DNA of 45,398 nt from Deltaproteobacteria bacterium (GTDB lineage: Bacteria; Desulfobacterota; Dissulfuribacteria; Dissulfuribacterales; UBA5754), in NCBI GenBank assembly GCA_036574075.1, contig JAINCN010000059.1, positions 1 to 45,398 of the forward strand, written 5' to 3'. Positions 1-45,398 of the stretch are shown here, piece after piece (positions within the stretch are counted from its first letter, which is position 1; the number at the start of each line of letters is the position of its first letter). The notes below the pieces were generated by a model. That model ran no database searches and had not been told where the DNA came from. It was given only the letters and a program-made list of their open reading frames with translations. A program made the position numbers and the translations under genes.

Positions 1-71
1 GCTCTCTTAATGTAGGGAGAATAAATCGCCATGTAGTCGTCTATCCCGAAAAATACGTTCTCTGTTTCCAT
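1..71 (-). CDS. Possible 5' end of a gene cut by the window edge
   Basis: Reading leftwards from an ATG at 71, the frame stays open for 23 codons to the window edge (METENVFFGIDDYMAIYSPY...). There is a GGAGG, but it lies about 17 bases upstream, too far for a good ribosome site, and no family is recognised. It lies in the same frame as the small ORF at 84-260, separated by one TGA. It could be the start of a real gene or chance. Confidence 0.2.
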   Translation of the reverse strand, partial: METENVFFGIDDYMAIYSPYIKR

Positions 72-83
72 GGAGAATGCATA

Positions 84-260
84 TCACAGCCTCCATGATT
101 GTGCAAGATTTATCTGTCGGAGTAGAAACATGATCCCGCTGAAAAAAACCGATCTGCGGCGTTGCTTCCATTTTCCGGTGCATGCGGCGTACTTCGCGCA
201 TTGCATCTCTGGCCTTTTGAGCGGGATCCAATCTGAGGTTTTTGCAGTGCGATCTGACAT
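84..260 (-). CDS. Hypothetical small protein (58 aa)
   Basis: The ATG at 260 has a very good ribosome site (GGAGG, 6-base gap), which is the only strong argument for this ORF. The product starts MSDRTAKTSDWIPLKR and matches no family I know. It lies just downstream of the RND pump gene on the same strand, so it could be the operon's last gene or a remnant. A competing frame (7-231, TTG start) overlaps it and is no better supported. Part of the ORF (108-127) is an exact inverted copy of 20 bases near the right window end. Confidence 0.3.
   Translation of the reverse strand: MSDRTAKTSDWIPLKRPEMQCAKYAACTGKWKQRRRSVFFSGIMFLLRQINLAQSWRL
108..127. repeat. 20-bp inverted match to 45156-45175
   Basis: The 20 bases here are the exact reverse complement of 45156-45175 at the other window end. 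That copy directly follows the broken IS3 orfB remnant. A match of this length is unlikely by chance within 45 kb. It may mark the end of a mobile element or a recombination point, but no larger element could be delimited. Confidence 0.6.
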
Positions 261-287
261 GGATTCCCTCCGGGCGATGAATTTACT

Positions 288-3200
288 TCACAAAACGAGC
301 CGCCGCTCCTGCTTTATCCGGTGATCCAGGTAGTAAAGGATCGGGACCACCATGCGGGAAAACAGGGTCGCCGCCACTTCCCCAGCCATGAGGGAGATGG
401 CGAGTCCCTGGAAGATGGGGTCGAAGAGTATCACGAATGAGCCCACAATAACAGCCGAGGCAGTGAGCAGCATGGGGCGGAAACGGACGGCGCCCGCGTC
501 CACGACCGCCTCGGCGAGCGGCATGCCCTGGGACAGCCTGAGTTCGATGAAATCGACCAGGATGATGGAGTTTCTGACCACGATGCCCGCCCCTGCGATG
601 AATCCGATCATGGAGGTAGCGGTGAAAAAGGCCCCGGCAATGGCGTGGGCCGGGATGATGCCGATGAGGGAGAGGGGGATGGGGGCGAGGATTACGAGGG
701 GTATGGTGTAGGATCGGAACCATCCCACCACGAGGACGAAGATGATGATCACGACCACTCCAAAGGCCCCTCCCATGTCCCGAAAGACCTCGTAGGTGAT
801 GTGCCACTCCCCGTCCCACTTCATGGACCAGTCCCTGGTGGAAAAGGGCTGATGCGTATAAAGGATGTCGAGTTTCGTCCCGGAAGGCGTTGTGTACTCC
901 TTGAGTTTCTTGTTGAGCGCGAGTATGGCGTAGATCGGGCTTTCCTCCTCGCCTGCCACGTCCGCTGTCACATAGACCACGGGTTGGAGGTTCTTGTGAT
1001 AGATGGGCTGCTCGATAGTCCTTTCCCGGATGGCTGCCACCTCGGTGATGCCGATGAGTGCGCCTGAGCTGGAGCGGACCCGCAAGGCCTCGATGTCATG
1101 TAGAGTGGCGCGCATCTGTCTGGGGAGTCGGACGCGAATCAGGACGTCCTCCAGGGCACTGGGATCGTGGAGCAGGCCTGCCACAGACCCGCCCAGGGCC
1201 GTTGATATCGTCTCCACGACCCTCTCTGGCGTGACCCCGAGGGTGAGGGCCTTGTCCCGGTCCACTACCACGTGCCACTCGGGCTGGGGATCTGCCACAT
1301 ACCAGTCCACGTCCACCACGCCTTTCGTGGATTCGAAGAACGACAGGACGTCACGGGCCACCTTCAGCCTGCCCTCGGGGTCCGGGCCATAGATCTCGGC
1401 GACCAGGGTCTGAAGGACCGGAGGCCCCGGGGGGATCTCGGCCACCTTTATTCGAGCGCCATGCCGACGTGCCGCCTCCTCGAGTGCGGGCCTCAGGGCC
1501 TTGGCGATGGGGTGGCTCTGTTCCGAGCGCTGATGTCTGTCGATGAGATTGACCTGGATGTCAGCGACATTTGGCCCTTCGCGTAGATAATAATGCCTGA
1601 CAAGGCCGTTGAAATTGAAAGGCGCGGCCGTGCCCACGTAAAGCTCGTAATCGGTCACCTCAGGCTGACGGGCGAGGATGGCGCCAAGTTCACCTGCGAC
1701 CTCTGCCGTCTTTTCGAGGCTCGTACCCTCCGGCATGTCAATGATCACCTGGAATTCGCTCTTGTTGTCAAAGGGGAGCATCTTCACCTTCACCACCTTG
1801 GTGGCGATGAGGAGGCAGGATGCCGCAAAAAGGAGGGCCATGATCCAGAGAAAGGCCCAGCGGAGCGAGACGCTTGCGATGAGGCGCCCCATGATCTTGC
1901 GGTACAGGAGGGTGAGGCGTCCTTCCCGTTCCTCCGGGTGGGATGCCCGTCTTCCCAGGATGTGATACGCAGCCCAGGGAGTGATGACGAAGGTGACCAC
2001 CATGGAGAGGAACATGGCCACCGACGCCCCCACGGGCATTGGCCGCATGTAAGGCCCCATGAGGCCCCTGACAAAGGCAAGGGGTAGGATGGCTGCGATG
2101 ACGGTGAAGGTAGCAAGGACCAGGGGGCTTCCAACCTCCACCACCGACTCCACGATGATCTTTCGAAAGGGACGGCCCTGATTTTCTGGCAGCCTGAGGT
2201 GGCGGACGATGTTCTCGACCCCTACGATGGGGTCGTCCACGAGGATCCCGATGCAGAAGATGAGGGCGAAGAGGGTGACCCGGTTCAGGGTGTAGCCGTA
2301 GAGATAATAGATGAAGAGGGTGAAAGCGAGGGTGACGGGAATGGCCACGAGGACTACTAGGCTCGCCCGGATACCCAAGAGGAGGGCCATGAGACAGGCG
2401 ACCGAGATCGTCGCAATGGCGAGGTGCTCGAGGAGTTCGTCAGATTTCTGCTTGGCCGTTTCCCCGTAATCCCTGGTGATCGTGACGTGGACGTCATCGG
2501 GCAGGATGTAGCCCCGGGTCATCTCTACCTTTCTGAGGACCTCGTTGGCAATGAGGGTGGCGTTTTGTCCCTTTCTCTTGGAGACGGCAAGGGATACGGC
2601 GTTCGCCGTCTCTCCGGGCGAGAGGGCAAGGCCTGCCTTTTGCGGACTGCCGCCTGCACCTATGAGCACATAGGAGGCCGGCTCTTCCGGGCCGTCCACG
2701 ATCCGGGCCACGTCCCGCAGGAAGACCGGACGGCCGTCCCTGTTGGCCACGATGATCCCTTCTACGTCCCGCACGTCCTTGAAGAAACCATCCACGCGCA
2801 AGGAAAAGGCCCGGTTGTCCGTGGTGAGGTCCGTGATCCAGGAAGCGGCATTTTGTGAGCCAAGGGAGGCAGTTACGTCCACTGGATCCAGGCCGAGGGC
2901 GGCAAGGGCCTGGGGATCCAGGATCACCCGGACCTCACGCCTGAGCCCTCCGATGACCTGGGTCTGGCTCACGCCAGGGATGGCCCTGATCTCGTCGTCG
3001 AGCCGGGCTGCAAGGGATCGAAGGGCAAGGGGATCATGGGCCTTTCCCCAAAGGGTCAGGACCATGATGGGAACGTCGTCTATGGATCGTGCCTTTAGAA
3101 TGGGTTTTCCGCACCCGGGCGGGATCCAGTCAAAATGGGAATAGAGCTTCTCATAGGCCTTGACCAGGCTCCGCTCTACATCTTCACCCACCTCGAACCG

Positions 3201-3530
3201 GACTATGGTGAGGGCCTTGCCGTCCATGGCAGTGGAATAGACGTATTCCACCCCAGGGATCTCCCAGAGGAGTTTTTCCATAGGGGTGACGACGCGCCTT
3301 TCCACCTCTTGGGGCGATGCCCCGGGCATGGCCACCATCACGTCGATCATGGGAACGACGATCTGGGGCTCCTCTTCGCTCGGGGTGATGAAGATGGAGA
3401 GCGCCCCGAGGAGGATGCTCGCGATGATGAGAAGCGGGGTAATCTTGGAATCGACGAAGGCCTCGGTGATACGGGCAAGGATCCCGCCCCTAAAGGCCTT
3501 TTCTGCCCCTTGTGTCTCAGTGCCGTGCAA
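288..3530 (-). CDS. RND-family efflux pump, inner-membrane permease (AcrB/MexB-like)
   Basis: Proton-driven inner-membrane pump of a tripartite export complex; the substrate cannot be read from sequence. The product is 1080 aa, the normal length. It has an N-terminal membrane segment (about residues 28-50), the porter-domain start (PGASPQEVERRVVTPME), and the TM4 region with the proton-relay pair D432-D433 in GILVDDPIVGVENI, as in hydrophobe/amphiphile pumps. A matching C-terminal helix cluster contains GAGIVVRNSIILVDF. The start is a TTG at 3530, chosen because AAGGAG sits just upstream and the homologous N-terminus begins there. The start overlaps the end of the adaptor gene by 14 bases, so translation is probably coupled. 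Metal-exporting (CusA-like) pumps are less likely because the double-aspartate TM4 motif is the drug/solvent type. Confidence 0.93.
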   Translation of the reverse strand: MHGTETQGAEKAFRGGILARITEAFVDSKITPLLIIASILLGALSIFITPSEEEPQIVVPMIDVMVAMPGASPQEVERRVVTPMEKLLWEIPGVEYVYSTAMDGKALTIVRFEVGEDVERSLVKAYEKLYSHFDWIPPGCGKPILKARSIDDVPIMVLTLWGKAHDPLALRSLAARLDDEIRAIPGVSQTQVIGGLRREVRVILDPQALAALGLDPVDVTASLGSQNAASWITDLTTDNRAFSLRVDGFFKDVRDVEGIIVANRDGRPVFLRDVARIVDGPEEPASYVLIGAGGSPQKAGLALSPGETANAVSLAVSKRKGQNATLIANEVLRKVEMTRGYILPDDVHVTITRDYGETAKQKSDELLEHLAIATISVACLMALLLGIRASLVVLVAIPVTLAFTLFIYYLYGYTLNRVTLFALIFCIGILVDDPIVGVENIVRHLRLPENQGRPFRKIIVESVVEVGSPLVLATFTVIAAILPLAFVRGLMGPYMRPMPVGASVAMFLSMVVTFVITPWAAYHILGRRASHPEEREGRLTLLYRKIMGRLIASVSLRWAFLWIMALLFAASCLLIATKVVKVKMLPFDNKSEFQVIIDMPEGTSLEKTAEVAGELGAILARQPEVTDYELYVGTAAPFNFNGLVRHYYLREGPNVADIQVNLIDRHQRSEQSHPIAKALRPALEEAARRHGARIKVAEIPPGPPVLQTLVAEIYGPDPEGRLKVARDVLSFFESTKGVVDVDWYVADPQPEWHVVVDRDKALTLGVTPERVVETISTALGGSVAGLLHDPSALEDVLIRVRLPRQMRATLHDIEALRVRSSSGALIGITEVAAIRERTIEQPIYHKNLQPVVYVTADVAGEEESPIYAILALNKKLKEYTTPSGTKLDILYTHQPFSTRDWSMKWDGEWHITYEVFRDMGGAFGVVVIIIFVLVVGWFRSYTIPLVILAPIPLSLIGIIPAHAIAGAFFTATSMIGFIAGAGIVVRNSIILVDFIELRLSQGMPLAEAVVDAGAVRFRPMLLTASAVIVGSFVILFDPIFQGLAISLMAGEVAATLFSRMVVPILYYLDHRIKQERRLVL

Positions 3531-4680
3531 GGCGGACTCCTTCTTTAATACCTGTGGGATGCCCTGTTACGATCTCATCTCCTCGGGAAAGACCGGCCAG
3601 GACCTCCACCAATGTATCTGCATCAGGTGGAGATCCTCCGGCCGGCACGAGGAGCCCAGGGTTATGGGTCGCGGGTCTCCATCGCTCTCCAGGACGCACG
3701 ATCCTCCAGCGTACGATGTCGTCCGGACCCACGAGATACACCCCGGTGATGCCGCTTCTTTCTACCAAGGCCGAGAAGGGGATGAGGAGGGCCGGTCTCA
3801 TGCCCTGAATCACGTGGAGCCGGCCGAAGACGCCGCCCTTGATGTTGAGGGCTGTGGCGTCCACCCGGACGGGGAAGGTCGCGGTCCTGGGATCCGCCTG
3901 TGTAACTACGGCCTCGATGGGAAGAGATTCGATCACGCCGGCGGATGGGATCTCGAGGATCGCCGTGTCCCCCGTCTTCACATGGGACAGGAGCTTTTCG
4001 TCGACGCGGGCCTCGAACCACATGCCCTGTTCCCCTTCGATGGCCAGGAGCGGGGCGCCAGCAGGGGCGAATGTGCCGGGATCCACAGATCTTTCGGTCA
4101 CAGTACCAGGGGCAGGGGCGTGGATTCGAAGATAGGAAAGGGCTGCGCGGGCCTCCTGGACTCCTGCCGCGGCCCGGGCCATCTCTGCCTCCACGGACCG
4201 GATCTGGGCGTCAAGGGCGTCGAGGCTCGCCTTGGCCCGGTCGTATTCCTCACGGGTTGCGGCGTCATGGGCTAAGAGTCTCTCGTAGCGGGCATACTGG
4301 GAGGATGCGTACTCGCGTTCGGCAGAGAGGGCATCGCGCCTGCGCGCGGCACTGTCCCGGGATGCCTCGAAGGAGGCCACTCGGGCAGTCATGTCCTTGT
4401 CGTCCAGGACGATGAGCAGATCCCCTTTCTTTACCCGATCCCCGATATCGACCCGGACATCCTGGACTGTGGCCGGGATCTTTGCCGCGATCTCCATGAC
4501 GACCTTACCCCGGCTCGTGCCTGGAAAGGTCTTGAGCAAGGGAATGTCGCGCACAGTGACAGTGGTTGTTTGGGCGGAAACGGCCTGCGCAAGTTCCGGA
4601 GGGCCATCTTTCGGTTCACGGCCGCAGCCGGCGATAAGGGTGAGTATCAGACAGAAGAGGGCCGGGTATCTCATGTTCAT
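3517..4680 (-). CDS. RND efflux periplasmic adaptor (membrane fusion protein), lipoprotein
   Basis: Links the RND pump to the outer-membrane channel. The 387-aa product begins with a lipoprotein signal ending LIAGC (Cys19), so it is probably anchored by lipid in the inner membrane. Then follow a lipoyl-type half (IGDRVKKGDLLIVLDD, about 77-93), a long Ala/Arg/Glu-rich coiled-coil hairpin (about 100-180), the second lipoyl half (APAPGTVTERSVDPG) and beta-barrel/membrane-proximal domains (FPVRVDATALNIKGGVFGRL). AAGGA precedes the ATG at 4680. It is the second gene of the operon, 15 bases after the TolC-like gene and overlapping the pump gene. Confidence 0.92.
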   Translation of the reverse strand: MNMRYPALFCLILTLIAGCGREPKDGPPELAQAVSAQTTTVTVRDIPLLKTFPGTSRGKVVMEIAAKIPATVQDVRVDIGDRVKKGDLLIVLDDKDMTARVASFEASRDSAARRRDALSAEREYASSQYARYERLLAHDAATREEYDRAKASLDALDAQIRSVEAEMARAAAGVQEARAALSYLRIHAPAPGTVTERSVDPGTFAPAGAPLLAIEGEQGMWFEARVDEKLLSHVKTGDTAILEIPSAGVIESLPIEAVVTQADPRTATFPVRVDATALNIKGGVFGRLHVIQGMRPALLIPFSALVERSGITGVYLVGPDDIVRWRIVRPGERWRPATHNPGLLVPAGGSPPDADTLVEVLAGLSRGDEIVTGHPTGIKEGVRLARH

Positions 4681-4695
4681 GGATGTTTCCTTGTT

Positions 4696-6108
4696 TTACG
4701 GTAGGGTCTTAGGGGCAAGGACACCGGCGCTGAGCTCGAGGGCTGAGAGGGCAAGACGGACGTCAAACCGGGCGCGGACCTCTGAAAGACGCGCCGCGCG
4801 CAGGGCCTCCTCTGCCGCGAGGACCTCGGCCATGAGGGCGAGCCCGTTGGAGTAACGTTCGCGGAGGATGCGCAGAGACTCCTCGGCCTGGGCGACCGCC
4901 TCGTGGGAGACCTGGAGCTGTCTGGATGCGACCTGTCTGCGAATGAAGGCCTCCCGGACCTCGCGCTCCACCCGGCTCAGGACCGAGTCCATCTGCGCCC
5001 CGGTCCTTTTCGCCTCGGCGTTCGCCTCGGCGACCCGGGCCCTGTCCCCAAGACCCGAAAAGAGATTAAGGGAGGCAATGACGCCGATGCCCCATGAATC
5101 CCCGTCAGCCGGCCCGAAATCAGAGGCGTTTGCCTCGTAGGCCCCGCTTAGGGTGAGATCAGGCAGAAATCTGAGGCGGGCCTCGCGCACGCGGAGCTCG
5201 GCGAGCCGTCCCTGCTTGCTGGCAAGGAGGATCTCGGGACGCTGCGTGTGGGCCCGGGTGATCCAGGTCTCAACGGCCTCGTCCGGGTCAGGGGTCGGGA
5301 GGGGCCCATCGGGTGGGGCGAGTTCCCATGGAGTCGATTGCGGAAGTCCCAGTATCTCGTTCAGTCGGGCAAGGGCTATTGCCATGTCCCCTGCAGCCTG
5401 GAGCCGTTCCTTTTCCCTGGAAATGAGCTGTACATGGGCGGCGAGGGCGTCTGACTTGAGGGCAAGCCCGGCTGCGTGTCTTTCCTCGGCAAGTCTTTCG
5501 TCTGCGCGCGTGGTTTCGAGGGCGGCATCCAGGACCTCGACGCGTTCTCGGGCGAGGATGGCCTGAAAAAAGGCCTCATCCACACGAAAGATGACCTCCT
5601 GTTCTTGTGCCTGTGTTTCGATGGCGGATATGTCGTCCTGGACATGGGCCATCTGAAGCCCAGTGATCTCTCTGCCCGAGGTAAATAGGGGCTGGGTGAG
5701 GACGAGCCGCGTCTTCCAGTTGCTGATGGGAGATGGGTCGTTTAGCCGGTCGATGGCGAAATCCGACTGGGAAAAAATCTCCTGGGAGAGCTTGTGAGTG
5801 AATACTGCAGGGGGGGTGTTCGTCCGTTCATAGGCCTCATAGAGGTCGAGGCGGGGGAAAAAGGCGCTCCACGCAGCAGAGACCCGCGCGGACGTCGCCT
5901 CCGAGCCAGCCCGAGCCGCCCGGATGGAGGGGTTGTTCTCCAGGGCGAGCGAGCGGGCCTTGTCTATGGTGAGCCGGGCCTGCCCTGAGGGCTGATCTCC
6001 ACACGGGGCAGGCACTGGGAGGAGGCAGAAAAAAGATGCCATGAGCACGGCCTTGGCCGCCCGGATGAACCAACGCCGCAAGCGGGAAAACATCCTGTTT
6101 GAGTCCAT
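4696..6108 (-). CDS. TolC-family outer-membrane efflux protein
   Basis: Outer-membrane exit duct of the tripartite efflux system. The product is 470 aa from the chosen ATG. It has a signal segment (WFIRAAKAVLMASFFCLLPV), then two OEP repeats recognisable from LTIDKARSLALENNPSIRAA and LAELRVREARLRFLPDLTLSGAYE, each followed by long helices. A longer frame reaches 6276, but its first 56 residues are basic, lack signal character and lie upstream of the only GGAGG (2 bases before ATG 6108; short gap). ATG 6093 is the other option. First gene of the minus-strand efflux operon; its promoter must lie in 6109-6590, shared with the divergent cfa gene and a 175-bp repeat. Confidence 0.88.
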   Translation of the reverse strand: MDSNRMFSRLRRWFIRAAKAVLMASFFCLLPVPAPCGDQPSGQARLTIDKARSLALENNPSIRAARAGSEATSARVSAAWSAFFPRLDLYEAYERTNTPPAVFTHKLSQEIFSQSDFAIDRLNDPSPISNWKTRLVLTQPLFTSGREITGLQMAHVQDDISAIETQAQEQEVIFRVDEAFFQAILARERVEVLDAALETTRADERLAEERHAAGLALKSDALAAHVQLISREKERLQAAGDMAIALARLNEILGLPQSTPWELAPPDGPLPTPDPDEAVETWITRAHTQRPEILLASKQGRLAELRVREARLRFLPDLTLSGAYEANASDFGPADGDSWGIGVIASLNLFSGLGDRARVAEANAEAKRTGAQMDSVLSRVEREVREAFIRRQVASRQLQVSHEAVAQAEESLRILRERYSNGLALMAEVLAAEEALRAARLSEVRARFDVRLALSALELSAGVLAPKTLP

Positions 6109-6332
6109 AACCTCCCTAAGCCGTCTGGTAAGCAATTGGTCAAGGAAATTTAGTAAAGTGTGACGTGTTTCGTCAAGGCGAGGTCGATCACGATGCCTAA
6201 AAACCCTCCTATAGGACAGGCGGTTCGAACCGAGAAGGCATTTCTGGTGAAATCGGGCCTTTTTCAGCAGCATCATCCCTTGGTTTTCCAGCCTGAACGT
6301 GGCACAATGTAAATTGTTGTCAAAAGCAAATG

Positions 6333-6507
6333 CCTGAATCCGTGAGATATGAACTTAACTTGGCAATTTTTCAAAATAAACCGGCGTTCAGGTATTGGTG
6401 GAGTGAGGCGCCCATGGATGGGGCTCGGACGGCAAATCCGCCCCCATGGACAGGAGTCTATTTGCCGCACGGAACAAATACCCCGAACGCCAGCTCACGG
6501 ATTCAGG
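6333..6507 (+). repeat. 175-bp palindromic element, copy 1
   Basis: Bounded by CCTGAATCCGTGAG and CTCACGGATTCAGG, with inner inverted segments (GGCGTTC.../...GAACGCC; GGGGCTCGGACGGCAAATCCGCCCCC). It has no coding potential. It shares its left arm (AACTTAACTTGGCAATTTTTC) with copy 3, which is in opposite orientation. Flanks AAATG/AAATA match at 4 of 5 bases, a weak hint of target duplication. The rest of the 6109-6589 gap, between divergent tolC and cfa, must hold both promoters; none is convincing by eye. Confidence 0.85.
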
Positions 6508-6589
6508 AAATAATTTAACGGAGATGCGGTAATTTTCAGGGCTGGAAGGGTCGTTTCCCGCAAATTGTGCAAAATGGGAGACCCAGACA

Positions 6590-7708
6590 ATGTCGAGCCT
6601 TTTTCGCACAAAGATAGAGTCCCTTTTGTCAAAGGCGGATGTTTGCGTCGGCGGAAGCCGGCCCTGGGACATTGACGTGCTGGATGAGCGATTCTTCAAG
6701 AGGGTGGCGGTCTGTGGCTCCCTCGGGCTCGGCGAGTCCTACATGGATGGCTGGTGGGAATGTGAGCGGCTCGACGAGGCGATTTGCCGGATCCTGAAGG
6801 CCAGGCTTGACAAGGATGTAGTTGGTCCGGGATCGCTCTGGCAGATGATCAAGGCCGGCCTGGGAAATCCTCAGCGTCTTGCGTGTGCCTTCACCGTGGG
6901 CAGGAGGCACTACGATCTCGGAAACGACCTCTTTGAGCGGATGCTCGACAAGCGCATGATCTACAGCTGCGGTTACTGGCGCAACGCCAGGGATCTGGAC
7001 GCGGCCCAGGAGGCCAAGCTCGATCTCGTGTGCCGCAAGCTCGGTCTTGCCCCCGGCATGGATGTCCTCGACATCGGCTGCGGGTGGGGAGGTGCGGCCC
7101 GATATGCTGCAGAGAAATACGGTGTTCGGGTGGTTGGGATCACCGTCTCTGAGGAGCAGGCCAGGTATGCGGAGCAGGTTTGTGCCGGGCTTCCTGTTGA
7201 GATACGTCTCATGGACTACAGGGCCGTAGAGGGAAGATTCGACAGGATATTCTCCATAGGGATGTTCGAGCACGTTGGATGCAAGAACTACCGCGTCTAC
7301 ATGGAAAAGGTGCTCCATTGCCTCCGTCCAGACGGGCTTTTTCTTCTGCATACCATCGGGGGGAGTGTTACCACCTTTTATCTGGATCCGTGGATGGAGC
7401 GCTATATCTTTCCGAATTCCATGCTGCCTTCTGCCAAACAGATCGCTGCCTCTGTTGAGGGGCTCTTCGTGATCGAGGACTGGGAGAACTTCGGGGCCGA
7501 CTATGACAGGACCCTCATGAGCTGGTACGAGAGGTTTCATCGGGGCTGGGAGGACATCAAGGATGCCTACGGCGAACGTTTCTATCGAATGTGGAGATAC
7601 TATCTGCTTGCCTGTGCGGGGTCATTCAGGGCCAGAAGAAATCACGTCTGGCAGATCGTTCTCTCGCCTTGCGGCGTCGAAAACGGATATCGTTCTATCC
7701 GATACTAG
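6590..7708 (+). CDS. cfa: Cyclopropane-fatty-acyl-phospholipid synthase
   Basis: Transfers a methylene from S-adenosylmethionine to cis double bonds of membrane phospholipid acyl chains; cytoplasmic, acting at the membrane. The 372-aa product is close to the E. coli length (382). Seen are the HYDLGNDLF segment (108-116), YSCGYW (125-130), the SAM-binding loop VLDIGCGWGG (159-168), and MFEHVG, all hallmarks of the CFA synthase family. GGGAGA lies ahead of the ATG. The next gene starts 9 bases downstream, so it probably heads an envelope-related operon. Stress or growth-phase control is usual for the family but nothing in the sequence shows it here. Confidence 0.95.
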   Translation: MSSLFRTKIESLLSKADVCVGGSRPWDIDVLDERFFKRVAVCGSLGLGESYMDGWWECERLDEAICRILKARLDKDVVGPGSLWQMIKAGLGNPQRLACAFTVGRRHYDLGNDLFERMLDKRMIYSCGYWRNARDLDAAQEAKLDLVCRKLGLAPGMDVLDIGCGWGGAARYAAEKYGVRVVGITVSEEQARYAEQVCAGLPVEIRLMDYRAVEGRFDRIFSIGMFEHVGCKNYRVYMEKVLHCLRPDGLFLLHTIGGSVTTFYLDPWMERYIFPNSMLPSAKQIAASVEGLFVIEDWENFGADYDRTLMSWYERFHRGWEDIKDAYGERFYRMWRYYLLACAGSFRARRNHVWQIVLSPCGVENGYRSIRY

Positions 7709-7717
7709 GGGATCTGA

Positions 7718-7942
7718 ATGATCAAGAACAAGGCGTTGGCCGCTGTGATCACAGGGCTTTTCCTCTTCGGCGTCTTTGTCTTTCAGAACATGTCAGCTGT
7801 GGATCTCAGGTTCCTTTTCTGGAAGGTGTCTATTTCCGCATCCTTTCTTGTCCTGGCCGTCTTTCTCGGAGGAGGCCTTGCAGGCTGGGTCCTCTCGAGA
7901 CTGACCTATCGTAAAAAAGAAGGCCCTTCTCCACCTCAGTAA
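7718..7942 (+). CDS. LapA-domain (DUF1049) small membrane protein
   Basis: The 74-aa product has two hydrophobic helices (about 7-25 and 38-60) joined by VDLRFLFWKVSIS, a pattern typical of the LapA/YciS domain, ending in a basic cytoplasmic tail (LSRLTYRKKEG). In enterobacteria the family works with LapB in controlling LpxC and lipopolysaccharide synthesis. No LapB partner is next to it here, so only membrane location is firm. It lies between cfa and the L,D-transpeptidase gene with short gaps, which fits an envelope operon. Confidence 0.75.
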   Translation: MIKNKALAAVITGLFLFGVFVFQNMSAVDLRFLFWKVSISASFLVLAVFLGGGLAGWVLSRLTYRKKEGPSPPQ

Positions 7943-7953
7943 GGGATGATGTA

Positions 7954-9621
7954 GTGAGGAGAAACTATCCGCTCGCTTTCCTGTGCCTTTTCTCGCTGAT
8001 AGCCACCTGCTTTGCGTCACAGGCGGGTGGGGAGGATCTCCTGAGCCCCCTCATTAGGGAAAAGGTCGAGCGCCAGGGGTCTGTCTCAGCCATCCCGTGC
8101 AAGGCCGAGAGGGTCTGCGGCTCCAGGATCATACGAGAGTTCTATCGAAAACGCGCATATCGACCTGTCTGGAGCAGCGAGGGTCGAGCCCTGCCCAGGG
8201 CACGGTCGTTCGTCGAGGTCCTCGGGTCGGCACGTGACGAGGGCCTGCGGCCCGAAGATTATCATTACGAGGCCGTGATGCGTCTCTTCCAGCAGGCATT
8301 CGGGGATCCGGCCAGGACGTCCCCGGATGCAGCCGCTGATTGCGATCTCCTCCTCACAAACGCCTTTTTCGTCTATGGAACGCACTTGTGCTCAGGCAGG
8401 GCGGACCCTCGGGCCCTCTTCAGGCACTGGTCCATAGACGAACGGGGACTCGACCTGTCCTCCGTGCTGGAAGAGGTCTCCCGGGGCCGGGATCTTCGCG
8501 AGGCCATAGCCGCCTTGAGGCCTCACGACCCGGCATACGTCTTTCTTCTTGCCGCACTTTCCAGATACAGGGCGCTCGAAGAGGCAGGAGGCTGGCAGCC
8601 GGTGGTCATGGCAGAAAAAAGGCTCGAGCGCGGGGATCGGTCTCCTGCAGTTGATGCCCTGCGCAGACGCCTTCAAATCACGGGAGAATTTCGTGAATCC
8701 GGAGGTTCCTCACCCCCGGATCTCTTTGACGAAGCCCTCGAACAGGCGGTTCGGTCCTTTCAGGCGAGGCACGGGCTCACCGTTGACGGTATCGTCGGTC
8801 GCAGGACCCTTGCCGAGTTGAACATCCCGGTGGAGGCAAGGCTGCGGCAGATTGCGCTGAATCTTGAGCGGCTGCGCTGGCTCCCAGAGACCCTGGGAGA
8901 TCGCTACCTTCTTCTCAATATCGCGGATTTCTCACTGTCTGCATGGGAAGGAGGGAAAAAGCGCATGGAGATGAAGGCCATCGTGGGACGCACCCAGCGG
9001 CCGACCCCCCTTCTCAGCAGCACGATCGACACTGTCATATTAAATCCTCCATGGAATGTCCCCCATTCCATCGCGACCAAGGACCTCCTTCCTGCCATCC
9101 GGAAAGACCCTGGCATGCTGGCGAAAAAGGGTTTTCGTGTCTTTTCAGGACGGGGAGCTGGTGCACAAGAGATCGACCCATCGAAGATAGATTGGCAGCG
9201 GTTTTCCGAGAGGAATTTTCCGTTTAGACTTCGTCAGGACCCTGGGCCTGCCAACGCCTTGGGAGACATGAAGTTTTCCTTTCCCAACACCGAGTCGGTA
9301 TATCTGCACGGGACCCCTGCGCGCAATCTCTTCATGAAGTCCCGAAGGGATTTCAGCTCGGGGTGTATCAGGGTGGAGGACCCCCTCGCCCTCGCCGAGT
9401 GGATCCTCGAGGGGCAGGGGTCGTGGAACAGGGATGCCATCATCGAGGCCCTTGCCCCAGTGGTGACCAGATCTATCCCGGTCCGTCGGCCGGTCCCCAT
9501 CCACGTACTATACTTGACCGCGTGGGCGGAACCAGACGGAACGGTCCACTTCCGGCCCGATATCTACGGTCAGGATGCCGTTCTTGCCCGCGCACTTGGC
9601 ATGGATGGACAAGTATTGTAA
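7954..9621 (+). CDS. L,D-transpeptidase, YcbB/LdtD type
   Basis: Periplasmic enzyme expected to form 3-3 crosslinks in peptidoglycan. The 555-aa product starts at a GTG and has a signal peptide (LAFLCLFSLIATCFASQA). It follows the LdtD plan: an N-terminal scaffold domain, a peptidoglycan-binding domain (about 228-275, SPAVDALRRRLQ to TVDGIVGRRTLAELN), then the YkuD catalytic domain with His452 in LHGTPARNLF and the nucleophile Cys471 in SSGCIRV. The order LdtD-like then MepK-like mirrors the E. coli ycbB-ycbK pair. Confidence 0.9.
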   Translation: MRRNYPLAFLCLFSLIATCFASQAGGEDLLSPLIREKVERQGSVSAIPCKAERVCGSRIIREFYRKRAYRPVWSSEGRALPRARSFVEVLGSARDEGLRPEDYHYEAVMRLFQQAFGDPARTSPDAAADCDLLLTNAFFVYGTHLCSGRADPRALFRHWSIDERGLDLSSVLEEVSRGRDLREAIAALRPHDPAYVFLLAALSRYRALEEAGGWQPVVMAEKRLERGDRSPAVDALRRRLQITGEFRESGGSSPPDLFDEALEQAVRSFQARHGLTVDGIVGRRTLAELNIPVEARLRQIALNLERLRWLPETLGDRYLLLNIADFSLSAWEGGKKRMEMKAIVGRTQRPTPLLSSTIDTVILNPPWNVPHSIATKDLLPAIRKDPGMLAKKGFRVFSGRGAGAQEIDPSKIDWQRFSERNFPFRLRQDPGPANALGDMKFSFPNTESVYLHGTPARNLFMKSRRDFSSGCIRVEDPLALAEWILEGQGSWNRDAIIEALAPVVTRSIPVRRPVPIHVLYLTAWAEPDGTVHFRPDIYGQDAVLARALGMDGQVL

Positions 9622-9785
9622 GAATTTCGCCCAAGTGTCTGTCTATGTGCTGCACGCAGCCAATTAAGTTAAGTCACCACAGAGGGCATGGAGAACGCAG
9701 GGGAAATCTTTCCATAATGCTGTTTTGAAATAACATTTCTGACGCATTTTGACAGGGCCAATTACTGCGCTAAGGAGGAGGATCC

Positions 9786-10388
9786 ATGAAATTTTTGCTC
9801 GAGCGTATTTGGAGGCATGCCTTCGATGGGAAAGGAAGGCCCCTTTCATCCGACATGACGCGAAGGGGTTTTCTCAAGGTCAGCGCCCTTTTCGCCCTTT
9901 CCATCATGGCACCGAGGGAGGGTCTTGCTGCCGCTGCTCCCAAGCGTGTCCTCGCCTTTCATAATCTCCATACCGATGAGACCTGGGAGGCCCCGTACTG
10001 GGCCAAAGGAAGGTATCTCAAGGGTGCGCTCGCTCAGATCAATCACATCATGAGGGACCACAGGACGAATCAAATCAAGGCCATAGACATCCGCCTTCTC
10101 GACCTTCTCTATGCCCTCCGCAAGAGGCTCGGCACAGACGAGCCTTTTCAGATCATCTCTGGTTACCGGTCGCCTGCGACGAACGCCGCCCTTTGCAGGA
10201 AAGGCAGCGGGGTCGCTCGCCGGAGCCTTCATATGAAGGGAAAGGCGGTGGATATTTGCCTTCCCGAGACACCTCTGCCGCGTCTCCATCAGGCGGCGGT
10301 CTCCCTCCGCCGGGGCGGGGTGGGGTATTATCCCTCATCGTCATTCGTCCATGTGGATGTGGGAGAGGTGCGGTATTGGCAATCCTGA
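9786..10388 (+). CDS. MepK-like murein endopeptidase (DUF882/YcbK), Tat-exported
   Basis: Zinc peptidase of the M15 group; the family member MepK cleaves crosslinks, notably 3-3, in murein. The 200-aa product has a Tat signal (TRRGFLKVSALFALSI, twin Arg at 26-27), then the catalytic region: SGYRSPATNAAL (125-136), His149 and Asp156 in SLHMKGKAVDICLP, and His189 in FVHVDVG, the expected metal ligands. GGAGGAGG precedes the ATG. It follows the LdtD-like gene after 164 bases with no evident gene. Its TGA stop lies inside the end of a half copy of the palindromic repeat, so the last residues may have been set by that insertion. Confidence 0.88.
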   Translation: MKFLLERIWRHAFDGKGRPLSSDMTRRGFLKVSALFALSIMAPREGLAAAAPKRVLAFHNLHTDETWEAPYWAKGRYLKGALAQINHIMRDHRTNQIKAIDIRLLDLLYALRKRLGTDEPFQIISGYRSPATNAALCRKGSGVARRSLHMKGKAVDICLPETPLPRLHQAAVSLRRGGVGYYPSSSFVHVDVGEVRYWQS

Positions 10389-10413
10389 ATCCGTGAGATA
10401 TGCAATCAACCTT
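10384..10413 (+). repeat. Half copy (left end) of the palindromic repeat
   Basis: Contains CCTGAATCCGTGAGATATGC followed by AATCAACCTT, the type-B left arm also seen at 20347 and 30737, with no right arm. It supplies the stop codon of the MepK-like gene and ends 10 bases before the GGGAGG of the Nfu gene. Confidence 0.75.
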
Positions 10414-10436
10414 GGGTGACGCAAAGGGAGGTGGAC

Positions 10437-10661
10437 ATGGAAAACCAGGTTAAGGAAGCCCTTGAGAAGATCCGTCCCATGCTGCAAAAGGACGGTGGGG
10501 ATGTGGAATTCGTTTCTGTGGACGAGGCAACCGGGCTTGTGAGGGTGCGGCTCACTGGGGCCTGCAAGGGCTGCCCAATGAGCCAGATGACCCTTAAGGC
10601 CGGGATAGAGCGTTATCTCCGGAGCGAGGTTTCGTCGGTCACTGCTGTTGAATCGGTCTGA
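10437..10661 (+). CDS. NifU C-terminal-domain (Nfu) Fe-S scaffold protein
   Basis: Small scaffold/carrier that assembles or delivers Fe-S clusters to apoproteins in the cytoplasm. The 74-aa product is one Nfu domain with [16 protein letters not shown] and the metal-binding pair Cys43/Cys46 in [12 protein letters not shown] 10437 is preferred over a GTG at 10416 because GGGAGG lies 6 bases upstream. It stands alone between mepK-like and selA; many clients (the ferredoxin subunit of the POR operon, for example) would need such a factor. Confidence 0.92.
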
Positions 10662-10711
10662 TCGGGTCGTCTCCTTATCGAAGCCACGCATCACGGGTCC
10701 TTCCCGCCCAG

Positions 10712-12154
10712 ATGGATGAAAGACGCATGAAGGAATATACCCAGGCGCAGCAGGATCTACTTCGAAGGCTTCCTAAGGTGGACGAACTCATGGGATCGAT
10801 CGTCTCGGACGCCCCGCATTCGGTGGTGCTCAGGGCGACACGCGAGACCATTGCGGAGATCAGGGAGCGGATCCTTGCGGACCACGAGCCGAATCCCGGG
10901 CTTCTGGATCCGGTCGCTGTCCGCGCCAGCGTGGAGGAGAAGATCGGCCGCCTCGTTCGGCCGTCGCTTCGCCCGGTAGTGAACGCCACAGGAGTGGTCG
11001 TTCACACCAATCTCGGCAGGTCCCTCCTCCCTACTGAGATCCTGCCCTCCCTATGCAAGGTGGCCTCTCGTTATTCCAATCTCGAATATGATCTCGATCG
11101 AGGAGAGCGGGGGATCCGCTACAGCCACGTGGAGGAGATCCTCACTGAGCTCACCGGGGCCGAGGCTGGCATCGTCGTCAACAACAACGCGGCCGCGGTA
11201 CTCATCACCCTCGAGACCCTAGCCAAGGGGCGGGAGGTGGTCGTTTCCCGCGGGGAGCTCGTGGAGATCGGCGGGTCTTTTCGTATCCCTGATGTCATGG
11301 CAAGGAGCGGGGCGATCCTCAGGGAGGTCGGCACCACGAACCGGACCCATCTTCGGGACTATGAAGAGGCCATCGGGGAAAGAACCGCCCTCCTTCTCAA
11401 GGTCCACAAGAGCAATTTCCACGTAGTCGGATTCACCAAGGAGGTTCCTGTCGCGGAACTCGCCAGGCTCGGCAAGACCTATGGCATTCCCGTGTGCGTG
11501 GATCTTGGGAGCGGGACCCTTGTGGATCTTTCCCGCTACGGCCTTATGCACGAACCCACGGTCCAGGAGGAACTGGCTGCAGGCGCTGACGTGGTGACAT
11601 TTAGCGGAGACAAGCTCCTGGGTGGACCCCAGGCCGGGATCATCCTCGGAAAGGGGTCTATCATCGAGAAGATCAAGAGAAATCCCCTCAACCGGGCGCT
11701 CAGGATCGATAAACTCACCCTTGCCGCACTCGAGGCAGTACTCCGTCTTTACCGAGATGAACAGGCAGCTATCCGCATCATCCCGACCCTCCGCATGATG
11801 ACCCTTTCCCCTCAGGTGATAAGGGACAGGGCCGAACGTCTTTGTTCCCTTCTACAGGCAAGGTCCATTCCGGGATTTTCCTTTTCGGTCCATGAGGTCG
11901 TGGGTCGGGTGGGAGGAGGCGCCCTTCCTTTTCAGGAACTCGGATCCTTTGCCGTCAGTGTGCGGATCGCCCCGGAGCAAGGGTCTATGATGGAATTGGA
12001 AAGGGGTCTACGAAGACACGATCCTCCAGTGATTGTGCGTATGGAAAACGACAACATACTTTTGGACGCCAGGACCTTAAGAGAGGAAGATCTTCCCCTT
12101 GTCGTGGACGCCTTTCTCTATGTGCATGAGAAAAGGCGGAAATGCCATGGGTGA
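10712..12154 (+). CDS. selA: L-seryl-tRNA(Sec) selenium transferase
   Basis: PLP enzyme converting seryl-tRNA(Sec) to selenocysteinyl-tRNA(Sec) with selenophosphate, as a ring-shaped decamer. The 480-aa product has the SelA N-terminal helical domain (LLRRLPKVDELM), the substrate region VVHTNLGRSLLP, and the PLP-binding Lys301 in TFSGDKLLGGPQAG. ATGs at 10712 and 10727 are both possible starts, neither with a clear ribosome site. It implies that the cell makes selenoproteins; selB, selD and the tRNA are not in the window. The next gene overlaps its 3' end by 8 bases. Confidence 0.95.
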   Translation: MDERRMKEYTQAQQDLLRRLPKVDELMGSIVSDAPHSVVLRATRETIAEIRERILADHEPNPGLLDPVAVRASVEEKIGRLVRPSLRPVVNATGVVVHTNLGRSLLPTEILPSLCKVASRYSNLEYDLDRGERGIRYSHVEEILTELTGAEAGIVVNNNAAAVLITLETLAKGREVVVSRGELVEIGGSFRIPDVMARSGAILREVGTTNRTHLRDYEEAIGERTALLLKVHKSNFHVVGFTKEVPVAELARLGKTYGIPVCVDLGSGTLVDLSRYGLMHEPTVQEELAAGADVVTFSGDKLLGGPQAGIILGKGSIIEKIKRNPLNRALRIDKLTLAALEAVLRLYRDEQAAIRIIPTLRMMTLSPQVIRDRAERLCSLLQARSIPGFSFSVHEVVGRVGGGALPFQELGSFAVSVRIAPEQGSMMELERGLRRHDPPVIVRMENDNILLDARTLREEDLPLVVDAFLYVHEKRRKCHG

Positions 12155-14081
12155 GCAGGCCAGGGCATCTATGCCCATGCATGGCCCTTACGAAGGCCTG
12201 ACTGCGCAGGATTTCCTCCGTCTTGAGCCCCTTTTTTTGGCATCCCTCGAACGATTGATACCGTGCAGCCGGATTCGAATGATGCCGTCCGGGCACTTTT
12301 GCACCAAGCCGCGGCCTGAGGGCATGTCCGAACGCCAGCATGCCCGTGCGCTTGAGGCCCTGGGGGCAGGGCTTCCATTTCTCGACCGGATCGGACGGTT
12401 TCTTGTGCTTCCCTGTCCTATTTCCTCAGGCGGGATGGAGGTCTTCCTTTTCGAGGGGGTGACACCCGAAATCGGAGTGGAGGAATCCGCAAGGTGGCTT
12501 CCCGTGCTGTCTGAGCTCGTCCCCCTGCGATTGATGGAACTCAAGCGGAGCGCTTTATACGGGGTGGACGGCCTTCCAGCATATTGCATGCATACGATCC
12601 GTCATGAAGCCTCCCATCGGTCCAAGCCTTTTTGCGTAATTGAGGCCGGCATAAGCAGGAAGGACGGCATCGAAAACGGTGGGAGGCCCGGGATGCGGTC
12701 TGAATCCGCCTGTTTCTCCATGGGGGAGGTCTTGAGGTGTCAAGTGGAGTGGATCGGGACGTCGGGATGTGTCTCCTGGTTCGCTCTCGACTGCGCTGAT
12801 CCCATTCATGTACGAAAGGGGCTTATGCGCATGATGCGCCTGCGTAGAGGATTTCCCGTCCTTTACGAAAGGGTCCTCATCCATGTCATCGAGCCAGGTA
12901 TCGGCCTCGAAGACCTTTTGGCCGAAATGGACGCCCTCAGGACCTGGGCCTTGTTGATAGGAAGCAGGATCTTTTCTACGCATGACGCCCATGACCTTTC
13001 GGAAAGGCTCGGGATGCCGGATCCTTCTGCATGGGAGGCGATTTCTCGGGATTTTTCCCTTAGACGGGTGCGTGTCGCAGCCTATGTGCATCCCATCCCC
13101 ACAGGGGTGGATATTCATGTGGGAGAGGGGTGGAAGATCTTTCGGGTCGGCCCTTCAAGCGCATTTGTCGTCTCCGGATCCTATGTCTCAGGCAAGGATT
13201 CAGGAGAGGCATGCAAGGAATTGCTCATGGACCGGCTTGTCTCCCGGCTTCCAGAAGCCCCGACCATGGGGCTGGCGGTCCGGCGGTTCCTTCCCCCAGG
13301 CCTTCGTGATCCCTTACTCGGCGCCGTTTCCGCCTTTCTCCATGCCCGCCTCCTGGGGAAGGGGACGTGCGTCCTGTTCGACGACATCACGGCCAATGTC
13401 CTTGGAGACGAGTATTTTTCCTGGGGGGATGTGGTGAGGGCCCGGCGGGTCTATGCCGTGGGCGCCCGCATGAATCCCGAAAACCAGAAGCTCTTGAACA
13501 GCTTCGGGGTTGCATGCGCTGATCTCGGGCGCAAAAAGGAGGCCCTCGACGCCTTCAGCCGGGCGTCCTTACTCGCGCCTGAGGCCTACATGGCCTTTTA
13601 CAATGCTGCTGGCATCCATCTTGAAATGGGATGTCTGGACAAGGCCGAGGCCGCTGCGCGAAAGGCCATGGAGCTCTGTCCTGGCGATCCTCTCCTCGTC
13701 ATGAGGCTTGCGGAGGTCCTCGTGAAGGCGGGAAGGGCTGAAGAGGCAGTGGCCCTTCTGGAAGAGGTGGAAGATTCATCCCATGTCCCGGCGGCGTGGT
13801 ACCGGCTCAAGGGCGGGATCCTTCTCGCCTGCCCCGAGAGATGGCACGATGCCAAATCGGCCCTTCAGGAGGCCCTTCGGAGAAACCCTTTGGACACAGA
13901 GGCCATGGCCCTTCTGGCCCGCGGTTTTTTGGATCGGGAGGGAGACCTGCAGACTGCGGAAAGGCTCTCCCGCGCCTGTTGTTCTACCGGCGACGCACGG
14001 ACCCCACACGGTTTTCAGCCTCTGGTTGGATCGAGTCATGTCGCAGGCGAGGGCTTGACAAGCCAAAAAAGGCCATGGTAA
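12147..14081 (+). CDS. Large TPR-repeat protein coupled to selA, N-terminal domain unknown
   Basis: The 644-aa product starts at the ATG overlapping the selA stop (ATGGGTGA), so it is translationally coupled. Residues about 420-600 form tetratricopeptide repeats (ARRVYAVGARMNPENQKLLN, GVACADLGRKKEALDAFSRA, AGIHLEMGCLDKAEAAARKA), a protein-interaction scaffold. The N-terminal 400 residues have the rhythm of signalling domains (possibly degenerate GAF- or GGDEF-like) but no GGDEF motif or catalytic signature. No signal peptide is seen. A role with selenium insertion is suggested only by the overlap; a regulatory protein that merely shares the transcript is equally possible. Confidence 0.7.
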   Translation: MGEQARASMPMHGPYEGLTAQDFLRLEPLFLASLERLIPCSRIRMMPSGHFCTKPRPEGMSERQHARALEALGAGLPFLDRIGRFLVLPCPISSGGMEVFLFEGVTPEIGVEESARWLPVLSELVPLRLMELKRSALYGVDGLPAYCMHTIRHEASHRSKPFCVIEAGISRKDGIENGGRPGMRSESACFSMGEVLRCQVEWIGTSGCVSWFALDCADPIHVRKGLMRMMRLRRGFPVLYERVLIHVIEPGIGLEDLLAEMDALRTWALLIGSRIFSTHDAHDLSERLGMPDPSAWEAISRDFSLRRVRVAAYVHPIPTGVDIHVGEGWKIFRVGPSSAFVVSGSYVSGKDSGEACKELLMDRLVSRLPEAPTMGLAVRRFLPPGLRDPLLGAVSAFLHARLLGKGTCVLFDDITANVLGDEYFSWGDVVRARRVYAVGARMNPENQKLLNSFGVACADLGRKKEALDAFSRASLLAPEAYMAFYNAAGIHLEMGCLDKAEAAARKAMELCPGDPLLVMRLAEVLVKAGRAEEAVALLEEVEDSSHVPAAWYRLKGGILLACPERWHDAKSALQEALRRNPLDTEAMALLARGFLDREGDLQTAERLSRACCSTGDARTPHGFQPLVGSSHVAGEGLTSQKRPW

Positions 14082-14145
14082 CAACAAAAACTTTCTATTT
14101 CGAGTTTTTTAGCCCATATTTCCTTATTGCAGGGAGAACGTGCCA

Positions 14146-14694
14146 ATGAAAGAATGCAGACTGCACGGCCGAGGGGGGCAGGGCGGCGTGACCTCTGCCG
14201 AACTCGTCGCGACTGCGGCGATCGCCGAAGGCAAGTACGCCCAGGCCTTTCCCAGTTTCGGACCGGAAAGAAGGGGTGCTCCGGTGGCGGCCTTCATCAG
14301 GGTCAGCGATGGACCCATCCGCACCCGTGAAAAGGTCTATCAACCGGACATCGTGGTGGTTCTTGACGCCTCTCTACCTAAGCTCGTGAAGGTCAGCGAC
14401 GGTTTGCACGAGGATGGGATCGTTATTTTGAATACGGCACTTGACGAAAAGTCCGTGCAAGAGGTCTTTGGAATCCGGAGCCGGATCGCACGCGTGGATG
14501 CCAACACCATCGCACGGGAGGTCCTGGGGCTTCCTATCACCAACACCACCATGCTCGGTGCCCTCCTCAAGGCGACGGGCATTGTTGGCCTGGATGCGAT
14601 TGAGGACGCCATGGACAAGAGATTCGGAAGGCTTGCTGAGAAAAACAAGGCGGCCATGAGGCGGGCTTACGAGGAGACGATCGTCTCCGGATAA
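14146..14694 (+). CDS. porG: 2-oxoacid (pyruvate):ferredoxin oxidoreductase, gamma subunit
   Basis: Gamma subunit of the oxygen-sensitive enzyme that oxidises a 2-oxoacid to acyl-CoA plus CO2 and reduces ferredoxin. The 182-aa product shows the family start HGRGGQGGVTSAELVATAA and SFGPERRGAP, which help bind CoA. The ATG at 14146 is preferred; a GTG at 14140 is nearer to GGGAGA. First of four genes in the order G-D-A-B with gaps of 23, 1 and -4 bases. Pyruvate is the likeliest substrate, but 2-oxoisovalerate or 2-oxoglutarate enzymes share this layout. Confidence 0.9.
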   Translation: MKECRLHGRGGQGGVTSAELVATAAIAEGKYAQAFPSFGPERRGAPVAAFIRVSDGPIRTREKVYQPDIVVVLDASLPKLVKVSDGLHEDGIVILNTALDEKSVQEVFGIRSRIARVDANTIAREVLGLPITNTTMLGALLKATGIVGLDAIEDAMDKRFGRLAEKNKAAMRRAYEETIVSG

Positions 14695-14717
14695 TTTAAG
14701 GACCAAGGAGCGGGAAT

Positions 14718-15011
14718 ATGGCACAGATCGACGCCATTGTCGGATGGAAGGATTTACCTTTCGGCTGCCATGTCTATGAGCCGGGCAGTACAGCAAAATT
14801 CCGTACCGGGGACTGGAGGTCGCAACGACCCGTCCTCGACAAGGAGAAGTGCATAAGGTGCGGCATGTGTTGGGTCTTTTGCCCTGACATGTGCTATTCC
14901 CAGACGGAAGAGGGGTATTTCGAGGCGAACATGGAATACTGCAAGGGATGCGGCATCTGTGCCCATGAGTGTCCGAAGGACGCCATCACCATGGTTCCAG
15001 AGGAGGATTGA
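14718..15011 (+). CDS. porD: 2-oxoacid (pyruvate):ferredoxin oxidoreductase, delta (2x[4Fe-4S]) subunit
   Basis: Electron-transfer subunit that passes electrons from the TPP site to external ferredoxin. The 97-aa product carries two classic 4Fe-4S motifs, CIRCGMCWVFCPD and CKGCGICAHECPK, after a short N-terminal segment typical of PorD. GGAGC precedes the ATG. Gene order and overlaps show it belongs to the same complex as its neighbours. Confidence 0.93.
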   Translation: MAQIDAIVGWKDLPFGCHVYEPGSTAKFRTGDWRSQRPVLDKEKCIRCGMCWVFCPDMCYSQTEEGYFEANMEYCKGCGICAHECPKDAITMVPEED

Positions 15012-15012
15012 C

Positions 15013-16191
15013 ATGGGTAAGAGAGTAGGAATCGAGGTATCCATAGCCATAGCGGAAGCTGTAAAGCTCGCAAGGGCGGAAGTGATTGCCGCCTATCCCA
15101 TCACACCCCAGACCCACATCGTCGAACATCTTTCCGAAATCATTGCCAATGGGGAACTCGATGCCGAGTTCATCACCGTGGAGTCCGAGCACGCGGCCAT
15201 GAGCTGCTGTTGCGGATCATCCGCGGCAGGTGCGCGTACCTACACGGCTACGAGCTCCCAGGGACTCGCCCTCATGAGCGAGATCCTCTATCACCCTGGG
15301 CCCATGCGACTCCCCATCGTCATGACAGTGGCGAACCGGGCACTCGCTGCCCCTATCAGCATCTGGAACGACCATCAGGACATCATGGCACAGCGGGACA
15401 TCGGCTGGATCCAGACCTTTGCGGAAAACGGCCAGGAGGCTGTGGACCTCACGCTTCATGCCTTCAGGGTGGCCGAGGACCGGAAGGTATCCCTGCCCGT
15501 GATCGTGAACATAGACGGATTCACCTTGAGCCACGTCATCGAGCCCATCGTGATTCCGGACCAGGAAGAGGTAGACGCATATCTCCCTGCGTTCAAGCCC
15601 AGGGTCCGACTTGACGTCAAGAAACCCGTCACCATGGGGCCGGTCGGGATCCCCGAGGTGTATACCGAGGCCAAGATGGCCCACAACGAGGCCATTAAGG
15701 CATCAAAGAGGGTGATCTTGCAGGGCTGGAAGGAGTTCGCCGAGATCTTCGGGCGCGAATACAACCCAGTGGAGACCTACCGGAGTGAGGACGCCGAGGT
15801 CCTTCTCGTGACCATGGGGAGCATCTCTGAGACGGCGATGACCGCTGTGGATGCCATGCGGGACAAGGGGACCTCTGTGGGGCTCGTCCGCATCAGGCTC
15901 TGGAGGCCGTTTCCTGGTCCGGAATTCCGCAAGGCCGCTGGAAAGGCCTCGGTGCTTGCGGTCATCGATCGGTGTCTGCCTCCGGGCGCGGTCTGTGGGC
16001 CGGTCGGCGCTGAACTCCGGTCCATCTTCTACAAGATGCCCGGGGCCCCAAAGATCTTCAGCTTCGTGGCTGGCCTTGGCGGGCGTGATGTCACTGTAGA
16101 ACTTTTTGAGGAAATCGTCGACAAGGCGCGTGCGTACGCCAAAAAACGGCCGACTGAACTCTATGAGGTGATAGGGGTGCGAGAAAGATGA
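15013..16191 (+). CDS. porA: 2-oxoacid (pyruvate):ferredoxin oxidoreductase, alpha subunit
   Basis: Alpha subunit, contributing to the TPP/substrate pocket. The 392-aa product begins GKRVGIEVSIAIAEAVKLAR and has AAYPITPQTHIVEHL and ITVESEHAAMSCCCGSSAAG, conserved in PorA. ATG 15013 follows the porD stop by one base; an upstream extension of the frame overlaps porD and is rejected. Its end overlaps porB by 4 bases (ATGA). Confidence 0.93.
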   Translation: MGKRVGIEVSIAIAEAVKLARAEVIAAYPITPQTHIVEHLSEIIANGELDAEFITVESEHAAMSCCCGSSAAGARTYTATSSQGLALMSEILYHPGPMRLPIVMTVANRALAAPISIWNDHQDIMAQRDIGWIQTFAENGQEAVDLTLHAFRVAEDRKVSLPVIVNIDGFTLSHVIEPIVIPDQEEVDAYLPAFKPRVRLDVKKPVTMGPVGIPEVYTEAKMAHNEAIKASKRVILQGWKEFAEIFGREYNPVETYRSEDAEVLLVTMGSISETAMTAVDAMRDKGTSVGLVRIRLWRPFPGPEFRKAAGKASVLAVIDRCLPPGAVCGPVGAELRSIFYKMPGAPKIFSFVAGLGGRDVTVELFEEIVDKARAYAKKRPTELYEVIGVRER

Positions 16192-17126
16192 TAACTGAAC
16201 TCGAGAAATTCAAGGGATTTTCCGCCAAAAACCTCCCTAAGGAAGAGGGCCTTGCTCCTGGACACCGGGCATGCCAGGGGTGTGGAGAGGTCCTCGCGCT
16301 GCGCATGGTCATGAAGGCCCTCGGAAAGGACGTCATCGTCTGCTGCGCGACCGGCTGCATGGAGATCGTCACCACCCCCTTTCCCCAGACGTCCTGGCAG
16401 GTGCCGTGGATCCATATCGCCTTTGAAAACGCTGCATCGGTCGCCTCGGGAGTAGAAGCCGCCCGAAAGGTCCTCATGCGCAAGGGCCGTATCCCCAAGC
16501 GGCATGTGGACATCCTCGCTGTCGGAGGGGACGGAGCCACCGGTGATATCGGTCTCAGCTGGATCTCCGGGGCCATGGAGCGGGGCCACGACTTTCTCTA
16601 TGTGTGTCTGGACAACGAGGCGTATATGAATACGGGTGTCCAGCGCTCCGGATGCACACCTTATGGCGCCATGACCACGACGAGCCCTCCCGGGAAAAAG
16701 GGCTCCGGCCAGGTCACTTGGAAAAAGAACGTCCCGGCGATCATGGCAGCCCATGGGATCCCGTACGTGGCAACCGCCTCTCCGGCCTATTTTCTCGACC
16801 TCATGAACAAGGTCAAAAAGGCCGCGCTTGTGGAAGGGCCGGCGTATGTGCATATCTATTCACCCTGTCCGACGGGCTGGGGCTCTGCTGGAGAGAGGTC
16901 TGTCGAGTTCGCCAAGCTTGCTGTCGAGACCCGCATCTTCCCTCTCTATGAGGTTATTGAGGGGCGTTACGTTATCAGCCGCAAGATCACGAAGCCCAAG
17001 CCCGTAACTGAATACTTCAAGGGACAGCGAAGGTTCCGCCATCTCTCGGAGGATCAGTTGTCATTCATCCAGGCCAAGGTCGATGAGGAATATGCCCGTT
17101 TGATGAAGCTATCTGAGGCGACTTGA
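16188..17126 (+). CDS. porB: 2-oxoacid (pyruvate):ferredoxin oxidoreductase, beta (TPP-binding) subunit
   Basis: Catalytic TPP-binding subunit, also holding the proximal Fe-S cluster. The 312-aa product has GHRACQGCGEVLALR and a downstream CCATGCMEIV (cluster cysteines), the TPP/Mg motif GGDGATGDIG followed by LDNEAYMNTGVQRSG, and IYSPCPTGWG. ATGA overlap with porA. A factor-independent terminator begins 25 bases after the stop, ending the operon. Supports a strictly anaerobic acetyl-CoA-based metabolism. Confidence 0.93.
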   Translation: MITELEKFKGFSAKNLPKEEGLAPGHRACQGCGEVLALRMVMKALGKDVIVCCATGCMEIVTTPFPQTSWQVPWIHIAFENAASVASGVEAARKVLMRKGRIPKRHVDILAVGGDGATGDIGLSWISGAMERGHDFLYVCLDNEAYMNTGVQRSGCTPYGAMTTTSPPGKKGSGQVTWKKNVPAIMAAHGIPYVATASPAYFLDLMNKVKKAALVEGPAYVHIYSPCPTGWGSAGERSVEFAKLAVETRIFPLYEVIEGRYVISRKITKPKPVTEYFKGQRRFRHLSEDQLSFIQAKVDEEYARLMKLSEAT

Positions 17127-17150
17127 TATCTTGCTCCCAAAGTCACAGCG

Positions 17151-17177
17151 AAAGGCGTTCTTTCGAGCGCCTTTTTT
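17151..17177 (+). terminator. Rho-independent terminator after porGDAB
   Basis: AAAGGCG pairs with CGCCTTT around a 10-base loop, followed by a T run. It lies 25 bases past the porB stop. Confidence 0.85.
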
Positions 17178-17236
17178 ATTTCCTGCCTTTTGTGTCCATG
17201 AAAAGGCAGCTGGAAGACGGATCGCACTGGTTCAAT

Positions 17237-17411
17237 CCTGAATCCGTGAGCCGGCGTTCGGGGTATTTGTTCCGTGCGGCAAATAGCCCCCGTTCATGGG
17301 GGCGGATTTGCCGTTCGAGCCTCGTCCATGGGCGCCTTACTCCACAAATACCCCGAACGCCGGCTTGTTTTGAAAAATTGCCAAGTTAAGTTCAAATCTC
17401 ACGGATTCAGG
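17237..17411 (-). repeat. 175-bp palindromic element, copy 3 (inverted)
   Basis: Same element as 6333-6507 in opposite orientation, the same length and the same CCTGAATCC...GGATTCAGG ends. It is flanked on both sides by TCAAT, which looks like a 5-bp target-site duplication. It fills the gap between the porGDAB terminator and the sigma factor gene. The remaining 95 bases up to the sigma gene are AT-rich and may hold its promoter. Confidence 0.87.
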
Positions 17412-17506
17412 TCAATTTCCTCTTGTGCCCTTGATTTTGATTCGATAAATTATAAAAATTTGTCGTAAGTAATGGCGATTTTTTTGACATAGAGGCGCAA
17501 ACGTCC

Positions 17507-18898
17507 ATGGCGATAAAGGTTACGCGGAAAAAACGGGATTCCGATTCCGGAAATTATATGGACCGACTCCTCGAAGAGGGCAAAAAGGGCACTCTTACCT
17601 ACGATGCCCTCAACAAGATCATTCCTGATGACATCAAGGATCCGGAAAAGATCGAGGAGGTCATGGATCTTCTCTATCAGAACAATATCGAGATCGCCGA
17701 AGGCGGATATCCAGCCATACTGTCCCGCATGGTGGGAGAGTCCACAGCCGAAAACGTTGAGGGCGAGTCAGTGGACATGGAGTCGGTCGAGGTGGAGGGA
17801 GTAGCAGCAGAGATTTCCGTACCTGAGGCCGAGGTGGAGGAATACGCGGAGCCGGAGGAGATCACGACGACCTATCTCCGTGAAATGGGACGCTATGAGC
17901 TTCTGACACCGGAAAGGGAGGAGGAGCTCAGCCGTATCATTCGGGATGGATTTAATGGCATCGTACAGGCCGTCATGGAGAGCGCCTCAGGGATTGAAGA
18001 GCTCCATTCCCTCCAGGAGCAGATCCGCCTATGGAAAAGACGGGATCCTTCTCTCAAGCCCAAGAAGACCCAGCTCAATTACCTGATCAAGGCCATTGAA
18101 GCCATGTCGCGTGCCCATGCCGACAACGAGGAAATCCAAGCGCTCTGCTCCTTAGCACGCGAACATCAAGAAAAAATAGAGCGTGCTAAGGACGAGATGA
18201 TCAATGCCAATCTGCGTCTCGTGGTCAGCATAGCCAAGCGCTACATGCACCAGGGGCTCTCCCTTGCGGATCTCATCCAGGAGGGGAACTTGGGACTCAT
18301 GCGGGCTGTTTTCCGTTTTGACTACACAAAAGGAAACAAGTTTTCCACATACGCAAGTTGGTGGATTCGGCAGGCCATCACCCGCGCCATCCTGGACAAG
18401 ACCCGTACCATCCGGCTCCCCGTACATTTCCTCGAGCTTCGGAGCCAGTTTTTCAAGGCCTTTTATACCCTTTTGAAGGAGTTCGGTAGGGAGCCCACGC
18501 CCCAGGAGATATCGGAATATACAGGGCTTCCCATGGAAAAGATCCTCTCCATCCTCGAGGCCTCCCGCGAGCCGGTCTCCCTCGAGACCCCTGTGGGGGA
18601 CGAGGACAGCACCCTTGGGGATTTCATCGAGAATCGGGACGCCGTCTCACCCTACGACTCCGTCAGGGACAAGGAGCTGACGGAGAGGATCAAGGCGATC
18701 CTCACGACCTTGAGCCCCAGGGAAGAAAAGATCATTCGGCTCCGTTTCGGCATCGGAGAGGACGGGGAATATACCCTCGAGGAGATAGGGAAACGCTTTA
18801 ATGTCTCCCGTGAACGCATCCGGCAGATCGAAAAGAAGGCCTTGAACCGCCTTCGGCATTCGAGCAGAAAGGATCGTCTCCGTTTCTTTATCGAATAG
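17507..18898 (+). CDS. rpoD: RpoD-family sigma-70 factor
   Basis: Directs RNA polymerase to promoters. The 463-aa product has region 1.1 (TLTYDALNKIIPDDIKDPEK, near 30-70), region 1.2 (TTYLREMGRYELLTPEREEE), an acidic linker, region 2 (NANLRLVVSIAKRYMHQGLS; LIQEGNLGLMRAV; KFSTYASWWIRQAITRAI), region 3 (EFGREPTPQEISEYTGLP) and region 4.2 with the helix-turn-helix YTLEEIGKRFNVSRERIRQIE. Presence of region 1.1 argues for the primary sigma. It is shorter than E. coli RpoD (613 aa) because the non-conserved insert is small. Substitutions such as RLPVHFLEL for the usual IRIPVHM leave a group-2 alternative possible. Confidence 0.85.
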   Translation: MAIKVTRKKRDSDSGNYMDRLLEEGKKGTLTYDALNKIIPDDIKDPEKIEEVMDLLYQNNIEIAEGGYPAILSRMVGESTAENVEGESVDMESVEVEGVAAEISVPEAEVEEYAEPEEITTTYLREMGRYELLTPEREEELSRIIRDGFNGIVQAVMESASGIEELHSLQEQIRLWKRRDPSLKPKKTQLNYLIKAIEAMSRAHADNEEIQALCSLAREHQEKIERAKDEMINANLRLVVSIAKRYMHQGLSLADLIQEGNLGLMRAVFRFDYTKGNKFSTYASWWIRQAITRAILDKTRTIRLPVHFLELRSQFFKAFYTLLKEFGREPTPQEISEYTGLPMEKILSILEASREPVSLETPVGDEDSTLGDFIENRDAVSPYDSVRDKELTERIKAILTTLSPREEKIIRLRFGIGEDGEYTLEEIGKRFNVSRERIRQIEKKALNRLRHSSRKDRLRFFIE

Positions 18899-18937
18899 AA
18901 CGATACAACGGCCCGCAAACCCACTATCATCAATATC

Positions 18938-20272
18938 ATGTTTGACACCCTTGCCGAAAGACTAAACACGGTATTCAAGCGACTCAAGGGGTATGGAAGG
19001 CTTTCCGAAGAAAACGTCGGAGAGGCCCTTCGGGAGGTAAGGCTTGCCCTCCTCGAGGCGGATGTCCATTTCCGAGTAGTCAAGGAACTGCTCGATCGCA
19101 TACGGGCGCGGGCGATAGGCCAGGAGGTCATGGAGAGTCTCACGCCCGGCCAGCAGGTGGTCAAGATCGTCCACGAAGAGCTGGTCAGGCTCCTCGGGGG
19201 CAAGGCCTCCGGGCTTGACCTCTCTGGTCGGCAGCCCGCCGTCCTCATGCTCGTCGGGCTTCAGGGCTCCGGCAAGACCACAACGGCGGCCAAGCTTGCC
19301 CGGTGGCTCAAGTCCAAGGGGCGCAGGCCCTATTTGGTCCCTGCGGATCTCCATCGCCCAGCCGCAATCGAGCAGCTCAAGACCTTAGGACGCCAGATCT
19401 CCGTCCCCGTCCATCCCACGGAGTCCGGCTCAACGCCCCTCGATGTCGTTAGGCAGGGCGTCTCACGCGCTGCCCTCGAGCACCTCGACACGGTGATTGT
19501 GGACACGGCCGGTCGGCTCCATGTGGATGAAGGTCTCATGGCAGAGCTTGCGGGCCTGAAGGAAGCGGTATCTCCCCAGGAGATCTTACTCGTAGTGGAT
19601 GCCATGACCGGACAGGAGGCAGTGACGATCGCCCAGAAATTCGATGCAGATCTGGGCCTGACGGGTTTCATCCTTACGAAGCTCGAGGGAGATGCCCGTG
19701 GAGGTGCGGCCCTTTCTATACAGTATGTCGTGGGCAAGGCCATCAAGTTCGTGGGCGTTGGGGAGAAACTCGACGCCTTAGAGGCGTTCCGACCCGAGGG
19801 CATGGCTAATCGCATCCTCGGCATGGGTGACGTCCTGAGCCTTGTCGAAAAGGTCCAGCAGGCCGTCGATCAGAAAAAGGCCTTGGAACTCCGGGAGAAG
19901 CTCCGGGCAGATTCATTCGATCTCGATGATTTCAAGGAGCAGATTCAGCAGATTCGAAAGCTCGGGAGTTTGGATCAGATCCTGTCCATGATTCCCGGAT
20001 TTTCCAAGATAAAGCAGCTCAAGGGGCTTGTGCCGGACGAAAAGGAGCTCGTGAAGATAGAGGCGATCATCAATTCCATGACGCGCGAGGAGCGCAGGAA
20101 TCACGCCATTATCAATGCGGCGCGTCGAAGACGTATAGCCTCGGGCAGCGGGACCTCAGTTCAGGACGTGAACAAACTCCTCAAAAACTATAGTGAAATG
20201 AACAAAATGCTCAAAAAAATGAAGCAAGGGAGGTTCCGCGGGCTTTCCCGGGGCTTGATGCCCTTTCCCTGA
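18938..20272 (+). CDS. ffh: Signal recognition particle GTPase
   Basis: Binds signal sequences of nascent membrane proteins and, with 4.5S RNA and FtsY, delivers ribosomes to the translocon. The 444-aa product has the N domain (LAERLNTVFKRLKGYGRLSE), G-domain motifs GLQGSGKTT (107-115), DTAGR, TKLEGDARGG, and the M domain with QIRKLGSLDQILSMIPG and a basic RNA-binding helix (RNHAIINAARRRRIASGSG). The C-terminal tail is short and basic. It lies upstream of rpsP, a common neighbourhood in bacteria, though a repeat separates them here. Confidence 0.96.
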   Translation: MFDTLAERLNTVFKRLKGYGRLSEENVGEALREVRLALLEADVHFRVVKELLDRIRARAIGQEVMESLTPGQQVVKIVHEELVRLLGGKASGLDLSGRQPAVLMLVGLQGSGKTTTAAKLARWLKSKGRRPYLVPADLHRPAAIEQLKTLGRQISVPVHPTESGSTPLDVVRQGVSRAALEHLDTVIVDTAGRLHVDEGLMAELAGLKEAVSPQEILLVVDAMTGQEAVTIAQKFDADLGLTGFILTKLEGDARGGAALSIQYVVGKAIKFVGVGEKLDALEAFRPEGMANRILGMGDVLSLVEKVQQAVDQKKALELREKLRADSFDLDDFKEQIQQIRKLGSLDQILSMIPGFSKIKQLKGLVPDEKELVKIEAIINSMTREERRNHAIINAARRRRIASGSGTSVQDVNKLLKNYSEMNKMLKKMKQGRFRGLSRGLMPFP

Positions 20273-20346
20273 GGCCATTTCTTCAAGGTTCACTTAAGTA
20301 TCGATTATTTTTGTAATTCATGATATGATCGCCACAAGAACCTTTA

Positions 20347-20491
20347 CCTGAATCCGTGATGAGATATGCACTCAACCTTTCGATTTCACAGCATAAGCCT
20401 ACGGCCGGGGTTGTGGATGGAGGCGCCCATGGACGGGGGGGCTATTTGCTGCACGGAATAGATACCCAGAACGTCGGCTCACGGATTCAGG
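20347..20491 (+). repeat. Palindromic element, shortened copy 4 (145 bp)
   Basis: Ends are CCTGAATCC and GGATTCAGG as in the 175-bp copies. The left arm is type B (GATATGCACTCAACCTTTCG). About 30 bp are missing, mainly from the central and right inner arm. No target duplication is visible. It sits in the ffh-rpsP gap (20273-20531), 40 bases before the rpsP start and so inside its leader if rpsP is transcribed from ffh. Confidence 0.82.
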
Positions 20492-20531
20492 TGATAGCTA
20501 ATAGCTGCCTTATGGATAAAAGGAGGAATAC

Positions 20532-20792
20532 ATGTCGGTGAGAATACGGCTCGCGCGTGGCGGGCGAAAGAAAAAACCATTTTATCGAGTGGTGGCGGCC
20601 CATGTGGAATCCAAGCGGGATGGCCGTTACCTGGATATTCTCGGCACATACGATCCCCTCAAGGATCCTGCCGAGTTCGTTGTTGATCAGAAAAAACTCG
20701 GATATTGGTTGGGTCAGGGCGCGGAGCCGACGGATACGGTCAGGAGCCTTATCAAGAAAACAGGCGCCCTTTCTTCCGGCACTTCGGCCTGA
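20532..20792 (+). CDS. rpsP: 30S ribosomal protein S16
   Basis: Small-subunit protein needed for 30S assembly. The 86-aa product starts SVRIRLARGGRKKKPFYRVV and has LDILGTYDP and GAEPTDTVRSLIKK, all S16 signatures. AAAAGGAGG lies 8 bases before the ATG. First gene of the ribosome/RNA-processing operon. Confidence 0.97.
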   Translation: MSVRIRLARGGRKKKPFYRVVAAHVESKRDGRYLDILGTYDPLKDPAEFVVDQKKLGYWLGQGAEPTDTVRSLIKKTGALSSGTSA

Positions 20793-20829
20793 TTTTGTCC
20801 CCTGTGACACGAGCCGGCGGATTAGGAAT

Positions 20830-21060
20830 GTGAAGGAACTCGTCGAATATATTGCCACCGCATTGGTGGATGATGCGGATGCCGTCCGGGTTCAGGAAGT
20901 GGAAAAGGGCGGTTCTACGGTCATCGAGCTGGTGGTAGCCAAGGAAGACGTGGGCAAGGTGGTGGGAAAGCATGGACGCACGGCCAAGGCCATTCGGACC
21001 CTCCTGTCTGTTTCCTCTGCCAAGCATGGCAAAAGGGCCGGTCTCGAGATCATAGAATAG
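20830..21060 (+). CDS. khpA: KH-domain RNA-binding protein KhpA
   Basis: Small RNA-binding protein thought to act with KhpB/Jag in RNA metabolism. The 76-aa product is a single KH domain with the GxxG loop in VVGKHGRTAKAIRTLL. The GTG at 20830 is used: the frame is open further upstream, but that part only shadows rpsP. The rpsP-khpA-rimM-trmD order is the standard one. Confidence 0.93.
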   Translation: MKELVEYIATALVDDADAVRVQEVEKGGSTVIELVVAKEDVGKVVGKHGRTAKAIRTLLSVSSAKHGKRAGLEIIE

Positions 21061-21066
21061 TCTTTC

Positions 21067-21597
21067 ATGGGCCAGGAAAAGCCCTGTGTCGCCATCGGAC
21101 GGATCTTCAAGGCCCATGGCCTGAATGGTGACGTCATCCTTGCATCCTACTCAGAGGCCGAGGATGTCTTTCCCTATGACAGGGTCTGCTTCAAGGATGC
21201 ACGCGGCAGGATGTTATCGAAGGGTGTCCTCCGTGTGCGGCCCGTCAAGCAGGGTCATTTTCGCATCCGCTTCGAGGGCGTCCGGGATCGAACGGCTGCG
21301 GAAGGCCTCGTCGGCCAAGAGGTCTTCATCTTTGAAGAGCAGCTTCCTGCCGTTTCTCCCGGGGAATATTACTGGAAGGATCTCATGGGGATCCAGGTCC
21401 GGACCCTTGCGGGTGAACGTATCGGGGCCGTCAGGTCCATATTTCGCACGGCCGCTCACGATGTCTATGTCGTCGGAAGCGGAGAGCAGGAGGTGCTCGT
21501 TCCTGCGGTGGACGCATTCATTCGAGAGGTGGATCTGGAGCGAAGGGTCATGACGGTCGACCTTCCGGCTGGTCTTGCCGACGGCGATGCTCTTTGA
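21067..21597 (+). CDS. rimM: 16S rRNA processing/30S maturation factor RimM
   Basis: Assists late maturation of the 30S head by binding S19. The 176-aa product has the N-terminal barrel (VAIGRIFKAHGLNGDVILAS) and the PRC-barrel half (GEYYWKDLMGIQVRTLAGE; EVLVPAVDAFIREVDLERR). It starts 6 bases after khpA and overlaps trmD by 11 bases. Confidence 0.95.
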   Translation: MGQEKPCVAIGRIFKAHGLNGDVILASYSEAEDVFPYDRVCFKDARGRMLSKGVLRVRPVKQGHFRIRFEGVRDRTAAEGLVGQEVFIFEEQLPAVSPGEYYWKDLMGIQVRTLAGERIGAVRSIFRTAAHDVYVVGSGEQEVLVPAVDAFIREVDLERRVMTVDLPAGLADGDAL

Positions 21598-22318
21598 CAT
21601 TGTTACTATTTTCCCGGATTTTTTTCGGTCCCCCCTGGAGGAAGGGGTCCTTCACCGGGCTATCTCTCAGGGGATCGTTCGTGTGAGGACCACGAATCTG
21701 CGCGACTTTGCAACCGATCGGCATCGGACCGTGGACGACCGCCCGTATGGCGGGGGGGATGGCATGGTCATGAAGCCCGAACCCCTTCATGCCGCCATCG
21801 AGCACCTGAAATCGGACGGTGAGGCAGGGCCGGTCATCCTTTTGAGTCCGAGAGGGGAGCTCCTGGATCAGGCTAAGGTCCGGGAGCTGGCCTGCTTCCC
21901 CCGGATCATCCTCGTCTGCGGGCGTTATGAGGGCGTTGACGAACGTTTTCGGGAATGTTGCGCAGACCTTGAACTGTCTATCGGCGACTACATACTCACT
22001 GGGGGGGAGATCGCCGCCCTCGTAGTGATCGACTCGGTGAGCAGGCATGTCCCGGGTGTGCTGGGCTGTGAGACGTCCGCCGAGGAAGAGTCGTTCACTG
22101 ACGGTCTCCTCGAGTATCCCCAATATACCCGTCCACCTGTCTTCCACGGGATGGCCGTTCCCGAGGTCCTTGTGTCCGGGGATCATGCCCGCATTGCCCG
22201 CTGGCGGAGGAACGAGGCGCTTCGAATCACGTTGGAGAGAAGGCCTGAACTCCTCCGCACCGCCCGTCTCACCCAAGAGGACCGGGAAGAGCTTCGGCGC
22301 CTCGGGTGGCCGTCGTGA
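21587..22318 (+). CDS. trmD: tRNA (guanine-N1)-methyltransferase
   Basis: Methylates G37 of tRNAs that read CNN-type codons, preventing frameshifts; a SAM trefoil-knot dimer. The 243-aa product has FDIVTIFPDFF, the knot segments LVCGRYEGVDERF and SIGDYILTGGE, and the C-terminal helical domain ending LRRLGWPS. The start is ATG 21587 inside the rimM end. Confidence 0.96.
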   Translation: MLFDIVTIFPDFFRSPLEEGVLHRAISQGIVRVRTTNLRDFATDRHRTVDDRPYGGGDGMVMKPEPLHAAIEHLKSDGEAGPVILLSPRGELLDQAKVRELACFPRIILVCGRYEGVDERFRECCADLELSIGDYILTGGEIAALVVIDSVSRHVPGVLGCETSAEEESFTDGLLEYPQYTRPPVFHGMAVPEVLVSGDHARIARWRRNEALRITLERRPELLRTARLTQEDREELRRLGWPS

Positions 22319-22902
22319 CGGTCTCCATCGCCCTTCTCCATTATCCTGTACTGAACAGATTCGGGGATACCATAGCATCCGCAGTGACCAATCTGGATAT
22401 CCACGACCTCGCCAGGCTCGCACGCACCTATGGGATAAGCCGTTTTTTTGTAGTCACGCCCATTGCCGAGCAACAGGATCTCGTGCGTGAACTCGTAGGG
22501 CATTGGACGGGAAGTGGCGCTGTCGCCAACCCGGACCGGAAATCCGCCATGGAACTCGTCTCCATTGCCACCGATCTCCATGAGGTTCGGGAAATGATAC
22601 AGAAGAAGGCGGATTATACCGAACCAATGAGGATATATGCCACATCAGCCAGGTGGGAGACATGCCCCAAAACGGTTCCCTGGCATGTCGTTCGGGAGGA
22701 AATGACCATGAAACGCCGTCATGGCCTCATACTTTTTGGCACTGCATCCGGGCTTTCTGAAGAGGTCATGGGTGAGGTGGATGGGATCCTCCCGCCCATC
22801 CGGGGTGTGGGGGAATACAATCATCTTTCCGTCCGGGCTGCGGCAGCCATAACCTTGGACAGACTTTTCGGTGAAAACAGACGATGGGGGTATGCAAAAT
22901 AG
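22315..22902 (+). CDS. SAM-dependent RNA methyltransferase family protein (TrmD-RplS linked)
   Basis: Belongs to the small SPOUT-like family that often lies between trmD and rplS in Desulfobacterota and related groups; the RNA target is not established. The 195-aa product has an N-terminal segment (IALLHYPVLNRFGDTIASAV), RTYGISRFFVVTP, and the C-terminal knot-like end GLSEEVMGEVDGILPPIRGV...YNHLSVRAAAAITLDRLFG. The GTG at 22315 overlaps the trmD stop; GTG 22306 is an alternative. Confidence 0.8.
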   Translation: MTVSIALLHYPVLNRFGDTIASAVTNLDIHDLARLARTYGISRFFVVTPIAEQQDLVRELVGHWTGSGAVANPDRKSAMELVSIATDLHEVREMIQKKADYTEPMRIYATSARWETCPKTVPWHVVREEMTMKRRHGLILFGTASGLSEEVMGEVDGILPPIRGVGEYNHLSVRAAAAITLDRLFGENRRWGYAK

Positions 22903-22958
22903 AAATGAATGGAGTATTTTTATAATTTTCCGATTTTTAATCAGGAGGGACAGGCCCA

Positions 22959-23312
22959 ATGGATATCATACGTAGGATCGAAAGCGAGGAGATGCGGATG
23001 GACATCCCGGAGTTCCGCCCCGGGGACAGCGTCCGCGTCTCTGTAAAGATCCAGGAGACCGAGGAAAAGGAACGTATACAGGTCTTCGAGGGGATCGTCA
23101 TCGCCAGGAGGGGAAGTGGCTTCAACGAGACCTTCACCGTACGCAAGGTGTCTTACGGGGTCGGGGTCGAGAGGACCTTTCCCATCCACTCGCCCCGCCT
23201 CGAAAAGATAGAGCTTCTGGAGTCCGGACGTGGAAACCGTGCGAAATTCTATTATATACGCGGGCTCAAGGCGAAAACCGTCCGGCACAAGACCCGGGCG
23301 CGTACTTTGTGA
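22959..23312 (+). CDS. rplS: 50S ribosomal protein L19
   Basis: Large-subunit protein at the 30S interface. The 117-aa product has [38 protein letters not shown] and the basic end [26 protein letters not shown] lies before the ATG. Confidence 0.97.
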
Positions 23313-23313
23313 C

Positions 23314-23943
23314 GTGAGCGGACCTGCGGTTTCCGGCCCTCCGGACCTTTTCGGGTTTGACCGCTTCTGGTGGGACCAGGGGCGTATCCATGTGGCGGGC
23401 GTCGATGAGGTCGGACGCGGATGTCTCGCTGGCCCGGTTGTTGCCTGCGCTGTTGTGATTCCGCCTCATGAGCGCATTCCGGGCGTGATGGATTCAAAGG
23501 CGCTTTCTCCGTCCGAACGCCTCCGGCTCCACAGGATCATCATGGAGAAGGCATGGGCGGTCGCCCTTGCCGAGGTCCCGGCTGAAGAGATAGACCGGGT
23601 CAATATCAGGAGAGCGAGTCTCGAGGCCATGCGTCAGGCCATCGAGGGCCTGGCTGTCATGCCCGATCTCGTGCTCGTGGACGGAAACGCCCCGGTTGAC
23701 CATCCCGCACCCCAACTGACGGTTGTTGGCGGGGACGGCCGGTCCCAGTGTATTGCTGCAGCGTCCATCGTGGCCAAGGTCCACAGGGATCGCATCATGG
23801 AGGGATACGACCGTCGCTATCCTGGCTATGACTTTGCCAGGCACAAGGGGTACCCCACTCGGACGCACCGGGATGCCATCAGGCGTCTGGGCGTCCTGCC
23901 CATCCATCGAAGGACCTTTCGGGGGGTCTCCGATGTGTGCTAA
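23314..23943 (+). CDS. rnhB: Ribonuclease HII
   Basis: Cleaves the RNA strand of RNA/DNA hybrids and misincorporated ribonucleotides. The 209-aa product (GTG start one base after the rplS stop) has the catalytic VDEVGRGCLAGPV (Asp31, Glu32), DSKALSPSERLRL, LVDGNAP and AASIVAKVHRDRIM. The C-terminal HKGYPTRTHRDAI motif is typical. The frame extends upstream over rplS, but that part is a shadow. Confidence 0.95.
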   Translation: MSGPAVSGPPDLFGFDRFWWDQGRIHVAGVDEVGRGCLAGPVVACAVVIPPHERIPGVMDSKALSPSERLRLHRIIMEKAWAVALAEVPAEEIDRVNIRRASLEAMRQAIEGLAVMPDLVLVDGNAPVDHPAPQLTVVGGDGRSQCIAAASIVAKVHRDRIMEGYDRRYPGYDFARHKGYPTRTHRDAIRRLGVLPIHRRTFRGVSDVC

Positions 23944-24352
23944 GGCCTCCATGTCCACGGGTGCGTCTTCTGTCCCTTCGGTCAAGACCCTGGGCAAGAG
24001 GGCCGAGGATCTGGCCGCCGGATATTTTCGTGATCGCGGGTACCGAATCCTTCATCAAGGCTACCGGACCCGTTTGGGCGAGATCGACCTCATCCTCGAG
24101 GACAAGGACAGGGAGATCGTCTTTGTCGAGGTCAAGGCCCGCTCATCCGAACGCTACGGCCTGCCCCAGGAGGCGGTGAACCCCCGGAAGCAGCGCCAGA
24201 TCGCACGAACGGCCCTCCAATATCTGCAGGAGCGTGGGCTTCCCCACAGGGACGTCCGATTCGACATCCTCGCCATCCGTTTCTGTGGCAGGAGGCCCCT
24301 TTTTGACCATATAACCCGTGCATTTGGCGGTGAGGCACTGGAAACGCTATGA
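23933..24352 (+). CDS. yraN: UPF0102 (YraN) endonuclease-like protein
   Basis: Small protein of the restriction-endonuclease-like fold; function unknown, usually next to rnhB. The 139-aa product has LGKRAEDLAAGYFRDRGYRIL and the putative active-site pattern GEIDLI...IVFVEVKAR. The ATG at 23933 is picked for its GGGGGG ribosome site; it overlaps rnhB by 11 bases. The stop overlaps the next gene by 4 (ATGA). Confidence 0.88.
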   Translation: MCAKASMSTGASSVPSVKTLGKRAEDLAAGYFRDRGYRILHQGYRTRLGEIDLILEDKDREIVFVEVKARSSERYGLPQEAVNPRKQRQIARTALQYLQERGLPHRDVRFDILAIRFCGRRPLFDHITRAFGGEALETL

Positions 24353-25719
24353 CCTTGAGACTCCAGCGGGATATCTCGACCATCAAGAATACCCTCCTTC
24401 AAATGTCGTCACTCGTCGAGGAGGCGGTCAAGAGCGCCCTCCTGGCATGCCAGCAGCAGAACCCGGATCTGGCCCGGTTGGTCATCGAGAGGGACGAAGA
24501 GATCGACGCCATACAGATGAAGATCGATGAATACGTGCTCGAAGCCCTGGCCCTTCAGCAACCCATGGCCGTGGATCTCCGGTTCCTGACCTCGGCCCAG
24601 CAGATCGCCGGTCAGCTCGAACGGGTGGGTGACCATGCGGTGAACCTCTCCGAGGAGATCGTCCATATCATGGGCAAGACGGGTTCTGTCTGCATCCTGT
24701 CGCCTGGTCTGCGCGACATGGCGAACCTTGCCGTGTCCATGCTCGCGGACAGCATAAACGCCTTTGTCTATGGAGACAGCGCCCTTGCCCGTGAGGTGCG
24801 AATGCGGGACAAAAGGGTGGACGAACTATATCGTCACGTCTTTACGGAAGAGATCACCTCTATGCAGCAGGGCGGCCACGAGATCGTGCCCGGAGTCTAT
24901 CTCATCATCCTGGCACTCAACATCGAACGGATCGCCGATCTGGCGACGAATATCGCAGAGGACGTCATATATCTCGTCGAGGGCCGTCTTGTTCGCCATG
25001 ACGAGTCTGAAGTATCCGATGTCCACGGGAAGGCGAAAAAGGAAATGGACAAGGAAGGAATCTGTGAAAAGAAGGGGAGACCCGAGCCCCTCGAATGTCT
25101 CGAACGCCATGCCAAATATGTGTGCGATGCCCTCGATCACTCCATGCGCGCGTTCACGGCCTACTGCGATGGAGACAGTGAAGGTTTTCGTCTATATCTC
25201 GAAAAGACCCGGGAATTGGAGCAGGCGGCGGACCTTGTCAAGCGCAACGTCCGTTCCCACCTCCCCAAGGGGGTCATCATGCCCATAGACAAGTTCGAAC
25301 TCTTTCAGTACCTGAACGAGCAGGACGACGTGGCCAACACCGCCGAGGACATAATGGACTGGCTTTCCTACCGGACGGTGGTCATTGGAGAATCACTCAA
25401 GAGGGAGTATCACCGGCTCTACAGCCAGTGTATCAACATAACAGGCATGCTTTTCGATATCATCAAGGACGCCAGGGCTTATTTCCAGGTGGGTGACGAA
25501 GAGGTAAGGGTGCGGATGAAGCGGGAGATCCGACGCATGCGGGACGAAGAGACCAAGGCGGACGGCATGGAGCATCGGATCAAGCAGATCATCTTCGATA
25601 CCTATGCTGAAGACCTTTTTCCTGTCTATTTTCTCGTGCGTCTCGTGGAGCTCATCGGAAGGACCGCTGACCATGCGGTGGGGGCCGCGGATGTCATGAG
25701 GTCCATGATCGCACGCTGA
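24349..25719 (+). CDS. PhoU-DUF47 fusion, phosphate-transport regulator
   Basis: The 456-aa product joins two related helical-bundle families. Residues 1 to about 215 are a PhoU domain (TLRLQRDISTIKNTLLQMSSLVEEAV; AQQIAGQLERVGDHAVNLSE; LNIERIADLATNIAED), and about 235-456 are a DUF47/TIGR00153 domain (LPKGVIMPIDKFELFQYLNE, QDDVANTAEDIMDWLSYRTV). PhoU represses Pho signalling through the Pst transporter; DUF47 proteins accompany Pit-type phosphate permeases. One polypeptide could thus serve both systems, but no pst, pho or pit gene is in view. ATGA overlap couples it to yraN. Convergent with the methyltransferase gene, 6 bases away. Confidence 0.85.
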   Translation: MTLRLQRDISTIKNTLLQMSSLVEEAVKSALLACQQQNPDLARLVIERDEEIDAIQMKIDEYVLEALALQQPMAVDLRFLTSAQQIAGQLERVGDHAVNLSEEIVHIMGKTGSVCILSPGLRDMANLAVSMLADSINAFVYGDSALAREVRMRDKRVDELYRHVFTEEITSMQQGGHEIVPGVYLIILALNIERIADLATNIAEDVIYLVEGRLVRHDESEVSDVHGKAKKEMDKEGICEKKGRPEPLECLERHAKYVCDALDHSMRAFTAYCDGDSEGFRLYLEKTRELEQAADLVKRNVRSHLPKGVIMPIDKFELFQYLNEQDDVANTAEDIMDWLSYRTVVIGESLKREYHRLYSQCINITGMLFDIIKDARAYFQVGDEEVRVRMKREIRRMRDEETKADGMEHRIKQIIFDTYAEDLFPVYFLVRLVELIGRTADHAVGAADVMRSMIAR

Positions 25720-25725
25720 GGGACT

Positions 25726-26583
25726 TCAGCAGGCTCCTGTCCCCGCCTCCTTGTCCACGAGAAGAAACGCCGTCCTGACCTGCGTTTTCACCGTGATCAT
25801 CCCGTCTGCGGCCCTTGTCCGGACCGCTTCTTGTACGGCGTTCTTTTCTGCATCGCTCAGCGGCCGGCGCATCTCCATCTGCCAGAGGAGGTTTTCCGCC
25901 TGTCTCTGCCAGGGACGTGTCCGTTCCCAACAGCCGTGAAAGAAGCGCAGGTCAGGCGCATATCCACGTGCATAGAGGTAATTGAAGGGGATCATGACAT
26001 CCACCCGGTGACGTTCCGGGGCCGATCCCAGGACCTCCCGGGCGATCTCCTCGTGCAGGACGTTTTTCTTCACCCCAGCCCACGAGACAATGGCGAAAAA
26101 ACGGCGGGACGCATCCAGCATGCGGTCGATTTCGTCAAGGGACCTAAGGAGAGGGGTCAGTGAAACAAATACGAGGTCGAAGCGCTCCGCCGGTGTGTAT
26201 TCCCGCCAGTCTGCCGTGACCATTTGGATGTTGGAGATACCCAGTCTGCGCCGTTTTTCCTCGAGACGTTGGAGCATGGCACTGGATATGTCGAGGGCCG
26301 TGACAGACCGGCAAAAGGGCGCCATTCGAAGGGCATAGGTGCCGGTGCCGCATGCGATGTCGAGGACGGTCTTTTCTGGTGCGACGGCCCCACACGCCCG
26401 AAGAGATGCGAGCACGCATTCCACCTGCTGCATGTAGTCGTGACATGCCTCCAGGTCGTCATAATCCCGGGCAGCCCTGTCCCAGATCTCACCGGAAAAT
26501 GCGGGGGAACGGCTTCCATCTCCGAGGGCAGAGCTGGCATATTCCCGCCAGAATTCAGGTGTGTCCGGTTTTTTTGAGCACAT
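25726..26583 (-). CDS. Class I SAM-dependent methyltransferase (FmdE-linked)
   Basis: The 285-aa cytoplasmic enzyme has the SAM-binding motif VLDIACGTGTYALRMA (73-88), the acidic partner ALDISSAML, and a post-IV region ERFDLVFVSLTPLL. The substrate cannot be told. The ATG at 26583 is chosen for AGGAGG 8 bases upstream; the frame also has a GTG at 26592. It is divergent from fmdE, with a 228-base shared region. A second methyltransferase of similar build lies in the TonB/ABC cluster at 40815, so this type may have a metal-linked role. Confidence 0.85.
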   Translation of the reverse strand: MCSKKPDTPEFWREYASSALGDGSRSPAFSGEIWDRAARDYDDLEACHDYMQQVECVLASLRACGAVAPEKTVLDIACGTGTYALRMAPFCRSVTALDISSAMLQRLEEKRRRLGISNIQMVTADWREYTPAERFDLVFVSLTPLLRSLDEIDRMLDASRRFFAIVSWAGVKKNVLHEEIAREVLGSAPERHRVDVMIPFNYLYARGYAPDLRFFHGCWERTRPWQRQAENLLWQMEMRRPLSDAEKNAVQEAVRTRAADGMITVKTQVRTAFLLVDKEAGTGAC

Positions 26584-26757
26584 GAAAAACACCTCCTAAC
26601 GGCCGCCCTGGCCTTCCGGGCGTGGCGTTAGCCTTCCTATGGTTGCCAGGGATCCGATAACACATTAATTTTGATGGCGTCATAAAGATTCGAAAATTCC
26701 AATTTGGCATCATTCTGGCGTAGGCCTGAATCCGGTGTTTTTCAATATGTTCTGGAT

Positions 26758-26774
26758 GCCGGATCAGGTCCGGC
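26758..26774. repeat. Short GC hairpin (REP-like)
   Basis: GCCGGA-TCAGG-TCCGGC, within TGCCGGATCAGGTCCGGCAC, followed by ACTTTTTA. It lies in the 26584-26811 gap between the divergent methyltransferase and fmdE genes, 37 bases before fmdE. Could be an attenuator for fmdE or a dispersed REP hairpin; no promoter is convincing here. Confidence 0.5.
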
Positions 26775-26811
26775 ACTTTTTACACGCCATCAATTTTTTG
26801 AAAGCGTAACA

Positions 26812-27435
26812 ATGGAATTCATCCCTTGCAATCTCGAAACCCCTTCGCTTCCCCCGTTTGAAGACCTCCTCGCCGAGTCTGTCCGGGTCCATGGGCATCT
26901 CTGCGCCGGACAGGTCCTCGGTGTCCGTCTTGCCATGCTCGGTCTCAGACTCATCGGCATCCATGATCCCAAAGGGATGGACAGGAAGTCGTTTCTTGTC
27001 TTTGTGGAGATCGACCGATGTGCAACAGACGCGATACAGTCCGTCACCGGGTGCTCTCTTGGAAAGCGTACCCTCAAGTGGGTGGACTACGGTATCATGG
27101 CTGCGACCTTTCTCAATCAAAAGACCGGCGAGGCCTACCGGATCGTGGCCCGCGAGGAGGCCAGGGAGCTATCATGTGCGTATTTCCCCGAAATCGGGGA
27201 CAAGTACAAGAGGCAGCTCGAGGCCTACAGGCTCATGAGCGACGAAGAACTCTTCACGTGGGAAAAAGTGCGTGTTCAGGTGCCCCGGGAGGACCTTCCG
27301 GGAAGGCCTCTGCGCCGGGTCCGCTGTGAGGTCTGTGGGGATTGGGTCCAGGATGGACGTGAGGTGGAAAGTAACGGTAAGATCCTATGCCGTGCCTGTG
27401 CCCACGGGGCGTACTACCAGAGGGAGGAAGGCTGA
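26812..27435 (+). CDS. fmdE: FmdE-family protein with C-terminal zinc ribbon
   Basis: FmdE proteins were first seen in operons for molybdenum formylmethanofuran dehydrogenase; their biochemical role is unsettled but they bind metal. The 207-aa product has the signature RVHGHLCAGQVLGVRLA (His27, His29, Cys31), a second conserved Cys70 in EIDRCATDAIQ, and a C-terminal ribbon with C172-x2-C175 and C193-x2-C196 (CEVCGDWV...CRACAHGAYY). The start is the ATG at 26812, without a clear ribosome site; upstream frame extension has no homology. The stop and the next start share one base (TGATG), so it is coupled to the molybdopterin-binding protein, pointing to Mo or W metabolism. Confidence 0.9.
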   Translation: MEFIPCNLETPSLPPFEDLLAESVRVHGHLCAGQVLGVRLAMLGLRLIGIHDPKGMDRKSFLVFVEIDRCATDAIQSVTGCSLGKRTLKWVDYGIMAATFLNQKTGEAYRIVAREEARELSCAYFPEIGDKYKRQLEAYRLMSDEELFTWEKVRVQVPREDLPGRPLRRVRCEVCGDWVQDGREVESNGKILCRACAHGAYYQREEG

Positions 27436-28469
27436 TGGAAGCAAGGGTGATACCGGTTGACGATGCGGTCGGGATGGTGATCCCCCATGATCTCACTGAG
27501 ATCATCCCGGATCTGAAAAAGGGCCCGGCATTTCGCAAGGGGCATGTCATTCGGCCTGAGGACATTCCCCATCTCAAGCGGATCGGCAAGGAGCACATAT
27601 ATGTGCTTACCCTCGGCGAGGATGAACTCCACGAGGACGACGCGGCCTTGCTCATGGCCCGTGCCATCGCAGGTCCGAACATCCTCTACGACGAGCGGCC
27701 CACCGAGGGCAAGGTGGGTTTTCGTGCGGCCTGTGACGGGCTTTTTCGGGTGGATGTAGAAAGACTTGCCGCCTTTAACCGCCTCGGCGAGGTGATGCTC
27801 GCCACCAGACACACACATATTGCCGTCAAGGCAGGTGAGCATCTGGCTGGCGAGCGGGCCATCCCCCTCGTGGTCCCGCGGGCGATTGTGGAACAGGCCG
27901 TGGAGATCGCCTCCCGAGATGGTGGGCTCATCTCCGTCGAGCCTTGGAAAATCCGGACAGGGGCCGTGGTGATCACGGGCCGGGAGGTCTTTGAGGGCCG
28001 GGTCCAGGATGCCTTTGGTCCCATCATGCGGAAGAAGCTCGAGGCATTCGGCCTGGAGGTCATATCCACGGTGATCGTCCCGGACGACCGGGAGGCGATC
28101 GCCCGGGCCATACGGGAGGCCATGGCCAAGGGCGCCGGGATCATCCTCTGCACCGGTGGGATGTCTGTGGATCCGGACGACGTCACGCGGCTTGCCATTG
28201 CAGACGCCGGTGCCACAGACGTGGTATACGGATCCCCTGTTCTTCCCGGAGCCATGTTTCTCGCCGGCTATCTTCCCGGAGGCATACCCGTGCTCGGGAT
28301 CCCGGCCTGCGGGATGTACTTCCGGACAACGGTCCTGGATCTGGTCCTGCCTCGAATACTTGCAGGGGAAAGGATGGACCGGGAAAAGATCGCTGCCTTG
28401 GGACACGGTGGGCTGTGCCTTAGCTGCCCGTCCTGTACCTATCCCGTCTGCCCCTTTGGAAAGGGGTAG
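27435..28469 (+). CDS. Molybdopterin-binding-domain protein with Cys-rich tail
   Basis: The 344-aa product has a MoaB/MogA/MoeA-type molybdopterin-binding domain in its second half (KIRTGAVVITGREVFEG; CTGGMSVDPDDVTR; GSPVLPGAMFLAGYLPGGIP), the fold that binds MPT or inserts Mo into it. The first half (VIPVDDAVGMVIPHDLTEII, FRKGHVIRPEDIPHL) resembles MoeA-like substrate domains only loosely. The end, GLCLSCPSCTYPVCPFGKG, has four cysteines and could hold metal. Coupled to fmdE. Probably acts in maturing or sensing the Mo/W cofactor; a typical MoeA is longer. Confidence 0.85.
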   Translation: MEARVIPVDDAVGMVIPHDLTEIIPDLKKGPAFRKGHVIRPEDIPHLKRIGKEHIYVLTLGEDELHEDDAALLMARAIAGPNILYDERPTEGKVGFRAACDGLFRVDVERLAAFNRLGEVMLATRHTHIAVKAGEHLAGERAIPLVVPRAIVEQAVEIASRDGGLISVEPWKIRTGAVVITGREVFEGRVQDAFGPIMRKKLEAFGLEVISTVIVPDDREAIARAIREAMAKGAGIILCTGGMSVDPDDVTRLAIADAGATDVVYGSPVLPGAMFLAGYLPGGIPVLGIPACGMYFRTTVLDLVLPRILAGERMDREKIAALGHGGLCLSCPSCTYPVCPFGKG

Positions 28470-28484
28470 GAAAGGACCTGCGCC

Positions 28485-28781
28485 ATGTTCGTCTTGAGAA
28501 ACTTCATCAATGCCCTCGCGACCGTCATCGATGTCGTTCTCACGCTCTATATGTGGATCCTTGTCATTCGGGCACTCATATCCTGGGTGAATCCGGATCC
28601 GTACAATCCCATCGTCCGTTTTCTTTCAGGGATCACTGATCCCTTACTCTACCGGGTGCGACGAATCCTGCCCCTCTCTTTCGGCGGGATAGATCTGACC
28701 CCAATGATCCTGATACTTGCGATCATATTTCTCCAGAGCTTCCTCGTCCCTACCCTTCGTCAGATCGCCCTCGGATTTTGA
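28485..28781 (+). CDS. YggT family membrane protein
   Basis: The 98-aa integral membrane protein has two hydrophobic helices and the family pattern ALISWVNPDPYNPIVRFLSG and GGIDLTPMILILAIIFLQ. YggT proteins are linked to osmotic tolerance or division in some species; no function is assigned here. The start follows the previous gene after 15 bases; the TGA overlaps the next ATG by one base. Confidence 0.88.
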   Translation: MFVLRNFINALATVIDVVLTLYMWILVIRALISWVNPDPYNPIVRFLSGITDPLLYRVRRILPLSFGGIDLTPMILILAIIFLQSFLVPTLRQIALGF

Positions 28782-29155
28782 TGGATAGGAACAGGGACCC
28801 GCGGGTCTATTTTGCTGCTGAGCGCACCCTTCTCGCCTGGGCCCGGACCGGGATCACCATCATCGGGATGGGCTTCATGATCGAGCGCTTCGGGCTCTTT
28901 CTCCACATGACGGAACAAGGCGCAGGGCATGCCTCCGCCCGTGGGGCCTCGTTTTGGATCGGGCTTGCCTGCATCCTCTTCGGCACGGCTGCGTCTGCCC
29001 TCGCCGCCTTGCAGCAGATAAACTTCGTCAAGGGGCTCCAGCCTGAAGACCTGCCTGAAGGGTATCGGATCCACATGGGGACGATCGTGGCCGTGGGCCT
29101 TGCCGCTGTAGGCATCGTGCTTGCTGTCTATCTCATCTTTGGGCTGAGGCTGTAA
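28781..29155 (+). CDS. DUF202 (YidH-like) membrane protein
   Basis: The 124-aa product has the DUF202 start DPRVYFAAERTLLAWARTGI and three hydrophobic helices. Function unknown. Coupled to the yggT-type gene. Convergent with thiE, 24 bases away, with no visible terminator. Confidence 0.88.
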   Translation: MDRNRDPRVYFAAERTLLAWARTGITIIGMGFMIERFGLFLHMTEQGAGHASARGASFWIGLACILFGTAASALAALQQINFVKGLQPEDLPEGYRIHMGTIVAVGLAAVGIVLAVYLIFGLRL

Positions 29156-29179
29156 AGCCTCGAGATGCGTCCGCGTCCG

Positions 29180-29890
29180 TCATGCCCCAAAGAGGCGCAT
29201 GTAGGATCTGGCCCTGGCCTCTATGTCCGGGGCGCGCCAGAGGTCGCTTACGACCGCCACCATGTCTGCCCCTCTTTCCACGAGCATCCCGGCGTTTTCC
29301 GCTGTGATCCCGCCGATGGCACAGATCGGTATAGAAAGCCGCCTTTTCGCCTCTAAAAGGATGGCAGGGTCCACGACAGGCGCAGCGGGTTTGGTGGGAG
29401 ACGGGAAAAAGGAACCGAAGGCCACATAGTCCGCGCCGCGCCGTTCCATATCGACGGCCCGATCTAGATCCCCATAGCAGGAGACCCCGAGGATCTTGTC
29501 GGGGCCGATTATTCGCCGCGCCTCATCCGGCGGGATGTCTTCCTGCCCGATGTGGAGGCCGTCTGCGCTCACATCCTGCACAAGCCCCGGCCGGTCGTTC
29601 ACTATGAACACGGCACCGCGCCCTTGGCAGAGATCCCTGAGCGCACGGGCAATCGGAAGGAGATCTCGGTTGGTTGCGGCCTTGTCCCTGAGCTGGACGA
29701 TTCGGGCCCCTCCGTCAAGGACCTTTGCCACGCACCCGAGGATCCTGCCCGGCGGTGTAAGGACTGGATCCGTGACGGCGTAAAGGCCAGAGAGCCGTTT
29801 GGCGCCCGTTGCGTTTCCATTTGCCGAGGAAGGATGTATGGGGTCCTGTGATCGCGGCATTTCCAAGATCAATTTGGTTGTGTGTCTCAT
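29180..29890 (-). CDS. thiE: Thiamine-phosphate synthase
   Basis: Condenses HMP pyrophosphate with thiazole phosphate to thiamine phosphate; TIM barrel. The product (236 aa from ATG 29890, or 226 from ATG 29860) has LSGLYAVTDP, RIVQLRDKAATNRDLLPIAR, VNDRPGL, DGLHIGQEDIP, DYVAFGSFFPSPTKP and AIGGITAENA, all ThiE hallmarks. Neither start has a strong ribosome site; most family members begin nearer LSGLYAVTD. No TPP riboswitch could be recognised in the 271-base leader. TPP is the cofactor of the POR enzyme in this window. Confidence 0.94.
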   Translation of the reverse strand: MRHTTKLILEMPRSQDPIHPSSANGNATGAKRLSGLYAVTDPVLTPPGRILGCVAKVLDGGARIVQLRDKAATNRDLLPIARALRDLCQGRGAVFIVNDRPGLVQDVSADGLHIGQEDIPPDEARRIIGPDKILGVSCYGDLDRAVDMERRGADYVAFGSFFPSPTKPAAPVVDPAILLEAKRRLSIPICAIGGITAENAGMLVERGADMVAVVSDLWRAPDIEARARSYMRLFGA

Positions 29891-30013
29891 TGAGAGGCTT
29901 CTTTAGTGTCGGTGATAATTACTGGGGCAGGATACAGGATGGGGGTGTGCCATGCCAGGCCGAAACGGCTCTTGCCAGGTGCAGGAGCGCCGGAGATGGA
30001 ATGCTTCCAAAAT

Positions 30014-30036
30014 GGGGGAAAAATTAAAAGCCCCCC
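30014..30036. terminator. Possible bidirectional terminator
   Basis: GGGGG and CCCCC separated by an A/T-rich 12-base loop, with short T runs on both strands' 3' sides. It lies in the 29891-30161 gap, downstream of the ModE-like gene on the minus strand, and would separate it from thiE. The stem is short. Nothing else was recognised in that gap. Confidence 0.4.
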
Positions 30037-30161
30037 TTTTGTCCAGGCAAATTTCAACGATGTCCCTCTCTGGGAGCGAGGCTTCGCAACAACCGGCGCA
30101 GTCCCGTTATGACCGGACCGGCATCCGGTCCATCATGAATTTAGCGAAAAGGGTAGATGCA

Positions 30162-30575
30162 TCAGAGGTCCAACCCCTCGGCCTTGCTCCGCAGGAATTC
30201 CCGGAACGCCTCATAAAGGGCGCGGAAGCTATCGACCGCCTTCCTGCCCCTTTCCGTGAGCCGGGCGCCTCCCCCCTTCCTGCCCCCTACCGAGGTCTCG
30301 ACCAGGGGGCTTTTCGCCTGACGGTTGATGGAGTCCACCAGCTCCCACGCATGTCGGTAGGACATATTCATGGAGCGGGCGGCCTGGGATATGGAGCCGA
30401 ATCTCTCGATACGCTCGAGGAGTTCCACCCTTCCGTATCCTAGGAAGGTGCCGTCGTCGCCTTCTATCCATATCCGGCCCCTGATGACGTAGCGCCCCCG
30501 TTTAACAGTGGAGTCGGCGGGCGCGGCGTCCCTGTCGGAAGGTATGAAGCGGTGGTGGGAGTCGGGTATTTTCAT
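30162..30575 (-). CDS. ModE-like transcription factor (DNA-binding domain only)
   Basis: The 137-aa product carries the N-terminal winged helix of ModE (GYGRVELLERIERFGSISQA, NMSYRHAWELVDSINRQ, PLVETSVGGRKGGGARLTERG), which binds DNA as a dimer. The C-terminal TOBE (MOP) domains that bind molybdate are absent, so another protein or another signal must supply metal sensing. The first 30 residues are extra and variable. A CGTTAT-N12-ATAACC palindrome sits 38 bases upstream of the start codon, suggesting self-control. It stands at the left border of the metal-uptake island. Confidence 0.88.
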   Translation of the reverse strand: MKIPDSHHRFIPSDRDAAPADSTVKRGRYVIRGRIWIEGDDGTFLGYGRVELLERIERFGSISQAARSMNMSYRHAWELVDSINRQAKSPLVETSVGGRKGGGARLTERGRKAVDSFRALYEAFREFLRSKAEGLDL

Positions 30576-30612
30576 GTGTCATTCCCTCGGCCGTGAAGTG
30601 GCTCTTGACTAT

Positions 30613-30636
30613 CGTTATTCCCAATTGTATATAACC
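30613..30636. promoter_or_regulatory. ModE-box-like palindrome upstream of the ModE-like gene
   Basis: CGTTAT, 12 bases, ATAACC. The halves GTTAT/ATAAC are exact inverted repeats with the same 12-base spacing as the known E. coli modA operator (CGTTAT-N12-ATAACG). It lies 38 bases before the regulator's start codon, a sensible place for autoregulation. That the site is bound is inference. Confidence 0.6.
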
Positions 30637-30736
30637 AATAACTGCTTTGATTTTAAACCTAAATTGAGCGATTCTCGAGGGCAGTGAGGTGGGCAATGGT
30701 ATTCTTGCCGGATTCTATGCCATGTGAGGACCTTAC

Positions 30737-30911
30737 CCTGAATCCGTGAGATATGCACTCAACCTTTCGATTTTACAGCATAAGCCTACGGCCGGGGTAT
30801 TTTTGGATGGAGGCGCCCATGGATGGGGCTCGAACGGCAAATCCGCCCCCATGGACGGGGGCAATTTGCCGCACGGAACAAATACCCCGAACGCCGGCTC
30901 ACGGATTCAGG
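30737..30911 (+). repeat. 175-bp palindromic element, copy 5
   Basis: Full-length copy with CCTGAATCC/GGATTCAGG ends, type-B left arm (shared with copy 4), and core GGGGCTCGAACGGCAAATCC as in copy 1. It ends 23 bases before the first DUF364 gene, so it lies in the promoter or leader of the island's first operon. Confidence 0.85.
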
Positions 30912-30934
30912 AGATAGATCAAAGGAGATTGAAT

Positions 30935-31654
30935 ATGGAGTACTACGAAAAACTGAGGGCCGAATTGAAAGATCTGGCCGACCGGATGATGGGTGAAATG
31001 GTGAATGTCATTTCGGCACGGCCGCTTTCTCCTGATGAGGCCATCGGCAAACCGGACCGTACTGATTATCCCCTTCTAAAGGGTAAGGAAGTGATGGTTG
31101 AAGCGGTTTTCAGTGGTGTGCGCGCACACGCATTTACTGATATGCCCGGTGATTTTTATGGCACTTTGCAGGAGGTCACGGACCTTGCGCTGAACACAAA
31201 TTTTGAACGAGCGGTGTTCATAGCGACTTTCAATGCTGTCATGCGCAATGCCGGCAAGACTGCCAACACTGTTCACTGTAGAAACAGTGAGCCAAGACAA
31301 TGCGCGAAACAGCTTCCGACTTTTATCGCAGATCATTTCGGAAAGCCAAAGATATCTTTTGTTGGATATCAGCCGGCAATGATTGAAGAATTGTCTAAAA
31401 CATTCCAACTGCGCGTCATAGACCTGGACGAAGACAACATCGGAACCAATCGTTTCGGTATCTTGATCGAGGGACCTGAAAGTACCGAGGAGGTATTGTC
31501 CTGGGGCGATATCATCCTGGCCACTGGGTCAACGTGCGTAAATGGCACGATTGTTTCGTTTCTCAATAAAAAACCCGTTGTTTTTTATGGAGTCACTGTC
31601 GCTGGCCCTGCCGCGTTGTATGGGTATCGACGCTTTTGTCCATGCTCGGGATAA
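30935..31654 (+). CDS. DUF364 family protein (putative metal-chelation), first copy
   Basis: Rossmann-like protein of the DUF364 family, whose members cluster with metal transporters and are proposed to bind metal or a metal-related ligand; no reaction is known. The 239-aa product has GVRAHAFTDMPGDFYGTL, ISFVGYQPAMIEELSKTF, LRVIDLDEDNIG and, near the end, GDIILATGSTCVNGTIVSFL, closing with two cysteines (RFCPCSG). AAAGGAG precedes ATG 30935. It is followed by the ABC importer genes after 24 bases and is probably co-transcribed. Only distant similarity to the second DUF364 at 36715. Confidence 0.8.
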   Translation: MEYYEKLRAELKDLADRMMGEMVNVISARPLSPDEAIGKPDRTDYPLLKGKEVMVEAVFSGVRAHAFTDMPGDFYGTLQEVTDLALNTNFERAVFIATFNAVMRNAGKTANTVHCRNSEPRQCAKQLPTFIADHFGKPKISFVGYQPAMIEELSKTFQLRVIDLDEDNIGTNRFGILIEGPESTEEVLSWGDIILATGSTCVNGTIVSFLNKKPVVFYGVTVAGPAALYGYRRFCPCSG

Positions 31655-31678
31655 AAATCAAATAAGGAGAATACCGCC

Positions 31679-32722
31679 ATGAAGCAATTTCAATTGAACC
31701 GGAGAGAATTCCTCATCAAATCCGCAACAGGTGCCGCCGCCTTGATCGCCGCGCCGTACTTGAGCCTTGATGTCTGGGCCGGCGATGAACAGCCATCGAT
31801 TAAGATGGCTGTTGAATTCAACTCCCACGCCGTGCCGGCTTACGTAGCCATCGAAAAAAAACTGTTCGAGGCGCAAGGGTTGAAAATTAATGCCTACGCC
31901 AGCTACGCGACCGGTGCTACGCTGGCAGCTGCCCTAACCAAGGGGGATATCGATGTCGCATATATCTGTCTCATTCCAGCGATTAACGCTTATGCCAACG
32001 CCGGTGTGCCCATCAAGGTGATTTGCGGTACGCATTTATATGGGTATGGGTTGGCTGTTAACCCGCAAAAGGTTCAGTCTATCAAAGACCTGGAAAATCC
32101 AGAGATTCGGGTAGGCTGCCTGGCGGCAGGAACGGCTGTTGACACGGTGATGCACATGACTATGGAGCATTACAAACTAGACAAACAAAAGATCCTGTCA
32201 AAGACCAGACGAATGAACCCAGCCAAAGCCATTTTCGCCGTCAAGACAAGGCAACTGGACGCCGTTTTTTTACCTGAACACTGGCTTACGCTAACTGAAA
32301 ACTACGGTTTTTCCGTGACGCACACCGCTCGGGATGTCTGGCCTGACATGATTGGAAGTGTGCTCATCGCCAAGAATGCACTTATCCAAAATAATCCGGT
32401 ATATGTTGGCAAGATCGTAAACGCCACTCGGAAGGCCACGGCGTATATGAATGAGCACCCTGAAGAGTGTGCGCAAATAGCCGCCCGTTATCTCTCTTTT
32501 GAAAGCCAGAAAGCCCCACTCGTCGAAGTTTTTGATAACAAAAATGACCTGATAGTCACAAATACATCCGTTGCCCGTTCAATGAAAAACCTCGACTATA
32601 TCAACTCCATCGATAGGAAAATGGTTCAGGAAATCATCGACAATGCCGCTCGCTTAGGCAATATCCGCCAATCCTTTTCTGCCGATGCAATGCTCGATCT
32701 CCAATTTATGAAACCGGCATGA
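31679..32722 (+). CDS. ABC transporter substrate-binding protein, NitT/TauT (NMT1-like) family, Tat signal
   Basis: Periplasmic binding protein. The 347-aa product has a twin-arginine signal (NRREFLIKSATGAAALIAAP, Arg8-Arg9), then a family pattern: AVPAYVAIEKKLFEAQGLK, GDIDVAYICLIPAINAYANA, VGCLAAGTAVDTVMHMTME. Family members bind nitrate, sulfonates, pyrimidines or other small compounds, so the ligand is open. Tat export suggests that folding or cofactor loading happens in the cytoplasm. AAGGAG before the ATG; the stop overlaps the permease start (ATGA). Confidence 0.88.
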   Translation: MKQFQLNRREFLIKSATGAAALIAAPYLSLDVWAGDEQPSIKMAVEFNSHAVPAYVAIEKKLFEAQGLKINAYASYATGATLAAALTKGDIDVAYICLIPAINAYANAGVPIKVICGTHLYGYGLAVNPQKVQSIKDLENPEIRVGCLAAGTAVDTVMHMTMEHYKLDKQKILSKTRRMNPAKAIFAVKTRQLDAVFLPEHWLTLTENYGFSVTHTARDVWPDMIGSVLIAKNALIQNNPVYVGKIVNATRKATAYMNEHPEECAQIAARYLSFESQKAPLVEVFDNKNDLIVTNTSVARSMKNLDYINSIDRKMVQEIIDNAARLGNIRQSFSADAMLDLQFMKPA

Positions 32723-33507
32723 AGAACGCACGTTTTTTCAACGCATGCTGGTGGTGGCATATCATGAAAGCCCTCCCGGTGATTGTGTTTTTCGCCGTAT
32801 GGGAACTTGCGGCAAGGTGCGGCCCATTTTCGGCCTCTGGTATTTTCCCTCCCTTCAGCACAGTCATTCTTGAAATGGTAACGTTGTTTAAATGCGGCGT
32901 GATGACGGAGAACCTCGTCAGCACCGTGGTAAGGGTTGTAATCGGTTTGCTCGCTGGGACAATCCTGGGCATGGGATTTGGTATCGCCATGGGTTGGCGA
33001 GAGGCGATCGGCCGATCCCTGTCGCCGGTCATCACCATTCTGTACCCCATCCCGGCCCTTGGCTGGTTGCCCCTGATGATGCTGTGGATAGGTATCAATG
33101 AAATGTTGCCCATCGCGATCATCACTATGGGCGCCTTTTTCCCGACCTGCTACAACACTGCTGCGGGCATTCGCAATGTGGACAAAGGATTGATTGACGC
33201 AGCTCATATATTAGGGGCATCCGAGAGGCGGATACTTTTTGAAGTGGTCTTGCCCAACGCTGCACCTCAGGTGTTTGCCGGTCTGAAGCTTTCTTCGGGG
33301 ATGGCCTGGCGCACGGTTCTTGCCGCAGAAATGGTTGCGATACCCACAGGCATAGGCGCGCTTATCATGAGAGCCGAAAGCCTGGTAAGGGTGGACATTA
33401 TCATGTCTTGCCTTGCCGTTCTGTCTTTGCTTTGTCTTCTTTTTGAAAAGGCCCTGGCTGCGGCGGAAAGGAAATGGGTCGAGAAATGGAAGATCGTCCA
33501 TGCCTGA
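32719..33507 (+). CDS. ABC transporter permease, NitT/TauT family
   Basis: Inner-membrane channel of the importer. The 262-aa product has about six hydrophobic helices and the EAA-type loop AAHILGASERRILFEVVLPN that contacts the ATPase. Opening helices and PALGWLPLMMLWIGINE are typical of SsuC/TauC-like permeases. Starts at ATG 32719 overlapping the binding-protein stop; ATG 32764 is an alternative. Overlaps the ATPase gene by 8 bases. Confidence 0.9.
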   Translation: MKNARFFNACWWWHIMKALPVIVFFAVWELAARCGPFSASGIFPPFSTVILEMVTLFKCGVMTENLVSTVVRVVIGLLAGTILGMGFGIAMGWREAIGRSLSPVITILYPIPALGWLPLMMLWIGINEMLPIAIITMGAFFPTCYNTAAGIRNVDKGLIDAAHILGASERRILFEVVLPNAAPQVFAGLKLSSGMAWRTVLAAEMVAIPTGIGALIMRAESLVRVDIIMSCLAVLSLLCLLFEKALAAAERKWVEKWKIVHA

Positions 33508-34546
33508 GATTGAACTTATCAATGTGAGCAGGCATATCTGTACTGACCTGAATCTCGCTATCAGGGATGGAGAATACTTTGTCATAGTCGGTGAGACTGG
33601 GGCCGGCAAAACAACGATATTGAACGTGATCGCCGGAGTTGTGGACTACAGCGGCGTTGTCATGATCGATAATGTCAACGTGAATCAACTCCCGCCGTTT
33701 AAACGGGGCGTCGGTTACTTGTTTCAGGAATTGGCCCTTTTCCCCCATCTTACCGTAGCAGCAAATATTGCATTCGGCCTGAAGGCCCAAGGGTATGAAA
33801 AGCACGCTGCCAAAGAGCGGGTCGAATTCTTGATGGATTTGATGCACATCAGACATATTGCGCACCGATATCCGCATGCACTTTCCGGCGGAGAGAAAAA
33901 AAGGGTCGCGCTGGCCCGCTCGCTGGCACCGGCACCAAAAATTCTTCTGCTTGATGAACCGACTTCCAGCCTCGACCATCGGACGGCGAAATATCTGCGT
34001 GCCGAGCTGCACGCCCTTATGAAAAAGTTGGGCATCACCACGATACATGTCACCCATGACCTCAGGGAGGCCGAGGAAATCGCAGACCGGATCGCCTTTA
34101 TCGCAAACGGTGCCATAGAACAAGTAGCGACACCTTCGGCCTTTTTTTTCGATCCGGCGAATGCATCCGTGGCCGAATTTATCGGAATGCCCAATATCCT
34201 TGAATGTCAACAAACCCGAACCCTGGCTTCCGGGCTGGTTGAAGTAATAGCAAACGATATGAAGATAATCCTGCCTTACGACGGTGGCCATATTCGCAAG
34301 ATTGCTATTCCGCCGGAAAGCGTTTTCATCTCAGATATACGTCCTCCCGGACCGGCATTAAACCGCTTTGTTGGAACGGTAGAAGAGATTACACGACATA
34401 ACTCTTCTGTCCGAGTAAGGGTGCTAATTGGCAAAAACAGACTCCTTTCGGAATTGCCCGCCAGCACATTTGAGAACATGTCTATAGAAAAAGGAATCAA
34501 GGTGCATGGCATAATTAAAATAGGCAGGCTACGTTGCATGGGGTAA
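33500..34546 (+). CDS. ABC transporter ATPase with C-terminal TOBE-like domain
   Basis: Energises the importer. The 348-aa product has Walker A GETGAGKTT (31-39), Q-loop LFQELALFPHLTV, signature LSGGEKKRVALARSL, Walker B KILLLDEPTSSLD and H-loop VTHDLREAEE. The last ~70 residues (IAIPPESVFISDIRPPG; NRFVGTVEEITRHNSSVRVR) look like the TOBE/MOP regulatory domain of ModC and related ATPases, which SsuB/TauB-type ATPases usually lack. A Mo/W oxyanion importer is therefore possible. Start ATG 33500 inside the permease end; the longer upstream frame is a shadow. Confidence 0.88.
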   Translation: MPEIELINVSRHICTDLNLAIRDGEYFVIVGETGAGKTTILNVIAGVVDYSGVVMIDNVNVNQLPPFKRGVGYLFQELALFPHLTVAANIAFGLKAQGYEKHAAKERVEFLMDLMHIRHIAHRYPHALSGGEKKRVALARSLAPAPKILLLDEPTSSLDHRTAKYLRAELHALMKKLGITTIHVTHDLREAEEIADRIAFIANGAIEQVATPSAFFFDPANASVAEFIGMPNILECQQTRTLASGLVEVIANDMKIILPYDGGHIRKIAIPPESVFISDIRPPGPALNRFVGTVEEITRHNSSVRVRVLIGKNRLLSELPASTFENMSIEKGIKVHGIIKIGRLRCMG

Positions 34547-34631
34547 TGGGAATATTTTTTTGATAGATCATTTGAGATTAAAACGAAATAGCATCAACAA
34601 GAAAATTATAAATCAAAGGAGGAATTTAACA

Positions 34632-35561
34632 ATGGTGTAAAAACTGAAGATTAATTGTGAGAGAAACCTTTATGCAACATTGAGCAAGTTGTGCAGACTG
34701 ACGTTTTATTTAGCCCTTGCCGCTTGCATACTGTTCAATTTGTAGGTCTGGGCTGTAGAACCAACCTACAGGCAAGGGGTAGATATTTTTATCGAAACCT
34801 GCGTGGACCCGCCTGATAGAACTCCTACATGGTATGCCTCCATGGTTAACAAGCCGTATGCCCCAGTATTCGAGATCCTTGCCACCCAGGGAACTCAAGG
34901 CCGGTATTATCCTTACACATATGCGATCACATTAAAGGACATCGTGAAGTTTCACGGCCACGATTGCGAGGTTCTGACCCATGCCGCAGCCTGCTGCAAG
35001 GTGGCTTTCGACATTCTTTTCCCGGACGGCATCATTGACAGAAGCGTCCTATGGGGTATTACGGGAAAATCGCCGTAATACACCGATGTGGTTGCGTATT
35101 TGACCGGCGCCCGCGTGCAGTATGGGAATCTCGGTTTTTTCAAAGATAAAAAGTATGGGCATGCGATTATCCTTTATCGTGAAGATACAGGCGTCGCTGT
35201 GCTGGCCACCTGGAAGGCAGGCATTAACAGCATTCCCGGCGAGCCGGTTGTTTTACCGGAAAAGATTTCATGGACGCCCTCTGTGAGTACGGAGGAGATG
35301 ATGAACTTGAAAAAAGTCGTAAAAAAAGCAAACGGCAAGCAAACACCTTACCAAGTCGATCTGATGCGCCATTACCAGTAGCGACTCAATAACGACATTT
35401 TGAGTCATCCATTGCAGGAAAGTTATCAGGCCAAGATTATCGAGAACTTTAAGTTGGAAGAATGGATAGATCAAGACAAGAAGATACCCGTTCCCCATGC
35501 CCGCTCAGACACACGATTAAAAAATGATTTTTACCGGAAAAGACTGGTTTCCATGGAGTGA
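34632..35561 (+). pseudogene. Secreted FmdE-family gene interrupted by four in-frame UAA/UAG codons
   Basis: AAAGGAGG precedes ATG 34632. One uninterrupted frame of 310 codons runs to TGA 35559-35561 but contains TAA at 34638, TAG at 34743, TAA at 35076 and TAG at 35379, with no frameshift and no internal TGA. Read through, it encodes a signal peptide (TFYLALAACILFN, then VWA), an FmdE domain with FHGHDCEVLTHAAACCKVAF, GKSP-stop-YTDVVAYLTGARVQ and YGHAIILYREDTG, and a charged tail. By my alignment, the third stop falls on the position of conserved Cys70 in the intact FmdE (EIDRCATDAIQ). The simplest view is a recently inactivated gene; stop-codon recoding is the exotic one. Confidence 0.75.
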
Positions 35562-35722
35562 AAATCTCTATGACAGAAGACAAACAACAAAATCTACAAA
35601 AATGTTCTGATGTGGTGAGATATAGTAAAATTTGGCCCCAATAGGCCCAATAGGGACATTGCAATCTGCACGCTCACGGATTCGACTATTGATGTCTATT
35701 AAAAAAAGGAGGATTTAAACAA

Positions 35723-36511
35723 ATGTCTAAAACTAACATGTCTTATCAGGAAATGCAGGATTTTTTGATGAATGAGCTAAGGCTTATGCACTATCCTATA
35801 GCGGTCAAGTTTATCTTCAAGGATGAAGAGATGGAGGATTTTCAGAAAAACGTCTACTATTATGAGCCGGTTCACAAACTGACCTTTTGCCAGTTTGAAA
35901 TTGGGGCAAGGATGGAAGGTTTGACTGTTTTTGCCACAAAAGACAAGCTTGGATGTCCAAATGCGGCTTATGTATTCGGCTGGAAGGGAATGGATGAGAA
36001 GGAGATAAAAAGTCACATGAAATATGCCAAGGATGAAGCACAGGCGGAAAGGTTTGTAAAGTCCAAACCTAGACTTCCTGAAGGCGCTTTAAAGGCAATC
36101 GTGGTTTCCCCTCTGGGACAGACATATTTCCCGCCCGATTCGGTACATTTTTACTGTGACAATATGCAGGCTTACCATTTAATGGTGAATTACATGGGTG
36201 CGATGGATGTTCATCCAATAAGACCGAATGTTACGATGAATTCTGCCGCCTGTGCAGGCAATGTGTTTGCCTATAATGAAAAAATGGCTACAACCCACCC
36301 TGCATGCAGTGGTAGTTACAATGCTGGCAAAACAGAACGCGGAGAGACGAATGTGATGATACCAGGCACTCATCTATCTGAATTTATGTCATGGATGGTG
36401 GAGCGTAAGAACAGATATGGAAGCTCATCCATAGTTAAACCGGGAGATCCTTTCCCTGGCGCTGATATATGTAAGAACTGTCCGCTTATTTGTTTCAAAG
36501 CCAAACAGTAA
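35723..36511 (+). CDS. DUF169 family protein
   Basis: Family of unknown function, common in anaerobes and often near metal or cofactor genes. The 262-aa product starts after AAAAGGAGG and has the pattern LRLMHYPIAVKFIFKDEEME, KLTFCQFEIGARMEG, LGCPNAAYVFGW and SAACAGNVFAY, and a C-terminal CKNCPLICF triplet of cysteines able to hold a metal or cluster. No signal peptide. A strong terminator follows, so it ends a transcript. The 35562-35722 leader contains only a 12-base match (35672-35683) to the palindromic repeat's right end. Confidence 0.85.
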   Translation: MSKTNMSYQEMQDFLMNELRLMHYPIAVKFIFKDEEMEDFQKNVYYYEPVHKLTFCQFEIGARMEGLTVFATKDKLGCPNAAYVFGWKGMDEKEIKSHMKYAKDEAQAERFVKSKPRLPEGALKAIVVSPLGQTYFPPDSVHFYCDNMQAYHLMVNYMGAMDVHPIRPNVTMNSAACAGNVFAYNEKMATTHPACSGSYNAGKTERGETNVMIPGTHLSEFMSWMVERKNRYGSSSIVKPGDPFPGADICKNCPLICFKAKQ

Positions 36512-36525
36512 TTTTTTTGCACTAT

Positions 36526-36549
36526 CGTTGTTCTTAACATAATATTACG
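36526..36549. promoter_or_regulatory. Weak ModE-box-like sequence
   Basis: CGTTGT-N12-ATTACG: correct spacing and outer bases, one mismatch per half to CGTTAT-N12-ATAACG. It touches the stem of the following terminator, so function is doubtful. It lies about 165 bases before the second DUF364 gene. Confidence 0.25.
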
Positions 36550-36590
36550 GTAATTTCCAGGATAACCTCTTGGAAATTACCTTTTCTTTT
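36549..36590 (+). terminator. Rho-independent terminator after the DUF169 gene
   Basis: A perfect 11-bp stem (GGTAATTTCCA / TGGAAATTACC) with an 11-base loop, followed by TTTTCTTTT. Lies 38 bases past the stop codon. Confidence 0.88.
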
Positions 36591-36632
36591 GTTGGGAACA
36601 AGGTAAAAATAGGCGGCAAACCTGAAGTTAGC

Positions 36633-36654
36633 GAGGAGTGGATTAAAAGATGAG
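36633..36654 (+). repeat. Leader motif GAGGAGTGGATTAA, first copy
   Basis: 22 bases, GAGGAGTGGATTAA plus AAGATGAG, repeated at 37558-37579 with 2 mismatches. Each copy looks like a ribosome site plus ATG of a tiny ORF, and each precedes an island gene. Confidence 0.6.
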
Positions 36655-36697
36655 TTTATTGTGCCAACAAAATGGATTAAGGATAAGTAAGCTTTAG
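36650..36697 (+). CDS. Possible leader peptide, 15 aa
   Basis: MSLLCQQNGLRISKL then TAG, with AGGAG 11 bases before the ATG, ending 17 bases before the second DUF364 start. May be a regulatory leader or the relic of a deleted gene; nothing shows that it is translated. Confidence 0.25.
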   Translation: MSLLCQQNGLRISKL

Positions 36698-36714
36698 GAA
36701 CTATGGAGGAAACC

Positions 36715-37545
36715 ATGATTCTGAAAGAAACATCTGAGTATCTCCATGAATTATATGGAAAAAGGTTAAAAGAGATAAGCATTGAAAAGGTTGTGGTTGG
36801 TATATTTTTTACAGGGGTAAAACTCTCCAACAGTTGTGGAGGCATCTCTTATACGCCTTTATCAGATATTAAAGATACGGTCTGTTGCCCCAGTATGGCA
36901 GCTAAAAAACCTGCACCGGGCAGCCTCAAAGGAGTATCTGTCCATGAGATAATGAATGCGGAGAAAGATACGCCTCTCTTTAATGCCATAAAGATTGCGG
37001 TGATGAACGCCCTTTCTTCTGAAGAATTTTTGGCAGACAGTGGTTACGAGATTATCTACGATAAGGATCTCCACGAAATAATAGACCTCAACTCTATAAA
37101 GCGGATAAGCATTGTGGGCGCATTCATTCCCTTCATAAAGAGACTGAAGAGCATGGAAGGGATTGAGCTTTATGTAGTGGAGAAAAAGAAATCATCCCTC
37201 AAGGATGACGAGTTAAGATACTATGTCCCTGCTGAAAGGGCATCTGAGGTGGTGCCCATTTCTGATACTGTTATTATTACAGGTTCATCCATCGCAAATG
37301 GAACCATTGATGAACTTTTAAGCTATTTCAAGACAGGATCGACAGTGGCTGTCGTCGGCCCTACAGCCAGCTTTTTGCCCGATGCCTTTTTTAAACGGAA
37401 TGTAGGGATTGTAAGCGGTGTTATCGTGACTGATAGCAACGCAATGCTTGATATTCTCTCAGATCGCGGCAGCGCTTATCATCTATTCAACACCTGTGCG
37501 AAAAAAATAAATATAGTCAATTCATCTGGATTATCTAAGTTTTAG
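36715..37545 (+). CDS. DUF364 family protein with DUF4213-like N-terminal domain, second copy
   Basis: The 276-aa product starts at ATG 36715, chosen because GGAGG lies 8 bases before it; ATG 36703 overlaps that ribosome site. N-terminal part: VVVGIFFTGVKLSNSCGGISYTP with Cys residues and DTVCCPSMAAKK, as in DUF4213. C-terminal Rossmann half: RISIVGAFIPFIKRLKS, VVPISDTVIITGSSIANGTI and VAVVGPTASFLPDAFF, as in DUF364. Members of this pair are described as putative heavy-metal chelators. The gene sits between the terminator of the DUF169 gene and the TonB receptor, and its codons are AT-rich compared with the backbone. Confidence 0.83.
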   Translation: MILKETSEYLHELYGKRLKEISIEKVVVGIFFTGVKLSNSCGGISYTPLSDIKDTVCCPSMAAKKPAPGSLKGVSVHEIMNAEKDTPLFNAIKIAVMNALSSEEFLADSGYEIIYDKDLHEIIDLNSIKRISIVGAFIPFIKRLKSMEGIELYVVEKKKSSLKDDELRYYVPAERASEVVPISDTVIITGSSIANGTIDELLSYFKTGSTVAVVGPTASFLPDAFFKRNVGIVSGVIVTDSNAMLDILSDRGSAYHLFNTCAKKINIVNSSGLSKF

Positions 37546-37557
37546 AAATCATAACGA

Positions 37558-37579
37558 GAGGAGTGGATTAAGAAATGAG
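37558..37579 (+). repeat. Leader motif GAGGAGTGGATTAA, second copy
   Basis: 20 of 22 bases identical to 36633-36654; see that entry. It lies 129 bases before the TonB-receptor start. Confidence 0.6.
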
Positions 37580-37646
37580 GACTACAGAAGAGAGCATTTT
37601 TAAAAATTGTTATATTTACATATATACAACGAAGGCTGTTCAATAA
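37575..37646 (+). CDS. Possible leader peptide, 23 aa
   Basis: MRTTEESIFKNCYIYIYTTK..., rich in Tyr/Ile/Thr, with AGGAG 11 bases upstream. The ModE-box-like palindrome lies within it. Translation is unproven; if the palindrome is an operator, the ORF may be accidental. Confidence 0.25.
   Translation: MRTTEESIFKNCYIYIYTTKAVQ
37608..37631. promoter_or_regulatory. ModE-box-like palindrome upstream of the TonB receptor
   Basis: TGTTAT-N12-ACAACG, differing from the CGTTAT-N12-ATAACG arrangement by one base in each six-base half. The centre ATTTACATATAT is AT-rich, as in known sites. It lies 76 bases before the receptor ATG, in the only gap where a receptor promoter could lie. Confidence 0.5.
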
Positions 37647-37707
37647 ATAAGGGGTAAAATTGTCATTCCCTGAAAAAAATACTTAAAAACAACATAGGAG
37701 GTTAAAA

Positions 37708-39693
37708 ATGAGAAGATTTCTAATGTTTGTTTTTGTCTTTTATGTCTCTCTGCAAATGGCGCATCTTGCATGGGCCGAAAATATCTTCACCCTCGGCGAG
37801 ATAGAGGTGACCGCACCAAAAGAAGAAACAAAAAACATCACCATAGACAATGTCTATGATGATGAGATGAGAGAGTTTAACAGGGATACGGTTTCGGAGG
37901 CCGTCAATCTCTTGCCAGGCGTAAGTCTTTCGCGGGTAGGAGCAAGAAACGAGTCTACGGTATATGCCAGGGGGTTTGACATAAAGCATGTACCGCTATT
38001 TCTCGACGGCATACCCATTTATGTTCCCTATGATGGATACCCGGACCTGGGAAGGTTTTACACCTTCGACTTATCGGAGATCGTGGTTTCAAAGGGATTC
38101 ACATCCGTGCTTTACGGGCCGAATACCATGGGTGGTGCAATAAACATTGTTACCAAAAAACCAGAAAAACAATTTGAAGGCAGCGCAGGCATTGGATATG
38201 CATCCGGGAATACCTATCGCAGCTACTTGAACATGGGAACAAACCAGAAAAAATGGTACCTTCAAGCAAGCGGATCATATGTTGACAGTGACTATTTCAG
38301 GCTCTCAAGCGATTTCAAGCCTGTCACAGCAGAAGATGGAGGTAAAAGGAACAATTCATATCATAAGGATGAAAAGCTTAATTTCAGGTTTGGTTATACA
38401 CCAAACAAAGATGATGAATATTCTATAACCTATATTAACCAGCATGGCAAAAAGGGAACTCCTCCTTACGCAGGGAGTGATCCAACATGGACAGTCCGCT
38501 ATTGGAGATGGCCATACTGGGACAAGGAAAGCTATTATTTCACCTCAAGGACATCCCTCGGCAGCAAGAGTTACTTCAAGACCAGGCTCTATTATGACGA
38601 ATTCAAAAATTCACTTTACAGCTATGACGACGCTACATATAGCACAATGACAAAAAAATCTTCCTTTAAAAGTTATTATGACGATTACACAATTGGAGGC
38701 TCCACGGAGATAGGGACATCCATTCTGCCGAAAAACACACTCAAGCTCGCCCTTCACTTTAAGAGGGACATCCACCGAGAGCATAACGAAGGCAACCCCA
38801 TCCAGCATTTCGAAGACGAGATCTTTTCTGCAGGACTGGAAGACACCATTGATATTACAAAGGATCTCTATGCCATCCTGGGCATAAGCTATGATAGGCT
38901 GAGCACACAGAGGGCCGAGGATTACAACTCAAAAACAAAACAGTTGTCGGATTTCCCGAAGGATGACAGCTCTGCCTTCAATCCCCAGATCGGGCTCTTC
39001 TATTCCCTATCAGACACAGGTAAGCTTCATGCATCCGTGTCAAAGAAGACGAGGTTTGCATCCATAAAGGACAAGTACTCTTACAGGTTAGGTTGGGTAA
39101 TCCCCAATCCCGAACTCAATCCGGAAGAGTCTATAAACTACGAAATTGGCTATCAGGACCTCTTTTTCAAAAAGATGTGGCTGAAGACAGCGGTCTTTTA
39201 CAGCGATATTTCTGACTTTATCATGTTTGTAACAGTGCCGGATCCAAACAATCCCGGAAAAACAGTAAATCAGAACCAGAACATCGGCAAGGTGAGGCAC
39301 TACGGTCTTGAGACGGATGTATCGGCAGAGGTGATGAAGGGACTCGAGAGCGGACTCAATTATACCTATATCTACAGAGACAACAGGACAAATGAGGATA
39401 AGCTTATCAATGTCCCGAAACACAAGTTTTTTGCCTATCTGAAATATAAACCCCTGAAAAAATTAACGCTCCATGGAAACCTCGAATACAACTCAAAGCG
39501 CTACAGTTCATCCGCCGGCAATCGCGTGGCAGGCGCATTCACACTGGTCAATACAAAGATAGCCTATGAAATCATCAAAGAACTTAACATAGAGATGGGC
39601 GTAAATAATGTGTTTGATAAAAACTATGCCCTTGACGAGGGTTATCCGGAGCCCGGGAGGAATTACTTTGCAAATCTCACATATAGGTGGTGA
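37708..39693 (+). CDS. TonB-dependent outer-membrane receptor
   Basis: Energised outer-membrane transporter for a scarce large or chelated ligand. The 661-aa product has a signal peptide ending LAWA, a likely TonB box around GEIEVTAPKE, the plug domain (SEAVNLLPGVSLSRVGARNE, STVYARGFDIKHVPLFLDGI, VVSKGFTSVLYGPNTMGGAI, NIVTKKP) and a 22-strand-type barrel ending GVNNVFDKNYALDEG...FANLTYRW with the terminal aromatic residue. AGGAGG lies 8 bases before the ATG. The size is typical of siderophore/cobalamin receptors; the ligand is unknown, with Mo/W suggested by context. Confidence 0.93.
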   Translation: MRRFLMFVFVFYVSLQMAHLAWAENIFTLGEIEVTAPKEETKNITIDNVYDDEMREFNRDTVSEAVNLLPGVSLSRVGARNESTVYARGFDIKHVPLFLDGIPIYVPYDGYPDLGRFYTFDLSEIVVSKGFTSVLYGPNTMGGAINIVTKKPEKQFEGSAGIGYASGNTYRSYLNMGTNQKKWYLQASGSYVDSDYFRLSSDFKPVTAEDGGKRNNSYHKDEKLNFRFGYTPNKDDEYSITYINQHGKKGTPPYAGSDPTWTVRYWRWPYWDKESYYFTSRTSLGSKSYFKTRLYYDEFKNSLYSYDDATYSTMTKKSSFKSYYDDYTIGGSTEIGTSILPKNTLKLALHFKRDIHREHNEGNPIQHFEDEIFSAGLEDTIDITKDLYAILGISYDRLSTQRAEDYNSKTKQLSDFPKDDSSAFNPQIGLFYSLSDTGKLHASVSKKTRFASIKDKYSYRLGWVIPNPELNPEESINYEIGYQDLFFKKMWLKTAVFYSDISDFIMFVTVPDPNNPGKTVNQNQNIGKVRHYGLETDVSAEVMKGLESGLNYTYIYRDNRTNEDKLINVPKHKFFAYLKYKPLKKLTLHGNLEYNSKRYSSSAGNRVAGAFTLVNTKIAYEIIKELNIEMGVNNVFDKNYALDEGYPEPGRNYFANLTYRW

Positions 39694-39744
39694 CCTAATT
39701 CTTAAGGAAACGGTTGCGCTCATTCGCGAGCTTTATGGAGAAAA

Positions 39745-40560
39745 ATGAAGACCCCACGGGAGTTGACTAAAGAATTTTACTTTTCGATTCTCCTGCATTT
39801 TCTTATAGTGGTCGGGGCTTTTGTGTTTGCAAGGAATTCAATGATGACAATAAACAGTCCTCTCGTAATCGATTTCACCATTGCAAGCAGTTAAGGCCAT
39901 TACTACCAGAGGCACGGCACAGATTTTGTCAGCCAGCAGCATAGAGCAAATAATAAAGGTAAAACAGGGGATGTAAAACCACAGAAGACGGAAACTATGC
40001 AGGTGAACAGGGATTTTGAGGATAAAACATCACCACATGCAGTTGTGGATAAAACTTCTGATATGCAACCTTCATTATCTGCAGCGCCGTCAGAGATAGC
40101 AGAAATACAATCAGCAGATACACCAGCATCAGGATTTAAAGACGAAAAAGGAAGCGATGAAAAAGGAGGAAATAGCAGCCGGCATGTATCTCATGGCAGG
40201 ACCGATGGTTCTGCGGGTGGAAAAAACAGCACCGGCATCCCCTCCAATAAGACTTATGCAGGGCAGGATGATGTCAAAAGGGCAGGATATATCAGAGAGC
40301 ACTTTGCATATATAAGGGATATAATCCACAAAAATCTCGTTTATCCGGCGATTGCGCGCAAATTAAAATGGCAAGGCTCTGTAACGGTCTCTTTCGTGAT
40401 ATGCGATGACGGAAGGATTAAGAACATCAGGGTGCTGAAAAGCTCAGGGTATGATGTCCTTGACAGCAATGTGGTGGAGACCATCAGTGGTGTTCAGCCA
40501 CTTCCAAAACCGCCTGTCAGTGCTGAATTGATAATACCGGTGGTGTACAGACTTCACTAA
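39745..40560 (+). pseudogene. TonB-family energy transducer split by an in-frame UAA
   Basis: From ATG 39745 (GGAGA 6 bases upstream) a 271-codon frame runs to the stop at 40558, broken only by TAA 39892-39894. The first part is a short basic head and one membrane helix (FYFSILLHFLIVVGAFVFAR), the anchor of TonB. After the stop come a polar, Lys/Ser-rich linker and the TonB C-terminal domain (YPAIARKLKWQGSVTVSFVI, DGRIKNIRVLKSSGYDVLDS). Re-initiation at ATG 39997 would give a linker plus domain without anchor. So the gene is either inactivated by one nonsense change or read through. Confidence 0.75.
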
Positions 40561-40633
40561 TTTACTAAAACCGGGATCCAGCGATAAGGATGGGGCTTCT
40601 CACCACACCTGCTTTGATTTTGAACTTGATATT

Positions 40634-40758
40634 CCCTGTAACTTGCTACAGGGTTACCTTATGGTTCCCTCCCCCTTGACGGGGGAGGGTTATGGTGGGG
40701 GTGTTTTGAAAAGTCAAGGGAGGGGAGATTTTAGGATACCCCGCAGCTTGCTGCGGGG
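40634..40758. repeat. Cluster of three GC hairpins (REP-like)
   Basis: Three perfect stems in the tonB-methyltransferase gap (40561-40814): CCCTGTA/TACAGGG at 40634-40653, CCCTCCCCC/GGGGGAGGG at 40667-40689, and CCCCGCAG/CTGCGGGG at 40739-40758. The first and third share the loop core CTTG. They are dispersed-repeat-like and may also end the upstream transcript, but no T run follows. No other gene is seen here. Confidence 0.7.
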
Positions 40759-40814
40759 AGGTTCATTGTTTCTTTATCGCTGGATTTGGGTATAAAACAT
40801 AAGCAGGGTCGGTG

Positions 40815-41627
40815 ATGGACATAAGAAAGATAGACTGGAACGAGGCGTGGAAAAAGGCGCACGCAGAAGGGAGCAGAAAATGGAAGGACCCCGGCTTCTG
40901 GAACAGGCGCGCGCCCTCCTTTGCAAAGCATGCTGCAGAGAGCCCGTATGCCTCGGACTTCATCGGCATTATGCAGCCAGAGCAGCACTGGAGCGTGCTT
41001 GATGTGGGATGCGGTGCAGGCACGCTCGCAAGGCCTCTTTCAAAGATGGTTAAACAGATTACTGCAATAGATTCATCTGATGTGATGATAACGCTTCTGC
41101 AAGAGCAGTGTGCCAAAGAAGGGCTGTTGAATGTGACGGCTCTGAATATAGGATGGGAAGAAGACTGGGAAAAGGCTGGGGTCGGAATCCATGATGTGAC
41201 TATTGCTTCACGTTCTCTTATAGTCGAAGACCTGAAAGAGGCATTGAACAAACTCAACAGGTTTGCGCGCAAGAGGGTTTACATCTCCGCGCTTGTTGGA
41301 GATGGACCTTTCGATCGCAGAATCTTCGAGGCGATCGGGTTGGAGATTGATCGTAGACCTGATTACATATACATCTATAACCTGTTGTACCAGATGGGCA
41401 TTTATGCTGATGTCACCTTTGTGACCAACCAGGGACACGGCAAGGTATACAGCGACCTGGAGGCTGCGGTGCAAGACCTCCGCTGGATGATTGATGAGTT
41501 GAACAGCGAAAAAGAGGTCCTGCTGCGCGAATATCTCCGTCGCAATCTGATAAAAAAAGAGGGTGGTTGGGGGCTTCCCCATCAGCATGTCGTCCGCTGG
41601 GCAATTATTTCGTGGAGCATATCATGA
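40815..41627 (+). CDS. Class I SAM-dependent methyltransferase in the metal-uptake operon
   Basis: The 270-aa cytoplasmic enzyme has the SAM motif VLDVGCGAGTLARPLS (61-76), ITAIDSSDVM, and an N-terminal segment KDPGFWNRRAPSFAKHA similar in plan to the methyltransferase at 25726 (TPEFWREYASS...EIWDRAARDYDD). ATG 40815 is chosen with AGGG upstream; GTG 40812 is possible. Its stop overlaps the BtuF-like start (ATGA), so it is made together with the importer. It may modify a metal-binding ligand or a cofactor made from the imported metal; this is inference. Confidence 0.85.
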   Translation: MDIRKIDWNEAWKKAHAEGSRKWKDPGFWNRRAPSFAKHAAESPYASDFIGIMQPEQHWSVLDVGCGAGTLARPLSKMVKQITAIDSSDVMITLLQEQCAKEGLLNVTALNIGWEEDWEKAGVGIHDVTIASRSLIVEDLKEALNKLNRFARKRVYISALVGDGPFDRRIFEAIGLEIDRRPDYIYIYNLLYQMGIYADVTFVTNQGHGKVYSDLEAAVQDLRWMIDELNSEKEVLLREYLRRNLIKKEGGWGLPHQHVVRWAIISWSIS

Positions 41628-42715
41628 ACAACGGAACACGACTTTCGGAAAGGATCGCCGGTTATTATGGCCGGGGCAAGGCCGGATACGCCTTGCAGGT
41701 TTTCTTTCTTTTGCTGCTCTGGCTGTTTGCTGCCTCACTTTCTGTTTACGGCAGAGAGGTAACCGACATGAGCGGCAGAAAGGTGACACTGCCGGATGTC
41801 ATCCACAAGGTGGTGGGGATCTCCCCTCCTGCCACCTACTTGCTTTATGCGCTGGACCCGACGCTTATCGGCGGGTTGAATTTTCCACCCCGGGAAAGCG
41901 AAAAAAAATACATGGCGCCGGGGTACACCAAACTACCGGTTATAGGCGGTCTCTTCGGCCAGGGAAGAACCATCAACCAGGAGGCGCTGCTGAGGATCAA
42001 GCCTGATTTCGTCCTCTACTGGCAATGGAAGGATGCAGCGATTGAACAGAAGCTCAGGGCCACCATGGCCCAACTCGGTTTGCCGCTGGTTGCCGTACGG
42101 CTTGACAGCATTGAGGATTACCCTGCTGCCCTGCTTTTTTTGGGCGATGTGCTTAACCGAAAAGAGCGGGCGCACAAGTTGTACCGCTATGCCATGGACA
42201 CTGTGCAGGAGGCAAAGGCCATAAAGTCGCGTCTCAAGAATACCCGAAAAGTCAGGGTCTATTACGCAGAGGGCCTGGACGGCTTGAGCACAGAACCAGA
42301 GGGATCTATCCATGCCGAACTCATCCCCCTTGCAGGAGGGGAGAATGTGCACAAAGGCGAGCAGTTCAGCCATTACGGAATGGAAAAGATATCCATGGAG
42401 CAGGTCCTTTTGTATAATCCCGAGGTCATTCTGGTTAAGGAAAGGGCCTTTTATAACCGTATCTTCACCGACCCCCGCTGGCAAAACATCCGGGCCGTGC
42501 GCGATCGCCGTGTGTACCTTATTCCCTATGTGCCTTTCAACTGGTTTGACCGCCCCCCTTCTTTCATGAGACTTCTTGGAATCAAATGGCTTCTCAACAT
42601 TCTTCATCCAGAACATTATTCAATTAATATGGTGGCTGAAACCCGGGCATTCTATAAACTCTTTCTTCGTGTGGATATAAGTGAAAAAGAAGCGCGGGAG
42701 ATACTGAATCAATGA
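41624..42715 (+). CDS. ABC transporter substrate-binding protein, BtuF/FecB family
   Basis: Periplasmic helical-backbone binding protein for metal chelates or oxyanions. The 363-aa product has an N-terminal hydrophobic segment (ALQVFFLLLLWLFAASLSVY), then REVTDMSGRKVTLPDVIHKV, NQEALLRIKPDFVLYWQ, ISMEQVLLYNPEVILVKERA, as in PF01497 proteins. The segment RKVTLPDVIHKVVGISPPA resembles the molybdate/tungstate branch as well as cobalamin and haem ones, so the ligand is open. Coupled by ATGA at both ends. Confidence 0.9.
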   Translation: MNNGTRLSERIAGYYGRGKAGYALQVFFLLLLWLFAASLSVYGREVTDMSGRKVTLPDVIHKVVGISPPATYLLYALDPTLIGGLNFPPRESEKKYMAPGYTKLPVIGGLFGQGRTINQEALLRIKPDFVLYWQWKDAAIEQKLRATMAQLGLPLVAVRLDSIEDYPAALLFLGDVLNRKERAHKLYRYAMDTVQEAKAIKSRLKNTRKVRVYYAEGLDGLSTEPEGSIHAELIPLAGGENVHKGEQFSHYGMEKISMEQVLLYNPEVILVKERAFYNRIFTDPRWQNIRAVRDRRVYLIPYVPFNWFDRPPSFMRLLGIKWLLNILHPEHYSINMVAETRAFYKLFLRVDISEKEAREILNQ

Positions 42716-43725
42716 GCCGACTGACCCTGCCGCTTATGATACTTGTTGTCGTGTTGACAGCGCTCTTTTCACTCTCTCTGGGCCAGTACAGGATTCCAGT
42801 TAGGGAATTGCTTGACTTCGTTGCATGGAAAACACTGGGTTTGAATGGGATAAGCGAAGAAAAAAAGGTCCTGCTTGAAAATATCTTGTTCAATATCAGA
42901 CTTCCACGGGTCCTTGCAGCAATCCTGATAGGCGCATCACTTTCCGTCTCTGGCGCGGCCTTTCAGGCATTGTTCGTCAACCCCCTGGTTTCGCCCGGCC
43001 TGCTCGGGGTGCTGGCCGGCGCTTCTTTCGGCGCCGCTTTCGGTATGATCTTCAGCAATAGCTGGCTCATTGTCCAACTCTCCACCCTGATCTTTGGATT
43101 TATAGCAGTGGGCGCCACTTTAGGCATAGCCAGGGTGTACAGGAGCAACGCCATCATCATGCTTGTGCTGGGAGGGATCATCAGCGGCGCCTTTTTCACC
43201 TCTCTGCTCTCCATCCTCAAATATACGGCAGATCCCTATAACCAGCTCCCTGCAATCGTCTACTGGCTCATGGGCAGCCTGGCATCTGTTGACCGCGGCA
43301 CTGTCCTGATCATCAGTCTACCCGCGATAATCGGTATCCTGATTATCATCCTTCACGCCAGACAGATCAACATCCTGAGCATGGGCGAGGAAGAGGCGCA
43401 GTCTCTGGGAGTGAATGTTCAGCAGGTTCGTTTGACGGTGATCTTCGCCGCTACTATGATCAGCGCCCTTACCGTGGTGGTAGGCGGCATGATTGGCTGG
43501 GTCGGTCTCATCATCCCGCATATCTGCCGCATGGTGATCGGTCCGAACAACGAGGCCCTCCTGCCGGTCGCTGCTCTCACTGGCGCGGTGTATCTATTGT
43601 TGATTGATGATATATCCCGGCTTCTCTTTATCTTTGAAATACCCATAGGCATCGTCACTTCGATTACCGGTATTCCCTTTTTTGTGCTGGTGCTGAGAAA
43701 TGCAAGACGAGGGGGGTGGCGATGA
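42712..43725 (+). CDS. ABC transporter permease, BtuC/FecCD family
   Basis: Inner-membrane channel, 337 aa with about ten helices. Family motifs: NIRLPRVLAAILIGASLSVS, GAAFQALFVNPLVSPGLLGV, and the late segment GWVGLIIPHICRMVIGPNNE that contacts the ATPase. ATGA overlaps with the genes on either side. Confidence 0.94.
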   Translation: MSRLTLPLMILVVVLTALFSLSLGQYRIPVRELLDFVAWKTLGLNGISEEKKVLLENILFNIRLPRVLAAILIGASLSVSGAAFQALFVNPLVSPGLLGVLAGASFGAAFGMIFSNSWLIVQLSTLIFGFIAVGATLGIARVYRSNAIIMLVLGGIISGAFFTSLLSILKYTADPYNQLPAIVYWLMGSLASVDRGTVLIISLPAIIGILIIILHARQINILSMGEEEAQSLGVNVQQVRLTVIFAATMISALTVVVGGMIGWVGLIIPHICRMVIGPNNEALLPVAALTGAVYLLLIDDISRLLFIFEIPIGIVTSITGIPFFVLVLRNARRGGWR

Positions 43726-44546
43726 CCGGGCTGATCAGCGTTAAAAATGTGGATTTTGCCTATAGGAAAAGGGAGGTGCTGAAAGGGATCAACCTCTCCT
43801 TTAATCATGGTGAGGTGGTCTCGTTACACGGCCCGAACGGAAGCGGCAAGACAACACTACTGAAAATAATCCTCGGATTTCTCAAACCCAAAAAGGGGGA
43901 AGTTTTTTTTGAAGGACAAAATATTAAAAAGATCCCTCGTAATATGCTTGCCCGCCGGATTGCCTATGTGCCGCAGACCCACAGGGAGGCCTTCGCCTAC
44001 ACAGTGGAGGATGTGGTCCTGATGGGGAGAATGCCATATCATTCCTTCTTCTCCAGTTATTCCCAAAAGGATCACGCTGCGGTGGCAGCAGCCCTTGAAC
44101 GGCTCGGCATCCTGCACCTGATGAAGAGGCCGTACACCGAAATCAGCGGCGGTGAGCGACAGTTGACCCTGATTGCCCGCTCTCTGGCACAGGGAGCCGA
44201 TGTCTTTATTATGGACGAACCTGTGAACGGTCTGGATTACGGCAACCAGATGCGCCTTCTTGCCGGTATCAAAAGTTTGGCAAGGGAGGGGCTTACCATC
44301 ATCATGACCACCCATTTCCCAGACCATGCCTTAATGACAGCCGACAGGGTCATCCTTTTCAAAGACGGCGCCGTGCTGGCTGATGGGCCGCCGGACACCA
44401 CCATCAATCGTGAGACTATCTTTACGCTCTACTCTATTCAGGTGGATATCATACCTGTAAACGGCAGCGGCAAGGTCTGTATGCCGGTCTGCAACCAGTG
44501 GAGACAGGGAGGTTGTCATGTCCCGAGAGATCATAGACCGTTATAG
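43722..44546 (+). CDS. ABC transporter ATPase, BtuD/FecE family
   Basis: Powers the importer. The 274-aa product has Walker A GPNGSGKTT (37-45), Q-loop YVPQTHREAF, signature ISGGERQLTLIARSLAQG, Walker B VFIMDEPVNGLD and H-loop TTHFPDHAL. ATG 43722 overlaps the permease stop. The last residues (from about GGCHVPRDH) are read from DNA whose other strand encodes the end of an IS481-like transposase. The native C-terminus was therefore probably replaced by insertion; the core domain is complete. Confidence 0.92.
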   Translation: MTGLISVKNVDFAYRKREVLKGINLSFNHGEVVSLHGPNGSGKTTLLKIILGFLKPKKGEVFFEGQNIKKIPRNMLARRIAYVPQTHREAFAYTVEDVVLMGRMPYHSFFSSYSQKDHAAVAAALERLGILHLMKRPYTEISGGERQLTLIARSLAQGADVFIMDEPVNGLDYGNQMRLLAGIKSLAREGLTIIMTTHFPDHALMTADRVILFKDGAVLADGPPDTTINRETIFTLYSIQVDIIPVNGSGKVCMPVCNQWRQGGCHVPRDHRPL

Positions 44547-44705
44547 TGAAGAGTTCTGGTTCCATTTCCTGCCATTTTTTGAGTGCCTGTACCGGGGTGA
44601 TATGACCGAGTGCCTTTTGAGGGATCTGGTGGTTATATAGGCGGACATAGCGATAAAGGGCGGCCTTGAGCCCTTTTGAGGATGGAAATCGTGTATGTGT
44701 CACCA
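44512..44705 (-). mobile_element. IS481-like transposase remnant (C-terminal part)
   Basis: On the minus strand, YRYVRLYNHQIPQKALGHIT, PVQALKKWQEMEPELF and TVYDLSGHDN match the C-terminal end of IS481-type (integrase-core) transposases. The DDE core is missing: the frame starts abruptly at about 44705, next to the IS3-like end, and runs into the ATPase gene's 3' end. A remnant, not mobile. Confidence 0.72.
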
Positions 44706-44713
44706 CTAAGGTA

Positions 44714-45155
44714 TGTTGAGAAAAATGGACACCAAAAATCGAGCCCCGATAGAATGGGGTGAAATGGAGGTGTCGCATGGAGAAAATTCCCAACGGGCAG
44801 TATACGAAGGAGTTTCGGGAAGAGGCCGCCCGAATGGTCATTGAGCGGGGCCTGAAGGCAGGGAAGGCTGTGCACGGCGTCTTGATCTTCCGAAGTCGAC
44901 TTTCGAGAATTGGGTCAGGGCGGCTCGAGCGGGAATGCTTGGTGCAATCGGCAAGTCCAGCCGTCCGCTCACAGAGCTTGAGATGGAGCTTGCCTGGGTA
45001 AAGTGGGAGCTGGCCATTACCCGCATGGAGCGTGACATCCTAAAAAAAGCGGCATCGTACTTTGCAAAGGAGTCACTACAAGGTACGTGATGATGAAGAG
45101 AAGGTGGCCCAACGGGAGATCACGGAATATATCGAGATTTTTTACAACAGACAAA
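44714..45155 (+). mobile_element. IS3-family element, internally deleted
   Basis: It begins with TGTTGAGAAAAATGGACACC, typical of an IS3-group terminal repeat. It holds a frameshifted orfA and only the last few dozen codons of orfB (VAQREITEYIEIFYNRQ), so most of orfB including the DDE catalytic region is gone. The right terminal repeat is not seen: after FYNRQ the sequence switches at about 45156 to the 20-bp segment also found at 108-127. It cannot move by itself. Confidence 0.8.
44777..45090 (+). pseudogene. IS3-family orfA, frameshifted
   Basis: Starts EKIPNGQYTKEFREEAARMV, IERGLKAGKAV, the helix-turn-helix of IS3 OrfA. A one-base loss near 44880 shifts the frame; the other frame continues LDLPKSTFENWVRAARAGML, GAIGKSSRPLTELEMELAW, ERDILKKAASYFAKES to TGA 45088-45090. 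GGAGG precedes the ATG. Confidence 0.85.
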
Positions 45156-45175
45156 TTCTACTCCGACAGATAAAT
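45156..45175. repeat. 20-bp inverted match to 108-127
   Basis: Exact reverse complement of 108-127, located at the break of the orfB remnant. The remaining 45176-45398 shows no convincing gene, RNA or element. Confidence 0.6.
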
Positions 45176-45398
45176 GAATATACTCACATCAACATTTTCA
45201 TCAAATATAACGCGATCCGATGCCGGACATCGGGCAGAGAGGGCATGTGTTTCAGTTCTCGTTGTCTGCTTTGCCATCGCTCTGAAGAACGAACAGGGCA
45301 CTGACGTTCCTTCCATCTTCCCAAATAATCCGGATTCATGGGGAATGTTTTGTTGGAATCATTCCCATTCTCTGGCGCCAGAGGGTCTGCTGTATGCG

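Follow-up and report, generated by a model that had tools for sequence, protein, structure and literature searches.

The window analysed here is the whole of the 45,398-nt contig JAINCN010000059.1, in whose coordinates all features are given. The island described in an earlier note (30162-44546) opens with a reverse-strand gene for a ModE-type regulator (30162-30575), whose 137-residue product has the N-terminal winged helix-turn-helix (HTH) of ModE (TIGR00637, 84.9 bits; PRK10676, 60.9 bits; PF00126). The DNA-binding protein of that note is thus borne out by profile, with the qualification that the TIGR00637 match covers the HTH half only and lies below the curated cut-off of 98.5 bits. The two C-terminal molbindin/TOBE domains, which bind molybdate, are absent, and Pfam gives no TOBE match. 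HTH-only ModE proteins are known from delta-proteobacteria (PMC545781), and full-length ModE with TOBE domains occurs in the related islands L102, L125, L182 and L190.

The genes that follow are all on the forward strand. The left half of the island comprises DUF364a (30936-31654; PF04016) and an importer of the NMT1/SsuA type, made up of a periplasmic binding protein (31679-32722; PF13379, 75.8 bits), a permease (32719-33507; PF00528, 92.3 bits) and an ATPase (33500-34546, the listed reading frame starting at 33413; PF00005). The TOBE-like tail proposed earlier for this ATPase is confirmed at 23.1 bits against a cut-off of 22.3 (PF03459). Its best NCBIfam match is WtpC (NF040840, 288.9 bits, cut-off 440) and it scores 176.3 bits against ModC (cut-off 285), so that neither cut-off is passed; there is no ModA/WtpA- or TupA-type binding protein in the left half, the one present being of the NMT1/SsuA type. 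Orthologues of DUF364a in relatives adjoin ModABC or sit in a nif cluster (L044, L053, L085, L087), and the left half probably constitutes a second, ModE-linked importer.

Next comes a secreted FmdE-like frame (34632-35569), followed by a DUF169 protein (35723-36511; PF02596, 170.7 bits) and a DUF4213-DUF364 protein, DUF364b (36703-37545; Pfam), of a type recurrent in related islands. Two DUF364 proteins had been noted earlier, and the profile scores of 33.4 and 129 bits, the second protein also matching DUF4213, agree with this. The TonB-dependent receptor (37708-39693) likewise stands as described, with both plug (PF07715) and barrel (PF00593) domains matched and, close to the N-terminus of the mature protein, an IEVTA motif similar to a TonB box; its PDB matches (pyoverdine, Cir and BtuB receptors) are all partial and generic and say nothing of the cargo. 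After tonB (39745-40560; PF03544, 63.5 bits) comes a SAM-dependent methyltransferase gene (40812-41627; Methyltransf_25), conserved in related islands, whose stop overlaps the next start (ATGA) in the coupling to a BtuFCD/FecBCD-type importer that the earlier note had pointed out. This importer consists of a Peripla_BP_2 binding protein of a distinct family (41624-42715, the listed reading frame starting at 41567; PF01497), a FecCD/BtuC-type permease (42712-43725; PF01032, 267 bits) and a BtuD/FecE-type ATPase (43716-44546; PF00005, 117 bits). The binding-protein family is marked by a W.DRPP motif, invariant in alignments. For the methyltransferase, a fold search retrieved none but generic methyltransferases of small molecules, at low TM-scores.

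Profile searches show the gene list of the earlier note to be real, with two qualifications, both concerning broken genes. The FmdE-like frame is present as stated, but four in-frame stops precede its apparent end; because of these and a weak PF02663 score (25.8 bits, with the stops read through as X) it is probably a pseudogene, and a working secreted protein from this frame was rejected on account of the stops. The tonB gene has its C-terminal domain, but is interrupted by a TAA at codon 50 (39892-39894), between the membrane anchor and that domain. An alternative genetic code was set aside, since the same codons terminate other island genes. Upstream of the coordinates of the earlier note, and missed there, lie three further genes (25.7-28.5 kb): a second SAM methyltransferase on the reverse strand (25726-26592; Methyltransf_25, 56.9 bits), which is a weak relative of the island methyltransferase (94 bits to the profile of the latter); an intact FmdE-family protein with a C4 zinc finger on the forward strand (26814-27435, the listed reading frame starting at 26704; PF02663, 111.7 bits, cut-off 22.9), which is of the same type as the FmdE of related islands (256 bits to their profile); and, directly 3' of it on the same strand, a MoeA/MogA-like protein with a molybdopterin-binding domain (27436-28469; PF00994 MoCF_biosynth, 87 bits).

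Candidate ModE operators were scored against the E. coli-type pattern ATCGnTATATA-N6-TATATAnCGAT, with 20 scored positions, and the two best in the 45 kb contig fall in the gap between modE and DUF364a and before the TonB receptor. The first, ATCGTTATTCC-CAATTG-TATATAACCAA (30611-30638), has 15/20 matches, with P ~0.0005 when the intergenic region is shuffled. The second, ATTGTTATATT-TACATA-TATACAACGAA (37606-37633), lies 74 bp upstream of the start codon of the receptor gene and has 16/20 matches; it is the top-scoring site of the contig and no shuffle of its intergenic region reached its score. Shuffles yield a mean of 0.05 such operators and never two. A pattern adjusted to the two sites returns both, with that at 30611 as its best genome-wide match, and yields just one other site, a weak one, across 1.99 Mb. 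Both predicted operators thus have the E. coli form and adjoin the genes that they would regulate.

Is this a chance assembly of genes? We compared 80 named loci of the W.DRPP family with 39 FecCD control loci from the same genomes. The receptor (53-60% identical in many related islands), methyltransferase, FmdE, DUF364, TonB and BtuCD recur across the family loci, and because the same set recurs in other genomes it represents more than chance. The co-occurrence suggested earlier, of receptor, DUF364, FmdE and methyltransferase, is therefore found, with the exception of DUF169: a profile search gave no clear homologue in related loci, and it was rejected as a core part. The methyltransferase is present in 44/80 family loci against 0/39 controls, FmdE in 36/80 against 1/39 and DUF364b in 23/80 against 1/39. 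ModE and a PBP-domain HTH regulator each occur in 12/80 family loci, and ModA and ModB in 8/80 each, all four with 0/39 among controls. ModE boxes with at least 16/20 matches number 22, in 16 family loci, mostly preceding receptor, binding-protein or methyltransferase genes, and none is found in control loci. Overall, 41 of the 80 loci carry ModE, ModA/B, a molybdate-type regulator, a Moco RNA or a strong ModE box, compared with 0/39 controls, of which 13 were scanned for RNA; the other 39 family loci are without any tested marker, some of them being short contigs.

Riboswitches in these loci bear directly on the most conventional alternative, that of an ordinary cobalamin, haem or ferric-siderophore operon lying by chance near modE. 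The domain names are indeed those of BtuB/BtuFCD and FecBCD systems, but no cobalamin riboswitch was found in the 42 family loci scanned, whereas 9 of the 13 controls scanned (from the 39) carry one. The island scores are far under the cobalamin equivalog cut-offs (BtuF 54.7 against 234 bits, BtuC 182.6 against 461, BtuD 123.3 against 281), the siderophore-receptor cut-offs in NCBIfam are likewise far above them, and a predicted ModE operator stands directly before the receptor. On the NCBIfam scores and the riboswitch contrast we reject a cobalamin, haem or siderophore assignment, and regard the chance juxtaposition as very improbable. The earlier note had named control of homologues by Fur, cobalamin or nickel elements as evidence against its proposal; the riboswitch scan of 42 loci addresses part of this and revealed no cobalamin riboswitch, Moco and Moco-II being the only metal riboswitches seen. 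Moco RNAs lie directly before BtuF, BtuC, methyltransferase or DUF364b genes in L131, L158, L160 and L163, and Moco-II before the methyltransferase in L152, L160 and L166. An Rfam search of the whole window gave no match, cobalamin riboswitch included, so that the Moco RNAs are a feature of the relatives only. Genes for molybdate transport and for the Mo/W cofactor are known to be preceded by the Moco RNA (PMC2408646). All 11 Moco aptamers found are of the short type, proposed to sense the tungsten cofactor; on the tentative metallophore reading set out below, these short RNAs suggest tungsten as the cargo in Geobacteraceae.

What, then, does the importer carry? Mo/W-dependent control identifies the signal sensed rather than the substrate transported, and ModE can control genes for products other than Mo transporters, such as those of alternative nitrogenases. 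Under ModE/Moco control, the importer might instead bring in something else that the cell requires during Mo shortage to supply alternative enzymes, such as vanadium, iron or a different metal complex. The PDB neighbours of the binding protein are 4pag, 4ovk, 4hn9 and MolA, and binding proteins for iron or siderophores are also among the closest folds, as such a cargo would allow. MolA, which binds molybdate, is however the third-best PDB sequence match and also among the best folds, and this nearness in sequence and fold makes the island protein a candidate molybdate/tungstate binder. Given also that Moco and Moco-II RNAs stand before the importer genes themselves, that ModABC is a frequent neighbour in family loci and that no second Mo/W binding protein was detected in the genome, we consider a different cargo unlikely. 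A profile search of the genome detected no ModA/WtpA (PF13531) or TupA (PF12849), the one match to each being the same protein, read as PstS; one molybdopterin oxidoreductase with an in-frame TGA is present.

Uptake of a compound resembling pterin or molybdopterin, or of the metal-free ligand, would fit the proximity of FmdE, the molybdopterin-binding-domain gene and DUF364, for which a structure paper suggests flavin, pterin or siderophore chemistry (PMC2954201), and also the proposal that Moco RNAs sense the cofactor rather than the metal (PMC2408646). The linkage to ModE and ModABC nevertheless indicates a metal. Metal complexes are, moreover, the usual cargo of BtuCD-type importers with TonB receptors, and we give the pterin or free-ligand cargo little credence.

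Against a Mo/W importer stand the lack of molybdate-binding domains in ModE, the interrupted tonB, the degraded FmdE and the absence of an ExbBD pair from the island. The island copy in the present genome gives the impression of horizontal acquisition and perhaps of decay. No BtuF relative was found in genomes of the same order, where the receptor as search key retrieves only distant receptors in other contexts, and insertion-sequence remnants (44449-45001) end the contig ~850 bp after btuD, the island being visible only to that point. These remnants comprise a reverse-strand integrase-core fragment (PF13683/PF13333, below curated cut-offs) and a short forward-strand frame judged transposase-like by eye, with no Pfam match; no direct repeats of at least 30 bp were found at the island edges. 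It is quite possible, if short of an even chance, that the island is here a dying remnant that has lost TonB-dependent uptake, which would be compatible with Mo/W import at the family level. The stops in FmdE and tonB, the missing ExbBD pair, the insertion-sequence remnants and the lack of a BtuF relative in the order point this way, and ExbB-family proteins elsewhere in the genome are mainly of the Tol/Mot type, with one unclear. Intact reading frames are nevertheless kept for the receptor, the methyltransferase, BtuF, BtuC and BtuD, both operators are in place and the genome has no other detected Mo/W binding protein; the tonB stop, a single codon, could be an assembly error, or another TonB-family protein could serve instead.

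The best reading of the sequence is that the island is a horizontally acquired, ModE-regulated, TonB-dependent importer of Mo/W, probably as a chelate, and perhaps decaying here. The ModE operators, the molybdenum markers of the family loci and their freedom from cobalamin riboswitches support the Mo/W uptake first suggested by the earlier note, and we think it probable that the island belongs to a widespread, so far unnamed Mo and/or W uptake system. The receptor would carry Mo or W, most likely complexed by an organic ligand, over the outer membrane; the W.DRPP-family protein would catch it in the periplasm and the BtuCD-type importer would move it through the inner membrane. ModE would switch the genes by Mo/W status, as Moco/Moco-II RNAs or PBP-domain HTH regulators may in relatives, and FmdE, DUF364 and the methyltransferase might act on the ligand, making it or releasing the metal. 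Cargo, chelate, enzyme roles and direction of regulation are what we infer. More tentatively, the loci may form a dedicated W/Mo metallophore system, in which anaerobes make or scavenge an organic Mo/W ligand and import the complex through a TonB receptor and a W.DRPP-type BtuFCD importer under control of ModE and Mo/W-cofactor RNAs; FmdE, DUF364 and the methyltransferase, joined in relatives by a radical-SAM protein, would then act on the ligand.

Porins are the generally assumed route of molybdate and tungstate across the outer membrane. If our reading is correct, active scavenging of Mo or W, perhaps in chelated form, is widespread among anaerobes (sulfate reducers, Geobacter relatives and Campylobacterota) that live in sulfidic settings poor in both metals. 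The reading would also offer FmdE, DUF364 and the island methyltransferase, three families that are little understood, a function open to experiment, and would provide a candidate cargo for 4pag, a member of the binding-protein family with a solved structure but no assigned function.

The literature searched, mostly outside subscription journals, contains no description of the island as a single system and no named TonB system for Mo/W. For Pelobacter carbinolicus, ligand-gated channel genes near molybdopterin-binding proteins or cobalamin/molybdopterin riboswitches have been remarked on as possible metal transporters, a remark that stops short of a system, a defined gene set, a tie to ModE or an assignment to Mo/W (PMC3543383). 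Closest in its importer is MolABC of Haemophilus influenzae (HI1470-1472), a BtuCD-fold molybdate/tungstate importer with the same types of permease, ATPase and Peripla_BP_2 binding protein (PF01032, PF00005, PF01497), although MolA is only ~24% identical to the island protein and is without the W.DRPP motif in the alignment. MolABC is not known to be accompanied by a TonB receptor, a methyltransferase, FmdE or DUF364. The ModE-ModABC, WtpABC and TupABC systems share the ModE regulator and operators, and the left-half TOBE-tailed ATPase resembles WtpC, but the island has no detected ModA, WtpA or TupA and instead combines a TonB-dependent outer-membrane step with two importers of other classes. 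The proposed system resembles the catecholate molybdophores of Azotobacter in the scavenging of chelated Mo, and the nickel route of Helicobacter (FrpB4/CeuE) in the use of TonB and a FecBCD-type importer for a metal other than iron; neither is known to share its gene families or regulation. BtuB-TonB-BtuFCD has the same architecture of TonB receptor, TonB, periplasmic binding protein and BtuCD-type importer, but is governed by a cobalamin riboswitch, in contrast to the Mo/W-type control predicted here.

Relatives of the island's BtuF-like binding protein (41624..42715, forward strand), which share an invariant W.DRPP motif in alignments, were found at 80 loci in a scan of the named genome collection. 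Their main hosts are Desulfobulbales, Desulfobacterales, Syntrophobacterales, Geobacterales and Campylobacterota, with some in Alphaproteobacteria, Acidobacteriota and Riflebacteria. The TonB-dependent receptor, FmdE, methyltransferase, BtuFCD, ExbBD-TonB and DUF364 recur around them. For comparison, 40 other FecCD loci were taken from the same genomes, one of which (L217) was removed because it holds a family member. Genes for ModE and for a PBP-domain HTH regulator (PF12727) each occur at 12 of the 80 family loci, and ModA and ModB each at 8, compared with none of the 39 controls. The methyltransferase is found at 44 family loci and no control, FmdE at 36 and one, and the DUF4213-DUF364 protein (DUF364b; 36703..37545, forward, in the window) at 23 and one, the FmdE, methyltransferase, receptor and HTH-regulator profiles having been built or iterated on the family loci themselves. 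At least one Mo/W marker is present at 41/80 family loci and 0/39 controls, counts to which a few genomes contribute two loci each and for which the RNA scan covered part of the loci. We consider it likely that the family is a TonB-dependent, Mo/W-controlled uptake system, much as the earlier note had proposed.

Proteins adjoining family members at 17 of the 80 loci combine an N-terminal radical-SAM domain with a C-terminal stretch that weakly resembles Peripla_BP_2 and scores under the cut-off, an unusual domain pairing (example, locus L109, 12623-14485; homologues at L107, L139, L131, L152, L166, L190 and L196). Separately, locus L229 of Geobacter GAC1 is a divergent paralogous cluster that lacks the W.DRPP motif, with three FecCD importers, FmdE, DUF364b, radical SAM and TonB-ExbBD within 20 kb.

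Control by ModE was assessed with the literature-derived consensus ATCGnTATATA-N6-TATATAnCGAT, printed in identical form in PMC545781 and scored as matches of 20 over all contig positions. The two best predicted sites lie at 37606 (16/20), inside the 162-bp gap upstream of the receptor gene and ending 74 bp from its start codon, and at 30611 (15/20), between modE and the divergently oriented DUF364a gene (30936..31654, forward). Sixty shuffled contigs gave a mean of 0.05 sites scoring at least 15 and never two, and when the two gaps were shuffled, 0 and 0.05% of trials scored as high as the real sequence. A slightly adjusted pattern found genome-wide both window sites and one weak site, which is supporting only, the pattern having been tuned after the window sites were known. 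Across the family, 22 predicted sites score at least 16 in 1.33 Mb, against none in 0.71 Mb of control DNA of similar G+C; the 56 scoring at least 15 mostly precede receptor, binding-protein or methyltransferase genes, with 14 near no labelled gene. The window's ModE lacks the molybdate-binding half, a feature that PMC545781 already describes in other ModE proteins of delta-proteobacteria.

An Rfam scan covering 42 family loci detected no cobalamin riboswitch, an element that the earlier note would have counted against its proposal, whereas 9 of 13 control loci were positive. Moco RNAs (RF01055) immediately precede BtuF, BtuC, methyltransferase or DUF364b genes at loci L131, L158, L160 and L163, and further copies precede less clearly assigned genes at L135, L140, L158 and L163; Moco-II RNAs precede methyltransferase genes at L152, L160 and L166. 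The removed control, L217, also has one Moco-type RNA upstream of its family BtuF. All 11 Moco matches span 118-122 nt of a 135-position model, and stem P3 is absent in both alignments shown. Moco RNAs without P3 have been proposed to sense the tungsten cofactor (Regulski et al.; PMC2408646). Because the Moco RNAs are short and of this type, tungsten would be as likely a cargo as molybdenum, at least in Geobacteraceae.

Nearly all genes named in the earlier note were recovered in the window by profile searches, two of them in damaged form. Four in-frame stop codons interrupt the FmdE-like frame (34632-35569) ahead of its apparent end. In tonB (39745..40560, forward), codon 50 is an in-frame TAA that falls within the poorly conserved linker joining the anchor to the C-terminal domain. 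Because both are broken, we are unsure of the present function of this island copy. An intact FmdE, a molybdopterin-binding-domain protein and a second methyltransferase, detected by profile search, lie just outside the island (25726-28469), 2-5 kb upstream of modE, and this cluster is probably tied functionally to it.

The window is an entire contig of 45,398 bases from a 1.99-Mb, 99.9% complete genome, and insertion-sequence remnants form its end about 850 bp past btuD. The island's G+C is 42-51%, compared with 58% for the first 30 kb; no BtuF relative appears in the same-order genomes listed by the search; and in a tree the island BtuF groups with Desulfobulbales relatives (67% identity to a Desulfocapsa protein). 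On these grounds the island appears to have been acquired horizontally. A dispersed intergenic repeat occurs upstream of DUF364a (about 30738-30912) and at two further places in the genome (L250, 11199-11360; L252, around 4910), its copies yielding near-identical reading frames.

Profile searches of the genome found no AOR-type tungsten enzyme and a single molybdopterin oxidoreductase, whose gene carries an in-frame TGA (L250, C64:18000-34000, about 7360); it adjoins acetyl-CoA synthase subunit genes and is putatively a selenocysteine formate dehydrogenase. The ModA/WtpA profile (one weak match) and the TupA-type profile (one match) hit the same protein, apparently PstS, which leaves the island's two importers as the sole candidates for Mo/W import that we could detect. 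Orthologues of DUF364a in relatives lie within ModABC operons, one in a nif cluster: at L053 (G006:C1:1965000-1984900) the nitrogenase cluster ends with DUF364a between two ModA genes and ModBC. Predicted ModE boxes lie near such orthologues at three loci. In a same-order genome (L094, G022:C18) DUF364a again accompanies the NMT1/SsuA-type importer that is its partner in the left half of the island, with no modE nearby.

Tungstate, vanadium and molybdate neighbours of DUF364 were already remarked in its structure paper (PMC2954201), and PMC3543383 remarks on TonB-type channels near molybdopterin riboswitches in Pelobacter carbinolicus. No published account of such a system was found in the literature searched, most subscription journals lying outside its reach. 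The cargo may be a chelate, which FmdE, DUF364 and the methyltransferase might make or handle. The predicted model of the island BtuF (pLDDT 92) retrieves in a fold search PDB 4pag, a Sulfurospirillum protein with no assigned function, followed by 4ovk, 4hn9 and MolA, with iron/siderophore proteins intermediate and vitamin B12 and haem proteins far lower. Ranked by sequence, the PDB matches are 4pag, 4ovk and MolA, placing a molybdate protein, MolA, among the near neighbours of the island BtuF in both fold and sequence.
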